A DNA stretch of 47,778 nt from NCBI GenBank assembly GCA_030156625.1, contig JASGMC010000004.1:1-47778 (forward strand). The letters are read 5' to 3'. Source of the DNA: Methanoculleus sp. Its GTDB lineage: Archaea > Halobacteriota > Methanomicrobia > Methanomicrobiales > Methanoculleaceae. Shown piece after piece: positions 1 through 47,778 of this stretch. The translations under genes and the position numbers were made by a program. The notes under the pieces are model-generated. The model saw only the letters and a program-made list of their open reading frames with translations, was not told where the DNA came from and made no database searches. Each line of letters begins with the position of its first letter. Position 1 is the first letter of the stretch.

Positions 1-299
1 ATCGCTGACTGTGGCTGATGGTGACTACTGCACGTCCTCGTGGGACAAAAAGATAGTAACTTTCTCTGATGATATAAGCATTGCTATTTATGCCTATGAT
101 CGGATATATATCTGAAGTGCGATATTAAATATCTGCCGAATAATTGTCGATTGCACAGGATAGCAAATGTATCACACCACCCCCCTGGTGGCATGAATTA
201 TACATAATTGTGTTACTTCGTGTTACTATTGTTCTGGCGACTACATCCGATCTCCGACGATCGGCACCGCTGCCTATGCGCGGCAAAAAAATAAGGGGT
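1..299. other. Intergenic region downstream of the fwd operon
   Basis: No supportable gene is seen. The left part is AT-rich. The right part carries a run of eight A at 284-291, which reads as a T-run just past the fwdC stop on the minus strand and probably terminates the operon. Confidence 0.5.
284..292 (-). terminator. T-run terminator of the fwd/hdr operon
   Basis: Eight consecutive T on the minus strand, 8 nt beyond the fwdC stop codon. Archaeal RNA polymerase terminates at such U-tracts without needing a hairpin. A short GC-rich stretch follows. Confidence 0.5.
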
Positions 300-1106
300 T
301 CAGGCCCCGATCTGCTGGTAGAGTTTAGCGTAGATCGGCTGACCTTTCCTCTTTCGGTGGCGCTCCCCGAGGTCGCCCTCGTAGAGAGCAAACCGTCCTT
401 TGATGCCGTCCATCTCGATATCGACATCCTCCCGGTATGCAAAGCCGGGCATCATGACATCGATGTTGCCAAGGACATAGATCTCGCCTTCCACCATCTG
501 GCCCCCGAGGCGGCTCTTTGCATTGCCCTTGATGACGATCTTTCCACCCTCGGCGTGGGTGGCAACGTGGACATCCACATCGCCGCCGACGATGATCTCG
601 CCGCCGTTCATGAAGGTGCCGAGATCGCTCCCGGCGTTGCCCTTGACAGTGATTTTGCCGCCCTGCATGCCGCGCCAGTCTCCACGGTATGCGGCACCGA
701 GGTAGTTTCCGGCGTTGCCGTTGATGACGAGCTCGCCGTCCTTCATGCCGGTCCCGGCAAAGGCGTCAACGTTCCCGTTCACCGTGATCTTGCCGCCCTG
801 CATCCAGGCTCCGACGTACATATCGGCGTTGCCGTTCGCCACGACCTCGCCGCCGGTCATCTTCATGCCGATGTACTTGACCCGGGAGAGGTCGCCGTTG
901 ACGACGATCTTCGTCTCTTCCGGGGTCGCTCCGGCATTGCCGGAGACCTCGAAGAAGTCCCCGAGCCGGTGCTGCTCCCTTCCCACGTAAACGTGAAGGT
1001 TGGCAATCTCATCTGCCTTCTTCCCGGCAAACGCATCGGGGGTGATGTTGTCGGCCTCGAGATACAGATCGGGCTGGTTCTTTATCGTGAGTGTAACGGT
1101 TTCCAT
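300..1106 (-). CDS. fwdC: Formylmethanofuran dehydrogenase subunit C
   Basis: Structural subunit of the cytoplasmic formylmethanofuran dehydrogenase, which reduces CO2 with ferredoxin electrons and attaches it to methanofuran. The 268-aa product is largely a right-handed beta-helix: roughly residues 75-220 are built of repeated units of the type GGxIxVxGNAxxxxGxxMxxG, as in the C-terminal domain of glutamate synthase, to which FwdC is homologous. I chose the ATG at 1106 because a GAGGTGAG ribosome site lies just upstream; a longer reading from 1133 would overlap fwdA. It is the last gene of the operon, 10 nt after fwdA, and is followed by a T-run. Length is normal for the family. Confidence 0.95.
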   Translation of the reverse strand: METVTLTIKNQPDLYLEADNITPDAFAGKKADEIANLHVYVGREQHRLGDFFEVSGNAGATPEETKIVVNGDLSRVKYIGMKMTGGEVVANGNADMYVGAWMQGGKITVNGNVDAFAGTGMKDGELVINGNAGNYLGAAYRGDWRGMQGGKITVKGNAGSDLGTFMNGGEIIVGGDVDVHVATHAEGGKIVIKGNAKSRLGGQMVEGEIYVLGNIDVMMPGFAYREDVDIEMDGIKGRFALYEGDLGERHRKRKGQPIYAKLYQQIGA

Positions 1107-1116
1107 CCTTCTCACC

Positions 1117-2823
1117 TCACTGTGTGGCATCAACCTCGATCACGTACGGGTTCGGGAGATAGTGCCCGGTAACCTCGTAGTTGTTTAAGGTGACGGTGTA
1201 GTAGCGGAGGAACTTCTCCTTGACGTCACGCATCACCTGCGGGTTCTCGTTGACCTTGGCGTTCACCCAGAGCGTCCGCTTGTTGCCGTTCGAGGCGATC
1301 TCGTGGTCGCGAACGACCTGCACGCCGGTCTTGAAGAGGTGCTCTGCGTTCGAGAACGCCTTCTCGATGTCGTCGGGCGCGTAGGGCTCGTTCGGGTTGA
1401 AGTCATAGACCGCAACGTCTGCCTCAAGGCCGGGCGCAAGCCCGCCGTACATGTGCGCGAGGCCGAGCGACTTTGCCGGTCCCGCACGGGTCATCTGCGC
1501 GATCTCGTAGAGGTCGAGTTCGCGGCCGATGCCGGCGAGGTTGGTCGCCTCGATGACCTTGTCCTTGTGCTTGAAGGCGTCGAACTGCTGCTCCCGTGCC
1601 TCCTCGCTCATGAGCCACTTCATGACCCGCGGGTAGCGGATGAACGGCCCGGCGTTCGGGTGGTCGGTGGTTAAGAAGATCCGCGAGGAATCCTTTGCGA
1701 GCAGTGCGAGTTCGAGGCCGATTGCCCACTGGATGGCGCAGACCTTGATGTTCGGGCTGTAGACGTAGGGCACGACCCCGGACCCGGTCTCGAGTTCCAC
1801 GTCGGCGTTCGCCCACTTCAAGTGGTTCAGCTCGGTGAGGTGGTGCTCGAACGGCCCGTCGGCGGTCATGGTCGTGGTCTCGTCGAGCGTCACCTGACCC
1901 ATATCGATGGTGATATTGTCGTGCGAGTTCACGTAGTCCATGATCTCTCTGGCCCTCGAATCCACGTTCGCCCAGGAGTCACCACCGTAGGAGTGGAACT
2001 GGACGTGGGTGTGGTGCATGACCTGGTCTCGGCCGAACTTGCTCTTCGGCTTGATACCCTCCGAGAGCTTGAACGTGTCGAGAGTCGTCGTGTAGTTGCC
2101 GGGGTTCCCGAGGTTGTTTGCGTGAACGTGCATCGAGTGCGGCAGACCCAGGTACTCGTTCGCCTCGATGAGGCCCGTCACGATCTGGGCCGGGGTGATG
2201 TCGAAGTAGGGGACCGGGTCGTGAACGTTCTCGCAGTTCAGGCCCCAGGCCCAGGCTTCGGTGCCGCCGGGGTTGACGACCTTGACTGCGTAACCCTTCG
2301 TGGCTTGCAGGAGCCAGGCGATGTAGGCGGCGGTGTTCTCGATCTCGTGGTTCTTGAGATACTCGAGCACGAACCAGTTGTTCCCGAAGACCGGGTAGGC
2401 ACCCTGGTCGAGGATCGGGGTGTCCCGCATCTCCTCGTGGGTGTGCCGTGCGTAGAGCGGCGGCATGGCCGCTTCCATCACGGTCGTGTAGCCCATGCGG
2501 GCGTAGTTGTAGCCGGTCCTGATCGTTGTCGGGACCGAGAACCCGCCCTGCATCCGCTCGATGCCGTTTCTGGGCTTGTAGCCGAAGAGTTTGTCTTCGG
2601 GGCGGAAGTTCCGGCCGACGTTCACCTTCGGGCCGGCGACATGGGCGTGGATGTCGACACCGCCGGCCATGACGGTCTTACCCGCGGCATCGATGACCTT
2701 CGGGTTTGTGATCGCGTTGGTCTCGACGATCTTGCCGTCCTTGATGGCGATATCGGCCTGATCTCCCCTGATCCCGAGGACCGGGTCGAAGACGAAACCG
2801 TTCTTGATGAGATACTCTGCCAT
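1117..2823 (-). CDS. fwdA: Formylmethanofuran dehydrogenase subunit A
   Basis: Amidohydrolase-fold subunit that condenses formate, made in FwdB, with methanofuran at a binuclear metal site. The 568-aa product begins with the urease/dihydroorotase-like beta-sandwich and then shows the metal-binding HxH at His59/His61 (DIHAHVAG). A lysine near residue 181 (AVKVVNPGG) is the probable carboxylated metal bridge known from the Methanothermobacter enzyme. Further His-rich metal-ligand segments follow around residues 230-275 (HVHANNLG, VMHHTHVQFHSYGG). Length is full for the family. The start lies 3 nt after the fwdB stop, with a G-rich ribosome site, so translation is probably coupled. Family assignment is certain; individual ligands are assigned by analogy. 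Confidence 0.97.
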   Translation of the reverse strand: MAEYLIKNGFVFDPVLGIRGDQADIAIKDGKIVETNAITNPKVIDAAGKTVMAGGVDIHAHVAGPKVNVGRNFRPEDKLFGYKPRNGIERMQGGFSVPTTIRTGYNYARMGYTTVMEAAMPPLYARHTHEEMRDTPILDQGAYPVFGNNWFVLEYLKNHEIENTAAYIAWLLQATKGYAVKVVNPGGTEAWAWGLNCENVHDPVPYFDITPAQIVTGLIEANEYLGLPHSMHVHANNLGNPGNYTTTLDTFKLSEGIKPKSKFGRDQVMHHTHVQFHSYGGDSWANVDSRAREIMDYVNSHDNITIDMGQVTLDETTTMTADGPFEHHLTELNHLKWANADVELETGSGVVPYVYSPNIKVCAIQWAIGLELALLAKDSSRIFLTTDHPNAGPFIRYPRVMKWLMSEEAREQQFDAFKHKDKVIEATNLAGIGRELDLYEIAQMTRAGPAKSLGLAHMYGGLAPGLEADVAVYDFNPNEPYAPDDIEKAFSNAEHLFKTGVQVVRDHEIASNGNKRTLWVNAKVNENPQVMRDVKEKFLRYYTVTLNNYEVTGHYLPNPYVIEVDATQ

Positions 2824-2826
2824 CGC

Positions 2827-4140
2827 TTATACCCCCTTAATCTCCTTGACGCGTGCAAGGACACGGCCGAGGAATTCTTCATCGGTCATCATGCCCTCCG
2901 GGGGCTCGACGACCTTTCTGGTCTCAATCGGCACGTTGTCCATCCGGTATGCGCACCCGCCCACCTCGACGCCTACGAAGGCGACCGGGACATGAACCTT
3001 GCAGACCTCGGTGGTCGGGGTCTCGTGCGGGTCGATGGCGACCGACGGGCGGTCGTAGATCTTCTTCACCGAACTGAACGGGAAGTGCGCGCCGGGGTCG
3101 CTTCCGAGGACGAAGACGGCGTCCACCTCGTCCCTGCGGAGCAGGTCGTTCGCCGTCGTCTCGCCGGGGTTGTAGCGTGCGAATCCGCGGGAGAGGTCCA
3201 CTGCGTAGGGGAACCCGAACAGCCAGCCCCAGACCTGGCCGGAGCCGGTGACATTGTAGTGCCCGCGCATCGGCATGATGGCTGCTTTCGTGTACTCGTT
3301 TAAGTCACGGGTGACCGCGATGGCCTCGTCGATGTTGTGGTTCTTCCCGAGCGATTGGGTCACTCCCATACCGAAGAAGATGATTGCGAAACGGCCGCTC
3401 TTGAGCGTCTCGGCAGCCTCATAGATCTTCTCCTTCGGGATTCCCGCGACGAAGTCGGGGAGTTTCTCACCCTTGAACGCCACGCGAAGCGCGTCGAGGA
3501 GCTCGTAGTCGCGCCCCTGCTCGACCTGCAGGTGGACGTCCGCCAGACTGGCGGTATCCGTGGGACGCGGGTCGACGACGATCACCTTGCGGCCCGTGTG
3601 GCCCTTGCCGGTGAAGAATCCGCGGGGGAAGATCGAGTAGCGGGACATGTGCCGCGGGTGAGCGTGCGCCGGGTTGCATCCCCAGAAGAGAATCCTGTCG
3701 GCACGGTTCTTGACCTCGCCGAGCGTGCAGCTCGGTATGCCGATATCCTGAACCGCGATAAGGGATGTTCCATGGCAGACTGTCGCCGTGTTGTCCATGA
3801 TCGCGCCCACAATCTCACCGATCTCGGACCCGACGGCCTGGGCCTCACAGTTCGTGGAGCTCCAGCCGTACATCAGGGGCTTCTTTGCGTCGGTGAGCAT
3901 CCGGGCGGTATACTCGATTGCCTCATCGTAGGAGATCTCTTTCCAGGAGCCGTCTTCCTGCCGCATGCGGGGGCGTGTGATACGGTCCTTTGCCTGGGAG
4001 TGGAGGAACTTCTCGGCGCCGATGGCGCACGCGTTGTAGACCTCAAGGAGATCTTTTTCGTCATCACTGACGACGACCTCAAGGTCGTCGCAGAGCGTTC
4101 CGCAGAACGGACAGATAACGTCGGTTACAGTCCTGGTCAT
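2827..4140 (-). CDS. fwdB: Formylmethanofuran dehydrogenase subunit B (Mo/W catalytic subunit)
   Basis: Catalytic subunit that reduces CO2 to formate at a tungsto- or molybdopterin centre. The 437-aa product belongs to the formate dehydrogenase/DMSO reductase superfamily. The N-terminal cysteines C10, C13, C17 and C38 (ICPFCGTLCDD ... NACAIG) match a [4Fe-4S] site. C98 in STNCEAQ is at the position of the Mo/W ligand and is encoded as ordinary Cys (TGT), not selenocysteine. Its start overlaps the end of fwdD by 4 nt (ATGA), with a GGGGTGAG ribosome site inside fwdD. The metal is not decided by the sequence; a modABC importer is encoded later in the window. Confidence 0.96.
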   Translation of the reverse strand: MTRTVTDVICPFCGTLCDDLEVVVSDDEKDLLEVYNACAIGAEKFLHSQAKDRITRPRMRQEDGSWKEISYDEAIEYTARMLTDAKKPLMYGWSSTNCEAQAVGSEIGEIVGAIMDNTATVCHGTSLIAVQDIGIPSCTLGEVKNRADRILFWGCNPAHAHPRHMSRYSIFPRGFFTGKGHTGRKVIVVDPRPTDTASLADVHLQVEQGRDYELLDALRVAFKGEKLPDFVAGIPKEKIYEAAETLKSGRFAIIFFGMGVTQSLGKNHNIDEAIAVTRDLNEYTKAAIMPMRGHYNVTGSGQVWGWLFGFPYAVDLSRGFARYNPGETTANDLLRRDEVDAVFVLGSDPGAHFPFSSVKKIYDRPSVAIDPHETPTTEVCKVHVPVAFVGVEVGGCAYRMDNVPIETRKVVEPPEGMMTDEEFLGRVLARVKEIKGV

Positions 4141-4538
4141 GCCAGCTCACCCCTGCACCCCTTGCGCACCAGTTCAAGTGAGCCGAGGACGGGTTCGGTC
4201 TTGGCGACCTCCACCTCAACAGGCGTGCCTTTAAAGGTTGGCATACCGGTGGAGTAGGTGTTCGGGTTGACCACCATGTTCGCCCAGGGCCCCATCGGTA
4301 TATATGCTACACCGGGATGAGGGCCCTGGGTTGCCTCGACCGCCTTGACGACGACATTGCCGTAACCGCTGGTGACGCGTACGTTCGTGTTGCGGAAAGC
4401 TCCCAGCTTTTTAAAGTCCGCCGGGTCGAGCTCGATGATCCCACAGGCGGCGGTGTAGGCGGGTTTTTCCTTCCCCGCCTCCATGGACACCCCCTGCTGG
4501 ATGGTGCGACCCGTGATCAAATTCACTCTGATTGCCAT
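4137..4538 (-). CDS. fwdD: Formylmethanofuran dehydrogenase subunit D
   Basis: Small subunit (133 aa) that forms the molybdopterin-dinucleotide-binding beta-barrel, equivalent to the C-terminal domain of single-chain molybdopterin oxidoreductases. Visible family traits are the N-terminal LITGRTIQQG, the ELDPADFKKLG stretch near residue 36, and the segment VRVTSGYGNVVVKAV. The start has a GGGGATGA ribosome site. It overlaps fwdB by 4 nt and follows mvhD by 26 nt, the largest gap inside this operon. That gap could hold an internal promoter, but I see no clear TATA box. Confidence 0.94.
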   Translation of the reverse strand: MAIRVNLITGRTIQQGVSMEAGKEKPAYTAACGIIELDPADFKKLGAFRNTNVRVTSGYGNVVVKAVEATQGPHPGVAYIPMGPWANMVVNPNTYSTGMPTFKGTPVEVEVAKTEPVLGSLELVRKGCRGELA

Positions 4539-4564
4539 TGTTATTCATCCCCTGTCTATGATAT

Positions 4565-4990
4565 TCATCTGGCAAACTCTTTGAGCGGGCTTGGACCGAG
4601 CTCGTTGATGGTCTTGATGACGTCTTCCATGACCATGCCCCACTTTGCACCCTCGGATGCGGAGACGAAGGTCATCCTGAGACGCTTGTCGTCAAGACCG
4701 ATGTTCTTGAGGACACTCTTCAAGAGGAACATCCTCTTGGCCGCCTTAAAGTTGCCCTCAAGGTAGTGGCAGTCGCCGAAGTGACAGCCCGAGACCAGTA
4801 CGCCGTCCGCCCCGTCCTGGAATGCCTTCAGGATGAAGAGGGGATCGATCCGACCCGTGCACATCACGCGGATGGCACGGATGTCGGGCGGGTACTGAAT
4901 ACGGGCGCCGCCGGCAAGGTCTGCACCTGCGTAGGAGCACCAGTTGCAGATGATGGCGATGATCTTGGGTTTCCAGTTCTCGTCTGCCAT
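4565..4990 (-). CDS. mvhD: F420-non-reducing hydrogenase iron-sulfur subunit D
   Basis: A [2Fe-2S] electron-transfer protein (141 aa) that passes electrons from a hydrogenase or formate dehydrogenase into HdrA for flavin-based bifurcation. Five cysteines are seen at C15, C18, C44, C69 and C74 (ICNWCSYAGADLAGG, RVMCTGRID, SGCHFGDCHY), the typical MvhD pattern. The ATG directly follows the hdrA stop, and its GGAGGTGA ribosome site lies inside hdrA, so the two are translationally coupled. No mvhG or mvhA is next to it, which suggests that its electron donor is encoded elsewhere, for example F420-reducing hydrogenase or formate dehydrogenase. Confidence 0.95.
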   Translation of the reverse strand: MADENWKPKIIAIICNWCSYAGADLAGGARIQYPPDIRAIRVMCTGRIDPLFILKAFQDGADGVLVSGCHFGDCHYLEGNFKAAKRMFLLKSVLKNIGLDDKRLRMTFVSASEGAKWGMVMEDVIKTINELGPSPLKEFAR

Positions 4991-7012
4991 TTACTGTTCA
5001 CCTCCCAGGAGGAACGCATCGATCTGTGCGACGATCTGCGGGGTTGCGAAGTGCTGCATCCAGATTGCACCGCCGGGGCAGAACCCGCCGCAGGTGCCGC
5101 AGCCCTTGCACTTGGCTTCGGTGACCTGCATGACTGTCCGTCCGTCCTTCTCGACGAGCGAGAGGGCACCATAGGGGCACTGGTTGACACACAGTCCGCA
5201 TCCGGCACACTTCTCCTCCATGCACTGGGCGAAGTAGGGCTCGAGCTCCACCTCTCCCCTGTGGATCGGGATGGACGCCGCGGACGCGGCACCCTCCGCC
5301 TGGGCGACTGTGTCGGGGATATCCTTGGGTCCCTGGCAGACACCGGCGAGGTAGACACCGGCAGTGGTGGTACCGCACGGATTCAGCTTCGGGTGGGCCT
5401 CGAGGAGCCAGCCATCCTGCGAGCAGGAAACACCGAAGAGTCTCCGTGTCTTCTCGGTCTCGGCGGTGGGCTGGACGGCGGCCGCGAGCACGACCATGTC
5501 GACTTCCATGTCGATGGGCCGGCCGAGGAGCGTGTCCTCCGCGTTGACGTGGAGGTTCTTGGTCACCGGGTCTTCGAGGATGTTTGCGACCCTGCCGCGA
5601 ATGAACTTTGCACCCTCGTCCTGGATGCGGTAGTAGAACTCCTCGTACATCTTCCCGAAGGACCGGATGTCCATGTAGAAGATGTAGGGGATCGCGCCGG
5701 GGATCTTCTCGATGATCTGGTGGGCGTGCTTGAGCGAGTACATGCAGCAGAACCGCGAGCAGTACGGCTTGCCTACGCCGGTCGAGTCACGGGAACCCGC
5801 ACAGAGGACGAATGCGATCTTCTTCGGGGTTTCGCCGTCGCTCGGGCGGACGAGGTGGCCGCCGGTCGGGCCGGACGCACAGATCAGGCGCTCGAACTCG
5901 AGCGACGTGATGACGTTGTCGTAGTTCTTGTAACCCCACTCGAACTTCTTCTCGATGGGGAAGATGTCGTATCCCGTGGCGAGGACGACGGTGCCGACTT
6001 TGACGGTCATGAGTTCGTCCTTCATCTCGAGGTCGACCGCTTTCTTCTCACCGCATGCCTCGACACAGAGGCCGCACTTGACGCAGGCGTCGAAGTCGAC
6101 GGTGTAGATCAGCGGGGAGACCTGCGGGTGGTAGATGTAGATCGCCTTTCTCGGCGCCATGCCGAGCTCGAATGGGTTCGGCTTGATGACCGGACAGACG
6201 TCGACACAGTCGCCGCAGCCGGTACAGCCGCCGCCGACGATGCCGCGGGCTTCCGCCTCTGCGGGGGTGATGACACCGCGTGCCTTCTTCCGGAGGGTCA
6301 CATCGAAGTTGCCGATGTATCCCTCGACCTGCTCGACCTCGGTGTAGGTGAGGAGCTCGATGCCTTCGTTGCGGTAAACGTCCACCATCTTCGGTGTAAG
6401 GATACACTGCGAGCAGTCAAGCGTCGGGAAAGTCTTGTCGAGCTGGGACATCCTGCCGCCGATCGTGGGGCTCTTCTCCACGAGGTAGGTCTTGATGCCT
6501 GCGTTCGCAAGGTCGAGCGCTGCCTGCATGCCGCCGACACCGCCGCCGACGACCATGGCCGCTTTCTCTACGGGGACGCTCTTCGGGACGAGGTCTTCAA
6601 GCAGGGAGGCCTTTGCTACGGCGATCCGGACTGCGTCCTTTGCCTTTGCGGTGGCCTCTTCGGGCTGGTGCATGTGCACCCACGAGTTCTGCTCGCGGAT
6701 GTTTGCCATCTCGAACCGGAAGGGGTTTAAGCCGCCTGCCTTGGTTGCGTTACGGAACGTGGGCTCGTGCAGGCGGGGAGAACAGGCCGCCACGACGACT
6801 CCGGTCAGTTTCTGCTCGGCGATAGCCTCCGCGATCTTGTTCTGGCCGGGGGTCGAGCACATGTACTGGTAGTCGTCGGCGATGGCGACGTTCGGGAGCG
6901 TCCTGGCGTATTCCATTACCGCCTTGACGTCGATGGAGCCCGCAATATTGGTACCACAGTGGCACACAAAAACGCCAATTCTTGGCTCTTCGTTCTTTTT
7001 GACTTCTGCCAT
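4991..7012 (-). CDS. hdrA: CoB-CoM heterodisulfide reductase subunit A (electron-bifurcating flavoprotein)
   Basis: FAD- and iron-sulfur-containing core of heterodisulfide reductase, where electrons bifurcate to ferredoxin and to HdrBC. The 673-aa product shows the N-terminal GVFVCHCGTNI motif, a Rossmann FAD motif near residue 155 (VVGGGVGGMQAALDL), the conserved DCSQCILTPKM segment, two ferredoxin cluster sets mid-protein (CTGCGDCVDVCP and CVKCGLCVEAC), and two more near the C-terminus (CAGCGLCVNQCP and CKGCGTCGGFCP). I chose the ATG at 7012, which has GAGGTG upstream, over one 15 nt earlier. It sits between hdrB and mvhD in the operon. All key cysteines are normal Cys codons. Confidence 0.97.
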   Translation of the reverse strand: MAEVKKNEEPRIGVFVCHCGTNIAGSIDVKAVMEYARTLPNVAIADDYQYMCSTPGQNKIAEAIAEQKLTGVVVAACSPRLHEPTFRNATKAGGLNPFRFEMANIREQNSWVHMHQPEEATAKAKDAVRIAVAKASLLEDLVPKSVPVEKAAMVVGGGVGGMQAALDLANAGIKTYLVEKSPTIGGRMSQLDKTFPTLDCSQCILTPKMVDVYRNEGIELLTYTEVEQVEGYIGNFDVTLRKKARGVITPAEAEARGIVGGGCTGCGDCVDVCPVIKPNPFELGMAPRKAIYIYHPQVSPLIYTVDFDACVKCGLCVEACGEKKAVDLEMKDELMTVKVGTVVLATGYDIFPIEKKFEWGYKNYDNVITSLEFERLICASGPTGGHLVRPSDGETPKKIAFVLCAGSRDSTGVGKPYCSRFCCMYSLKHAHQIIEKIPGAIPYIFYMDIRSFGKMYEEFYYRIQDEGAKFIRGRVANILEDPVTKNLHVNAEDTLLGRPIDMEVDMVVLAAAVQPTAETEKTRRLFGVSCSQDGWLLEAHPKLNPCGTTTAGVYLAGVCQGPKDIPDTVAQAEGAASAASIPIHRGEVELEPYFAQCMEEKCAGCGLCVNQCPYGALSLVEKDGRTVMQVTEAKCKGCGTCGGFCPGGAIWMQHFATPQIVAQIDAFLLGGEQ

Positions 7013-7023
7013 GTATTTGCACC

Positions 7024-7926
7024 TCACAGGATCTTCTTCAGGAACGGCTCAACATCGATGGCATGGAGGTCGAGTGCAAGCTCGTCCGGGCTCATGCCCT
7101 GTGCCAGCCCCAGGAGTTCGTTATAGTGCAGGACCGGGAGTCCCCAGGTGATGCCGAACTTGTCCTGGATCTCGACCTGCCCTCTGTCGTACTGGAGCTG
7201 GCAGAATGGACAGACCTCGGTCAGCGCATCCGCGCCCACTTCCTGCAGGTTGATCAGTTTTTCGTTCGTGATGTCGAGAGCGTGTGCCAGGTCGTATCCG
7301 CGGACACCGCCGCCGGCACCGCAGCACTGCATCTTGTTGCGGTACTGGACCGGCTCGGCTCCGAGAGCGGCGACGAGTTCCTCGATCCACATCGGGTTCT
7401 CGGTGTCGCCGAAGTGCCGCTCCTTGCCGGGCTTCATCAGGTGGCAGCCGTAGTGGACGGCGATCTTCGCACCGGTCAGGGGGCGCTTGACGCTGTCGGC
7501 GATCTTCTTGACGCCTACGATCTCGGGGTCGTAGTAGAGCTCGGCAAGGTGCCAGACGTCGACGCTCCCCTTGAACTCCATGTCGATCTCTTTGAGCACC
7601 TCGTTGACTCCGTCGCGGAGCTCGTCGTTGTGCTTCAGTTTCTCGTTGACTTCGTAGATCGACTTGTAGCACCCGTTGCAGATGAGGGTGATATCCATGC
7701 CCATCTGCTCGGCGAGCACGACGTTCCGGGCCGCCATCGCGTACCAGATGTTCAAATCGATCGAACCGAACGCACCCGGTGCCGGGCAGCAGCTTGCGCC
7801 CTTCAGGGGCAGAAGGTCGATGCCGACGTTCTTGCTGGTCCGGATGGCTGCCGCCTCGATGCCGGGGTACCGGTTCGGGGCGATGCACCCGAGGAAGAAT
7901 GCATACTGGTGATTGTTTCCGCTCAT
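7024..7926 (-). CDS. hdrB: CoB-CoM heterodisulfide reductase subunit B
   Basis: Catalytic subunit that reduces CoM-S-S-CoB at two noncubane [4Fe-4S] clusters. The 300-aa product carries two copies of the CCG-type cysteine motif: C-(x)n-CC-(x)n-CxxC built from FFLGC, GASCCPAPG and CNGCY, and a second from HYGCH, MQCCGAGGG and CPFCQ. The ATG at 7926 has a GGAGGGTGA ribosome site 8 nt upstream at the end of hdrC; a GTG 12 nt earlier is possible but less well placed. The hdrC-hdrB-hdrA order is compact, with gaps of 4 and 11 nt. Confidence 0.95.
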   Translation of the reverse strand: MSGNNHQYAFFLGCIAPNRYPGIEAAAIRTSKNVGIDLLPLKGASCCPAPGAFGSIDLNIWYAMAARNVVLAEQMGMDITLICNGCYKSIYEVNEKLKHNDELRDGVNEVLKEIDMEFKGSVDVWHLAELYYDPEIVGVKKIADSVKRPLTGAKIAVHYGCHLMKPGKERHFGDTENPMWIEELVAALGAEPVQYRNKMQCCGAGGGVRGYDLAHALDITNEKLINLQEVGADALTEVCPFCQLQYDRGQVEIQDKFGITWGLPVLHYNELLGLAQGMSPDELALDLHAIDVEPFLKKIL

Positions 7927-7930
7927 AGTT

Positions 7931-8512
7931 TCACTCACCCTCCGCCAGTATCTTGTCTGCGCGATCTTTCAGTCCGTAGTGGTCGATGATCTTCCTGATG
8001 CCGGGCAGGTACTCGGGGTACTTGTGCGTCGTCTCAGGCTCCTCGTCGAGGCCGAGTTTCTTCCGGGCGGCGCGGTTCGCGTCGTTGTTCGGGACACCGT
8101 GGCCCGACTTGTAGATCAGCTGGACGGTCTGGAGGAAGTTGCGCGGGACGATGTCGCGCCGGGCCGCGAGGTTCCTCATCGCCATGATCGCGTCGGTCGG
8201 CGCGAGGTCGCGGGGGCACCGGTCGGTGCAGCTGTAACAGGTGGTGCAGAGCCAGAGGTCAGGGTCGGTGAGGATCTCTTCCTCGAGACCGAGGACTGCC
8301 TTGCGCATGAACAGCCGGATACGGTACGAACTCCGGGGTGCCGAGGGGCACGAACCGGTGCAGGTGCCGCACTGGTAGCACATGTGGGCGGCGGTCTGCC
8401 CGATCTTCTCCACGTCCTTGATGAACTCGGGGTTGCTGTCAGGAATGTAGTACTTCCTGTCCCGGAGTTTCTCAGCGAGTTGCTGGTCCTTATAGTCTTT
8501 TTTCACTGCCAT
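7931..8512 (-). CDS. hdrC: CoB-CoM heterodisulfide reductase subunit C
   Basis: Iron-sulfur subunit (193 aa) that relays electrons from HdrA to the HdrB active site. Two classical [4Fe-4S] motifs are present, CYQCGTCTGSCP near residue 45 and CTTCYSCTDRCP near residue 90, each with the expected four cysteines. The rest is helical and charged. The start ATG has a GAGGGAT ribosome site and lies 10 nt after the polyferredoxin gene. Length is normal for the cytoplasmic HdrC type. Confidence 0.95.
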   Translation of the reverse strand: MAVKKDYKDQQLAEKLRDRKYYIPDSNPEFIKDVEKIGQTAAHMCYQCGTCTGSCPSAPRSSYRIRLFMRKAVLGLEEEILTDPDLWLCTTCYSCTDRCPRDLAPTDAIMAMRNLAARRDIVPRNFLQTVQLIYKSGHGVPNNDANRAARKKLGLDEEPETTHKYPEYLPGIRKIIDHYGLKDRADKILAEGE

Positions 8513-8522
8513 TGGCTATCCC

Positions 8523-9692
8523 TCATGCCTCTTCTGCTTCTCCCAGAACTTTGACCTCGACCTCTCCGGGGGCGGTCTCTTTGACCTTCGACGTCCTCGG
8601 GGCGAGCAGCTTCTCCTTGATCTGCTTGAAGAGTTCCGTCTCCTTATCCTTCATCCGGATACCCGTCCGCCGCAGGATGATTGCATCCTCGCTCGGGCAG
8701 GCGTTGACGCAGGCGCCGCAGAGGATACAGAAGTCCTTGTTGATGGCGATGTTGGCCTCGACCTCTCCCTTCATCTCCTTAGCCGGGAGGGGGGAGGGCA
8801 GGTAGAGCGCGTTGCAGGGGCAGACCTCAACACAGGTCGAACAGCCGCCGGGGCACTTCTCGGGGTTGATCTCGATGTCTCCCTCGAAGATCTTCTCGAC
8901 GGTGATTGCCTCCTGGGGGCAGGTCTCGACGCACCAGGTACAGGTGCAGCAGTTGTCCTGCTCGATACCGACCTTGCCGGGCAGCTTGTCGCTGATGATT
9001 TCGCGTTCGAGAGTGATGCACTCCTGGGGGCAGGCCTCGACGCAGATCATGCAACCGTCGCAGGTGCTCTCTTCCCACTTGACTTCCCCTTCGATCTTGC
9101 CGGTCTCGGGGTTAGGGGCGTTGCGGACGACGGTGATGCTCGGACAGAGTTCGCCGCAGATGCCGCAGACGTCGCACTTCTCGGTGTCGACGGCAAAAGT
9201 AGTCTTGGTCTGCAGTGCAGCCTGACGCGGTTTGCCGGCTTCGTCGCTGCCCTCGAATGCGGGGACATCGCGTACGATGGCGTCCCTCGGGCAGGCTTCT
9301 TCACAGATGGTGCAACGGTCGCACTTCTCCTCGTCGATTACAGTGACCATGTCGTAGGTGGGGAATCCCTCCTTCTCAAGAATCGGGAGCCTCTCCTCCC
9401 CGTCAATCTTGAGCGTCATCGCATTGAAGGGGCACATGATGACACAGACACCACAGTACGAACACTTCTCAGGGTTGACGTCGACAGGTTCTGCGTAATC
9501 GATTGCCCCGCGGCGCGTCGCACCGACGGGTCCGAGCACGATTGCCTCTTCCGGGCAGGCGTCGACACAGATGCCGCAGCCAGTGCACGTCTCTGCGTTA
9601 AGGATCAGGTTGTTGACCGCCTTCAGGAGCCTCTGCTCCATGATGACGTTCTGTCCTTCCCGCGTTTTGGAATACTTTGGAAACAATGCCAT
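8523..9692 (-). CDS. fwdF: Polyferredoxin with eight [4Fe-4S] cluster motifs (FwdF)
   Basis: Electron-wire subunit of formylmethanofuran dehydrogenase. I count eight CxxCxxCxxxCP-type motifs along the 389 aa (starting with CTGCGICVDACP near residue 36 and ending with CILCGACVNACP near residue 320). The seventh has an extra residue (CPGGCSTCVEVCP), and the sixth begins with a doubled Cys (CCTCTWC). This matches FwdF, the polyferredoxin that carries electrons in Fwd and can join Fwd to Hdr. The ATG at 9692 has GGAGTGAT upstream. Its place between fwdG and hdrC is consistent with an Hdr-Fwd connection. MvhB-type polyferredoxin is the main alternative, but those are usually next to mvhA and have more clusters. 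Confidence 0.88.
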   Translation of the reverse strand: MALFPKYSKTREGQNVIMEQRLLKAVNNLILNAETCTGCGICVDACPEEAIVLGPVGATRRGAIDYAEPVDVNPEKCSYCGVCVIMCPFNAMTLKIDGEERLPILEKEGFPTYDMVTVIDEEKCDRCTICEEACPRDAIVRDVPAFEGSDEAGKPRQAALQTKTTFAVDTEKCDVCGICGELCPSITVVRNAPNPETGKIEGEVKWEESTCDGCMICVEACPQECITLEREIISDKLPGKVGIEQDNCCTCTWCVETCPQEAITVEKIFEGDIEINPEKCPGGCSTCVEVCPCNALYLPSPLPAKEMKGEVEANIAINKDFCILCGACVNACPSEDAIILRRTGIRMKDKETELFKQIKEKLLAPRTSKVKETAPGEVEVKVLGEAEEA

Positions 9693-9707
9693 ATTCTAGT
9701 ATCACTC

Positions 9708-9980
9708 CTAGGCTTCCACTTTTCGGGCCTTAGCCCGGCTCTCCCACGGTCCTGCAAGTTTGATAACCCCATAGGGGCATGCCTGGACGCATACGCCGCA
9801 ACCGGCGCAGAGCTCGGAGTTGAAGTCAAGGATGACGGCTTTGCCGTCTTTGACCTTGTAGATCTTCTCTTTCGTCACCGGATCTTCGGTGTAGAGCTCG
9901 AGAGCGTCGACCGGACATGCCACCACGCAGTTATTGCAGCCTGTACATCGTTCCATATTGATGTGCAATGCAAATGCCAT
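9708..9980 (-). CDS. fwdG: Ferredoxin-type subunit FwdG of formylmethanofuran dehydrogenase
   Basis: A 90-aa protein with two [4Fe-4S] motifs, CTGCNNCVVACP near residue 12 and CAGCGVCVQACP near residue 60, joined by a segment that mentions no other domain. This is the FwdG pattern, a small ferredoxin linking the polyferredoxin to the catalytic subunits. I start at the ATG at 9980, which has a GGTGCGTGAT ribosome site; the longer reading from 10034 begins in promoter-like AT-rich DNA. It is the first gene of the ten-gene operon. Confidence 0.88.
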   Translation of the reverse strand: MAFALHINMERCTGCNNCVVACPVDALELYTEDPVTKEKIYKVKDGKAVILDFNSELCAGCGVCVQACPYGVIKLAGPWESRAKARKVEA

Positions 9981-10000
9981 GGTATCACGCACCAGATCTG

Positions 10001-10025
10001 ATCGATTAAAAATCGATATAAAAAG
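10001..10025 (-). promoter_or_regulatory. Promoter of the fwd/hdr operon with overlapping palindrome
   Basis: On the minus strand a TATA box (CTTTTTATATCG, complement of 10014-10025) lies about 35-45 nt before the fwdG ATG. A perfect inverted repeat, ATCGATT-aaa-AATCGAT (10001-10017), overlaps its downstream edge, where a repressor would block transcription. The TATA box is seen; the operator role is inferred. Confidence 0.55.
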
Positions 10026-10034
10026 AATTGTCAA

Positions 10035-10759
10035 AGAATATACATAAACTTTCTGAAATCCGGCAGTCTTATATTCCAGAACTATGATTATCCGTCAAAT
10101 TTTATAAATTAAAACGGTTGTTATGTTAATCCGATGTTCTAAATCTCGTCGTCAAACACACTTACGGGGGTAATAGTAAATGGAAAACCTTAAATTATAG
10201 ATCGGGGTTCTTGATGAAAATCGGTGGCCGATTTGGACCGGCAGCGTTAAGAGCGGGCCGGATCACCTCGCGAGCCGGGTATAATCCCTCACTGCCTGCC
10301 GGCGGGGACTCATCGGCCGTTGCGCGGTTTGAGGGGTAACCGTTTCTGCATTCATTGATTCTTATCACTCCGTGATGGATGCCCGGGCTCGCCCGGAAGG
10401 ACCCGTCCGGATCCTGCGCCCGCGATCCCGCTGCCGCATCCGGGATAGCGGCGCTGGACAGGCCTGCCTGCCCGGGGCATACTTAACCCGGTCCCTGCTG
10501 GTGGTATGGGCTGCATGACCGTTTCGTGCCTGGAAGGTGCAACGGGGGGACCCCGGGATGTCCCGGGATCATCTTTCCCGGTTCCTTTTACATTTACCTG
10601 CCGGGAGGGCGGATATCGGTGGGTTGACGGGGCCGGGGGGAGGGCGCGCGGCTTGGACTCCCATGACTGTCCGGCACCAGCCTGCTCGGCCGCCGGGAAA
10701 AAAAGAAACCTTATTCTGTCCACATCGTAACATTGTAGCAAACGAGGTGTATTCTGTCC
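10035..10759. other. Divergent intergenic region between fwdG and ftr
   Basis: A 725-bp region without a convincing gene. The left 150 bp is AT-rich and holds TATA-like stretches, for example near 10097-10110 and 10188-10198. A short inverted repeat AAATCGG-tgg-CCGATTT is at 10218-10234. The centre is GC-rich, with no codon pattern that I trust. The right end carries the ftr leader, with a direct repeat TATTCTGTCCA at 10712-10722 and 10750-10760. Confidence 0.5.
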
Positions 10760-11668
10760 ATGGAATTGAATGGCGTTACTATCGATGATACCTATGCAGA
10801 GGCGTTCCCGACCTGGGTGGCACGGCCCATTATCACCGCCGTCACCGAGGAGTGGGCATACAAGGCAGCAGTGGAGGCCGTAGGCTTTGCCACCTCCACC
10901 ATCGGGTGTCCGGCAGAGGCGGGTATCGACTGCTTCGTCCCCGCCGACGAGACCCCCGACGGACGGCCCGGTTATGCAATCATGATCTGTGCGAGCAAGA
11001 AGAAACTCAAAGAGCAGGTTGTTGAGCGCCTCGCCGAGTGCATCCTCACCGCCCCGACGACGGCGGTCTTTGATGGTCTCGCCGACGTCGTCGCCGAGGT
11101 CCAGGAGAAGCTCCCGGTCAAGCTCCACTTCTTCGGCGACGGGTTCGAGGAGAAGCGCGAGGTCGGCGGCAGGACGGTATGGGCCATCCCGATCATGGAG
11201 GGCGAGTATATCGGTGAGGAGGAGTTCGGCGCCGTCAAGGGCGTTGCCGGCGGCAACTTCTTCATCATGGGCGAGAACCAGATGGCCGCCCTGACGGCCG
11301 CCCAGGCGGCGGTCGACGCAATCAGCGGTGTCTGCGGTGTCATCACGCCCTTCCCCGGCGGCGTCGTCGCGAGCGGCTCGAAGGTCGGGAGCAACAAGTA
11401 CAAGTTCATGGGCGCAAGCACGAACGAGGCCTACTGCCCGACGCTCCGCGACAAGGTCGAGGGCAGCAAGGTCCCCGAGGGCGTCAAGGCGGTCTACGAG
11501 ATCGTCATCGACGGCGTCGACGAGGACTCGATCAGGACCGCGATGGCCGAGGGCATCCGTGCGGCAACCAAGGTGCCGGGCGTGAAGTTCATCAGCGCCG
11601 GGAACTTCGGCGGCAGTCTCGGGCCGTTCAAGTTCGAGCTGAAGGACGTCCTGGCCGAGTATCTCTAA
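10760..11668 (+). CDS. ftr: Formylmethanofuran--tetrahydromethanopterin formyltransferase
   Basis: Cytoplasmic enzyme of the second step of CO2 reduction: it moves the formyl group from methanofuran to tetrahydromethanopterin. The 302-aa length matches the Ftr family, and its typical sequences are seen throughout: [17 protein letters not shown] at the start, the [12 protein letters not shown]-like segment near residue 50 ([14 protein letters not shown]), [12 protein letters not shown] mid-protein, and [13 protein letters not shown] near the C-terminus. The ATG has a GAGGTG ribosome site 12 nt upstream. It is transcribed away from the fwd operon and ends in a T-run. Acidic side chains are frequent. 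Confidence 0.97.
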
Positions 11669-11683
11669 ATCTCTTTTTTTCTG
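11669..11683 (+). terminator. T-run terminator after ftr
   Basis: The ftr stop codon is followed at once by a T-rich tract with seven T in a row, typical of archaeal intrinsic termination. Confidence 0.5.
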
Positions 11684-11832
11684 TGACGGTTCTTGGGGGC
11701 TGCCGTCTGTTTGGCCCTGTTGTTGAGGGTGTGGGCTGGTGAAGACTTCCATCAATCACGCTTCGAACTCCTTCAACTGTCTAGAACCTGGAATATTCTG
11801 TACCTCACTTGCCCTTCAACGGCTTTCCATCG

Positions 11833-11983
11833 GATATCGCCACGCGGGGAGGGGCTGACGGGGAGGGGGTGCAGCCCCCTCCCCTGTCTCTACCCCGTAA
11901 AGCTTTACCTACAACCCCCACCCCGCCCGGCCTTCGGCCTCCTCCCCCGCCCCTAGGGGGCGGGGGCAGTGCGTGGCGATATC
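11833..11983. repeat. GC-rich element bounded by 13-bp perfect inverted repeats
   Basis: GATATCGCCACGC at 11833-11845 and its exact complement GCGTGGCGATATC at 11971-11983 enclose about 125 bp of C- and G-runs that can fold on themselves (for example GGGGGTGCAGCCCCC near 11863-11877). The inner segment GGCTGACGGGGAGGGGG recurs at about 32280, and GTGGCGATAT recurs near 32331. The arrangement resembles a small non-coding mobile or palindromic element. No transposase is nearby. Confidence 0.6.
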
Positions 11984-12027
11984 CCCACGAAATCCGTGCA
12001 CCGGGGTAAGCGATGTTTCGGAATACG

Positions 12028-12071
12028 ACTGGCTGCAGGGCAGGAATTTGAGCACCGAATGTGTGAGTGAC
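12028..12071 (-). repeat. Degenerate copy of the 45-bp hairpin repeat
   Basis: On the minus strand this stretch contains TTCGGTGCTCAAA followed by a TTCCTGC-like segment, in the same order and spacing as the 45-bp unit repeated at 46378-46588. The GCACC-TTC-GGTGC hairpin is damaged here (ATTCGGTGC), so this looks like a decayed copy. Confidence 0.45.
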
Positions 12072-12233
12072 AACCGACCGACGGTACGATGGACGGAACG
12101 TCCGGAATTTGAATCCGATTGGCCTCCCACGTTTCCACCACCCGCCGCCTGCGGCGAGGAACCCATGCACGTATATGAGCCTCTCTCACCCGCCACCCCC
12201 CCGCCGGACCCCGGTGCTCCGCACGATCGATCC

Positions 12234-12275
12234 CCTTAAATATCGTTATCAACGATAATTTTGTTAACGATAATT
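12234..12275 (+). promoter_or_regulatory. Promoter and probable operator of the marker-protein/aks operon
   Basis: A TATA box, CTTAAATATC, at about 12235-12244 lies 45-50 nt before the first gene. Overlapping and following it are the perfect inverted repeat TATCGTT-atc-AACGATA (12241-12257) and a direct repeat of AACGATAATT (12251-12260 and 12266-12275). Two spaced half-sites next to a TATA box are typical of a regulator binding region. The regulator is unknown. Confidence 0.55.
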
Positions 12276-12286
12276 CCGGTGACATC

Positions 12287-13243
12287 ATGATTACGCTCAC
12301 GCCCGATGAAGTCAGGGCCCGGTTCGGGCCGTTGTTCTCGATGAAGTACCTCGTCATGGTCGACCAGAACGCCGGTCTTGCGGAGATCCGCGAGCATTGC
12401 CGGGCCCGGGGGACCATCGAGTGGGATGCGGCGAACCGGGTGCGGGCGAAAGGTGCAATCCAGTCCTGCCACGTCGAGGGCACGACGATGACGATGCTCG
12501 CCCGTCTGGGCGTATCCCCGGCGAACTTCGGGGCTGCCGGCCAGGAGATCGGCGGGCAGGCGCTCGAAGGGGTCGAGGTCGCCGGAGACGAAGTGGTGAC
12601 GACCTGGTCCGGGATTGCGGGAGCGGGCGTCGGCGTCGCCGCCTGCCTGACCCAGGCCCCGGGCGTGACCCGGGCCGAGTATCCCTCCGAAGACGACCTC
12701 CGGATCGGCGGCGCCCGGGTCTGCCGGGTCCGGATCGCATCACCGCTCTACGAGAAGGTGACGATCGGGATCGACGACACCGACACCCGCGAGGAAGGCG
12801 CCACGTGGGTGCTCGCGCTCAAGTGCGCCGAGGCCTGCACGATCCCGGGGGTCGAGTACCTGGACATGCGCCTCGTGCAGCTCAACCCCGCGGTCCCGAA
12901 GAAGACCACCAACTGCGTCGGGTCCGCCCTGAACTTCGCGGTCCGCCCGGGCAAGGTGGACGAACTCCTCGAGTACGTCCGCGACTTCATCGAGTCCGAA
13001 GCGGTCAGCAACGACACCGGCATCGCTGTATACCAGGGGATTGCGTTTGCAGAAGAGTCTCCCTACCTAAAACGGGTCAAGACCGAGATCCTGACGGTCG
13101 ACGACGCGGAGGCGGAGGCCGCGCGGATGGGCGTCCGGTTCATCGACTCAAACGGGAGGAAGGGCAGAATCGGAGCACTCGGCGCTGTTTTCTGGGGGAA
13201 CAAGGGCGTTGAGGCGGCTGGTCTTTATGGAGAAACTCTCTGA
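12287..13243 (+). CDS. Paralog of methanogenesis marker protein 11 (GIDDTD family)
   Basis: Function unknown. The 318-aa product is clearly paralogous to the next gene: both share a glycine-rich segment (here GIAGAGVGVAACL near residue 110), the motif IGIDDTDTREEGATW near residue 162, a segment ending in VQLNPxVPxKTxNCVG, and a C-terminal G-AIGALGA block. The GIDDTD motif is also found in the ATP-using domain of the archaeal tRNA-Ile2 agmatidine synthetase TiaS, so nucleotide binding or kinase/ligase-type chemistry is plausible. The ATG has GGTGA upstream. It is the first gene of the operon leading into the aks genes and overlaps the next gene by 17 nt. Confidence 0.6.
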   Translation: MITLTPDEVRARFGPLFSMKYLVMVDQNAGLAEIREHCRARGTIEWDAANRVRAKGAIQSCHVEGTTMTMLARLGVSPANFGAAGQEIGGQALEGVEVAGDEVVTTWSGIAGAGVGVAACLTQAPGVTRAEYPSEDDLRIGGARVCRVRIASPLYEKVTIGIDDTDTREEGATWVLALKCAEACTIPGVEYLDMRLVQLNPAVPKKTTNCVGSALNFAVRPGKVDELLEYVRDFIESEAVSNDTGIAVYQGIAFAEESPYLKRVKTEILTVDDAEAEAARMGVRFIDSNGRKGRIGALGAVFWGNKGVEAAGLYGETL

Positions 13244-14120
13244 TCCGTATACGATACGGTATCCACAGATCGTGGCTGTGGCCGACGAGAGCGCCGGGCA
13301 GGTGGAACTCATCGAGTTCTTCGACTGTACCGGCGGCGCGATGTGGGTCAAGCGCCACTATGCGCAGAGCCCGCTCGTCCGCTCCGTCCGCACCGTGGGG
13401 TCGACCAACCGCTACCTCCTCTCGGCCGGGAGCGCCGACCTCGCGCTCGAGGGTTCGGTCTTTCCGGCGGGAATCGCCGGTGTCGCCGTCGAAGAAGGCG
13501 AGATCGCCGTCACCTACCGCGGCCTCGGCGGCGGGGGCGTGGGGGCGTCCATCTGCCGCGCCACCGCTCACGGCGTCGTCCGCTGCGAGAGCGATCCCGC
13601 GGGCGGCGGGCGTCTCGCTGGCTCGACGATCTGGCTCCCCCGGCTTGAAAGGGTGATCGTCGGGATCGACGACACCGATACCCCGGAGGAGGGCGCCACC
13701 TGGACGCTGGCCCACAACATCGCACGGGCAGTCGAGGACGACCGTTCCCGCTACCTCTCCCACACCATCGTGCAGCTCTATCCCGTCCCCTACCGGACCA
13801 AGAACTGCGTCGCCATCGCCTGCGAGTTCGCCACCTCCGATCCCGACGGGCTGGTTCGGAACTACCGCGACTACCTGGAAGAGTACACGCTCTCGGAGGA
13901 GACCGGGATGGCGGTCTGGCGAGGATTCGACCCCTCGCCGCTCGAAGAATTCGGCTGCCGCGTAAAGCGGGGAGAGGTCTCCGCGGACGACCTCGCCGCC
14001 CTCGGCGACCCGCGGTTCTCCATCGTCATGGACGGCCGGGGCGCGATCGGGGCGGTTGCGGCGATCCCGTTTTTCACGCGGTACGAGGAGGCGCTGGCGT
14101 TATGGAATGGAAACGGCTGA
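13227..14120 (+). CDS. Methanogenesis marker protein 11-like protein
   Basis: The 297-aa product resembles the methanogen-restricted marker family 11: an N-terminal segment with DPYTIRYPQIVAV, then FFDCTGGAMWVKRHY near residue 34, a glycine-rich turn (YRGLGGGGVGAS), the GIDDTD motif near residue 150 (IVGIDDTDTPEEGATW), and TKNCVAIACEFA near residue 193. The biochemical role is not established; the shared GIDDTD signature with TiaS hints at ATP use. The start is the ATG at 13227, inside the end of the upstream paralog. It overlaps the following radical SAM gene by 19 nt. Family naming is from memory of the family's typical sequence and length, so it is moderately certain. Confidence 0.65.
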   Translation: MEKLSDPYTIRYPQIVAVADESAGQVELIEFFDCTGGAMWVKRHYAQSPLVRSVRTVGSTNRYLLSAGSADLALEGSVFPAGIAGVAVEEGEIAVTYRGLGGGGVGASICRATAHGVVRCESDPAGGGRLAGSTIWLPRLERVIVGIDDTDTPEEGATWTLAHNIARAVEDDRSRYLSHTIVQLYPVPYRTKNCVAIACEFATSDPDGLVRNYRDYLEEYTLSEETGMAVWRGFDPSPLEEFGCRVKRGEVSADDLAALGDPRFSIVMDGRGAIGAVAAIPFFTRYEEALALWNGNG

Positions 14121-15073
14121 AGGCCCGGTTGCTTGAGGCAGGTACCGTTCGCCTCTCCGGCGAGCCTGCAGAGCCGTATGTATCCCGCTCCGCTGCCGGA
14201 CCTTCGGCCGGGACGCCCGGCTCGCTCTTCTTTTCCCCCGGCGACGGCCGAAGGGTCCGGGTCGGTATCGATGAGAGAAGTTCCATCGAGGTCGTCCACC
14301 GGGGAGGCGGCGTGGCCGACCTTCTCATCGACGGCGACGTCGTCGCCGGCCGGCTCGAGCCCGCCGCCCTCCACTGCCCCCGCCAGGCCTACATCACCGT
14401 CAGCGGGACCTGCATCTTTTGCTGCCGTTACTGCCCGGTGCCGGATCTCCCCGGCCGGCGAAAGGGGATCGCCGAGGTGGTCGAGATGGTCGCAAGCGTC
14501 GCCGACCGGATCGACGCCATCGCGATCACGAGCGGCGTCGCCTCCTCGATCGAGGAGGAGGAGGCGTATGTCCTCGAGGTCGTCGCGGCGCTCCGCCCAT
14601 TCAAACTTCCCATCGGGGTCTCGATCTACCCCCGCCCCGGGACCCCGGCCCGGCTTCACGCGCTCGGCGTCGCCGAGGTGAAATTCAACATCGAGGCGGC
14701 GACTCCCGACCTCTTTTCGGAGATGTGCCCCGGTCTCTCGTGGGATGCGGTCTGGGAATCGCTCTCGTCGTCCGTCGCGCTCTTCGGGAAGGATCGTGTC
14801 TATTCGAACGTCATCGTCGGCCTCGGGGAGACCGACGAAGACCTGGAGCGGGTTATGGAAGACCTCGCCGCGATCGGGGTCATCCCGGTTCTGCGCCCCC
14901 TCACCCCGGCGGCGTCTCTCGCCGGCCGGTCCCGCCCCTCCGCCGACCGGCTGCTCTCGCTCTGCGAGACTCATGAGCGTATCCTCCGGCAGGCAGGGCT
15001 CGACCCCCGCCGGGCATTGACGATGTGTGCGGCGTGCACCGGATGCGATCTTACGCCGGGGAGGGACACATGA
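14102..15073 (+). CDS. Radical SAM protein of the marker-11/aks operon
   Basis: A 323-aa radical S-adenosylmethionine enzyme. The cluster motif CX3CX2C is present near residue 103 (CIFCCRYCPVPD), with one additional Cys inside it. A TIM-barrel region follows, with AITSGVASS as the likely SAM-contacting glycine-rich strand and FNIEAAT and NVIVGLGET as later strands of the barrel, similar to biotin synthase-type enzymes. The C-terminus has a second cysteine group, MCAACTGC, which could bind an auxiliary cluster. The first 95 residues form a separate domain that I do not recognise. A GGAGG ribosome site lies 11 nt before the ATG. It overlaps both neighbours. Substrate unknown; its place in the operon suggests coenzyme B or another methanogenic cofactor. 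Confidence 0.75.
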   Translation: MEWKRLKARLLEAGTVRLSGEPAEPYVSRSAAGPSAGTPGSLFFSPGDGRRVRVGIDERSSIEVVHRGGGVADLLIDGDVVAGRLEPAALHCPRQAYITVSGTCIFCCRYCPVPDLPGRRKGIAEVVEMVASVADRIDAIAITSGVASSIEEEEAYVLEVVAALRPFKLPIGVSIYPRPGTPARLHALGVAEVKFNIEAATPDLFSEMCPGLSWDAVWESLSSSVALFGKDRVYSNVIVGLGETDEDLERVMEDLAAIGVIPVLRPLTPAASLAGRSRPSADRLLSLCETHERILRQAGLDPRRALTMCAACTGCDLTPGRDT

Positions 15074-16326
15074 AGGGCACCGAGGCGCTCGCTCTGGCCC
15101 TCCTCCGGTCGGCAGACCGCTGCTACGCCGTCCCCGGCTACCCGGTATCGGAGATTGCCGCCCGGGTTGGGGCCGTGATCACCGTAAACGAGAAGGTTGC
15201 CCTCGAGTATGCCCTCGGCGACTCGCTCTCCGGGCGGAGGGCCGCCGTGGCGGTCAAGCATGTCGGACTCAACGCCTGCGCCGATCCGCTGGTGCACGCC
15301 ACCGCCCAGGGCCTCCGGGCGGGCGTCGTGGTCGTCGCCGGCGACGACGTGCGCCCGATCGCATCGGACGTCGCGCAGGACTCCCGCTACTACGGCGAGG
15401 TGGCCCGGGTTCCGGTTCTCGAACCCGACGGCGAAACGCTCGGCCCGGCAGTCGAGGCGGCATTCGAGGCCTCGGAGACCTTCTCCCGCGTTGCCATCGT
15501 CAGGGTCACGCCCGACCTCCTGGACGCAGACGTGCCCAAACCCTCCGTTCGCCGCAGCGACCGGGAGGGGTGCCTCGCGGACCCCGGGCTCACGATGGCC
15601 GGACGGGCGAAGGCGGCCGACCGCCGGACCGCGGCGATGTTTGCCTGGTCGCGGTCCTCGCCGCTAAACCGTGTTGCCGGAGGGATGCCGCGTGTCGTCA
15701 CCGTCTACCCGCCCCCGGCGGACCCGGACGCACTCTCCACAACCCGTGAGGTCGGCCGCCCGTTCCTCCGGGAGCACCGGCTGCTCACCCCACCTGAGCC
15801 CGCCGGGGAGCCGGAACGGTTCTCCTCCCGGGGCTTCTCGCGGACATTCTGCCGGGACTGCCCATTCCACCCGGCGTTTGCCATCCTCCGCGAGCGCGGG
15901 ATGCGGGCGGTCTGCGACGCCGGGTGCGCAATCCTCGCGATGAACCCGCCCTACCGTATCGGCATCGCCACCTACGGCCTCGGTTCGTCGGTTGCCGTGG
16001 CTGCGACCGGCCCCGGCGTCGCGCTCACCGGCGACTACGCGCTCCTGCACTCGGGGCTAACCGCCCTCATCGACGCCTACGAACGCAAACTCCCGCTCCT
16101 CTGTATCGTCCTTGCGAACAACCGGATGGGGATGACCGGCGGCCACCCCGTCCCCGACATCCTTCGCTACATCGCCTGGGCCGACCCGGTCGTCTGCGCC
16201 GCAGACGACACCGCGACGCTTCGCCGGGCCCTCGTCCTCCCCCAGGACGGCCCCCGGACGGTGGCGATCGAAGGCGCCTGCCCTGAAGGTGAGAACCATG
16301 AAACCGTGGAATATCGAGATCTGTGA
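15070..16326 (+). CDS. Thiamine-pyrophosphate enzyme related to indolepyruvate oxidoreductase alpha subunit
   Basis: The 418-aa product has the two halves of a TPP enzyme. Residues 1-170 are a PYR-type domain beginning with YAVPGYPVSEIAA, as in IorA. After a variable middle, CRDCPFHPAF (near residue 258) corresponds to the CPGCPHR motif of IorA. The PP-type TPP site follows: TGDYALLHSGLTALIDA, then LANNRMGMTGGHP. The C-terminal ferredoxin domain of IorA is missing, and no iorB partner is adjacent, so an oxidative ferredoxin-linked reaction is unlikely; simple decarboxylation of a 2-oxoacid is the more natural reading. The ATG at 15070 overlaps the radical SAM stop (ATGA) and has a GGGAGG site. 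The following aksA starts inside this gene. Confidence 0.75.
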   Translation: MKGTEALALALLRSADRCYAVPGYPVSEIAARVGAVITVNEKVALEYALGDSLSGRRAAVAVKHVGLNACADPLVHATAQGLRAGVVVVAGDDVRPIASDVAQDSRYYGEVARVPVLEPDGETLGPAVEAAFEASETFSRVAIVRVTPDLLDADVPKPSVRRSDREGCLADPGLTMAGRAKAADRRTAAMFAWSRSSPLNRVAGGMPRVVTVYPPPADPDALSTTREVGRPFLREHRLLTPPEPAGEPERFSSRGFSRTFCRDCPFHPAFAILRERGMRAVCDAGCAILAMNPPYRIGIATYGLGSSVAVAATGPGVALTGDYALLHSGLTALIDAYERKLPLLCIVLANNRMGMTGGHPVPDILRYIAWADPVVCAADDTATLRRALVLPQDGPRTVAIEGACPEGENHETVEYRDL

Positions 16327-17428
16327 TGTAACGTTGCGAGACGGGGAGCAGACTCCCGGTGTCTCGTTTACCCTTGATGAGAAGATGGCTATCGCCCGAT
16401 TGCTCGACGAGATCGGGGTGGAGGTGATCGAGGCCGGTTTCCCGGTGGTGTCGGCAGCGGAGAAGGAGTGCGTTGCGGCCATTGCCCGGGGGGGTCTCTC
16501 TGCACGGGTCTGCTGCCTGGCACGGGCGCTCAAGCCCGATATCGAGGCGGCGCTCGACTGCGACGTGGACATGGTCAGCATATTCTTCGCGACCTCGGAC
16601 CTTCACATCCGGCACAAGTACCGTAAACCCCGACAGGAGGTGCTCGACGGCGCTCTCGATATGGTGGAGTTCGCCACCGACCACGGTGTGCAGGTGCGGT
16701 TCGCTGCCGAGGACGCCTCGCGGACCGATCCGGCGTTCCTCATCGAGATGTATACCCGGGGCGTCGAGTGCGGTGCCGATCTCGTCAGTTTTGCGGATAC
16801 GGTCGGGTGCCTCACGCCGCTTGAGGTCCATGCGGTCGTCTCGGGGATCCTCGATGCGGCCCCTCTCCCGCTCTGCATCCACTGCCACAACGATCTCGGG
16901 TTCGCTGCCGCAAACACCATCACGGCAGCGGCCGCCGGGGCGTTCCAGCTCCACACCACCGTCAACGGCATCGGCGAACGTGCCGGAAACGCAGCGCTCG
17001 AGCAGGTGCTTGTCGCCCTGCGGATGAAGGGCGGCGTCGACCGCTACGATCTTACCCGCCTGCAGGATATCTCGCGGCTGGTCGCCCGGTGCTCGGGCGT
17101 GGCCCCGGAGCGTACCCGGCCGATCGTCGGCGAGAACGCCTTTGCCCACGAGAGCGGGATCCACATCGCCGCGATCCTCTGCGATCCGTTGACCTACGAG
17201 TACATCCCCCCGGAGCTGGTGGGCAGCGAGCGGCGGTTCATCCTCGGGAAGCATACGGGGAAAAAGGCGCTTGAGCACGTCGCGAAGGCCTACGGGTTCG
17301 ACCTCTCTGACGGGGAGGCGCGGTGGGTGCTCGATCAGGTCAAACAGAAGAGCGAAGGGAAGTGCACCGTCACCCGTGAGGTGCTCTGCGGGCTTCTGCG
17401 GCGGGCAAAGGAGGTGACCGTCCAGTGA
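16298..17428 (+). CDS. aksA: Homocitrate synthase family protein AksA
   Basis: Condenses acetyl-CoA with 2-oxoglutarate and, in further rounds, 2-oxoadipate and 2-oxopimelate, starting chain elongation towards 2-oxosuberate for coenzyme B. The 376-aa protein belongs to the DRE-TIM metallolyase family: VTLRDGEQTPGVSF near residue 9 is the catalytic signature, and HCHNDLGFAAAN near residue 196 supplies the metal-binding histidines. GENAFAHESGIH near residue 275 and the ending resemble AksA/NifV rather than isopropylmalate synthase, since the long regulatory domain is absent. The ATG at 16298 is preceded by AAGGTGAG. It overlaps the preceding gene by 29 nt and aksD by 4 nt. Confidence 0.85.
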   Translation: MKPWNIEICDVTLRDGEQTPGVSFTLDEKMAIARLLDEIGVEVIEAGFPVVSAAEKECVAAIARGGLSARVCCLARALKPDIEAALDCDVDMVSIFFATSDLHIRHKYRKPRQEVLDGALDMVEFATDHGVQVRFAAEDASRTDPAFLIEMYTRGVECGADLVSFADTVGCLTPLEVHAVVSGILDAAPLPLCIHCHNDLGFAAANTITAAAAGAFQLHTTVNGIGERAGNAALEQVLVALRMKGGVDRYDLTRLQDISRLVARCSGVAPERTRPIVGENAFAHESGIHIAAILCDPLTYEYIPPELVGSERRFILGKHTGKKALEHVAKAYGFDLSDGEARWVLDQVKQKSEGKCTVTREVLCGLLRRAKEVTVQ

Positions 17429-18636
17429 GCACGCTCTCGGAGCGGATCCTCGGCGCGCCGGCGGGGGCATACGTGGACCGGGAGGTCGATATCGCCTTTG
17501 CCCACGACGGAACCGGCGTCCTCGCCCGGGAGGCGCTCCGGGAGATGGGGGTGGAGCGGCTCCCGCATCCCGAACGCCTGCGCCTGATCTTCGACCACAT
17601 CGTCCCGGCGAACACCGGGACGACGGCGACGCTCCAGGCCGAGCTCCGCGGGTATGCCCGGTCCTCGGGGATAGGGTTTTCAGACGCCGGCGGGGGAATC
17701 TGCCACCAGGTGATGAGCGAAGGGGTCGTCCGGCCCGGCATGATAGTTGTCGGCGCCGATTCCCATACCTGCACCCTCGGCGCCTTCGGCGCGTTCGCCA
17801 CCGGGATGGGAGCGACCGATATGGCGGCGGTCTGGGCGTCGGGGGCCACGTGGTTCCGGGTCCCGGAGACGATCGCGGTCAACCTCGCAGGAAGGCTCTC
17901 CGGTCCTGCGGAGCCCAAGGATCTCGCCCTCGCCTATGTCGCCAGGCTCGGGATGGAAGGAGCGACCTACCGGGCGCTGGAGTTCGTGGGTGACGGGGCG
18001 GCAGGCCTCTCCATGGACGGGCGGCTGACCCTCTCCAACATGGCGGTCGAGACCGGGGCGAAGACGGGAATGTTCTATGCTGACCCGGCCACCGTCCGCT
18101 ACCTCGCGGACTACGGGCTTGCCGCGGCGTCTCAAACGCCGGAGGACTGCCGCTACGAGCGGACCGTCGAGATCGATCTCGGCGATATCGTGCCCCTCGT
18201 CGCGGTCCCGCACCGGGTGGACACTGTCCGGGAGGCGGAGGAGGTCGCGGGCACGCACCTCGACCAGGTCTTCGTCGGGACCTGCACGAACGGCCGCTAT
18301 GAGGATCTCGCCCGGTTCGCCCGCATTGTCCGGGGGAAGAAGGTGGCTGTCCGCACCGTGGTCGTTCCCGCCTCGCGGACGGTGCTTGCCCGCGCGATCG
18401 CCACCGGCGTCCTCGCCGATATCGTGGATGCGGGATGCATGGTTGCGCCGCCCGGGTGCGGGCCGTGCCTCGGGGCGCATGCCGGGGTGCTCGGGGAGGG
18501 GGAGGTCTGCCTCTCCACCGCCAACCGGAACTTCAGGAACCGGATGGGCGTGGGCGGCGAGATCTACCTCTCGTCGGTTGCCACCGCCGCAGCGAGCGCC
18601 ATAGCCGGCGAGATTACCGTGCCGGAGGTGGCGTGA
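17425..18636 (+). CDS. aksD: Homoaconitase large subunit (AksD)
   Basis: Large subunit of the [4Fe-4S] hydro-lyase that isomerises homocitrate and its longer homologs. The 403-aa protein has the aconitase-family motifs: GADSHTCTLGAFGAFATGMG near residue 112 and two cluster cysteines with the third in VFVGTCTNGRYED (near residue 290) and APPGCGPCLGAHAG (near residue 343). Length fits the isopropylmalate isomerase/homoaconitase large subunit of archaea. It starts with GTG overlapping the aksA stop and overlaps aksE by 1 nt. Assignment to AksD rather than LeuC rests on operon context with aksA and aksF. Confidence 0.85.
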   Translation: MSTLSERILGAPAGAYVDREVDIAFAHDGTGVLAREALREMGVERLPHPERLRLIFDHIVPANTGTTATLQAELRGYARSSGIGFSDAGGGICHQVMSEGVVRPGMIVVGADSHTCTLGAFGAFATGMGATDMAAVWASGATWFRVPETIAVNLAGRLSGPAEPKDLALAYVARLGMEGATYRALEFVGDGAAGLSMDGRLTLSNMAVETGAKTGMFYADPATVRYLADYGLAAASQTPEDCRYERTVEIDLGDIVPLVAVPHRVDTVREAEEVAGTHLDQVFVGTCTNGRYEDLARFARIVRGKKVAVRTVVVPASRTVLARAIATGVLADIVDAGCMVAPPGCGPCLGAHAGVLGEGEVCLSTANRNFRNRMGVGGEIYLSSVATAAASAIAGEITVPEVA

Positions 18637-19106
18637 TGCAGGGAGCCGGGCCGGCAATCTGCCTGGGCAGCGACATCGACACCGACGTCATCATCGCGGG
18701 CCGTTACCTCCGGACGAAGGACCGCTCGGTCTGGGCTGAGCACGCTTTCGAAGACCTGGACCCGGCGCTCGCCCCCCGCCTCAGCGGTTCGATCATCGTC
18801 GCCGGGAGGAATATGGGGTGCGGGTCGTCCCGCGAGCAGGCCGTGGTCGCCCTCAGGGAGGCCGGGGTGGTCGGGGTCGTCGCGGAGTCGTTCGCCCGGA
18901 TCTTCTTCCGGAACGCCGTCAACGTCGGTCTGCCGGTGATCGAGGCCGCGGTCCCCTGCACCGAAGGCGCCCGCGTCGCCTTCGACCTCGATGCGGGATG
19001 GGTGGAGGTGGACGGGGAGCGCTACCCCGCCCGCCCGCTCTCGGAGAAGATGGTCGCCATCCTCAGGGCCGGAGGGCTGGTTCCCTACTGGAGGTCGTGG
19101 CGATGA
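18636..19106 (+). CDS. aksE: Homoaconitase small subunit (AksE)
   Basis: Swivelling-domain small subunit (156 aa) that completes the homoaconitase with AksD. Typical features are SDIDTDVIIAGRYL near residue 12, the substrate-recognition loop, and NMGCGSSREQAVVAL near residue 60, where the GSSRE arginine contacts substrate. The loop between them, YLRTKD, is of the YLRT type known to give homoaconitase its specificity for longer substrates, in contrast to YLVY-like loops in LeuD. The ATG shares one base with the aksD stop, and the end overlaps the next gene by 4 nt. Confidence 0.85.
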   Translation: MQGAGPAICLGSDIDTDVIIAGRYLRTKDRSVWAEHAFEDLDPALAPRLSGSIIVAGRNMGCGSSREQAVVALREAGVVGVVAESFARIFFRNAVNVGLPVIEAAVPCTEGARVAFDLDAGWVEVDGERYPARPLSEKMVAILRAGGLVPYWRSWR

Positions 19107-19924
19107 TCTTCCCTCCCCACTGCAAGTTTGTCGGGTCCGCGAACGGCACCCCGTGCGGGGATAAGGCCTACTTCCTCTCGCGCTACCTGGTCCGGGAGAC
19201 CGCCGACGGCACGGAGGTCGTCGAGGTGGAGACCGACCCGAACGGGACCGGGTTGATGCGCAACGTCCTCTCAACCCGGGTGCTCGCCGCCGGCGACGAT
19301 GTCTACCGCTACCCGGAACGCGTGAACGTTCAGGATCGAACATTCCTGGTACAGGAGGCCATGCGGTCGGGGTACCGCTGCACCATATTCACCGGCCACG
19401 GCGAGCAGACCACGTTCGTGCTGGATCCGGACCTCTCGGGGTTCCTCCGCATCCATGTCTACGACATCACCCCGCCACGCCCCCACCTCTCGGCCACGCT
19501 TGCCGACCTCGAGAGAACCGGGCTCTTCGGCGACCTTGAGATCGTCTTCAAGCACCATGTCCGGGATATCAGGGAGATCGGAGCCGACGTCTACCCCTGC
19601 CGTGCGGCCGGTTTCCCCCGCACCGTCGACGCGGACCCGCTCCGCCCCGGCGACCGTGTCGCCGGGTGCCTGACGGCACGGGAACTGCTGCGGGAGTGCT
19701 ACGGGGAGGGCGTTACGGTGGAGAACATCTGCCCGCTCGAGACGGTGGCGGGCGAGCCTTTTATTGCCCGGTGCTGCCGGGGCGAGCGGGCCGGGATCGG
19801 GCGCCGGAACGGCCTGTTCGGCGCTGTAGTCCACTGGGGAGCGTCGTCGTGGGATATTGCGGAGGCGGTCCGCAAGGTTGCGGCCGCATGGAGAGAGATG
19901 GATGGTAAAGGTAGCGGTCGTTGA
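19103..19924 (+). CDS. Unrecognised conserved-looking protein within the aks operon
   Basis: I do not recognise this 273-aa protein. It looks like a real soluble enzyme-like protein: codon use matches the neighbours, and it overlaps aksE by 4 nt (ATGA) and aksF by 23 nt. Visible features are several cysteines (C8 in HCKFVG, C18 in GTPCGDK, YPCRAAGFPR near residue 170, RVAGCLTARELLRECYG near residue 188, ENICPLE near residue 209, IARCCRGERAG near residue 224), a HGEQTTFVLDPDLSG segment near residue 95, and a C-terminal GAVVHWGASSWDIAEAV. There is no signal peptide or membrane segment. Being wedged between two coenzyme B genes, it probably acts in the same pathway. Confidence 0.7.
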   Translation: MIFPPHCKFVGSANGTPCGDKAYFLSRYLVRETADGTEVVEVETDPNGTGLMRNVLSTRVLAAGDDVYRYPERVNVQDRTFLVQEAMRSGYRCTIFTGHGEQTTFVLDPDLSGFLRIHVYDITPPRPHLSATLADLERTGLFGDLEIVFKHHVRDIREIGADVYPCRAAGFPRTVDADPLRPGDRVAGCLTARELLRECYGEGVTVENICPLETVAGEPFIARCCRGERAGIGRRNGLFGAVVHWGASSWDIAEAVRKVAAAWREMDGKGSGR

Positions 19925-20870
19925 GGGCGACGGGATCGGGCACGAGGTCGTCCCGGTAGCCCGCGATATCCTCGTGGCCGTGCGCCCGGACTTCGAGTTC
20001 TTCGATATCGAGGTGGGATACGGCCGGTGGGAGCGGACCGGGAGCGCCTGCGACGAGGAGACGATCGCCGATCTCCGGTCGGCGGACGCCGTCCTCTTCG
20101 GGGCGATCACGACGCCGCCGGACCCCGGCTACCGGAGCGTGCTTCTGCAGATCCGCCACGCTCTCGACCTCTACGCGAACGTCCGCCCGATCCGGGGCGA
20201 GGGGGTCGACGTCGTCATCGTGCGGGAGAACACCGAGGGGCTCTACTCCGGCATCGAGTGGACGGAGTCCGACCGGGCCTGCACCGTCCGGGTCGTCTCC
20301 CGCCGGGGCAGCGAGCGGATCGCCCGGCACGCCTGCACCCTCGCGAAGTCCCGCCGCCACCTCACCGTCGGCAACAAGGCGAACGTGCTGAAATCCGACT
20401 GTCTCTTCGTCGAGGTCTGCACGGAGGAGGCCGCCCGGGCGGGAGTTCCCTGCAGGGCGAGTTACATCGACGCGCTCTGCCTCGACCTCCTGATGCACCC
20501 GGACCGCTACGATGTGGTCGTGACGACCAACATGTTCGGGGACATCCTCTCCGACGCCGCCGCCTACCTGGTGGGGGGGCTCGGGATGCTCCCGAGCGCG
20601 AATATTGGAGACCGGCACGCCCTCTTCGAGCCCGTGCACGGGAGCGCTCCCGACATCGCGGGCAAAAAAATTGCAAACCCCGTCGCGGCCATCAGGAGCG
20701 CCGCGATGCTGCTCGAACATCTCGGCGATCCCGCGTCCGCGGCGGCCGTGGAGGAGGCCGTCCACCGGGTGCTTCGCGCAGGCATCCGGACACCCGACCT
20801 CGGCGGCGCCGCCGGGACCCGGGAGTTCGGGGCGGCGGTGCTTCGCGAGGTCGGGCGGGGGAAGGCCTAA
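19902..20870 (+). CDS. aksF: Homoisocitrate dehydrogenase family protein AksF
   Basis: NAD(P)-dependent oxidative decarboxylase (322 aa) of the isocitrate/isopropylmalate dehydrogenase family, acting on homoisocitrate and its homologs in coenzyme B chain elongation. Seen are VVEGDGIGHEVVP at the start, the substrate-binding arginines around LYANVRPIRG (near residue 93) and REnTEGLYSGIEW, the catalytic-lysine region LTVGNKANVLK, the metal-binding TTNMFGDILSDAAA (near residue 210), and the NAD-binding ALFEPVHGSAPDIAGK. The ATG at 19902 lies inside the previous gene with GGAGAG upstream. Length and motifs are complete. LeuB is the alternative; context favours AksF. Confidence 0.85.
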   Translation: MVKVAVVEGDGIGHEVVPVARDILVAVRPDFEFFDIEVGYGRWERTGSACDEETIADLRSADAVLFGAITTPPDPGYRSVLLQIRHALDLYANVRPIRGEGVDVVIVRENTEGLYSGIEWTESDRACTVRVVSRRGSERIARHACTLAKSRRHLTVGNKANVLKSDCLFVEVCTEEAARAGVPCRASYIDALCLDLLMHPDRYDVVVTTNMFGDILSDAAAYLVGGLGMLPSANIGDRHALFEPVHGSAPDIAGKKIANPVAAIRSAAMLLEHLGDPASAAAVEEAVHRVLRAGIRTPDLGGAAGTREFGAAVLREVGRGKA

Positions 20871-20895
20871 GCGCTTCAGGGGCGAGAGTTATGGT

Positions 20896-21744
20896 ATGGT
20901 GCTGGTGGGATGCCACGTCTCCATCGCCGGCTCGATCGACCTTGCGGTCGGGCGGGCCCTTGACGCAGGCTGCGATACGTTTCAGATCTTCTCCCGCAAC
21001 CCCCGCGGCTGGAAGGCAAAGGACCTCGACCCTGGTGTGGCCGGGGCCTTCAGGGCCGCGGTGAGTGCGTCGGGCATCGGCCCGGTCGTCGACCACATGC
21101 CCTACCTCCCGAACCCGGCCTCGCCCGATACCGGGATCTACGAAAAGTCGGTCGCGGCGCTTGCCGAAGAACTCCGGCGGTGCGCCATCCTCGGGATACC
21201 TTATCTCGTGACCCACCTCGGGCACCACCGCGGCGCCGGGACGGCGGCGGGGCAGGAGCGGGTCGTTGCCGGCATTAACAGGGCGTTTGCTGATGCCGGG
21301 GAGAGCGAAGTGATGCTCCTCCTCGAGAACACCGCCGGGGAGAAGAACAGCGTGGGAACGACCGTCGATGACCTCTCGCGCATCATGGGGGGTATCGATG
21401 CGAAAGAGAGGGTCGGGATCTGTTTCGATACCTGTCACGCGTTTGCTGCCGGCTACGATCTCCGGACCGAGGACGGGGTCGATGCGGTCTTTGCGGAGCT
21501 CGACGACCGGATCGATCTATCCCGTCTCCGGGTCGTCCACCTCAACGACTGCAAGGGGGATCTCGGGAGCGGGCTTGACCGGCACGAGCACATCGGGCTC
21601 GGGTCAATCGGGGAGGAGGGGTTCCGGCATATCCTCCTTCATTCGGCCGTCCGGAGCCTTCCCCTCATCTGCGAGACGCCGGTCGACGGGCGGCGGGGCG
21701 ATGCCGGGAATATCGCGAAGGTCCGTGAACTTGCAGGCGCGTGA
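20896..21744 (+). CDS. nfo: Endonuclease IV (AP endonuclease)
   Basis: DNA repair enzyme that cuts 5' to abasic sites using three metal ions. The 282-aa protein has a TIM-barrel with the expected family signatures: VGCHVSIAGSIDLAV at the start, the metal-ligand segments THLGHHRGAG near residue 98 and LLENTAGEKNSVGTT near residue 139, GICFDTCHAFAAGYD near residue 175, VHLNDCKGDLGSGLDRHEHIGLG near residue 215, and PLICETPVD at the end. I chose the ATG at 20896 because the protein begins there as usual in the family; the ATG 5 nt earlier is out of frame. It lies 25 nt after aksF and may be co-transcribed. Confidence 0.93.
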   Translation: MVLVGCHVSIAGSIDLAVGRALDAGCDTFQIFSRNPRGWKAKDLDPGVAGAFRAAVSASGIGPVVDHMPYLPNPASPDTGIYEKSVAALAEELRRCAILGIPYLVTHLGHHRGAGTAAGQERVVAGINRAFADAGESEVMLLLENTAGEKNSVGTTVDDLSRIMGGIDAKERVGICFDTCHAFAAGYDLRTEDGVDAVFAELDDRIDLSRLRVVHLNDCKGDLGSGLDRHEHIGLGSIGEEGFRHILLHSAVRSLPLICETPVDGRRGDAGNIAKVRELAGA

Positions 21745-22058
21745 GCGCCCGGGGACGTTGCCCTGGGCAGGGCCATGCTGCCGGTTATGGTGCGGTGCTT
21801 CCTGCTACGATTAATATTTCTCATTTTTTATAATATGCTGGAATACTCTCTTCGCGCGCCCCGGAATATGGCAAGATATTTATATTAATAATTCTATCCT
21901 GCAACGCGCGAACCCTTTATCTTGTGGAACTCCGGTATTTCTCCGGAATTCCACAGGATCTCCGTTTGTACGCCGCCGGGGGAGTTCCGTTTCCCCGGCG
22001 CGCGTACAGACACCATCGTATGGGACGAAGGGGGCGTTCTCATCGTGGTGATAGAAGA
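21745..22058 (+). promoter_or_regulatory. Promoter and structured 5' leader of the surface protein gene
   Basis: A TATA box (ATATTTATATTAA, 21876-21888) would start RNA near 21910, leaving a leader of roughly 150 nt. It contains two consecutive strong stem-loops: TGTGGAACTCCGG at 21923-21935 paired with CCGGAATTCCACA at 21943-21955 (one mismatch), and 21968-21984 paired with 21990-22007 (GTACGC...GCGTAC outer pairs, CCGGGGGA/TTTCCCCGG inner). Another AT-rich TATA-like stretch lies at 21825-21837. Long structured leaders are uncommon in archaea. Confidence 0.55.
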
Positions 22059-24485
22059 ATGGCTGAATATAATGCGCTGATTGTAGCCTGTACCGTCATT
22101 GTTATCGGATTGCTGGCATCGCCTGCCCTGGCCGGGGAGAGGGCCCCGGGGGATATCGTTTCGATCTGTATCGATGGAGGATCGCAGGAGCACCCCGACA
22201 TTGACGGAGATATGGTCGTCTGGGAGGACGGCAGGAACGGAAGGTCGATCTACTATTCGAGCGGCACCGGCAGCGCAGGGCGGAAGGTTGCGGGCGAGGG
22301 GACGGGGCAGAGGTACCCGTCCGTCTCGGGGGATTACGTCGTCTGGGAGGAGAACCGGAACATGAGCCCGGATATCTACTTCTTCGGGCCTTCGACAGAC
22401 ACCATACCGCTCACCGACGACCCGGCCGACCAGCGGATGCCCGTCGTTCACGGGGATCATGTGGTCTGGTACGATGCCCGGGGCGGGAGCACGGATATCT
22501 GCCTCTATACTATCGAGACCGGCAGCGAGACCTTCCTCTCCTGCTCGCCGGTGACCGAATGGAAGCCCGCGCTCTCGGAGAGGTACGTCGTCTGGGAGGA
22601 GAGCACCGGGAATGGAGATATCTGGCTGTACGATATCTGGAACGGAGAGAAGCAACAGATCACCCGGAACGGTGCACGGCAGACATACCCGGCGATATCG
22701 GGGAGCCGGATCGTCTGGGAGGACTACCGGAACGGAGCACCCGACATCTACCTCTTCGATCTCGACAATCCGTCGGCAGGGGCGCAGAGAATCACCGACG
22801 ATCCCGAATGGCAGGTCTCCCCCTCGATCGACGGAGACCTCATCGCCTGGGAGGACAGGCGGGACGGAATCTGGAACGTTTACATCTGCGACCTCTCTCT
22901 CGGGAAGGATAAGCAGATGCCGGTCATTCCTTCCGCGACCGAACAGCTCTACCCCGCCGTCAGCGGTGACCGGGTCGTCTGGCAGAACGGCCGTGGCGAG
23001 GGTTCGGACATCTACGCCTTCACCTACTTCAGCGGAGCAGCCCCGGTGGCGGAGTTCTCGGCTGACCCGACCGAAGGAGGGGCGGCGCTCAACGTCCGGT
23101 TCATCGACCAGTCGGCCGGCGATCCGGACGCCTGGGAATGGGACTTCGGCGACGGGAATACCTCGACCTCGCAGTATTCGTGGCACAACTACGAGATCCC
23201 CGGGAACTACACCGTCTCGCTCACGGTGCATAACGAGTTCGGGTCCGACACCGTCACGAAGACCGATCTCATTCATGTAGGTCCTCCGGAACCGCCGGTT
23301 ATCAGCTTCTGGGGGGAACCGTTGTCGGGGCCTGCGCCTCTTATGGTCTATTTTTACGGTGATTTACCGGATTACGCGACGGCCTGGCTCTGGGACTTCG
23401 GTGACGGCGAGACATCGACACACCGGGATACGCGTCACCGTTACGATCGTCCCGGAGTCTATAACGTCTCCCTGACCTGTGACAACGCGGGAGCCAGCGC
23501 GACGCACACGGAGTACGGCTACATCACCGTCTACTCCGCAACTCCCACCCCGACGGTGACCCCGACGGTGACCCCGACCGTGACCCCGACCGTAACCCCG
23601 ACCGTGACCCCGACCGTGACCCCGACCGTAACCCCGACCGTAACCCCGACCGTAACCCCGACCGTAACCCCGACTCCAACGGTTAACGTGACGCCGACCC
23701 CGACACAGACTGCAACCCCGACCCCGACACAGAAACCCGCGAGCAGCGGTGGCGGCGGCGGAGGGGGAGGAGGCGGTGGTGGTGGTGGGGGTGGCGGCGG
23801 CTCCGCCCCGGTCTGGAGCACACCGAAGCTCACCCCCACGCCTACCCCCACCGTGACGGCGAAGCCCACTTCCCGTGAAGCCGACTCCGGCCGCCTGCAC
23901 CTCGGGGAGACCGGCCTCGTCGACCAGGTCGCCAGGATCCGTTCGTCCGACGGGGTCGTGACCCTCACGATCGCGGAGGGTGTCCGGGCTGTCGATGCCG
24001 CCGGCAACCCGCTCGCGGCGGTGACCCTTGCGGCCATCAATGCGGCCGACGTGCCCGCGGCGCCCGGCGCGTACGTCTTTTCCGGGTACGCCTGCACCGC
24101 CGGGCCGGAGGGAGCGGTCTTCTCACCGCCGGTGACCCTCTCGTTCAACTTCACACAAGAGCAGTGGAACGCCGTCTACAACGGCAGCATGCAGGACGGG
24201 CTCGTGGTGCAGCGATACAACCGGTCGGCCGGCACCTGGGAGGAGGTCCCCACCACCGTCCTCCCGGAGACCCGGAGCGTCACGGCCGAAGTCATGCACT
24301 TCAGCGCGTATGCGCTCTTCGCCGCGGCACCCGAGGACGGCGCGGCACAGGCGGTTGCCGCCGATACCGGCCGGGGACTCACGGCCGGGCGCGAGATCCC
24401 GTACGCGCACCTCATCCCGGGCCTGCTTGCCCTCATCATCGCGGGGGCGGGGGCACTCCTCTACTTCCGGAAGGATGAGCCCTGA
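22059..24485 (+). CDS. Large exported beta-propeller/PKD surface protein with Thr-Pro and poly-Gly linkers
   Basis: An 808-aa cell-surface protein of unknown ligand. Residues 1-27 form a signal peptide ending in LASPALAGE. Seven repeats of the type (D/S)G-D-x-VVWED-x-R-x-G-x-x-DIY fill about residues 40-325 and probably make a TolB-like seven-bladed propeller. Two PKD domains follow (about 327-405 and 410-492), each with WDFGDG. Then comes a linker of ten TPTV units and related Thr-Pro repeats (about 497-562), a tract of about 19 glycines (563-581), a C-terminal domain, and one membrane helix near 782-803 followed by RKDEP. The start is the ATG at 22059, since the 45 codons before it lie in the structured leader and lack protein character. 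Confidence 0.8.
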   Translation: MAEYNALIVACTVIVIGLLASPALAGERAPGDIVSICIDGGSQEHPDIDGDMVVWEDGRNGRSIYYSSGTGSAGRKVAGEGTGQRYPSVSGDYVVWEENRNMSPDIYFFGPSTDTIPLTDDPADQRMPVVHGDHVVWYDARGGSTDICLYTIETGSETFLSCSPVTEWKPALSERYVVWEESTGNGDIWLYDIWNGEKQQITRNGARQTYPAISGSRIVWEDYRNGAPDIYLFDLDNPSAGAQRITDDPEWQVSPSIDGDLIAWEDRRDGIWNVYICDLSLGKDKQMPVIPSATEQLYPAVSGDRVVWQNGRGEGSDIYAFTYFSGAAPVAEFSADPTEGGAALNVRFIDQSAGDPDAWEWDFGDGNTSTSQYSWHNYEIPGNYTVSLTVHNEFGSDTVTKTDLIHVGPPEPPVISFWGEPLSGPAPLMVYFYGDLPDYATAWLWDFGDGETSTHRDTRHRYDRPGVYNVSLTCDNAGASATHTEYGYITVYSATPTPTVTPTVTPTVTPTVTPTVTPTVTPTVTPTVTPTVTPTVTPTPTVNVTPTPTQTATPTPTQKPASSGGGGGGGGGGGGGGGGGGSAPVWSTPKLTPTPTPTVTAKPTSREADSGRLHLGETGLVDQVARIRSSDGVVTLTIAEGVRAVDAAGNPLAAVTLAAINAADVPAAPGAYVFSGYACTAGPEGAVFSPPVTLSFNFTQEQWNAVYNGSMQDGLVVQRYNRSAGTWEEVPTTVLPETRSVTAEVMHFSAYALFAAAPEDGAAQAVAADTGRGLTAGREIPYAHLIPGLLALIIAGAGALLYFRKDEP
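23547..23666 (+). repeat. Ten-unit 12-bp tandem repeat encoding TPTV
   Basis: Ten consecutive copies of ACCCCGACSGTR encode Thr-Pro-Thr-Val. The copies differ only at third positions (GTG/GTA, ACG/ACC). Such arrays change copy number by slippage or unequal exchange. Related Thr-Pro codons continue to about 23745. Confidence 0.85.
23746..23802 (+). repeat. Poly-glycine codon tract
   Basis: An uninterrupted run of about 19 GGN codons directly after the Thr-Pro linker, forming a flexible spacer in the surface protein. Confidence 0.8.
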
Positions 24486-24501
24486 ACCGGTTCAGAAAAA
24501 A
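24484..24501. terminator. Shared convergent terminator region
   Basis: The palindrome GAACCGGTTC (24484-24493) is followed by six A (24496-24501), which are six T on the minus strand. It lies between the convergent surface-protein genes. Confidence 0.4.
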
Positions 24502-24515
24502 GTGGTGGAGGGGGG

Positions 24516-25748
24516 TTACCCTCTCCGTCTCCTTCCCGCGAGCAGCATGAGGAGCGCCGCCCCGGCGACCGCTGCACCGAATCCCGGTGCCGCCGTCGGG
24601 GCGGGGCTCGCCGGCTCCGTGAGGCCGGCCAGCCAGGCGGCGCTGGTGTCGGCCGAGAGGTACCTGATGCCTGCAAGGGCGTAACCGCCGCCGGGAGCGC
24701 TGGCGGCTGTGTAGACCCCGGTTGCGGGGAAGGTCGTGTTCCACCGGATCGTTCCGTCCGCATCGATCCCGAGGGCGAAGCCCTCTCCGATCCTCGCGTC
24801 CGTGCCCGCAACCATATACCCGCCGGAAGGCTGCAGGGCGACGGCGTAGCCGGAGAGCCCCTCCATATTCCTGAGCCAGACCTCCTCTCCCTCTGCGTCG
24901 ACGAGGCCGTACCAGTAGTTGCCCGAGTAGACGAACCGCCCGTCATCGGTCTCCTCGATGTCATAGACGACCGGGGCCTGGTAATTCTCGTGCCAGAGCG
25001 TGTTGCCGTCGCCGTCGAGGCGGATGAGGAAGGCGTCACCGATGTCGTTGTTGAAGGGCGACGTCGTGCCTCCGATGACGTAGCCTCCGTCGGCGGTCAC
25101 AACTCCTGCGTTCGCGGAGATGCCGGGGAACGTCCGGTTCCAGACGGGTGTGCCGTCACCGTCGGTCTTTGTGATGACCGCCGTCGTGTCGTTCTCTGAT
25201 TCGGGTGGGTTCCAGAGCCACCCGATGACGGCATACCCGCCGTCGGCGGTCGGGCGGACAGCCGAGATCTTCTCTCCCGGCAGGACCCGCCGCCACTCCT
25301 CCTCCCCGGCTGCATTGGTCCGGATCAGGAACGAGGTGCCCTCGGAGGTGAGGCTCTGATCGACCACGGTTGTGGACATGTTGTAGCCGCCGACGATATA
25401 CCCGCCGTCACCGGTCTGTGCAACGGAAGCCGGTGCCATGTCGGGTATTCTCCCGGTCCATTCCTCGTTCCCCCGGCCGTCGGTCTTTACGAGCAGGAGA
25501 TCTTCCCTGCCCCCGAACATCTGCGTGAGGGTCGAGCCGAGGGCGATGAAGCCGCCGTCCGCGGTCGGTGCAACGGCATCGAACTTGCTGATATTCTCCG
25601 GTGTGAACGTCACGTTCCAGGCGACCGCCGGAGCGGTCTCGCTTGCAGAGACGATGCCTGCCGGCAGCACCGCCGCGATCAGCAGTGCCGCGAGGATCGT
25701 CCCCGGGCGCCAGAAGTCCCGGTATCCTTTCGTCATGGAATCGATCAC
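24516..25748 (-). CDS. Exported beta-propeller protein with PGF-CTERM sorting signal
   Basis: A 410-aa secreted protein. A signal peptide (about residues 18-36, AALLIAAVLPAGIVSASE) is followed by seven repeats of about 45-50 residues with DGGYxxxG ... LxxxDGxGxxxW, a PQQ/WD-like propeller pattern. After a Pro-rich spacer (PASPAPTAAP) the C-terminus is PGFGAAVAGAALL then a hydrophobic helix and RRRRG: the PGF-CTERM signal that an archaeosortase cuts, transferring the protein to lipid at the cell surface. The start is either the GTG at 25748 or the ATG at 25736; neither has a strong ribosome site. It is divergent from endA across 83 bp. Ligand unknown. Confidence 0.8.
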   Translation of the reverse strand: MIDSMTKGYRDFWRPGTILAALLIAAVLPAGIVSASETAPAVAWNVTFTPENISKFDAVAPTADGGFIALGSTLTQMFGGREDLLLVKTDGRGNEEWTGRIPDMAPASVAQTGDGGYIVGGYNMSTTVVDQSLTSEGTSFLIRTNAAGEEEWRRVLPGEKISAVRPTADGGYAVIGWLWNPPESENDTTAVITKTDGDGTPVWNRTFPGISANAGVVTADGGYVIGGTTSPFNNDIGDAFLIRLDGDGNTLWHENYQAPVVYDIEETDDGRFVYSGNYWYGLVDAEGEEVWLRNMEGLSGYAVALQPSGGYMVAGTDARIGEGFALGIDADGTIRWNTTFPATGVYTAASAPGGGYALAGIRYLSADTSAAWLAGLTEPASPAPTAAPGFGAAVAGAALLMLLAGRRRRG

Positions 25749-25831
25749 TGGTGCGGTGCGGCACGCAAAAAGCGTAGTGGTTCACCCCCGGCAATCCATT
25801 AATGAACGTGAACTCCCTATAGATCTAGCAC

Positions 25832-26842
25832 GTGTTGGCGACATTCGACGGAACCTGGGTGCGCCTCGGCAGGGAAGGACGCACGCTCTACGAGCAGGGA
25901 GGTTACGGGAGGCTGGAGGGAACCGGCCTCCGTCTCTCTCCCGAAGAGGCGCTCTACCTCATGGAACGCAACAAAATCGACGTGAAGGACTTCGGTTTCG
26001 ATGCCCTGCTCGGTCTCTGTGCCGGCCAGCCGAACTTTGTCCGCAGGTATCTTGTCTATCGCGACATCCGCGAGCGGGGATACGTGGTTCAGCCCGGACC
26101 ACAGGACTTCCGCGTCTTCCGCCGGGGCCACAAGCCCGGGGTCGGAAAGTCCCGGTACCTGATCCGGGTCCTCTCCGAGCGCGACATCGTCGACTTCGAC
26201 CAATTAAGCCAGGACGTGCTCGCAGCGGCCAACATGCGCAAACAGTACCTCCTCGCGGTCGTGGACGACGAGGACGAGCTGACCTACTATGAGGTGCGGG
26301 TGCAGGACCTCCCCGCCGTCGGGGAGCCTGCGGAGTGCTCAACACCGGCGGAGGCCTCTCTCTTCGGCACCTACGCGCTGGCCCACCTGCCGCCGGGGAC
26401 CCCGCTCGAGGAGGACTGGTACGGCAAACGGCTCGATCCCGAGCGTCTGCTCCTCCGCCCGGTCGAGTCGATCTACCTCATGCGCAGACGCTGCCTCTCG
26501 ATCACGCGGGACGGGGAATCGATGGCCGCAGAGGAGTTCCTCGATGCAGCGGCAGAAAAGGACGTCGAGATCCGTGAAAAAGAGCGGGTCTTCTCCGACC
26601 TCCGGGAGAAGGGCTACATCCCGAGAACCGGGTACAAGTTCGGGCATCACTTCCGGGTCTACTCCGGGAAGAAGAGCCACTCCGAGATGCTCGTCCACGC
26701 CGTCCCGTCCGGGACTTCCACGCCGATGAGCGGCGTCTCCCGTTCGGTCAGGCTTGCTCACAGCGTCAAAAAGAAGATGTTGTTTGCCTGCATATATAAC
26801 ACCGATATCAGATACGTCGAATTCGCCCGAATAAAACTGTGA
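25832..26842 (+). CDS. endA: tRNA-splicing endonuclease
   Basis: Cuts introns out of precursor tRNAs at the bulge-helix-bulge. At 336 aa it is the two-unit form found in many Euryarchaeota, in which a degenerate N-terminal repeat (about 1-165, with VRRYLVYRDIRERGYVVQPG) is fused to the active C-terminal repeat. The catalytic triad is visible: Tyr in TGYKFGHHFRVYSG, His in SEMLVHAV, and Lys in SVKKKMLFA. An in-frame stop lies directly before the codon CAC, so the GTG at 25832 is the first possible start. There is no ribosome site, and an AT-rich stretch lies just upstream, which suggests a leaderless message. It heads the endA-trpS-pheS-pheT operon. Confidence 0.93.
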   Translation: MLATFDGTWVRLGREGRTLYEQGGYGRLEGTGLRLSPEEALYLMERNKIDVKDFGFDALLGLCAGQPNFVRRYLVYRDIRERGYVVQPGPQDFRVFRRGHKPGVGKSRYLIRVLSERDIVDFDQLSQDVLAAANMRKQYLLAVVDDEDELTYYEVRVQDLPAVGEPAECSTPAEASLFGTYALAHLPPGTPLEEDWYGKRLDPERLLLRPVESIYLMRRRCLSITRDGESMAAEEFLDAAAEKDVEIREKERVFSDLREKGYIPRTGYKFGHHFRVYSGKKSHSEMLVHAVPSGTSTPMSGVSRSVRLAHSVKKKMLFACIYNTDIRYVEFARIKL

Positions 26843-26852
26843 GTGTCAGTAC

Positions 26853-28109
26853 ATGCATTCAGAAATGAACCCGTGGTCGAATAACCAGACCGTCGATTTA
26901 GATCGACTCTTTGCCGAGTTCGGCATCGAGCCGATCGGTGAGGTCGCACGAAGGCTTCCCGAGGTACCGCAGTTTATGCGCAGGGGTATCGTCGTCGGGC
27001 ACCGGGACTACAACCTGGTCGCCGACGCCATCCAAAAGCGCACCCCGTTTCACGTGCTGACCGGGTTCATGCCCTCGGGCCTCCCGCACCTCGGGCACCT
27101 GATGGTCATGAAGGAGGTGGTCTGGCACGTCCGCCAGGGCGGGAACGGCTACGTCGCCATTGCCGACCGGGAGGCGCACGCGGTCCGCGGCATCTCGTGG
27201 GAGAAGTGCCGCGAGTACGGGAAGGAGTACCTCAAAGCCCTCTACGCCCTGGGATTCGAGGGCACGACCTACTACCAGAGCAGGAACGACCGCTTGAAGG
27301 ATCTCGCGTTCGAGGCGTCCACGAAGGTGAACTTCTCCGAGATGACGGCGATCTACGGGTTCGGGGCAGATTCTTCACTTTCCCACGCGATGAGCGTCAT
27401 CACCCAGGTCGCCGACATCCTCTTCCCGCAGCTCGATGCCGGCCCGGCCCCCACCATCGTCCCGGTCGGCCTCGACCAGGACCCCCACCTCCGGCTCACC
27501 CGGGACGTGGCCTACAAACTCAGGTTGTTCACGGTCGAGGACCGCGGCGATCACGTCAGTATCCGGTCGAAGAACGCTCCCGAGGCAGCTCTCGAGGCCG
27601 TGCACCGTGCATTCCCCGGTTCGAAGAAGTACGCGGGCCACGTGGACGTCAGGGGCCTTCCGAGGGAGCGGGTCGAGGACGCCGTCCGCGAGATCGAGAT
27701 CGCACACGGCGGGTTCGGGTTCTATCTGCCCTCCTCGACCTATCACATCTTCATGCCAGGACTCCAGGGCGGGAAGATGTCGAGCAGCGTGCCCGAGAGT
27801 TCGTTCGGGTTCTACGAGTCCGACAGGTCGGTCAGGAAGAAGGTCATGGCGGCGCTGACCGGCGGGCGGATGACGCTTGAGGAGCAGAAGCGCCTCGGAG
27901 GCGAGCCCGACGCCTGCTCGGTCTATCTCTTAAACCTCTTCCACATGCTCGAGGACGACGTGGAGCTCGCCGATCTCGCCCGCCGGTGCGAGAGCGGCGA
28001 GCTCACCTGCGGACAGTGCAAGAAAGAGACGAATGAGCGCGTGCAGGCGTTCCTGGCGGAGTTGCGGGATAGGATGGATGCGGTCGAGCACCTTGCAGAG
28101 GAGGTATGA
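26853..28109 (+). CDS. trpS: Tryptophanyl-tRNA synthetase
   Basis: Class I aminoacyl-tRNA synthetase (418 aa) charging tRNA-Trp. The HIGH motif appears as PHLGH in GFMPSGLPHLGHLM near residue 73, and the KMSKS motif as GGKMSSS near residue 308. The sequence PVGLDQDPHLRLTRDVA near residue 205 is the usual substrate-pocket segment of archaeal/eukaryotic-type TrpRS. It follows endA by 10 nt and overlaps pheS by 4 nt. The ATG at 26853 is used; another at 26865 is possible. Confidence 0.94.
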   Translation: MHSEMNPWSNNQTVDLDRLFAEFGIEPIGEVARRLPEVPQFMRRGIVVGHRDYNLVADAIQKRTPFHVLTGFMPSGLPHLGHLMVMKEVVWHVRQGGNGYVAIADREAHAVRGISWEKCREYGKEYLKALYALGFEGTTYYQSRNDRLKDLAFEASTKVNFSEMTAIYGFGADSSLSHAMSVITQVADILFPQLDAGPAPTIVPVGLDQDPHLRLTRDVAYKLRLFTVEDRGDHVSIRSKNAPEAALEAVHRAFPGSKKYAGHVDVRGLPRERVEDAVREIEIAHGGFGFYLPSSTYHIFMPGLQGGKMSSSVPESSFGFYESDRSVRKKVMAALTGGRMTLEEQKRLGGEPDACSVYLLNLFHMLEDDVELADLARRCESGELTCGQCKKETNERVQAFLAELRDRMDAVEHLAEEV

Positions 28110-29557
28110 CGGTGGAACTGACACTGAACGAGAAGAAACTCCTGGTGGTCCTGGGATCGATGGGATCGGCCGACGCGGCCGTCCTTGCGGAGAAGATGGA
28201 TGCCCGCCGGGAGGCGGTGGTGCAGTACGCGAACCTCGCCGGCGAGCGGGGGCTCGTGGACGTGGAGAAGCATGTCTCCCGGCGGTATACCCCGACGGAA
28301 GAAGGGCGGGCCTACATCGGAAAAGGCCTCCCCGAGCGGCAGTTGCTCGAGAGTTTCGAAGAGACGATCCCGATGCGGGACCTCCAGAGCCATCCGCTTG
28401 CAAAGATCGCCATCGGCTGGATGCGCAAAAAGGGCTGGATCGCCATCCGGGACGGGATCGTGCAGAAGACCGGCGCCACCGCACCGGGACCCGACGAAGC
28501 CGCGTTTGCCCGGCTCGGCGAGAACGGTGCGATCGGGGACGGCGTTGGGGTCGCCGATCTTGCAAAACGCGGGCTCGTGCAGGAGGAGGAGACCGTCGCC
28601 TACACCGTCTCGATCACGCCTCGCGGCCGCGAACTCCTCAGCCAGGGCCTCGACCTGCAGGAGGAGGCGGGCACGCTCACCCGCGAGCAGATCCTCTCCG
28701 GTGAGTGGAAGGACCTCCCCCTCCGGCGCTACGACGTCACGAAACTCCCGAAGCGCGCCTACCCGGGGAAAGTTCACCCCTACCAGCGCCTCATCGACGA
28801 GATGCGCCGCATCCTCTTCGATATGGGCTTTGAGGAGATGGCGGGCGGGATCGTGCAGAGTTCGTTCTGGAACTTCGACGCCCTCTTCCAGCCGCAGGAT
28901 CACCCGGCGCGGGAGATGCAGGACACCTTCTTCCTCGGCGAACGCTGGCCGCTTCCGGCAGGATACGAGCGCGTCCGCGACATACACGAGCACGGCGGCG
29001 AGACGTCGTCTACCGGGTGGGGAGGGACCTGGAGCGCCGAAAAGGCAGAGCAGTGCGTGCTCCGGACCCACACGACGGGGCTCTCGATCCAGCACCTGGC
29101 AGCGCACCCCAAACCACCGGTGAAGGCCTTCTGCATCGGCCGGGTTTACCGGCGGGAGGCGATCGACCCCACCCACCTCGCGGAGTTCGAGCAGCTCGAG
29201 GGGATCGTTATGGACGAGGACGTCAACTTACGTCACCTCCTCGGGTTCCTAAAAGAGTTTTACGCCAAGATGGGCTTTGAGACGGTCCGGTTCCGTCCCG
29301 GCTACTTCCCCTACACCGAACCCTCCGTGGAGCCGGAGGTCTACGTCGACGGGCTCGGCTGGGTGGAACTCGGCGGGTCGGGCATCTTCCGGCAGGAAGT
29401 GACCGAGCCCTTCGGTATCGAGCACCCTGTGCTTGCGTGGGGCCTCGGGATCAGCCGGGTGGCGATGCTCCGGCTCGGGCTGCGCGATCTCCGGCAGCTC
29501 TACCGGAGCGACGTCGAGTGGATCCGGGAGACGCCCACCTACGGCGGGGGGCGGTGA
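28106..29557 (+). CDS. pheS: Phenylalanyl-tRNA synthetase alpha subunit
   Basis: Catalytic class II subunit of the (alpha-beta)2 PheRS, 483 aa, the longer archaeal/eukaryotic type. Residues 1-200 carry winged-helix domains ([21 protein letters not shown] ... RRYTPTEEG split over two units). The catalytic domain follows, with [14 protein letters not shown] (motif 1 region), [14 protein letters not shown] (motif 2) and [16 protein letters not shown] (motif 3). A GAGGAGGT ribosome site lies within trpS, and the ATGA overlap implies coupling. The two subunit genes are 2 nt apart. Confidence 0.95.
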
Positions 29558-29559
29558 AG

Positions 29560-31200
29560 ATGGCAATAATCACGTTACCCTACCGGTACATTGAACGGCT
29601 TGCCGGCACCGACCGGCAGACGATCATCGACCGCATCCCCATGATCGGGGCCGACATCGAGCGGATCGAGGAAGACCATGTGGACGTCGAGTTCTTCCCG
29701 AACAGGCCGGACCTCTACTCGCCCGAGGGCGTCGCCCGGGCGATGCGCGGGTTCCTCGGGCTTGAGGAGGGGCTTTCGGCCTACACCGTCCGCCCCTCCG
29801 GCATCACCTTCTCGGTCGACCCGGACCTTGCCGATATCCGGCCGTTCCTCGGCTCGGCGGTGATCAGAAACGTCAACTTCGACGAAGAGGCGATCGAGAG
29901 TTTGATGGCGCTCCAGGAAGCCCTTCACTGGGCGGTCGGGCGCGGGCGCGGCAAGGTGGCGATCGGCGTCCACGACCTCGATACGGTCACCCCGCCGTTC
30001 CGCTACGTCGCCTCGCCCCGTGACCGCTCCTTCGTCCCGCTCGACTTCGAGCGGGAGATGACGATGGAGGAGATCCTCGCCGACCACCCGAAGGGCCGGG
30101 ACTACGCTCACCTGGTGGAGAACTTCGATAAGTTCCCGCTGATCGTCGATGCCGACGACCGGGTGCTCTCCTTCCCGCCGATCATCAACGGCGAGCTGAC
30201 GAGGGTCACGGCGGCGACGAAGAACATCCTGCTCGACTGCACCGGCACCGACAGAAAGGCGGTGATGACGGCGGTAAACATCATCTGCACGGCGCTCATC
30301 GAGGCCGGGGCGACGGTCGAGACCGTCACCGTCGACGGAGAGGAGATGCCCACGCTCGCCCCCGCAGAAAGGGTGGTCTCGGTCGCGGAGTGCTCCCGCC
30401 TCCTCGGCCTCCCCCTCACACCGCAGGAGATGGCGCGGCTCCTTCGCCGGATGCGGTTCGGGGCCGAGCCCGACGGCGACTCACGGGTCCGGGTCCTCGT
30501 TCCCTGCTATCGCTCAGACATCCTCCACGACTGGGATATCTTCGAGGACGTGGCGATAGCCCACGGCATCGAGAACTTCGATGCCGCCCTCCCGGCCACA
30601 TCGACCGTCGCGCAGGAGCACCCGATCCCCGCCCTCGCGGGGGCGGTCCGGTCGGTGATGACCGGCCTCGGGTACCTCGAGATGATCCCGTTCACCCTCA
30701 CAAACGAGCGGGTGCTGTATACGAACATGCAGCGGGACCCCGCCCCCGGAACCCTGCGGCTGCTCCACCCGATCAGCGAGGAGCAGACGGTGGTGCGGAC
30801 CGACCTCCTCCCCCTGCTGATGGAGATGCTTCTTGCGAACAAGCACCGCGAACTCCCGCAGAGGCTCTTTGCGGTGGGCGACGTGGTCGAGGACTGCACG
30901 ACCTACCAGAAGGCCGCTGCGGTCAGCATCCACCCGTCTGCCGACTTCTCCGAGGCGTACGCGGCGGCGGACGTCCTCTGCCGGGAGATCTCGCTCTCCT
31001 ATACGGTCACGGAATCGGCCGACCCGGCGTTCCTCGATGGGCGCCGCGGGGATATCATCGTCGACGGAAGAATAGTAGGGGTGTTCGGGGAGATTCACCC
31101 GGCCGTTCTCGGGGCGTTCGACCTCGAGCACCCGGTTGCGGCGTTCGCGCTCGACCTTAGAGCCGTACCGGGATACCCCGTCCCGCCAGGTACTCCTTGA
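29560..31200 (+). CDS. pheT: Phenylalanyl-tRNA synthetase beta subunit
   Basis: Beta subunit (546 aa, the short archaeal form without the bacterial RNA-binding extensions), which has the B3/B4 editing domain, B5 DNA-binding-like fold and inactive synthetase core. Recognisable pieces are [20 protein letters not shown] near residue 42, the B3/B4 segment around [12 protein letters not shown] near residue 205, and the B5 ending [20 protein letters not shown] near residue 320. The ATG at 29560 has GGCGGTGA upstream. Its 3' end overlaps the convergent hisF gene by 44 nt. Confidence 0.94.
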
Positions 31201-31963
31201 CCTGGCGAACGGTGAACTCGCCGTAGTGGAAGACGCTTGCCGCGAGGCAGGCGTCGGCCTTCCCTTTTGTGAACCCTTCGTAGAAGTGCTCGAGCGTGCC
31301 CACGCCGCCGCTCGCGACCACCGGAACCCCGACCGCCTCCGAGATTGCAGCGGTGATCGAGATATCGAACCCCTCCTTTGTCCCGTCGGTCTCCATGCTG
31401 GTGAGCAGGATCTCGCCGGCCCCGCGCTCCTCGGCTTCCCTCGCCCAGGCAACGGCGTCAAGCCCCGTGCCCCGGGTCCCGCCGTGGGTCACGACCTCGT
31501 ACCAGCACTCCTGGCCGTCGGCGAGGGTGATCGGTGTTTTTCCCGGCGCCGGTTCGTAGTTTCGCCGGACATCGACGGCGACGACGATGCACTGGGTGCC
31601 GAACCTTTCTGCGCCCTGCGAGATCAGGTCCGGGTCGGCGACGGCGCTTGAGTTGATGCTCACCTTGTCCGCGCCCGCCCGGAGGATCTGCTTCATGTCA
31701 TCGATCGTCCGGATACCGCCGCCGACGGTGAGCGGGAGGAAGAGCTGATCGGCCGCCCGCTGCACGACGTCGATGATGGTGCCCCGGTTCTCCCTGGTGG
31801 CGGTGATGTCGAGGAAGACCACCTCGTCCGCACCCTGCTCGTTGTAGCGCTGGGCGAGCTCGACGGGATCGCCCGCGTCGCGCAGGCCGACGAAGTGCGT
31901 GCCCTTGACCACCCGCCCGTCCTTGAGGTCCAGGCAGGGGATGATCCGCTTGGTCAGAACCAT
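31157..31963 (-). CDS. hisF: Imidazole glycerol phosphate synthase cyclase subunit
   Basis: Histidine biosynthesis TIM-barrel (268 aa) that, with HisH, turns PRFAR plus ammonia into imidazole glycerol phosphate and AICAR. The catalytic aspartates are in the first strand ([10 protein letters not shown]) and the fifth ([10 protein letters not shown] near residue 130). Phosphate loops LTVGGGIRT and [12 protein letters not shown] are intact. The start is the ATG at 31963, matching the usual N-terminus [12 protein letters not shown]; no clear ribosome site precedes it. A TATA-like CCCTTATAGGC lies about 40 nt upstream on the minus strand. No other his gene is in the window. Confidence 0.95.
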
Positions 31964-32240
31964 GAGTAATGATTGGGGGGCGGCGGGTGATGAGGGTTTG
32001 CCTATAAGGGTTCGCTGTTCTTGTGAGCAGGGTTGGCTTGCGGCTGTTTGGTGGGGCCCTGGCGGGGTAGGGATCGCAAAGTCCAAGATATGCCCTAGTG
32101 AACGCAAGACAGTCTGGGACCCCCAGTTCTGTACCACGTAAACTATAAGCCTTTAAGCTGGGTGGAGCCTACCTACAGCCGAGCCATGAAAAATCCCGGT
32201 GCAGTGGACCGTGGGGAGATCGTCTTTGGGGAAACGACGC
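31964..32240. other. Intergenic region upstream of hisF
   Basis: Contains the hisF promoter (minus-strand TATA near 32000-32010) and, on the plus strand, a TATA-like stretch near 32140-32155 leading towards the repeat element. Short reading frames here run through repeat DNA, and I do not accept them as genes. Confidence 0.45.
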
Positions 32241-32432
32241 TCCGCAGGAGCGGAGTTCGAGCACCGAAGGTGCGAGGTGGGGCTGACGGGGAGGGGGGGT
32301 GCTCCCCCCTCCCCTGTCCCCTCCCCCCTCGTGGCGATATGCGATGGTTCGGAGAGCGATGTTCCGAAGGAACAGAGTTCGAGAAACCCATGGGGTTTCG
32401 AGAACCAGAGCAGGAGCACCCGAGGTGCGATA
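32241..32432. repeat. GC-rich hairpin repeat element, second locus
   Basis: The segment 32241-32279, read on the minus strand, matches the 45-bp unit of the array at 46378-46588 over about 39 bp with few differences, including the hairpin GCACC-TTC-GGTGC. It is followed by GGGGCTGACGGGGAGGGG, also found near 11850, by C- and G-runs, and by CGTGGCGATAT near 32330 as at 11971. Further small palindromes follow, such as GTTCC-GAA-GGAAC and CGAGAAACCC-at-GGGGTTTCG. It is a composite of the modules seen at the other two loci. Confidence 0.6.
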
Positions 32433-32699
32433 TCTGGTGAAAATCCGTGTCCAGTTTGTGCGCTACAACACCCGTGAGCGCATTAGGTGGAAAAACTGCT
32501 AAAGCACGGCATTTGCAAATGGCTGAACACTCCGGGATGCTCCTGGAAGGTGTCCGTCGACCGGGTCTGAGCATGAACGCGGGCGAACCCGATCCCCGGG
32601 AGCCCGTGCCGCTCCCCTTACGTTTAAGTACTCCGGAAAGATACTTTTAAAGGCAAACCGGAGGAGTATCCGGGCGGGATAACCGGTCTGGTGGTTTTT
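32433..32699 (+). promoter_or_regulatory. Leader and promoter region of the adenosylhomocysteinase-family gene
   Basis: No gene is seen. AT-rich TATA-like stretches CGTTTAAGTAC (near 32620-32630) and ATACTTTTAAAGG (near 32641-32653) lie 50-80 nt before the ATG at 32700. A GGTGG ribosome site precedes that ATG by 5 nt. Confidence 0.45.
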
Positions 32700-33926
32700 A
32701 TGGAGTCAGGAGATCTCAAAATTGCGTGGGCGCGGCAGTACATGCCGGTACTCTCGTCCATTCGGAAGCGTTTTGTCGAGGAGAAGCCGTTTGCAGGCAT
32801 GACTATCGGCATGGCCCTGCACGTCGAGGCGAAGACCGCGGTGCTGGTCGAGACGCTCGCAGCAGGCGGCGCCGAGGTGCACATCACGGGGTGCAACCCC
32901 CTCTCGACCCAGGACGACGTATCGATGGCGCTCGACACCCGGGAGCGGATTCACTCCTATGCCCGGCGGGGGGCCGGCGTCGAGGAGTACTACGCGGCAA
33001 TCGACCGGGTGCTCGACGCCCGGCCTGCGATCACCATCGACGACGGCATGGACCTGATCTTCCGTATCCACACCGAGCGGCAGGAGGTGCTGGACTCGGT
33101 CATCGGCGGGTGCGAGGAGACCACGACCGGCATCCACCGGCTCCGCGCGATGGCACGGGACGGAGCGCTCAAGTTCCCGGTCGTCGCCGTCAACGATACC
33201 CCGATGAAGCACTTCTTCGACAACGTCCACGGCACCGGGGAGAGTGCGCTTGCATCGATCATGATCACCACAAACGTCCTCGTCGCCGGCAAAAGGTTCG
33301 TCGTCGCCGGTTACGGCTACTGCGGCCGGGGGCTCGCACAGAAGGCCCGGAGCCTCGGCGCCCGCGTCATCGTGACCGAGGTCGACCCCCGGAGGGCGCT
33401 GCAGGCGCACATGGACGGGTTCGACGTCATGACGATGGATGACGCGGCACGCCTCGGCGATATCTTCGTCACCACCACCGGCAACACGAGCATCATCACG
33501 GGGCAGCACTTCCCGAACCTGAAGGACGGGGCGATCCTCGCGAACGCCGGCCACTTCAACGTGGAGATCGACGTCGACTGGCTCGAATCGCACGCGGACT
33601 CCGTCGTCCGCCGGGACGGCATCGCCACCTACGTTCTCGGCGGCAAGGCCGTCCACGTTCTTGCCGAAGGACGGCTCGTGAACCTTGCAACGCCCAAAGG
33701 GATGGGCCACCCCGTCGAGGTGATGGACCTGAGTTTCGCCGTCCAGGCGCTCTCCGCCGAGTTCATCGCGAAGCACGGCCGCGAACTCGCTCCCGGCGTG
33801 CACGACGTCCCGTCCGCCATCGACGAGGCTGTGGCGCGGCTGAAACTTGACGCGCTCGGCCTCTCGATCGACCGGCTGACGCCCGAGCAGGAAACATATA
33901 TGAGCAGCTGGACGATCGGGACGTAA
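32700..33926 (+). CDS. ahcY: Adenosylhomocysteinase / S-inosylhomocysteine hydrolase family
   Basis: Recycles the by-product of S-adenosylmethionine methyl transfer. The 408-aa protein has the family's substrate half (IAWARQYMPVLSSIRKRF at the start, MALHVEAKTAVLVETL near residue 40, GCEETTTGIHRL near residue 142 and the Lys/Asp pair in FPVVAVNDTPMKHFFDN) and the NAD half with VVAGYGYCGRGLAQKARSLGA near residue 202. It ends in the usual YMSSWTIGT-like form. In methanogens this enzyme can prefer S-inosylhomocysteine, formed after deamination of S-adenosylhomocysteine; the sequence alone does not tell. The ATG at 32700 is used; a GTG at 32691 is also possible. Confidence 0.9.
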   Translation: MESGDLKIAWARQYMPVLSSIRKRFVEEKPFAGMTIGMALHVEAKTAVLVETLAAGGAEVHITGCNPLSTQDDVSMALDTRERIHSYARRGAGVEEYYAAIDRVLDARPAITIDDGMDLIFRIHTERQEVLDSVIGGCEETTTGIHRLRAMARDGALKFPVVAVNDTPMKHFFDNVHGTGESALASIMITTNVLVAGKRFVVAGYGYCGRGLAQKARSLGARVIVTEVDPRRALQAHMDGFDVMTMDDAARLGDIFVTTTGNTSIITGQHFPNLKDGAILANAGHFNVEIDVDWLESHADSVVRRDGIATYVLGGKAVHVLAEGRLVNLATPKGMGHPVEVMDLSFAVQALSAEFIAKHGRELAPGVHDVPSAIDEAVARLKLDALGLSIDRLTPEQETYMSSWTIGT

Positions 33927-33948
33927 TTCGCCAGCCTTTCTTTTTTTA
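33927..33948 (+). terminator. T-run terminator after the adenosylhomocysteinase gene
   Basis: A T-rich tract with seven consecutive T lies about 15 nt past the stop codon. Confidence 0.5.
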
Positions 33949-33992
33949 TCGTCGCGGGAATCCTCGCGCAGGTGCCCGGGACCGGTACGCCG

Positions 33993-34334
33993 TCAGGTCC
34001 GACCGGCGTCTCCATCGCGATTCATTCGTAATATGAACCCGTGGCCGCATTCGCAGCAGTGGTACTGCGCGTACATGCCGCACCCGGGAGCATCGACATA
34101 CCCCAGGAGTTCCCCGCGGGAGCCGCACCGGGGGCATGCCGGCCCCAGGTCGTCGAACCAGCGGCCGCATTTGAGGCATTGATGGACTGTATGGATCCGC
34201 GGGTTGGCGGTAATGATCTCCTTGATGCGATCCCGGCACCCGCAGAATGGGCAGTGGGCAGGTGTGTCCTCTCCGGTATCACCGGCGCCTTCTGATGGGC
34301 GCGTTGCCTTCTGGCCCCTGTCTAACCCGCGCAC
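33993..34334 (-). CDS. Small zinc-ribbon protein
   Basis: Not a known family to me. The 113-aa product has several paired cysteines of the zinc-ribbon kind: CPFCGC near residue 28, CLKCGRWFDDLGPACPRCGSRG near residues 53-72, and CCECGHGF near residue 95. Between them are short beta-like segments (IHTVHQCLKCGRW). Many small archaeal zinc ribbons bind nucleic acid or protein partners. The start is uncertain: the GTG at 34334 is the only well-placed candidate, and the first 25 residues are low-quality; no ribosome site is evident. It stands alone, convergent with the gene at 32700. Confidence 0.6.
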   Translation of the reverse strand: MRGLDRGQKATRPSEGAGDTGEDTPAHCPFCGCRDRIKEIITANPRIHTVHQCLKCGRWFDDLGPACPRCGSRGELLGYVDAPGCGMYAQYHCCECGHGFILRMNRDGDAGRT

Positions 34335-34484
34335 ACACCCGTCCCCCTGTTCCCGGCGGACTTGCTCCTCTCCGGGAAGATGTTATCCCATCGCTTTCGT
34401 GACTTCGGTATGCTTTCCGGCCGGCGTGGATCAGCCACTCTGCTCTGTCTCATACACCCCCTATGGGTGCCCCGATCGTTTAAT

Positions 34485-34510
34485 GATACCTATTGGTACC
34501 AATAGATATC
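34485..34510. promoter_or_regulatory. 26-bp near-perfect palindrome, probable operator
   Basis: The core CTATTGGTACCAATAG (34490-34505) is a perfect 16-bp palindrome, extended by GATA(C)...(A)TATC on each side with one mismatch. It lies 36-60 nt before the ribbon-helix-helix gene, beside AT-rich promoter-like DNA (34515-34540). This is the expected position for autoregulation by that protein. Confidence 0.6.
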
Positions 34511-34545
34511 TCATTGAAAAAATAAAAACGGCATAATATAATTGT

Positions 34546-34851
34546 TTGCCGGGCTACCTGAATGGGAAGATGGAGTCTCCCGATAACGTCTCAGGCAAGC
34601 AGGTGGGTGTGCGGCTGCCGGGCCACCTCTACCGGTGGCTGAAGGAGAAGGTCGACAGCGGCGAGTACTCGAATATGGCCCAGTCGGTCATCGGGGAACT
34701 GACGAAGGCAAGGGCGCTCGAAGAGGTACGGCGCCGGGAGACTTCGTATTATGATGTTTCCGGGGAAGAACCGCTTGCCCGGATGGTGAACGAGCGTATC
34801 GAGGGAGTCCGCCGCGAGCTCCTGGACGAAGTGAAGCGGCGGCGTGCCTGA
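34546..34851 (+). CDS. Ribbon-helix-helix-type small protein, probable transcription regulator
   Basis: A 101-aa protein (93 aa if the ATG at 34570 is used). Residues about 18-55 read as a ribbon-helix-helix fold: beta-strand KQVGVRLPG, helix HLYRWLKEKVDSG, turn, and second helix SNMAQSVIGELTKAR. The C-terminal half is charged and helical (LARMVNERIEGVRRELLDEVKRRR) and could dimerise. RHH proteins of this size are often repressors of their own gene or antitoxins; no toxin gene follows. The start is TTG at 34546 or ATG at 34570; neither has a clear ribosome site at the right distance. A palindrome lies directly upstream. Confidence 0.65.
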   Translation: MPGYLNGKMESPDNVSGKQVGVRLPGHLYRWLKEKVDSGEYSNMAQSVIGELTKARALEEVRRRETSYYDVSGEEPLARMVNERIEGVRRELLDEVKRRRA

Positions 34852-35187
34852 CCCGGACTCCTCACCGCTCAACCTGCGTGCAATCGTCACGGGCCGGGGC
34901 AAAAGCATCTTCGTCGATCTGTCGTTCCGCGTAAGAACTATCCCGGCGGCCCTTTCGAATGGTTGCCGATCCCGTGCATGGCCTGTCCTCAGGCCAGGGG
35001 ATGGAGGCCTGAACTCCTTTTTTCGTTAGCTCCGGCAGCCGGGCTGCGGACCGTGCCGCTCACCCGGCCGGTAACACCGCACATTTTTATACTCGCCGGG
35101 AGTGTAAATAAAAACTCCTTGATTTGGGCCAAAAATAAGCTAAATTAAATATACCGAGCAGCAATCCCCTATGAGCAAGGTGTCATT
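34852..35187 (+). promoter_or_regulatory. Intergenic region with the modABC promoter
   Basis: No gene seen. A hairpin GGCCTG-tcct-CAGGCC near 34980-34995 followed by a T-run near 35019-35026 may end the upstream transcript. A TATA box (TAAATTAAATATACC, about 35141-35155) lies 35-45 nt before modA. Upstream of it the short inverted repeat GGAGT...ACTCC (35099-35118) surrounds an AT-rich loop; it could be a metal-responsive operator, but it does not match a motif that I know. Confidence 0.45.
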
Positions 35188-36015
35188 ATGAAAGCATCAA
35201 CCCCGGCAACCTTTGTTGCCGTAAGTATTCTGATCGTCGCCGGTCTTCTGGTTGCAGGGTGCACGACCACCCAGGAGGCACCCGAGCAGACTACCCTGAC
35301 CGTCTTTACGGCCGCGTCGCTCACGGGAGCCTTCACGGATATCGGCAAAGCCTATGAGGCACAGAACGCAAACGTCAAAGTCGACCTGGTCTTCGACGGT
35401 TCGCAGGCCCTCCGCACCCAGATCGAGCAGGGAGCAAGCCCCGATGTCTTCGTCTCCGCGAGCACGAAGCACATGCAGGCCCTTCAGGACGCCGGGCTCA
35501 TGGATGACGACACCGTGGCGGTGTTCCTCGGGAACAGCATGGCCCTGATCGTCCCGGTCGATAATCCGGCAGGGATCACCGGTCTTGCCGACCTGGCCAG
35601 GCCGGGCACAAAGGTTGTCATCGGCACCAAAGACGTTCCCTTCGGGGCTTATACCCGCCAGGTGCTCGACAAACTGACCGCCGATCCCGCATACGGGGAG
35701 GCGTACCGGGAGGCCGTGATGAACAACGTCATCTCCGAGGAGACGGCGGTGAGCTCCGTGGTGCCCAAATTGACGCTCGGGGAGGCGGACGCGGCGTTCG
35801 TCTACAAATCGGATGTCTCGAAAGATGACCTGGACAAAGTGACGCGGATCGAGATCCCGGCGGAGTACAACGTCATGGCCGCCTACCCGCTCGGTATCCT
35901 TGCGGAGTCGTCACACAGGGCCGAAGCAGAGTCGTTCATAGCATTCGTCCGGGGCCCGGACGGCAGCGCCATCCTGACCGAGTATGGATTCGATCCCGTT
36001 CCGGCAGGACCCTGA
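35188..36015 (+). CDS. modA: Molybdate/tungstate ABC transporter substrate-binding lipoprotein
   Basis: Captures molybdate or tungstate outside the membrane and delivers it to ModBC. The 275-aa protein starts with a lipoprotein signal ending in LLVAGC, with the lipid-bearing Cys at residue 25. The ModA fold is visible: TLTVFTAASLTGAFTDIGKAYE near residue 36, VFDGSQALRTQIEQGASPDVFVSAS near residue 70, and PFGAYTRQVLDKL near residue 152. An AAGGTGTCATT leader contains the ribosome site. Sequence does not show whether the ligand is molybdate or tungstate; methanogens need it for formylmethanofuran and formate dehydrogenases. Its end overlaps modB by 32 nt. Confidence 0.92.
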   Translation: MKASTPATFVAVSILIVAGLLVAGCTTTQEAPEQTTLTVFTAASLTGAFTDIGKAYEAQNANVKVDLVFDGSQALRTQIEQGASPDVFVSASTKHMQALQDAGLMDDDTVAVFLGNSMALIVPVDNPAGITGLADLARPGTKVVIGTKDVPFGAYTRQVLDKLTADPAYGEAYREAVMNNVISEETAVSSVVPKLTLGEADAAFVYKSDVSKDDLDKVTRIEIPAEYNVMAAYPLGILAESSHRAEAESFIAFVRGPDGSAILTEYGFDPVPAGP

Positions 36016-36826
36016 GGTGCTCCGGCACGACGGCCGGGCGCAATTTCCGAGGGCGCCTCTCACCCTCCTCATCGCCGCCCTTCTCGCCCTCTTCCTCCTC
36101 TTCGTCACGCTGCCGGTCGCTTCGCTCTTCCTGCGCATATCGCCGGAGGCGTTCTTCCGATCGCTTGCCGAACCGGTGGTGATCGACGCGCTCTCCCTCT
36201 CGCTCGTCACCGCGACGGTGAGCACGGCGATCGTCGTCCTCTTCGGGACGCCGCTCGCCCTGGTGAACGCCCGGCGCGACTACCCCGGGAGGGCGCTTGT
36301 CGATACCCTTACCGACCTTCCAATCGTTCTCCCGCCGGCGGTGGCGGGCATCGCACTGCTGATGGCCTTCGGCCGCCGGGGCGTGGTCGGGCAGTACCTC
36401 GACGTGTTCGGCATCTCCATCGCCTTCACCACGGTCGCGGTAATCCTGGCCCAGGTCTTTGTGGCCTCGCCGTTCTACATCAGGCAGGCAAGGGCGAGTT
36501 TCGAGGCGGTCGACCGCCTCTACGAAGATGCGGCGCGGACCCTCGGGGCAACCCCCGCGACCGTCGCCCTCCGTATCACCATCCCGCTCGCATGGAGCGG
36601 GCTCGTCTCCGGGGCGATACTCTCGTTTGCCCGGGCGCTCGGGGAGTTCGGCGCCACGATCATGTTCGCCGGGAACTTCCAGGGCCGGACCCAGACGATG
36701 CCGCTTGCGATCTATACGACCATGCAGGGCGATCTATCCGCCGCGATCAGCCTCGCGATCATCCTGGTCGTGATATCGTTTGCGGTGATTGCTGCGGTGC
36801 AGATCATCACCCGGAGGAACGCCTGA
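35984..36826 (+). CDS. modB: Molybdate/tungstate ABC transporter permease
   Basis: Membrane channel of the importer, 280 aa (269 aa if the GTG at 36017 is the true start). About six membrane helices are visible, beginning with LTLLIAALLALFLLFVTLPVA near residue 27. The cytoplasmic EAA loop that contacts ModC is EDAARTLGATPATVALRITIP near residue 183. The family ending SFARALGEFGATIMFAG is intact. It overlaps modA by 32 nt from the ATG, or follows it by 1 nt from the GTG, and overlaps modC by 1 nt. Confidence 0.92.
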   Translation: MDSIPFRQDPEVLRHDGRAQFPRAPLTLLIAALLALFLLFVTLPVASLFLRISPEAFFRSLAEPVVIDALSLSLVTATVSTAIVVLFGTPLALVNARRDYPGRALVDTLTDLPIVLPPAVAGIALLMAFGRRGVVGQYLDVFGISIAFTTVAVILAQVFVASPFYIRQARASFEAVDRLYEDAARTLGATPATVALRITIPLAWSGLVSGAILSFARALGEFGATIMFAGNFQGRTQTMPLAIYTTMQGDLSAAISLAIILVVISFAVIAAVQIITRRNA

Positions 36827-37614
36827 TGCTCTCCGTCCATGCCGTCCGGCAACTGCGTGATTTCGTCCTCGACATCACGCTCTCGGTTCAGTGCGGGGAG
36901 ACCCTCGTCCTGATCGGGGAGAACGGGGCGGGCAAGTCCACGGTGCTGAACCTGATCTCCGGCATCCTCACCCCCGACCGCGGCGAGATCGCGCTCGGGG
37001 AGAGGGCGCTCTTTTCGGACGCAAAAAAGATCGACGTCCCCGCCGAGAGCCGGAAGATCGGTCACCTCTTCCAGTCCTACGCTCTCTTCCCGCACATGAC
37101 CGTCGCCGAGAACGTGGCGTTCGGTCTTAAGTGCCGAAAGGTTTCGCGATCGGAGATAGCCGACGCCGTGGGGGAGCAGCTCGCGGCGATGCACCTCTCC
37201 GACCTCGCGGACGTCAACGTCGGCCGGCTCTCGGGGGGCCAGCGACAGCGGGTGGCCCTCGCCCGGGCGCTGGTGCTCGATCCGGACATCCTCCTCCTCG
37301 ACGAACCGCTCGCCGCCGTCGATATGCGGGCGCAAACTGCGATGCGGAAAGAACTCCGTGACCGGATCCGGAATGCCGGAATACCCTGCATCGTCGTCAC
37401 CCACACCCTCCGCGACGCCCTCGAACTCGGGGACCGCCTCTGCCTCATCGAGGAGGGGAGGGTGGTGGCCGACGGTGCGCCGGAGGAGGTGCTTGCAATG
37501 CGGGATAACGGGTTTATCGCGAACTTTGCCGGGCCGGGACCCCACAATGGTTTTGTGCCCCGGGCGCCTATCGCTGACCATAGCCAGGGGGCGCCGGACT
37601 CCCGGACCCTCTGA
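36826..37614 (+). CDS. modC: Molybdate/tungstate ABC transporter ATP-binding protein
   Basis: ATPase of the importer, 262 aa. Walker A is GENGAGKST near residue 33, the signature is LSGGQRQRVALARA near residue 133, Walker B is ILLLDEPLAAVD near residue 154, and the switch His is in IVVTHTLRD. The protein stops soon after the ATPase domain, so the regulatory Mop/TOBE domain found in many ModC proteins is missing; a free molbindin is encoded at 45995-46204. The ATG shares one base with the modB stop. Confidence 0.92.
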   Translation: MLSVHAVRQLRDFVLDITLSVQCGETLVLIGENGAGKSTVLNLISGILTPDRGEIALGERALFSDAKKIDVPAESRKIGHLFQSYALFPHMTVAENVAFGLKCRKVSRSEIADAVGEQLAAMHLSDLADVNVGRLSGGQRQRVALARALVLDPDILLLDEPLAAVDMRAQTAMRKELRDRIRNAGIPCIVVTHTLRDALELGDRLCLIEEGRVVADGAPEEVLAMRDNGFIANFAGPGPHNGFVPRAPIADHSQGAPDSRTL

Positions 37615-37622
37615 TAACAGCC

Positions 37623-38064
37623 ATGAAGAAGCAAGGCTACGTGCTGTTCCTGGTACTGCTCGCGGTTGCCGCACTTTTGCCGGGATCGGCTGCAGGGGAG
37701 ACCGCGGGCCGGGAGATCCCCATCGAGTACTCGTTCAATGAGTCGCACTCAGAGATATACAGCAGACGCTGGAGCAGAACGCAACCCTCGGCGAGTACTA
37801 TGCGAGGATCTGCCCCGAATTCCTGGAGGGCATGCCCCCGGAGTTGCGGGCGCACGTCTACAACACGACGATGGCCCGGCACCAGGCTCCCGGCGGTGAC
37901 AGAGTATTCGTACCGCCCCTGGTAACGGGTAAGGTTGCCATCGCCAGGGCTTCACCTGTGTTCCCGGTGAGCGGGGTGTACATCGCCCTCGTTGGTCTTG
38001 CCACCCTCATCCTGCTGCGGGAGCCTTGCTCGTCCGGGAGCGTATCCGCAACAGGAAGGGGTGA
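37623..38064 (+). pseudogene. Frameshifted gene for a small exported membrane-anchored protein
   Basis: An ATG 8 nt after modC opens a good signal peptide (GYVLFLVLLAVAALLPGSAAGE) but loses protein-like sequence near 37750. In the next frame the protein resumes with QQTLEQNATLGEYYARICPE, continues through LRAHVYNTTMARHQAPGG, and reaches a membrane helix (FPVSGVYIALVGLATLILL) near 37965-38015. A second shift near 38015-38020 is then needed to reach AGALLVRERIRNRKG and a stop at 38062-38064. Both shifts have the same sense, each equal to one missing base. Either the gene is decayed or there are two sequence errors. Function unknown; it looks like a short surface or membrane protein downstream of modC. 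Confidence 0.65.
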
Positions 38065-38067
38065 GCC

Positions 38068-38925
38068 TCACCGCAGGCGGCGTGCCGGCCCCCGGGCGCA
38101 GTAGAGATACTCCTGCGCGTACCCGGCATACTTCCCGAAGTAGTCCCGGGCAAACCGCCGGATCCGCTCGTACTCCGCCGGGGTGCAGTTCTTCCCTGTC
38201 AGGTCCGGGAGATACGTCTCCCCAACGATCCGGCGTATCCAGACGTCGACCGGGAACGCCTCGAAGAACCCGAACGCAAAGAGCAGCACGCAGTCCGCCG
38301 CTTTCGGCCCGACGCCCTGAAGCTGCATCAGCGCCTGCCGCGCATCCTCGAAGGGAAGGGCGGCCACCCGCTCCGCCCAGTCCGGGTTCTCCGCCGCATA
38401 ATCGGCGGCTTTTTGGACGTAATCCGTCCGGTAGCCGAGTTTGCAGTCCCATAAGTCGGCGCACGAGACCGCTGCAAGCGCTTCCGGCTCCGGGAACGCA
38501 TACGTCCTGCCGAATGGTCCGTCTACCGGTCTCCCGTAACGCTCCGCCATGAGCGCGACCCGCCGCTTCACCGCCGGGATGTTCGTGTTTGTGGCGCAGA
38601 GGTACGAGGCCAGGCACTCCCACGGCTGTTGCCTGACGAGACGGAGGCCCCGGCACTCCCGGATCGCAGCGCCGATCGCCGGGTCGCGGTCGATCGATGA
38701 GAGGATGGCGGGGAGGTCCTGGTCGAGCCGGAAGTAGCCGCGGACGAACCCTTCATCCACTCCTTCAAACGTGAGCCGGTTTTCGTCCTGCCGTATCCGG
38801 ACGGCCCGGCCGTCGGCGACGCCCTGCCACCCCCCCTCCGCCTTCTCCCAGCGGAAGGCCTGCCCGCAGGAGAGCGTCCGGTCGAGGTCGAACGGCTGAT
38901 CCGGTCCGAGCGTGATCGTCGTCAT
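38068..38925 (-). CDS. ogg: 8-oxoguanine DNA glycosylase
   Basis: Base-excision repair enzyme that removes 8-oxoguanine and nicks the abasic site. The 285-aa protein is of the Ogg1 type: an N-terminal beta-domain (FDLDRTLSCGQAFRWEK near residue 13) and a helix-hairpin-helix GPD domain with LQGVGPKAADCVLLFAFG near residue 205, in which the Lys is the Schiff-base nucleophile, and the catalytic Asp in AFPVDVWIRR. The segment CATNTNIPAVKRRVALMAERYG near residue 112 is also typical. I prefer the ATG at 38925, with a GGCGGTG site upstream; a GTG at 38937 is possible. It ends 3 nt from the convergent frameshifted gene. Confidence 0.92.
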   Translation of the reverse strand: MTTITLGPDQPFDLDRTLSCGQAFRWEKAEGGWQGVADGRAVRIRQDENRLTFEGVDEGFVRGYFRLDQDLPAILSSIDRDPAIGAAIRECRGLRLVRQQPWECLASYLCATNTNIPAVKRRVALMAERYGRPVDGPFGRTYAFPEPEALAAVSCADLWDCKLGYRTDYVQKAADYAAENPDWAERVAALPFEDARQALMQLQGVGPKAADCVLLFAFGFFEAFPVDVWIRRIVGETYLPDLTGKNCTPAEYERIRRFARDYFGKYAGYAQEYLYCARGPARRLR

Positions 38926-38945
38926 GGCCGGCGGCACCGCCGGGT

Positions 38946-38951
38946 AAAAAA
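38946..38951 (-). terminator. T-run after nifB
   Basis: Six T on the minus strand, 8 nt beyond the nifB stop and before ogg. Confidence 0.35.
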
Positions 38952-38958
38952 GAGTCGG

Positions 38959-39870
38959 TTATTCTGCTTTCTCATCCTTCATCTGCTGGTAGACGCAGGA
39001 CTGAACGTCCTGGCCCAGTTTCCCGATCGCGTCCGCCCGGCATCGTGCGCAGTGGCGCATCTGCTTGATGTACGGAGCGCACTTATCCTGCATCTCCCGC
39101 TTATCCTTCGGCGTCGGGGGGGTGATGGAGGCGAACCTGTACTGCGGGATGAGCGGGATGACGTTGAAGGTGAACGCTCCCATCTCCCCGACCTTCTTTG
39201 CGATCTCGGGGATGTGCTCGTCGTTGATCCCGGGGATGTAGACGGTGTTGATCTTGACGAACATCTTCTTTGCAACCGCCATCTCGATCCCCTTCATCTG
39301 CTGGGAGAGGAGGAGTTCGGCCGCCTCGCGCCCGTGGTACTTCTTCCCGTCGTACTCGACCCAGGAGTAGATCTTCTCCCCGATCGAAGGATCGACGGCG
39401 TTGAGCGTGACCGTGACGTTCCCGACATCGTACTTCGCGAGTTCCTCGATCGACTCGGGAAGCATGAGACCGTTCGTGCTGATGCACATGATCAGGTGCG
39501 GGAACTCCTCGTGGATCAGCCGCAGCGCCTCGAACGTCTCCGGGTTTGCGAGCGGTTCGCCCGGTCCTGCGATGCCGACCACCTTCACGTACGGGTATTC
39601 CTTGACGACATTCCTGACGAGGTCGAGCGCCTCCTCCGGCGAAAGAACCCTGCTCGTCACACCCGGCCGGCTCTCGTTCACGCAGTCGAAGTCCCGGATA
39701 CAGTAGTTGCACTGGATGTTGCACTTCGGAGCGACGGGGACGTGGCACCGCCCGAAGGCGTGGCACGCTTTATCGGAGTAGCAGGGGTGCTCGCTGATCT
39801 TGCGTAACTGCTCTGGATCGTAAGGAACCTCCCTGCCCTGGACCGTCGCGGTCCGATACTCGTCGGCCAT
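38959..39870 (-). CDS. nifB: Nitrogenase iron-molybdenum cofactor biosynthesis radical SAM protein NifB
   Basis: Radical SAM enzyme that builds NifB-co, the [8Fe-9S-C] precursor of the nitrogenase cofactor. The 303-aa protein has the typical N-terminus (HPCYSDKACHAFGRCHVPVAPKC split around residue 28-50), the cluster cysteines C50, C54, C57 (CNIQCNYC), the DFDCVNESRPGVTS segment, the SAM-binding GIAGPGEPLANP near residue 98, and the C-terminal HCARCRADAIG that ligates a K-cluster. It lacks the NifX-like tail of many bacterial NifB proteins, as do other archaeal forms. A TATA box lies about 30 nt before the ATG, suggesting a very short leader. No other nif gene is in the window. Confidence 0.93.
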   Translation of the reverse strand: MADEYRTATVQGREVPYDPEQLRKISEHPCYSDKACHAFGRCHVPVAPKCNIQCNYCIRDFDCVNESRPGVTSRVLSPEEALDLVRNVVKEYPYVKVVGIAGPGEPLANPETFEALRLIHEEFPHLIMCISTNGLMLPESIEELAKYDVGNVTVTLNAVDPSIGEKIYSWVEYDGKKYHGREAAELLLSQQMKGIEMAVAKKMFVKINTVYIPGINDEHIPEIAKKVGEMGAFTFNVIPLIPQYRFASITPPTPKDKREMQDKCAPYIKQMRHCARCRADAIGKLGQDVQSCVYQQMKDEKAE

Positions 39871-39892
39871 ATGATATGATCTATGCGCCAGA

Positions 39893-39907
39893 GGTTATTA
39901 TATACTG
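39893..39907 (-). promoter_or_regulatory. TATA box of nifB
   Basis: On the minus strand AGTATATAATAACC is centred about 30 nt before the nifB ATG. The spacing predicts transcription starting at or within a few bases of the start codon. Confidence 0.5.
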
Positions 39908-39925
39908 ATGGGTACCGGCCGGCAC

Positions 39926-41170
39926 TCATGCATACCCCGAAGTTCGGTCGGCCGGTTCTGTGCGCACCCCGCCGCCGGGTTCCTGCCCGGATTTCCGGGG
40001 TGCATCGCGGTTGGGGTCGAGGATAAGACGGAGGTCGGGCAGGACGAGGTAGACCGGAAAGAAGCCGAATATGCTGTGATACTCCGAGGTATATGCTTTC
40101 ATCCGCCGGTAGTCGCTCTGCATCCGGGCCAGATCCGTCACGAGGTCCGCAAGATGCTCCTCTGTCGGGTTCTCCTCCGGGGTTTCCGGGAGTGCGGCGA
40201 GCCGGCACAGGATCCCGTCCCGCCAGACATGGACCTTGTAGTCGCCTACCTGCAGGAAGAGTTCCCGGCTGTACGCCCCCTGCAGGTACCGGACGATGAC
40301 GACCTGCGATGCGAATACGGCTGCGAGCGGCAGGAGGTCCCATCCCGGGGCGAGGTCGGCCGAGGCAAGGAACGCCGAAAACGTCATCCCCGGCAGAAGC
40401 ATCGCCGATACGGCGAGAGCCCCGCTCGCGGCCCCCAGGGCGGCGACGAGGAGGATGACCCGCATCGCCGCCCGCCACCCGGCCCGGACCTTCTCCTGCA
40501 GGGTCGTCCACATGCCGTCGAGCGAGAGGAAGAAACTCGTCGTGTAGGGCCTGACGTAGAGGATGCCGGCATAGAAGAGGATGATTGCAAGGGACTGGAG
40601 CGTGATCAGTGCCGCCGCCCCGGGCCTGAGCGATCCCGCCATGTACCCGCTGAAGAGTGCGAAAATGACGTTGATACCGAATATCAGCCCGAACCCGGCG
40701 GCGAGGGGCTGGCAGTTGATGAAGAAGGTATCCCAGAAGACCTTCCAGTATACCCTCGCGTCTCCGACTGCCAGAAAGGTTATCCGCCCCGCACCCCGGA
40801 TCGACCCGATAAACTTCCTGATTGCCTTCCAGTCCGGGAGAGCCGTCTCCGGGCTCCCGGTCGGGATCATCAGGATGAAAGGATTCACCATGTAGAGGAT
40901 GAAACTCGATGTGATCCAGTAGAGCATGTACCGGGGGAGGAAGAGCAGGAAGAGGAGGTTTGCGAGGACTGCGGCGAGGATGAAGAGCCCGGTGGCGTGG
41001 AGCCGCCCGTCACAGGCGAGGAGGGCTGATTGCCGCTGTTCTTCGCGTGCGATCTCGTCCTCCACGTCTCTTGCGAGCGCCCCGGCTTCCCGGGCATACC
41101 TCGCGAAGGCTGGATCTTCCTCCGGTACCACCATCTGCGGGAGACAATGGTCTTTTTGGAATAAATGCAT
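39926..41170 (-). CDS. Multi-pass membrane protein of unknown function
   Basis: I do not recognise this 414-aa protein. An acidic N-terminal stretch (about 1-55) precedes a first pair of membrane helices (LHATGLFILAAVLANLLFLLF and YMLYWITSSFILYMVNPFILM), then two further hydrophobic pairs near residues 150-215 (FGLIFGINVIFALFSGYMAG, ALITLQSLAIILFYAGILYV) and two near 240-300 (VILLVAALGAASGALAVSAML, LLPLAAVFASQVVIVRYL). The remaining 110 residues are probably cytoplasmic. The start could be the ATG at 41170 or the one at 41134; the latter is about 28 nt after a TATA-like ATTTATT and would give a leaderless message. It lies between the short methyltransferase gene and nifB. Confidence 0.7.
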   Translation of the reverse strand: MHLFQKDHCLPQMVVPEEDPAFARYAREAGALARDVEDEIAREEQRQSALLACDGRLHATGLFILAAVLANLLFLLFLPRYMLYWITSSFILYMVNPFILMIPTGSPETALPDWKAIRKFIGSIRGAGRITFLAVGDARVYWKVFWDTFFINCQPLAAGFGLIFGINVIFALFSGYMAGSLRPGAAALITLQSLAIILFYAGILYVRPYTTSFFLSLDGMWTTLQEKVRAGWRAAMRVILLVAALGAASGALAVSAMLLPGMTFSAFLASADLAPGWDLLPLAAVFASQVVIVRYLQGAYSRELFLQVGDYKVHVWRDGILCRLAALPETPEENPTEEHLADLVTDLARMQSDYRRMKAYTSEYHSIFGFFPVYLVLPDLRLILDPNRDAPRKSGQEPGGGVRTEPADRTSGYA

Positions 41171-41215
41171 TCGCGAGGATCGGATCGTTCCTGTTCGCGG
41201 GAAAATGGGGGCGGG

Positions 41216-41827
41216 TCAGGCCGTCTGTCGGGTAAGGTCGAGCGGGAGAGGTTCTTTGCCGGTCTCCCGCGTATCCGGCTCCATGCCGAACCGCTCCTCC
41301 GCGGCTTTGAGGATACGCCGGAGCTCGGTGAGGATCCGCAGGTCTTCCTCGACGGAATCGAAGTAGCCGAAACTGTTCCCGAGGACGAGGACGACGTCGC
41401 AGGTGTCGGTGCGGTACGGGAGCCGGCGTGCGTCGCCCTCCCGGAACCTGACCGGGAGCCTCTCCTTCTTCGCGGTCGACCGGGCCCGCTGGATCAGGTA
41501 GTGCGACTGGTCGAGGCCTTCGGCGTTGTAGCCCCTGCGCGCGAGTTCGAGGGTGTGCCTTCCCTGGCCGCAGCAGAGGTCAAGGATCTTTTCATCGGGC
41601 TGGAGGTGCAGGATCCGGGCGATCCGGTCGATCTCTCTTTCGGTGATCCGCGGGTCGTCGACGACGTCGACGTCGGTCTTTAAGTAGAGGCGGTTGAAGA
41701 TGCCTCTCCACCAGTCGGATTTCACGTGCTCTTCAAGGTTCGGGACCGGACCGATTGACCTCCTGTCCCGGTGCTTTCCCCTGCGCCTGCTATCGGGGGG
41801 ATCGTCCGTGTGGATCTCCTCGGGCAT
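41216..41827 (-). CDS. Short class I SAM-dependent methyltransferase, probably C-terminally truncated
   Basis: The 203-aa protein has a clear Rossmann methyltransferase start: motif I is ILDLCCGQGRHTLELARRGY near residue 80, followed by GLDQSHYLIQRAR, the acidic loop FREGDARRLPY, and motif IV-like DVVLVLGNSFGYFDS near residue 143. After DLRILTELRRIL, relatives normally continue with a KPGG turn and about 80 more residues with strands 5-7; here the text becomes KAAEERFGMEPDTRETG and stops. It may be a remnant or may have lost its end by a frameshift. Substrate unknown. It ends 45 nt before the next gene on the same strand. Confidence 0.65.
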   Translation of the reverse strand: MPEEIHTDDPPDSRRRGKHRDRRSIGPVPNLEEHVKSDWWRGIFNRLYLKTDVDVVDDPRITEREIDRIARILHLQPDEKILDLCCGQGRHTLELARRGYNAEGLDQSHYLIQRARSTAKKERLPVRFREGDARRLPYRTDTCDVVLVLGNSFGYFDSVEEDLRILTELRRILKAAEERFGMEPDTRETGKEPLPLDLTRQTA

Positions 41828-42117
41828 GCCGGGCTACAAAAGAGATTGGGTGTCGTGTGCCATAGTTGGATGATCGTTCGGTAGGATAGTATCGATAAAA
41901 GCATTGTGCCACAGTTCTCCCTGCGGCGGTAAACAGCCGCATTGCAGAGGAATTTCTCTCCCCCGGAGGGAGGGCCACGCACGGGAAGCAGGGGCCTGCC
42001 CCGTCCGGTGCGTGGCGGGCAGTCCGGGCAGGCTCTGCTCTCCCGGGATCGTGAGAGGCACATATATATGCAGGCAGGTAGTTGTGTACGTGCAGACTAT
42101 CTGCATGGTTGAAGTAA
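41828..42117. other. Divergent intergenic region
   Basis: Holds the upstream region of the methyltransferase gene on the left and, on the right, a TATA-like ACATATATATGC (42058-42070) and a palindrome for the CxxC gene. No gene is seen between. Confidence 0.45.
42091..42105 (+). promoter_or_regulatory. Palindrome upstream of the first CxxC gene
   Basis: TGCAGA-cta-TCTGCA is a perfect inverted repeat 12 nt before the ATG and 20 nt after a TATA box, a good place for a repressor site or an RNA hairpin. The second gene copy does not carry it. Confidence 0.45.
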
Positions 42118-42294
42118 ATGGAAGAGAGATATCCCCGCAGGGGTCCCAGATCGTTTGAGGACCGTCCCCGCGAGTTCCACAAGGCAGTCTGTTCCGACTG
42201 CGGCAAAGAGTGCGAAGTTCCTTTCAAGCCAACGGAGGGTCGGCCGGTCTACTGCCTCGACTGCCTCCCGAAGCACAGGAAACCCCGGTATTGA
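42118..42294 (+). CDS. CxxC-x17-CxxC domain protein, copy 1
   Basis: A 58-aa microprotein. CSDC at residues 25-28 and CLDC 17 residues later match the CxxC-x17-CxxC zinc-binding family of methanogens and other prokaryotes; function is unknown. The N-terminal 20 residues are basic (EERYPRRGPRSFEDRPREF), as in nucleic-acid-binding peptides. There is no strong ribosome site. A second, almost identical gene begins 219 bp downstream. Confidence 0.8.
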   Translation: MEERYPRRGPRSFEDRPREFHKAVCSDCGKECEVPFKPTEGRPVYCLDCLPKHRKPRY

Positions 42295-42336
42295 GTCGTT
42301 CGTGCGAATAAATCTTCAAAAGTGAGTGAAATTCCG

Positions 42337-42513
42337 ATGGAAGAGAGATATCCTCGCAGGGGTCCCAGATCGTTTGAGGACCGTCCCCGCGAGTTCCACA
42401 AGGCAGTCTGTTCCGACTGCGGCAAAGAGTGTGAAGTTCCTTTCAAGCCGACCGAGGGCAGGCCTGTCTATTGCCGTGACTGCCTTCCGAAGTACAGAAA
42501 ACCCAGATTCTAA
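42337..42513 (+). CDS. CxxC-x17-CxxC domain protein, copy 2
   Basis: A 58-aa tandem duplicate of the preceding gene, with the same CSDC/CRDC zinc motif and only three residue changes (Leu to Arg inside the second CxxC, His to Tyr, and final Tyr to Phe). The DNA is nearly identical over the first 115 nt and much more diverged over the last 65 nt. A GTGAGTGA ribosome site precedes the ATG; a GTG at 42322 is an alternative start. A run of seven T follows the stop and probably terminates transcription. Confidence 0.8.
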   Translation: MEERYPRRGPRSFEDRPREFHKAVCSDCGKECEVPFKPTEGRPVYCRDCLPKYRKPRF

Positions 42514-42524
42514 CCTTTTTTTAC
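42514..42524 (+). terminator. T-run terminator after the duplicated genes
   Basis: Seven consecutive T within 5 nt of the stop codon of the second copy. Confidence 0.5.
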
Positions 42525-42573
42525 ACGCAGGATGCGTTTTTTGAGCGAATAGCCTGTAGCCCCCACAGACCGG

Positions 42574-43341
42574 TCATACGATAAGCCGCCTTCTCATCAG
42601 CCTGATGGCGAGGACGAAGAAGAAGGCGGCCGCCACCGCGATCCAGGCGAGGTTGAAGAGATTCAGCGGCGAGAAAGCCGAGAGCGTGATCGCCCGGTTG
42701 ATGGCGACGACGTGCGTGAGCGGGAGAGCGGCGAGGGCGAAGTACTGGATAGGCTGCGGTAAGAGGTCGAGGGGGAAGAACGTCCCCGAGAAGAGGAACA
42801 TCGGGGTGATGAAGAGGAACGACGGGTAGTTCAGCGCGTCGATGCTCGGCGTGATCGCCGTGAAGCACATCGCGATGCCCGCAAAGAGGAGGCCTGCAAG
42901 GAACGCGAAGGGGATGAGGAGCAGGGACGAGGGCATGGCGACGACGCCGAAGAGGAGGAGCACCGGGAGCATCAGCGTTGCGTAGATCATCCCCCGGGTG
43001 GCGCCCCAGAGCATCTCCCCGGCGATCACCTCGTCGATGCTGACCGGTGTCGCGATGATGGCATCGAACGTCTTCTGGTAGTACATCCGGACGAACGACG
43101 AGTAGGTGCATTCAAAGAAGGCCGAATTCATCACCGATATCGAGACGAGGGCCGGTGCGATGAAGACGGGGTAGGGTGTCCCGTCGACCGCCTCGATGTA
43201 GGTCCCGAGCCCGAACCCCAGTGCCACGAGGTAGAGGACCGGCTCGACGAAAGGCGGGATGAAATTAACCCGGTAGGTCCTGAGGAAGGCGTCCCAGTTC
43301 CTCCGCCAGACGCTCTGCACCCTCGCGGTGATGTCGATCAT
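42574..43341 (-). CDS. ABC-2 type transporter permease
   Basis: Membrane half of an exporter in the ABC-2 family (255 aa, six helices), related to NodJ/DrrB-type permeases. Seen are the amphipathic start VWRRNWDAFLRTYRVNFIPPF, helices such as VEPVLYLVALGFGLGTYI, VLLLFGVVAMPSSLLLIPFAFLAG split in two, and the signature-like FLFSGTFFPLDLLPQPIQYFA... region near residue 180, where ABC-2 permeases have the conserved FxSGxFxPxxxLP motif. It starts 6 nt after the ATPase gene ends, so the two form an operon. Cargo unknown. Confidence 0.85.
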   Translation of the reverse strand: MIDITARVQSVWRRNWDAFLRTYRVNFIPPFVEPVLYLVALGFGLGTYIEAVDGTPYPVFIAPALVSISVMNSAFFECTYSSFVRMYYQKTFDAIIATPVSIDEVIAGEMLWGATRGMIYATLMLPVLLLFGVVAMPSSLLLIPFAFLAGLLFAGIAMCFTAITPSIDALNYPSFLFITPMFLFSGTFFPLDLLPQPIQYFALAALPLTHVVAINRAITLSAFSPLNLFNLAWIAVAAAFFFVLAIRLMRRRLIV

Positions 43342-43347
43342 CCTCGC

Positions 43348-44259
43348 TCACTCCCGCAGGCTCCGGCCGGTCAGCCGCAGGAAGACGTCCTCGAGGGTTG
43401 CCGGCCGGACCGTCACCGCCGCCTCGTGCCGGCAGACCTCGAGGAGTTCGCGTGCCACGTCGTTCGGACGGTCCGTGAAGATCTGGAGCACGTCGCCGGC
43501 GAGATCGTAGTTCACGCCGAGCTCGTCGAGGCGGGCGACTGCCTTTTCTGTCCGCTCGATCTCGACGACGTCGTTTCCCGCGTGCTCCCGGATGAGGTCT
43601 GCCGGGGCGCCCTCGACGAGGATCTTCCCGTGGTCCATGATCACCAGCCGGTCGCAGAGGCGTTCCGCTTCGTCAAGGTAGTGCGTGGTGAGGACGAGGG
43701 TGTTTCCTTCGGCCCGGAGGCTCCGGAGTTTCTCCCAGATCAGGTGCCGCGCCTGCGGGTCGAGCCCGATGGTGGGCTCGTCGAGGATGAGCAGTTCCGG
43801 TTCGTTGACGAGCGCCCGGGCGATGATCAGCCGCCGTTTCATCCCGCCCGAGAGTTTGTCGATCAGGACGTCCCGCTTCTCATCGAGCTGCATGAATGCG
43901 AGGAGATCTATTGCCCTCCTCTCCGCTTCCCGTTGCGGGATGCCGAAGTAGCGGGCGTAGACCAGCAGGTTCCTGTAGGCCGAGAAGTCCGGGTCGAGGT
44001 TGGTCTCCTGCGGCACCACGCCGAGCCGGCTCTTGATCTCCCGCTGGCGGGTCTCCACGTCCATGCCGAGGACCTCCAGGGTGCCGCCGGTCTTTGGGGA
44101 GATGCACTGGATCATCTTCATGGTCGTCGTCTTCCCCGCCCCGTTCGGTCCGAGAAACCCGAAGACCTCTCCTTCCCTGACCCGGAAGGCGATACGGTCG
44201 ACCGCGACGAGGTCCTCGAACCGTTTCTCCAGATCGCGTGCTACGATGACATCCCCGAT
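43348..44259 (-). CDS. ABC-2 transporter ATP-binding protein, non-canonical start codon
   Basis: ATPase of the exporter, 303 aa as drawn. Walker A GPNGAGKTTT lies near residue 37, signature LSGGMKRRLIIARA near residue 150, Walker B LLILDEPTIGLD near residue 170, and the switch His in LTTHYLDEAER; the C-terminal 80 residues match DrrA-type ATPases. The reading frame upstream of Walker A is open for about 90 codons back to a TGA but contains no ATG, GTG or TTG. I place the start at ATC (44257-44259), because a perfect AGGAGG (complement of 44268-44273) lies 8 nt before it and family-like sequence (GDVIVARDLEKRFEDL) begins there. A start at the ATG at 44121 would remove Walker A. Confidence 0.75.
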   Translation of the reverse strand: MGDVIVARDLEKRFEDLVAVDRIAFRVREGEVFGFLGPNGAGKTTTMKMIQCISPKTGGTLEVLGMDVETRQREIKSRLGVVPQETNLDPDFSAYRNLLVYARYFGIPQREAERRAIDLLAFMQLDEKRDVLIDKLSGGMKRRLIIARALVNEPELLILDEPTIGLDPQARHLIWEKLRSLRAEGNTLVLTTHYLDEAERLCDRLVIMDHGKILVEGAPADLIREHAGNDVVEIERTEKAVARLDELGVNYDLAGDVLQIFTDRPNDVARELLEVCRHEAAVTVRPATLEDVFLRLTGRSLRE

Positions 44260-44473
44260 TGTTTCTTCCTCCTGATGAGTCAGTGGGGTCGTGAGAATAC
44301 AACATCCTTTCGCTTGCTCCCTCCGCTCCGGGGGGGGCGGACCCCTTCATCCGCGCAGGCGGCTTTGTGCTGGGTTTTCCGGAATATCCGGCCGGCATTT
44401 CCGTCTTTCGGGACAGAGAGCCCGTATCCTTTTTGCCCTGAGGGGGCCCACCACTGTAGGTTGCAGCGATACC

Positions 44474-44893
44474 ATGACCAATAGTGCTGTGAAGACGGGG
44501 AGGGCCGTCTACCCTCCAAAGACCGTGTATGTCGGCTCATCGAAACGCCGTGGCCGGGGAGTCTTCGCCCGCAGGGATCTTTTTGCCGGCAAGGTGATCG
44601 AGGTCTGCCCGGTGATCGTGCTCGGGGGAGCGGACGAGCAGGAACTCCTCGATAAGACGCGCCTCTTCGACTACTACTTCGAATGGGGGGAGCTCGCCGC
44701 AGTGGCGCTCGGCTACGGCTCGCTCTACAACCACTCCCGCCACGCGAACGCGGATCACGTCTGCGACGTCCTCCGGGGCGAGATCCGCATCTGGGCGCAC
44801 CGTGCCATCCGGCGGGGCGAGGAGATCACGATCAACTACGCCGGCCGGCCCGACTGCCCCGACCCCGTCTGGTTCGATGCGGTGGAGGAGTAA
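44474..44893 (+). CDS. SET-domain protein (probable lysine methyltransferase)
   Basis: A 139-aa protein made almost entirely of a SET domain. Family features in order: SSKRRGRGVFARRDLFAGKVIE (the opening GRG-F motif), the tyrosine-rich YYFEW, YGSLYNHSRHANADH (the NHSxxxN cofactor-binding motif), and the closing RRGEEITINYAG (the G-E-x-x-xx-Y active-site motif). SET proteins of this size in methanogens have been linked to methylation of chromosomal proteins such as MC1 or histones. The ATG at 44474 begins where the family usually begins; the upstream open frame is low-quality. It is divergent from the ABC operon. Confidence 0.85.
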   Translation: MTNSAVKTGRAVYPPKTVYVGSSKRRGRGVFARRDLFAGKVIEVCPVIVLGGADEQELLDKTRLFDYYFEWGELAAVALGYGSLYNHSRHANADHVCDVLRGEIRIWAHRAIRRGEEITINYAGRPDCPDPVWFDAVEE

Positions 44894-45381
44894 CTCTTCT
44901 CCACCTGCAAAACCCTTCTTCATCATTTCCGTGTCCGGACGGCATACCCGTCATCGTAACATCCGGAGCCGCGGCGGTTCGCTCCTCCGGCACCGTCCGG
45001 TTGCGATTGCTGCCGGGGGAGGTGCAGGGTTTATCGGTTTCGGGAACCGGGGGTGGAGGCAGTGTTTCAGACCCGCCGGACCGCTATAGGGTGCGCACCT
45101 GGATCTCCAGTGGAAATCAAGGGGTTTGCGATAATCTCTATAGATCATAGAGATTCTATCGATCGCCCGTAATGCCTGCCGACCCCTGTAACCGTCCTGC
45201 CGGCCCGGCGGGCTGCTCAGAAATGCCCTCCAGTTTGGAGAATTTTGGGGGATTCAAGGACAATTTTGGGAGATCGCATCGGGCCATCGGGAACGCGGGG
45301 GGATGATAGCGGGGATATTGCCCGGGACATCCCGCGATCCCCCTGTAAAGGCCGTGCCGGCCGGTATACCGTGCCGGCGTT
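44894..45381. other. Intergenic region with an inverted repeat
   Basis: No convincing gene in 488 bp. An inverted repeat AATCTCTA-tagatca-TAGAGATT at 45133-45155 lies in an AT-rich patch, and direct AATTTTGGG(G/A)GA elements occur near 45240 and 45263. The rest is GC-rich without codon structure. Confidence 0.45.
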
Positions 45382-45924
45382 CTAGCGCCGGATGACCAGC
45401 TGCACCCGCTCTGTCCGCACGGTGCCTCCGCCGGTCGCCGTGACCACGGCATCCACGGTCGCGGTGGAGACGAGGGGCGGGAGGTCGGGAGCCGCGGCCT
45501 CGTAGGTGAGCGGCGGATAGGGTACGGAGACCGTGCCGAGGTCGTGGTTGTCGCGATACACGCCCCCGAGCGCCGTAGCGGAGACCTTGACCTCGACGGG
45601 TGCGGAAAAGCCGCCTTCGGGGTGCACCATGAGTGTGAACCTGACGGTGTCGCCGGGCCGAACCGTGGCGGATGCGGGCGTGACGCTGATGGAGAACGAG
45701 CGGGAAGCGACCTGCACCGGGGCTCCCGTCGCCACCGGCGTCCCCGGCGTTGCGGTCGGGGCCGGGAACGGAGCGGTCTGCCCGGGGGGAGGTGTGCCCC
45801 AGTCCATGAGGAGGCCGTAGGCGATGGCGGTGCCGGTGAGCACGACGCAGATGAGGACCGCGATCAGCAGGGGGGAGTATTCCCGTATCATGGCGCCGGT
45901 ACCCCGGCGTTCCCGCGTGGGCAT
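45382..45924 (-). CDS. Membrane-anchored exported protein with a Pro/Thr linker
   Basis: A 180-aa protein of unknown function. A short basic start (PTRERRGTGAMIREY) leads into a signal-anchor helix (SPLLIAVLICVVLTGTAIAYGLL), a linker rich in Pro, Thr and Gly (about residues 44-68), and an extracellular beta-sandwich-like domain: SISVTPASATVRPGDTVRFTL near residue 80, then VEVKVSATALGG, and a closing TVRTERVQLVIRR. This is the look of a small immunoglobulin-like or CARDB-type domain. I start at 45924 because a TTTAAATAT TATA box lies about 27 nt upstream, which fits a leaderless message; the ATG at 45891 is the alternative. Confidence 0.7.
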   Translation of the reverse strand: MPTRERRGTGAMIREYSPLLIAVLICVVLTGTAIAYGLLMDWGTPPPGQTAPFPAPTATPGTPVATGAPVQVASRSFSISVTPASATVRPGDTVRFTLMVHPEGGFSAPVEVKVSATALGGVYRDNHDLGTVSVPYPPLTYEAAAPDLPPLVSTATVDAVVTATGGGTVRTERVQLVIRR

Positions 45925-45975
45925 GTCGGCAAAACGGTTGCCGGCATATTTAAGCGTTGCCGGCCTGCCCGGGAT

Positions 45976-45982
45976 AAAAAAA
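45976..45982 (-). terminator. T-run after the molbindin gene
   Basis: Seven T on the minus strand, 12 nt beyond the stop of the Mop-domain gene. Confidence 0.4.
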
Positions 45983-45994
45983 GGTGAGTGTTCC

Positions 45995-46204
45995 TCAGTC
46001 GGTGGCGACCATGACCTCGGTCGACTTGACCACGGCATAGACTTTCTTGCCGACGGCAATCCCGAGATTCTCCACGGACTTTTTCGTGATGACCGCGATG
46101 AGCTCACCGCCGCCGTCCAGCTCGATGACGACCTCTGCGGTGACCATGCCCTCATTGAGGGCCTTGACTTTTCCGGGAAGCTGGTTTCTTGCACTTAACT
46201 TCAT
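45995..46204 (-). CDS. mop: Molbindin, single Mop domain protein
   Basis: A 69-aa protein that is a single Mop/TOBE domain, binding molybdate or tungstate as a multimer. Family features: KLSARNQLPGKVKALNEGMV at the start, AEVVIELDGGGELIAVITKKSVENLGI, and the ending GKKVYAVVKSTEVMVA. Such molbindins buffer the oxyanion in the cytoplasm and resemble the C-terminal domain missing from the ModC of this window. The ATG at 46204 has a GCGGTG site, and a TATA-like CCTATATGT lies about 35-45 nt upstream. Confidence 0.92.
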   Translation of the reverse strand: MKLSARNQLPGKVKALNEGMVTAEVVIELDGGGELIAVITKKSVENLGIAVGKKVYAVVKSTEVMVATD

Positions 46205-46377
46205 GATGCACCGCGGCGGTAATCCGGCTCTCTGCGACATATAGGTTTTGATGCTCGGGACAACGGCGTCGTGCGCATTCTCTCCCTGCAGACGGGAGTG
46301 CCGGCTGCCGCTCCGGGTTCCGGGGTAAGGAGGAGCGGCGGCGCCTGCTGTGCCCCTGGCCTGCACGACTGGTGAAA

Positions 46378-46588
46378 CCCTCGCCACTCGCACCTTCGGT
46401 GCTCAAACTCCGTTCCTGCGGACCCTCGCCACTCGCACCTTCGGTGCTCAAACTCCGTTCCTGCGGACCCTCGCCACTCGCACCTTCGGTGCTCAAGCTC
46501 CGTTCCTGCGGACCCTCGCCACTCGCACCTTCGGTGCTCAAGCTCCGTTCCTGCGGACCCTCGCCACTCGCACCTTCGGTGCTCAAGC
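46378..46588. repeat. 45-bp tandem repeat array, four full copies and one partial
   Basis: Units begin at 46378, 46423, 46468, 46513 and 46558; the last one ends near 46588. Each unit contains CTCGCACCTTCGGTGCTCAA, with a perfect hairpin GCACC-TTC-GGTGC, followed by a TCCGTTCCTGCGGA segment. Copies 1-2 have CTCAAA and copies 3-4 CTCAAG, showing stepwise duplication. Single copies occur on the opposite strand at 32241-32279 and, degenerate, at 12028-12071. No cas genes are present and there are no unique spacers. Confidence 0.9.
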
Positions 46589-46649
46589 CTCAGTACGTGA
46601 ATGTGACCCCGACAAAATCTTTATGCCTTATAGCGATCTATGGGTAGTT

Positions 46650-46880
46650 ATGGCAACGACGATCCAGCTCCAGCCGGAGACCAAGTCCCGCCTGGATACC
46701 TTGAAAGCACATCCCCGGGAGAGTTATGACGAGACGCTCAATCGTATCCTGGACGCGTTCTTCGATCCGGAACCGCTCTCCGAAGAGACCCTGCAGGAGA
46801 TCGAAGAAAGCATTGCGGACATGCGGGCTGGTCGGGGTCGCCCCTTCGAAGAGTATGCTCGGGAACGTGGCCTTCGATGA
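46650..46880 (+). CDS. Antitoxin-like protein of a RelE-type pair
   Basis: A 76-aa protein beginning MATTIQLQPETKSRLDTLKAHPRESYDETL..., the short beta-strand plus helix that starts ribbon-helix-helix antitoxins, followed by an acidic tail (EPLSEETLQEIEESIADMRAGRGRPFEEYARERG) that would wrap the toxin. The gene overlaps the toxin start by 4 nt. The ATG at 46650 is chosen because the upstream open frame is the repeat array. Such proteins neutralise the toxin and repress their own promoter. AT-rich promoter-like DNA is just upstream. Confidence 0.8.
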   Translation: MATTIQLQPETKSRLDTLKAHPRESYDETLNRILDAFFDPEPLSEETLQEIEESIADMRAGRGRPFEEYARERGLR

Positions 46881-47149
46881 CCTGGCGGCTCATCCTCATG
46901 CCGGTTGCCGAGCGGGTTCTCAATAAAATCCCGGACCCTGATGCTCAACGGATTAAGGAAGAACTCTATGCTCTGGCAGATGAGCCGTACCCTCGCCTGT
47001 ACGCCAAAAAACTCAAAGGACACCAGAACAGTCCGTTATACTCGTTTCGTGTGGGGGATTACCGGATCATTCTGGTTTTCAAGGACAGCGTGATGGTTAT
47101 TGCCGTGATCGATGTCGGCAACCGGAGTAAAGTCTATCGGAAATATTGA
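46877..47149 (+). CDS. RelE/ParE-family toxin
   Basis: A 90-aa protein of the RelE superfamily: LILMPVAERVLNKIPDPDAQRIKEEL at the start, then YAKKLKGHQNSPLYSFRVGDYRIILVFKDSV and the final VIDVGNRSKVYRKY. The conserved R in FRVGDYRIIL and the terminal Arg/Lys/Tyr residues are those used by mRNA-cleaving RelE toxins at the ribosome. Its ATG overlaps the antitoxin stop (ATGA). RelE-like mRNA interferase is more likely than ParE gyrase inhibitor, but the sequence does not decide this. Confidence 0.85.
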   Translation: MTWRLILMPVAERVLNKIPDPDAQRIKEELYALADEPYPRLYAKKLKGHQNSPLYSFRVGDYRIILVFKDSVMVIAVIDVGNRSKVYRKY

Positions 47150-47178
47150 TGCGTCGCGAAAACTGCGAAACTGATAAG

Positions 47179-47325
47179 TCAATCCCAACTCATTAGCCGG
47201 CACGCGACGCAACACCACCCGACCGGCACGAACGATCGCTTCCCCTCAATCCGGCTCTGCACATAGGTCCGGCTCATCGCGGATCCGCACACCTGGCACC
47301 TCGGCGCCGGCTCTCTTTTGCTCAT
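47179..47325 (-). CDS. Zinc-binding microprotein with two CxxC motifs
   Basis: A 48-aa product with RCQVCGSAMSRTYVQSR near residue 9 and GWCCVACRL near residue 36, that is two CxxC pairs about 25 residues apart, enough to hold one zinc ion. It is rich in basic residues. I start at the ATG at 47325, which follows a TTTATATG TATA box by about 30 nt and would be leaderless or nearly so. Function unknown; it resembles other small archaeal zinc fingers. Confidence 0.55.
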   Translation of the reverse strand: MSKREPAPRCQVCGSAMSRTYVQSRIEGKRSFVPVGWCCVACRLMSWD

Positions 47326-47422
47326 GCTATAGCACTTCGAGAGTATGCGACATATAAACATATCTTGAATATCCGACGGGGCACGGTGGAATAAGCAATA
47401 GGGATGTGAACAAAACTAAAAG

Positions 47423-47494
47423 AGCCGCTGGAGGGATTTGAACCCCCGACCTGCTGATTACGAATCAGCCGCTATACCGCTAAGCCACAGCGGC
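47423..47494 (-). tRNA. tRNA-Thr (anticodon CGT)
   Basis: A complete cloverleaf on the minus strand: acceptor stem GCCGCTG/CAGCGGC with discriminator T, D arm, anticodon stem GCTGA/TCAGC with loop TTCGTAA, variable AGGTC, and T arm GGGGG-TTCAAAT-CCCTC. The anticodon is CGT (47462-47460), reading ACG threonine codons. No intron is seen, and CCA is not encoded. A TATA-like CTTTTTAATT lies about 30 nt upstream. Confidence 0.93.
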
Positions 47495-47567
47495 AACTGC
47501 CTTAGAATATTGTACGTCCGGAATTAAAAAGGTATCACCCGCCGGGAACCCGCCGGTCCGGGCCCGT

Positions 47568-47778
47568 TCAGGAGTACCCCCGGATGGTGACGTTGCTCTC
47601 CTGCTCTACGGCGGCCGCCGGGGCGGGGATCTTGCCGAACTTCTGCTCGTAGTCGGCGACGCTCTTTGTGAGCACCTCGACCAGGTTCTTCGCGTGCCGG
47701 GGGCTGATCGAGACGATTGCCTTCCCCCGCGCCTGGTTCATGCCGGGGATCTCGTGCAGGAAGAGGAACGTGAACTCG
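47568..47778 (-). CDS. DUF3467 family protein, partial (runs off the window end)
   Basis: Only the last 69 residues are visible, beginning FTFLFLHEIPG. The segment AIVSISPRHAKNLVEVLTKSVADYEQKFGKIP is the signature of the DUF3467 family (small proteins of unknown function, widespread in archaea and bacteria). The end, EQESNVTIRGYS, is a variable tail. The start lies outside the window. Confidence 0.75.
   Translation of the reverse strand, partial: EFTFLFLHEIPGMNQARGKAIVSISPRHAKNLVEVLTKSVADYEQKFGKIPAPAAAVEQESNVTIRGYS

Follow-up and report, generated by a model that had tools for sequence, protein, structure and literature searches.

Nine consecutive genes in the 47,778-nucleotide stretch of Methanoculleus sp. 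DNA analysed here (the window) probably form one operon for making the 7-mercaptoheptanoyl moiety of coenzyme B, a cofactor that methane-making archaea need, and probably for attaching this moiety as well. Gene content, gene order, recurrence, co-occurrence and co-loss support the coenzyme B role, and the activities given to the single proteins are predictions. AksA, AksD, AksE and AksF would lengthen 2-oxoglutarate to 2-oxosuberate, as is established for aks enzymes elsewhere; the TPP enzyme would then release CO2 to give 7-oxoheptanoate; a DUF7714 protein, perhaps with the radical SAM protein, would take part in turning 7-oxoheptanoate into 7-mercaptoheptanoate; and Mmp11 may activate the acid so that it can form an amide with threonine, or else phosphorylate the threonine part. 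A wider picture, which we put forward tentatively as possible rather than probable, has DUF7714/XcbA forming the thiol at an aldehyde carbon for both coenzyme B and bacterial coenzyme M, with two TPP enzymes recruited by methanogens for the decarboxylation that comes before it (one IorA-like with an Fe-S site, found here, the other acetolactate-synthase-like, in other phyla) and Mmp11 as an ATP-dependent finisher.

In those portions of the literature that were available, coenzyme B biosynthesis was still called unknown in 2025 (PMC12068725), 2-oxosuberate and the next three intermediates were listed without known enzymes in 2023 (PMC10384328), and an "estimated 2 unknown proteins" was the only word on missing enzymes in PMC3087415. 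Within the same limits, nothing on missing coenzyme B enzymes was found in PMC9012536, PMC12584684 and PMC11237513, nor was a coenzyme B assignment of these genes found in the open-licence literature on coenzyme B, aks, Mmp11 and XcbA. Our comparison yields single-gene candidates, namely the TPP enzyme (in two alternative families), Mmp11 and DUF7714/XcbA, which, if true, would close most of the coenzyme B pathway, assign roles to methanogenesis markers and provide new targets for methane inhibition.

Layout of the operon and conservation of gene order

An earlier note on this DNA had described an unbroken run of nine genes, and the ORF coordinates of the window agree with it: nine + strand ORFs span positions 12287 to 20870 and overlap at all eight junctions.

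12287..13243, + strand: Mmp11-like paralogue (mmp11b), GIDDTD, TiaS TCKD-type domain; below the TIGR03280 cut-off
13227..14120, + strand: Mmp11, probable ATP-dependent kinase or activating enzyme; above the TIGR03280 cut-off
14102..15073, + strand: radical SAM protein; Radical_SAM match, two Cys sets
15070..16326, + strand: IorA-like TPP enzyme lacking a ferredoxin domain; 2-oxosuberate decarboxylase candidate
16289..17428, + strand: aksA, homocitrate-synthase type, chain elongation; HMGL/homocitrate-synthase-like match
17425..18636, + strand: aksD, homoaconitase large subunit; aconitase large match
18636..19106, + strand: aksE, homoaconitase small subunit; aconitase small match
19103..19924, + strand: DUF7714 (PF24830), the Pfam family of XcbA; candidate for the thiol-forming step; 284 bits
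19902..20870, + strand: aksF, homoisocitrate-dehydrogenase type; isocitrate/isopropylmalate dehydrogenase family

The TPP enzyme starts at 15070, ahead of the radical SAM stop at 15073, aksF starts at 19902, ahead of the DUF7714 stop at 19924, and aksD and aksE overlap by one base. Within the window, hdr and fwd genes adjoin the operon. The known aksA/D/E/F chain elongation (KEGG M00608, as PMC10384328 describes it) uses the same four enzyme types to reach 2-oxosuberate; the window operon contains, in addition, four other families represented by five proteins. The earlier description of the operon as complete went too far, however: neither an amide ligase nor a kinase is demonstrated among its genes, and Mmp4/MtxX, which tracks Mmp11 across genomes, sits on a different contig of the same draft genome.

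The grouping of these genes is more than chance, because the order mmp11-rSAM-TPP-aksA-aksD-aksE-DUF7714-aksF (rSAM, the radical SAM gene) recurs in 10 of the 11 regions read, which come from the six families of the taxonomic order. Mmp11 and the TPP enzyme lie at most 500 bp apart in all 25 genomes of families f8 and f21. Judged by gene content, f8 is presumably Methanosarcinales, f14 Methanocellales and f10 ANME-1; a named record with an identical radical SAM row backs the naming for G048 (L151), G141 (L148) and G119 (L138). A comparison of neighbourhoods across methanogens, proposed at the outset as a check, came out in favour of the linkage: no more than 150 bp separate DUF7714 from aksF in 56 of 60 genomes, and aks genes recur within the flank of Mmp11 (up to 10 kb) in three other lineages, at 10 of 11 Methanomethylicota loci, 29 of 38 Methanobacteriaceae loci and both Methanofastidiosia-like loci (locus L183 was tallied under "other" in this count).

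Candidates for thiol formation: DUF7714 and the radical SAM protein

The window DUF7714 protein scored 284.3 bits against PF24830 (cut-off 25), and a Xanthobacter protein that scored 470 bits against the XcbA model also reached 293.6 bits against DUF7714 (cut-off 25). Judged by these profile matches, DUF7714 is the same family as XcbA of the bacterial coenzyme M clusters. Identity between the window protein and its bacterial relatives is 20-27%, and C166, C189, C210, C224 and C225 are invariant in 10 of 10 aligned sequences, four of them bacterial. The operon and the XcbA cluster of Xanthobacter Py2 (pXAUT01, Xaut_5051) both encode a DUF7714 protein in which these five cysteines are kept, and both pathways end in a thiol cofactor, but the substrate and the neighbours differ: XcbA-type genes adjoin phosphosulfolactate synthase in all four plasmids examined. 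The window protein remains under the XcbA model cut-off (50.3 bits against NF052538, cut-off 150), as do two archaeal relatives at 85 and 119 bits. When DUF7714 was compared with PDB sequences, the only match was at chance level (E 0.69). As a relative of XcbA, DUF7714 is our candidate for thiol formation. An analogous aldehyde-to-thiol step is described, for coenzyme M, in the available part of PMC12068725, where it is assigned to the MMP16/COG1900 coenzyme M synthase; that enzyme belongs to Pfam family PF01837, not to DUF7714, and there is no COG1900 gene in the window operon.

The carbon-sulfur bond could instead be made by the radical SAM protein through radical sulfur insertion, in the manner of lipoyl and biotin synthases, which are its nearest solved relatives by sequence (E 2.7e-9 and 9.5e-9, respectively). 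Besides a CX3CX2C motif (C104, C108, C111) the protein carries a C-terminal CX2CX2C set (C309, C312, C315); both are invariant in 17 of 17 aligned sequences, with a second cluster and sulfur insertion being predicted at most. Sulfur-transfer genes (ThiI, TusA, COG1900 and, as read by eye, a LarE-like gene) also occur near the radical SAM gene in at least 6 of the 20 loci where it stands apart from mmp11, a count with no chance control to which we give little weight. Two points nevertheless argue against such a role and lead us to consider it somewhat unlikely. In earlier work the thiol precursor is an aldehyde rather than an unactivated carbon; and of 12 genomes from other phyla that are presumed to be methanogens, 11 gave no match above 91 bits, the exception being G149 with 150 bits. 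(These are G147-G151 and G157-G163; McrA was scored only in the window's phylum, and G157 and G158 are counted as methanogens by tree placement alone.) The radical SAM step is not universal. For the thiol, DUF7714 is the better founded of the two predicted candidates.

Co-occurrence and co-loss with the aks genes

We examined 147 genomes of the window's phylum, 90 of them McrA-positive; the genomes are related, so that the counts are not independent events. AksF was called at 412 bits, a cut chosen after the scores were seen and one that Archaeoglobaceae without Mmp11 also pass. Among the McrA-positive genomes, AksF accompanied Mmp11 in 62 of 64 and the TPP enzyme in 59 of 59, and it was found in none of the 26 without Mmp11. 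The TPP enzyme is absent from five of the 64 genomes with Mmp11 (G020, G058, G084, G119 and G128). It occurs in 59 of the 60 DUF7714 genomes among the 147; G126 and G141, McrA-negative genomes with IorA-like frames of 510-512 aa, are left out of the TPP count. The exception is again G128, from whose operon TPP, aksA, aksD, aksE and aksF were lost together, with a gap of 51 bp between the radical SAM gene and DUF7714. The earlier proposal that the additional families belong with aks is strengthened by the joint retention and loss of the TPP gene and aks and by the kinship of DUF7714 with XcbA.

It had also been said that absence of these families from many coenzyme B producers would tell against the proposal, and one half of this is seen: DUF7714 is absent from 30 of the 90 McrA-positive genomes, and Mmp11 (over its cut-off), the TPP enzyme and DUF7714 are jointly absent from 26. 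However, none of these 26 scores high for AksF. Absence from ANME-1-like genomes was likewise considered as a refutation of the pathway reading and dropped, since AksF scores there are low or none.

We think it unlikely that Mmp11, the radical SAM protein and DUF7714 serve some other process tied to methanogenesis and sit in operons with aks only through a general tendency of such genes to cluster. Such a process would fit with the co-occurrence of Mmp11 and the radical SAM gene in genomes without McrA (both are kept in six McrA-negative genomes, and they occur together in 6 of 6 Actinomycetota loci), with the hdr and fwd neighbours, with the presence of the radical SAM protein in all 90 of the phylum's McrA-positive genomes, whether or not they have AksF, and with the retention of all three genes in G128, which has no aks. 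It fits poorly with the linkage of Mmp11 to aks in three other archaeal lineages under different gene orders, with the absence of AksF from the McrA-positive genomes that lack Mmp11, and with a DUF7714 of the XcbA family beside aksF.

The TPP enzyme

The TPP enzyme (15070-16326) scored 135.5 bits against TIGR03336 (IOR_alpha), far under the cut-off of 650.9, and was above the cut-off for TPP_enzyme_C and under that for TPP_enzyme_N. Two longer homologues scored 275 and 287 bits, and in both the IOR_alpha match stops at position 473 of 595. The enzyme shares with the indolepyruvate ferredoxin oxidoreductase alpha subunit (IorA) the TPP domains and a CxxC...GC...C set, but differs from it in its neighbours, which are the radical SAM gene and aksA with no adjoining iorB, and in having no ferredoxin family among its profile matches.

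The earlier note had seen in it a simple decarboxylase. This is weakened, because E41, C261, C264, C286 and C404 are invariant in 44 of 44 homologues, and the four cysteines (CxxC, GC and a late Cys) follow the pattern of the proximal cluster of IOR/OFOR oxidoreductases, which suggests a redox site. In OFORs this set holds the proximal Fe-S cluster, and one-cluster OFORs exist. With an oxidoreductase subunit as its nearest named family, the protein might then be an OFOR of this kind, oxidatively decarboxylating 2-oxosuberate, with ferredoxin as its partner, to a pimeloyl thioester that would later be reduced to the aldehyde or diverted to biotin. The lack of a ferredoxin domain and of an iorB beside the gene in the window speaks against this, as do the TPP enzymes that adjoin aks in other phyla, and we find it rather improbable. 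Those enzymes belong to the acetolactate-synthase family, which is known for decarboxylation without oxidation. In Methanomethylicota, all 10 loci that extend as far as aksE have such an enzyme between aksE and mmp11. Two Methanofastidiosia-like loci and a Nezhaarchaeota genome have one beside aksA, and in a Methanocaldococcus one is a single gene away from aksD; the IorA-like search itself was confined to the window's phylum. With a TPP family next to aks in three lineages and near aksD in a fourth, the earlier choice of the TPP enzyme stands, as the best candidate for decarboxylating 2-oxosuberate. Selenocysteine at an in-frame TGA was considered for the homologues and rejected, as TGA was an ordinary stop after the last codon at the six loci read.

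Identity of the aks genes

AksF of the operon reached 322 of 540 bits against its equivalog model (NF040626) and AksD 429 of 550 against NF040615 (HacA); aksD and aksE met subfamily cut-offs only, and aksA met none. Since the equivalog cut-offs were unmet, AksF and AksD were placed by tree and synteny, and the four genes are assigned here by family and synteny. In the tree, AksF of the operon groups with Methanobacteriaceae AksF and is separate from a further gene carried by the same genomes or by related ones; an Archaeoglobus gene (G024, without McrA) also falls on the AksF side. It is highly improbable that these genes make another 2-oxoacid, of the leucine or lysine type, and that the operon is unrelated to coenzyme B: the low profile scores of all four proteins would allow it, but the placement of AksF, the linkage of aks to Mmp11 and DUF7714, and the low scores for AksF in genomes without Mmp11 all oppose it.

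Mmp11 and its paralogue

Of the two GIDDTD proteins, only 13227-14120 passes the TIGR03280 cut-off of 255.8 (340 bits) and is a member of Methanogenesis marker 11, a model that itself gives no function; 12287-13243, at 195 bits, is a paralogue below the cut-off. Both retain the GIDDTD aspartates and match the TiaS TCKD domain PF22641 (62.1 and 51.3 bits, cut-off 27). They have this kinase-like domain, in their C-terminal half, in common with TiaS, the tRNA(Ile2) agmatinylcytidine synthetase, but their N-terminal half differs and their whole-protein scores of 40 and 19 of 600 bits are far under the cut-off. The shared domain makes Mmp11 a candidate for ATP-dependent activation or phosphorylation. 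The most likely start of the second GIDDTD protein is the ATG at 13227, with GTG 13221 or TTG 13209 also possible.

The operon and its surroundings

The unbroken run of nine genes that the earlier note had described at 12287-20870 was borne out, since the open reading frames of the window place all nine on the plus strand with an overlap at every junction. Family scans gave two Mmp11-type proteins (methanogenesis marker 11, TIGR03280), one above the cut-off at 340 bits and one below it at 195 bits (mmp11b), together with a radical SAM protein (rSAM), a TPP protein with a weak likeness to IorA, four aks-type genes and DUF7714. To the left lie heterodisulfide reductase and formylmethanofuran dehydrogenase genes, on the opposite strand, and also Ftr; an endonuclease IV gene is found to the right. 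Heterodisulfide reductase uses coenzyme B. The features are as follows:

2827-10034, minus strand: hdrABC, mvhD/vhuD-type, fwdB and polyferredoxin genes, immediately upstream of the operon and kept in several families of the order
12287-20870, plus strand: mmp11b, mmp11, rSAM, TPP (15070-16326), aksA, aksD, aksE, DUF7714 and aksF
21924-24485: large ORF in which PKD-like text and the repeat TPTVTPTVTP were seen by eye, probably a surface protein

Linkage and co-occurrence within the phylum

The operon had been read as one for coenzyme B synthesis, and this reading is well supported by linkage, by co-occurrence and by the joint loss of genes in one genome (G128). We consider it highly probable that the TPP enzyme and Mmp11 both belong to this pathway, the likelihoods attached to operon roles being our own judgement throughout. 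When gene neighbourhoods were compared, as had been proposed, linkage with aks genes was found to recur both in the phylum and in other phyla. We searched 147 genomes of the phylum and inspected 40 regions from part of them. The order mmp11-rSAM-TPP-aksA-aksD-aksE-DUF7714-aksF was kept in 10 of the 11 regions from the order's six families, with about 3 kb separating mmp11 and rSAM in one of the ten; the eleventh region is that of G128. In family f14 (four genomes inspected), TPP, aksD, aksE, aksF and DUF7714 are clustered and aksA is inverted, with mmp11 close by in three genomes and rSAM in two. The single f7 genome inspected has TPP, aks and DUF7714 clustered and mmp11 on a separate contig, and rSAM is the only operon companion of mmp11 in the regions from f16, f25 and Archaeoglobi-like genomes. 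Mmp11 and TPP lie less than 500 bp apart in 25/25 genomes of f8 and f21, and DUF7714 and aksF at most 150 bp apart in 56 of 60, the exceptions being G112 (742 bp), G117 (2.2 kb), G131 (257 kb) and G128 (no AksF).

Among the 147 genomes, Mmp11 was above its cut-off in 70, DUF7714 occurred in 60, rSAM in 98 (counting matches from about 100 bits upward) and MtxX/Mmp4 in 72 (five below cut-off). McrA was counted in 90 genomes (91 matched; a weak match in G111 was left out and fragments were taken as present). All 90 carry rSAM, 64 Mmp11 and 60 DUF7714; the corresponding figures for the 57 genomes without McrA are 8, 6 and 0. These counts include related genomes that are not independent, and the 26 McrA genomes without Mmp11 represent a few families. 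An AksF-profile score of at least 412 bits, a threshold picked after the scores had been seen, was reached in 62/64 McrA genomes with Mmp11 versus 0/26 without it; the rule is unsafe in Archaeoglobaceae, because members without Mmp11 also score above 412. Sub-cut-off Mmp11-type matches occur in three of the 26 (G025, G070 and G075). TPP was present in 59 of the 90, all within the 64 with Mmp11, and AksF accompanies it in 59/59. The five with Mmp11 and without TPP are G020, G058, G084, G119 and G128, of which G058, G084 and G119 seem to be Archaeoglobaceae. MtxX is present in 69/70 genomes with Mmp11, and an Mmp11-type gene adjoins MtxX/Mmp4 in G009, G019, G029, G038, G048 and G070. In one genome without McrA, a 510-aa IorA-like TPP frame adjoins an AksF/LeuB-like match (G126:C71, 5939-7365).

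The six genomes without McrA that carry Mmp11 and rSAM (G024, G033, G041, G048, G124 and G141) all have MtxX. Likewise, Mmp11 occurs with an rSAM of the operon family in 6/6 Actinomycetota loci (L145, L147, L149, L150, L154 and L157; all MAGs), with no aks gene in the examined flank. For JdFR-21/Mnemosynella, the source of locus L148, a 2022 study lists five leftover markers whose role its authors could not predict and proposes a coenzyme M/B-forming thiol:fumarate reductase (PMC9635834), so that coenzyme B or a like thiol may possibly be used without MCR.

A natural deletion

G128, a 99% complete McrA genome of the window's order, retains mmp11b-mmp11-rSAM-DUF7714 (L096, 2018-5659) and has 51 bp at the site of its relatives' TPP-aksA-aksD-aksE. 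The loss of aksA and aksD was read at the operon region only. aksF is absent from that region, the best AksF match genome-wide having 280 bits, and the genome holds no TPP homologue above an IorA-level match. The loss of TPP together with the chain-elongation genes fits a decarboxylase acting on their product. G128 is possibly a coenzyme B precursor auxotroph, and its retained Mmp11, rSAM and DUF7714 might work downstream of an intermediate that is salvaged, or else serve a different process. Among the Methanomicrobiales, Methanomicrobium mobile is a known coenzyme B auxotroph.

The TPP enzyme and its counterpart in other phyla

The earlier note had seen a simple decarboxylase in the TPP protein. 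Its candidacy stands, and we regard it as the likely 2-oxosuberate decarboxylase, but "simple" was overstated, given four invariant cysteines as in the Fe-S site of OFORs. All 44 aligned homologues keep E41 (the N-terminal Glu), G321-D322, N350, C261, C264, C286 and C404, these cysteines being what we take, from OFOR structures, to be the proximal Fe-S site. The enzyme may be redox-active or hold a structural cluster.

Other phyla were scanned by Mmp11 alignment, using the 80 top-scoring loci among at least 486 and flanks of up to 10 kb (less at contig ends). Within these 80, aks genes flank Mmp11 in 10/11 Methanomethylicota, 29/38 Methanobacteriaceae and 1/1 Methanofastidiosia, as well as in the look-alike L183 and one other locus (L211); 1/8 Archaeoglobi flanks has an aksE-type gene, maybe leuD, and none was found in Methanococci (0/4), Actinomycetota (0/6), Bathyarchaeota (0/1) or Korarchaeia (0/1). 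Methanomethylicota loci that are long enough read aksA-mtxX-aksD-aksE-TPP-mmp11-FAD oxidoreductase. The TPP enzyme of these loci belongs to the acetolactate-synthase family (ALS2): the two that were scanned scored 395-427 bits, short of the 538 required for the equivalog, and in 10/10 loci extending to aksE the gene sits between aksE and mmp11. An ALS2-type gene also adjoins aksA in L183, L184 and a Nezhaarchaeota genome (L237), and is found one gene away from an aksD in a Methanocaldococcus (L239). In Methanobrevibacter-type genomes it lies away from aks, beside a dCTP-deaminase-like gene (by eye). The presence of two TPP families beside aks genes in separate lineages is, in our judgement, the strongest single argument that 2-oxosuberate is followed by a TPP-dependent step.

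ALS2 proteins fall outside the IlvB clade with support of 100, in a tree whose deeper branches are weak and some of whose rows are long, and 83 of 96 genomes around a Methanobrevibacter have a match distinct from IlvB (13 do not), as judged from the scores. In a Methanosphaera MAG, maybe incomplete (L227, G147), the sole long acetolactate-synthase-family match is of ALS2 type and IlvB was not found, which counts against ALS2 having a part in branched amino acids. A GMC-like FAD protein (by eye) with a Cys-rich stretch and no NCBIfam match at E 1e-10 lies beside mmp11/ALS2 in two Methanomethylicota loci (L174, 10909-12078; L152, 10965-12134) and in L183 (4523-5752).

DUF7714, Mmp11 and the radical SAM protein

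When 72,556 plasmid records were searched by tblastn with the DUF7714 of an f8-family locus (L063), five matched, from Xanthobacter Py2, Nocardioides JS614, two Methylocystis and Mycolicibacterium NBB4 (E 1e-7 to 1). Four of the five were opened, and in each of the four a phosphosulfolactate synthase gene adjoins the DUF7714-like gene; judged by their neighbours, these genes sit in a coenzyme M cluster. The two bacterial proteins scanned scored 293.6 and 307.2 bits for DUF7714, far above cut-off, and 470 and 423 bits against the model of XcbA, so that DUF7714 and XcbA belong to one family; all five cysteines are invariant in 10 aligned archaeal and bacterial members. One study describes XcbA as the functional analogue of sulfoacetaldehyde dehydrogenase (PMC11507031). 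DUF7714 is a candidate for the thiol step because the coenzyme B and bacterial coenzyme M pathways both convert an aldehyde-level carbon to a thiol, and we put its participation at a little short of an even chance.

Over its C-terminal half Mmp11 is matched by TiaS and a related structure, and almost no variation is seen in the GIDDTD motif across 61 sequences. In TiaS, ATP-driven phosphorylation activates a carbonyl, which is then attacked by an amine; forming the amide or phosphorylating threonine would be a natural task for Mmp11. Activation or phosphorylation is its candidate role, held tentatively.

The rSAM family forms two clades, with lipoyl and biotin synthases as best matches. Of 12 genomes from other phyla that are presumed to be methanogens (G147-G151, G157-G163), 11 gave no match above 91 bits, and G149 gave one of 150 bits. 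The protein could act in a lineage-specific sulfur step or in another role tied to MCR; that it takes part in thiol formation we think unlikely. In 6 of 20 loci, 18 of them inspected and the count having no control, rSAM lies away from mmp11 and close to sulfur-transfer genes (COG1900, TusA, ThiI): L315 (6467-9479), L309, L310 and L319-L321. By family scan the window's rSAM is distantly of MSMEG_0568 type, and some 2 kb separate a radical SAM gene of that type (1901-3001) from the coenzyme M cluster (4869-10443) on a Methylocystis plasmid (L355).
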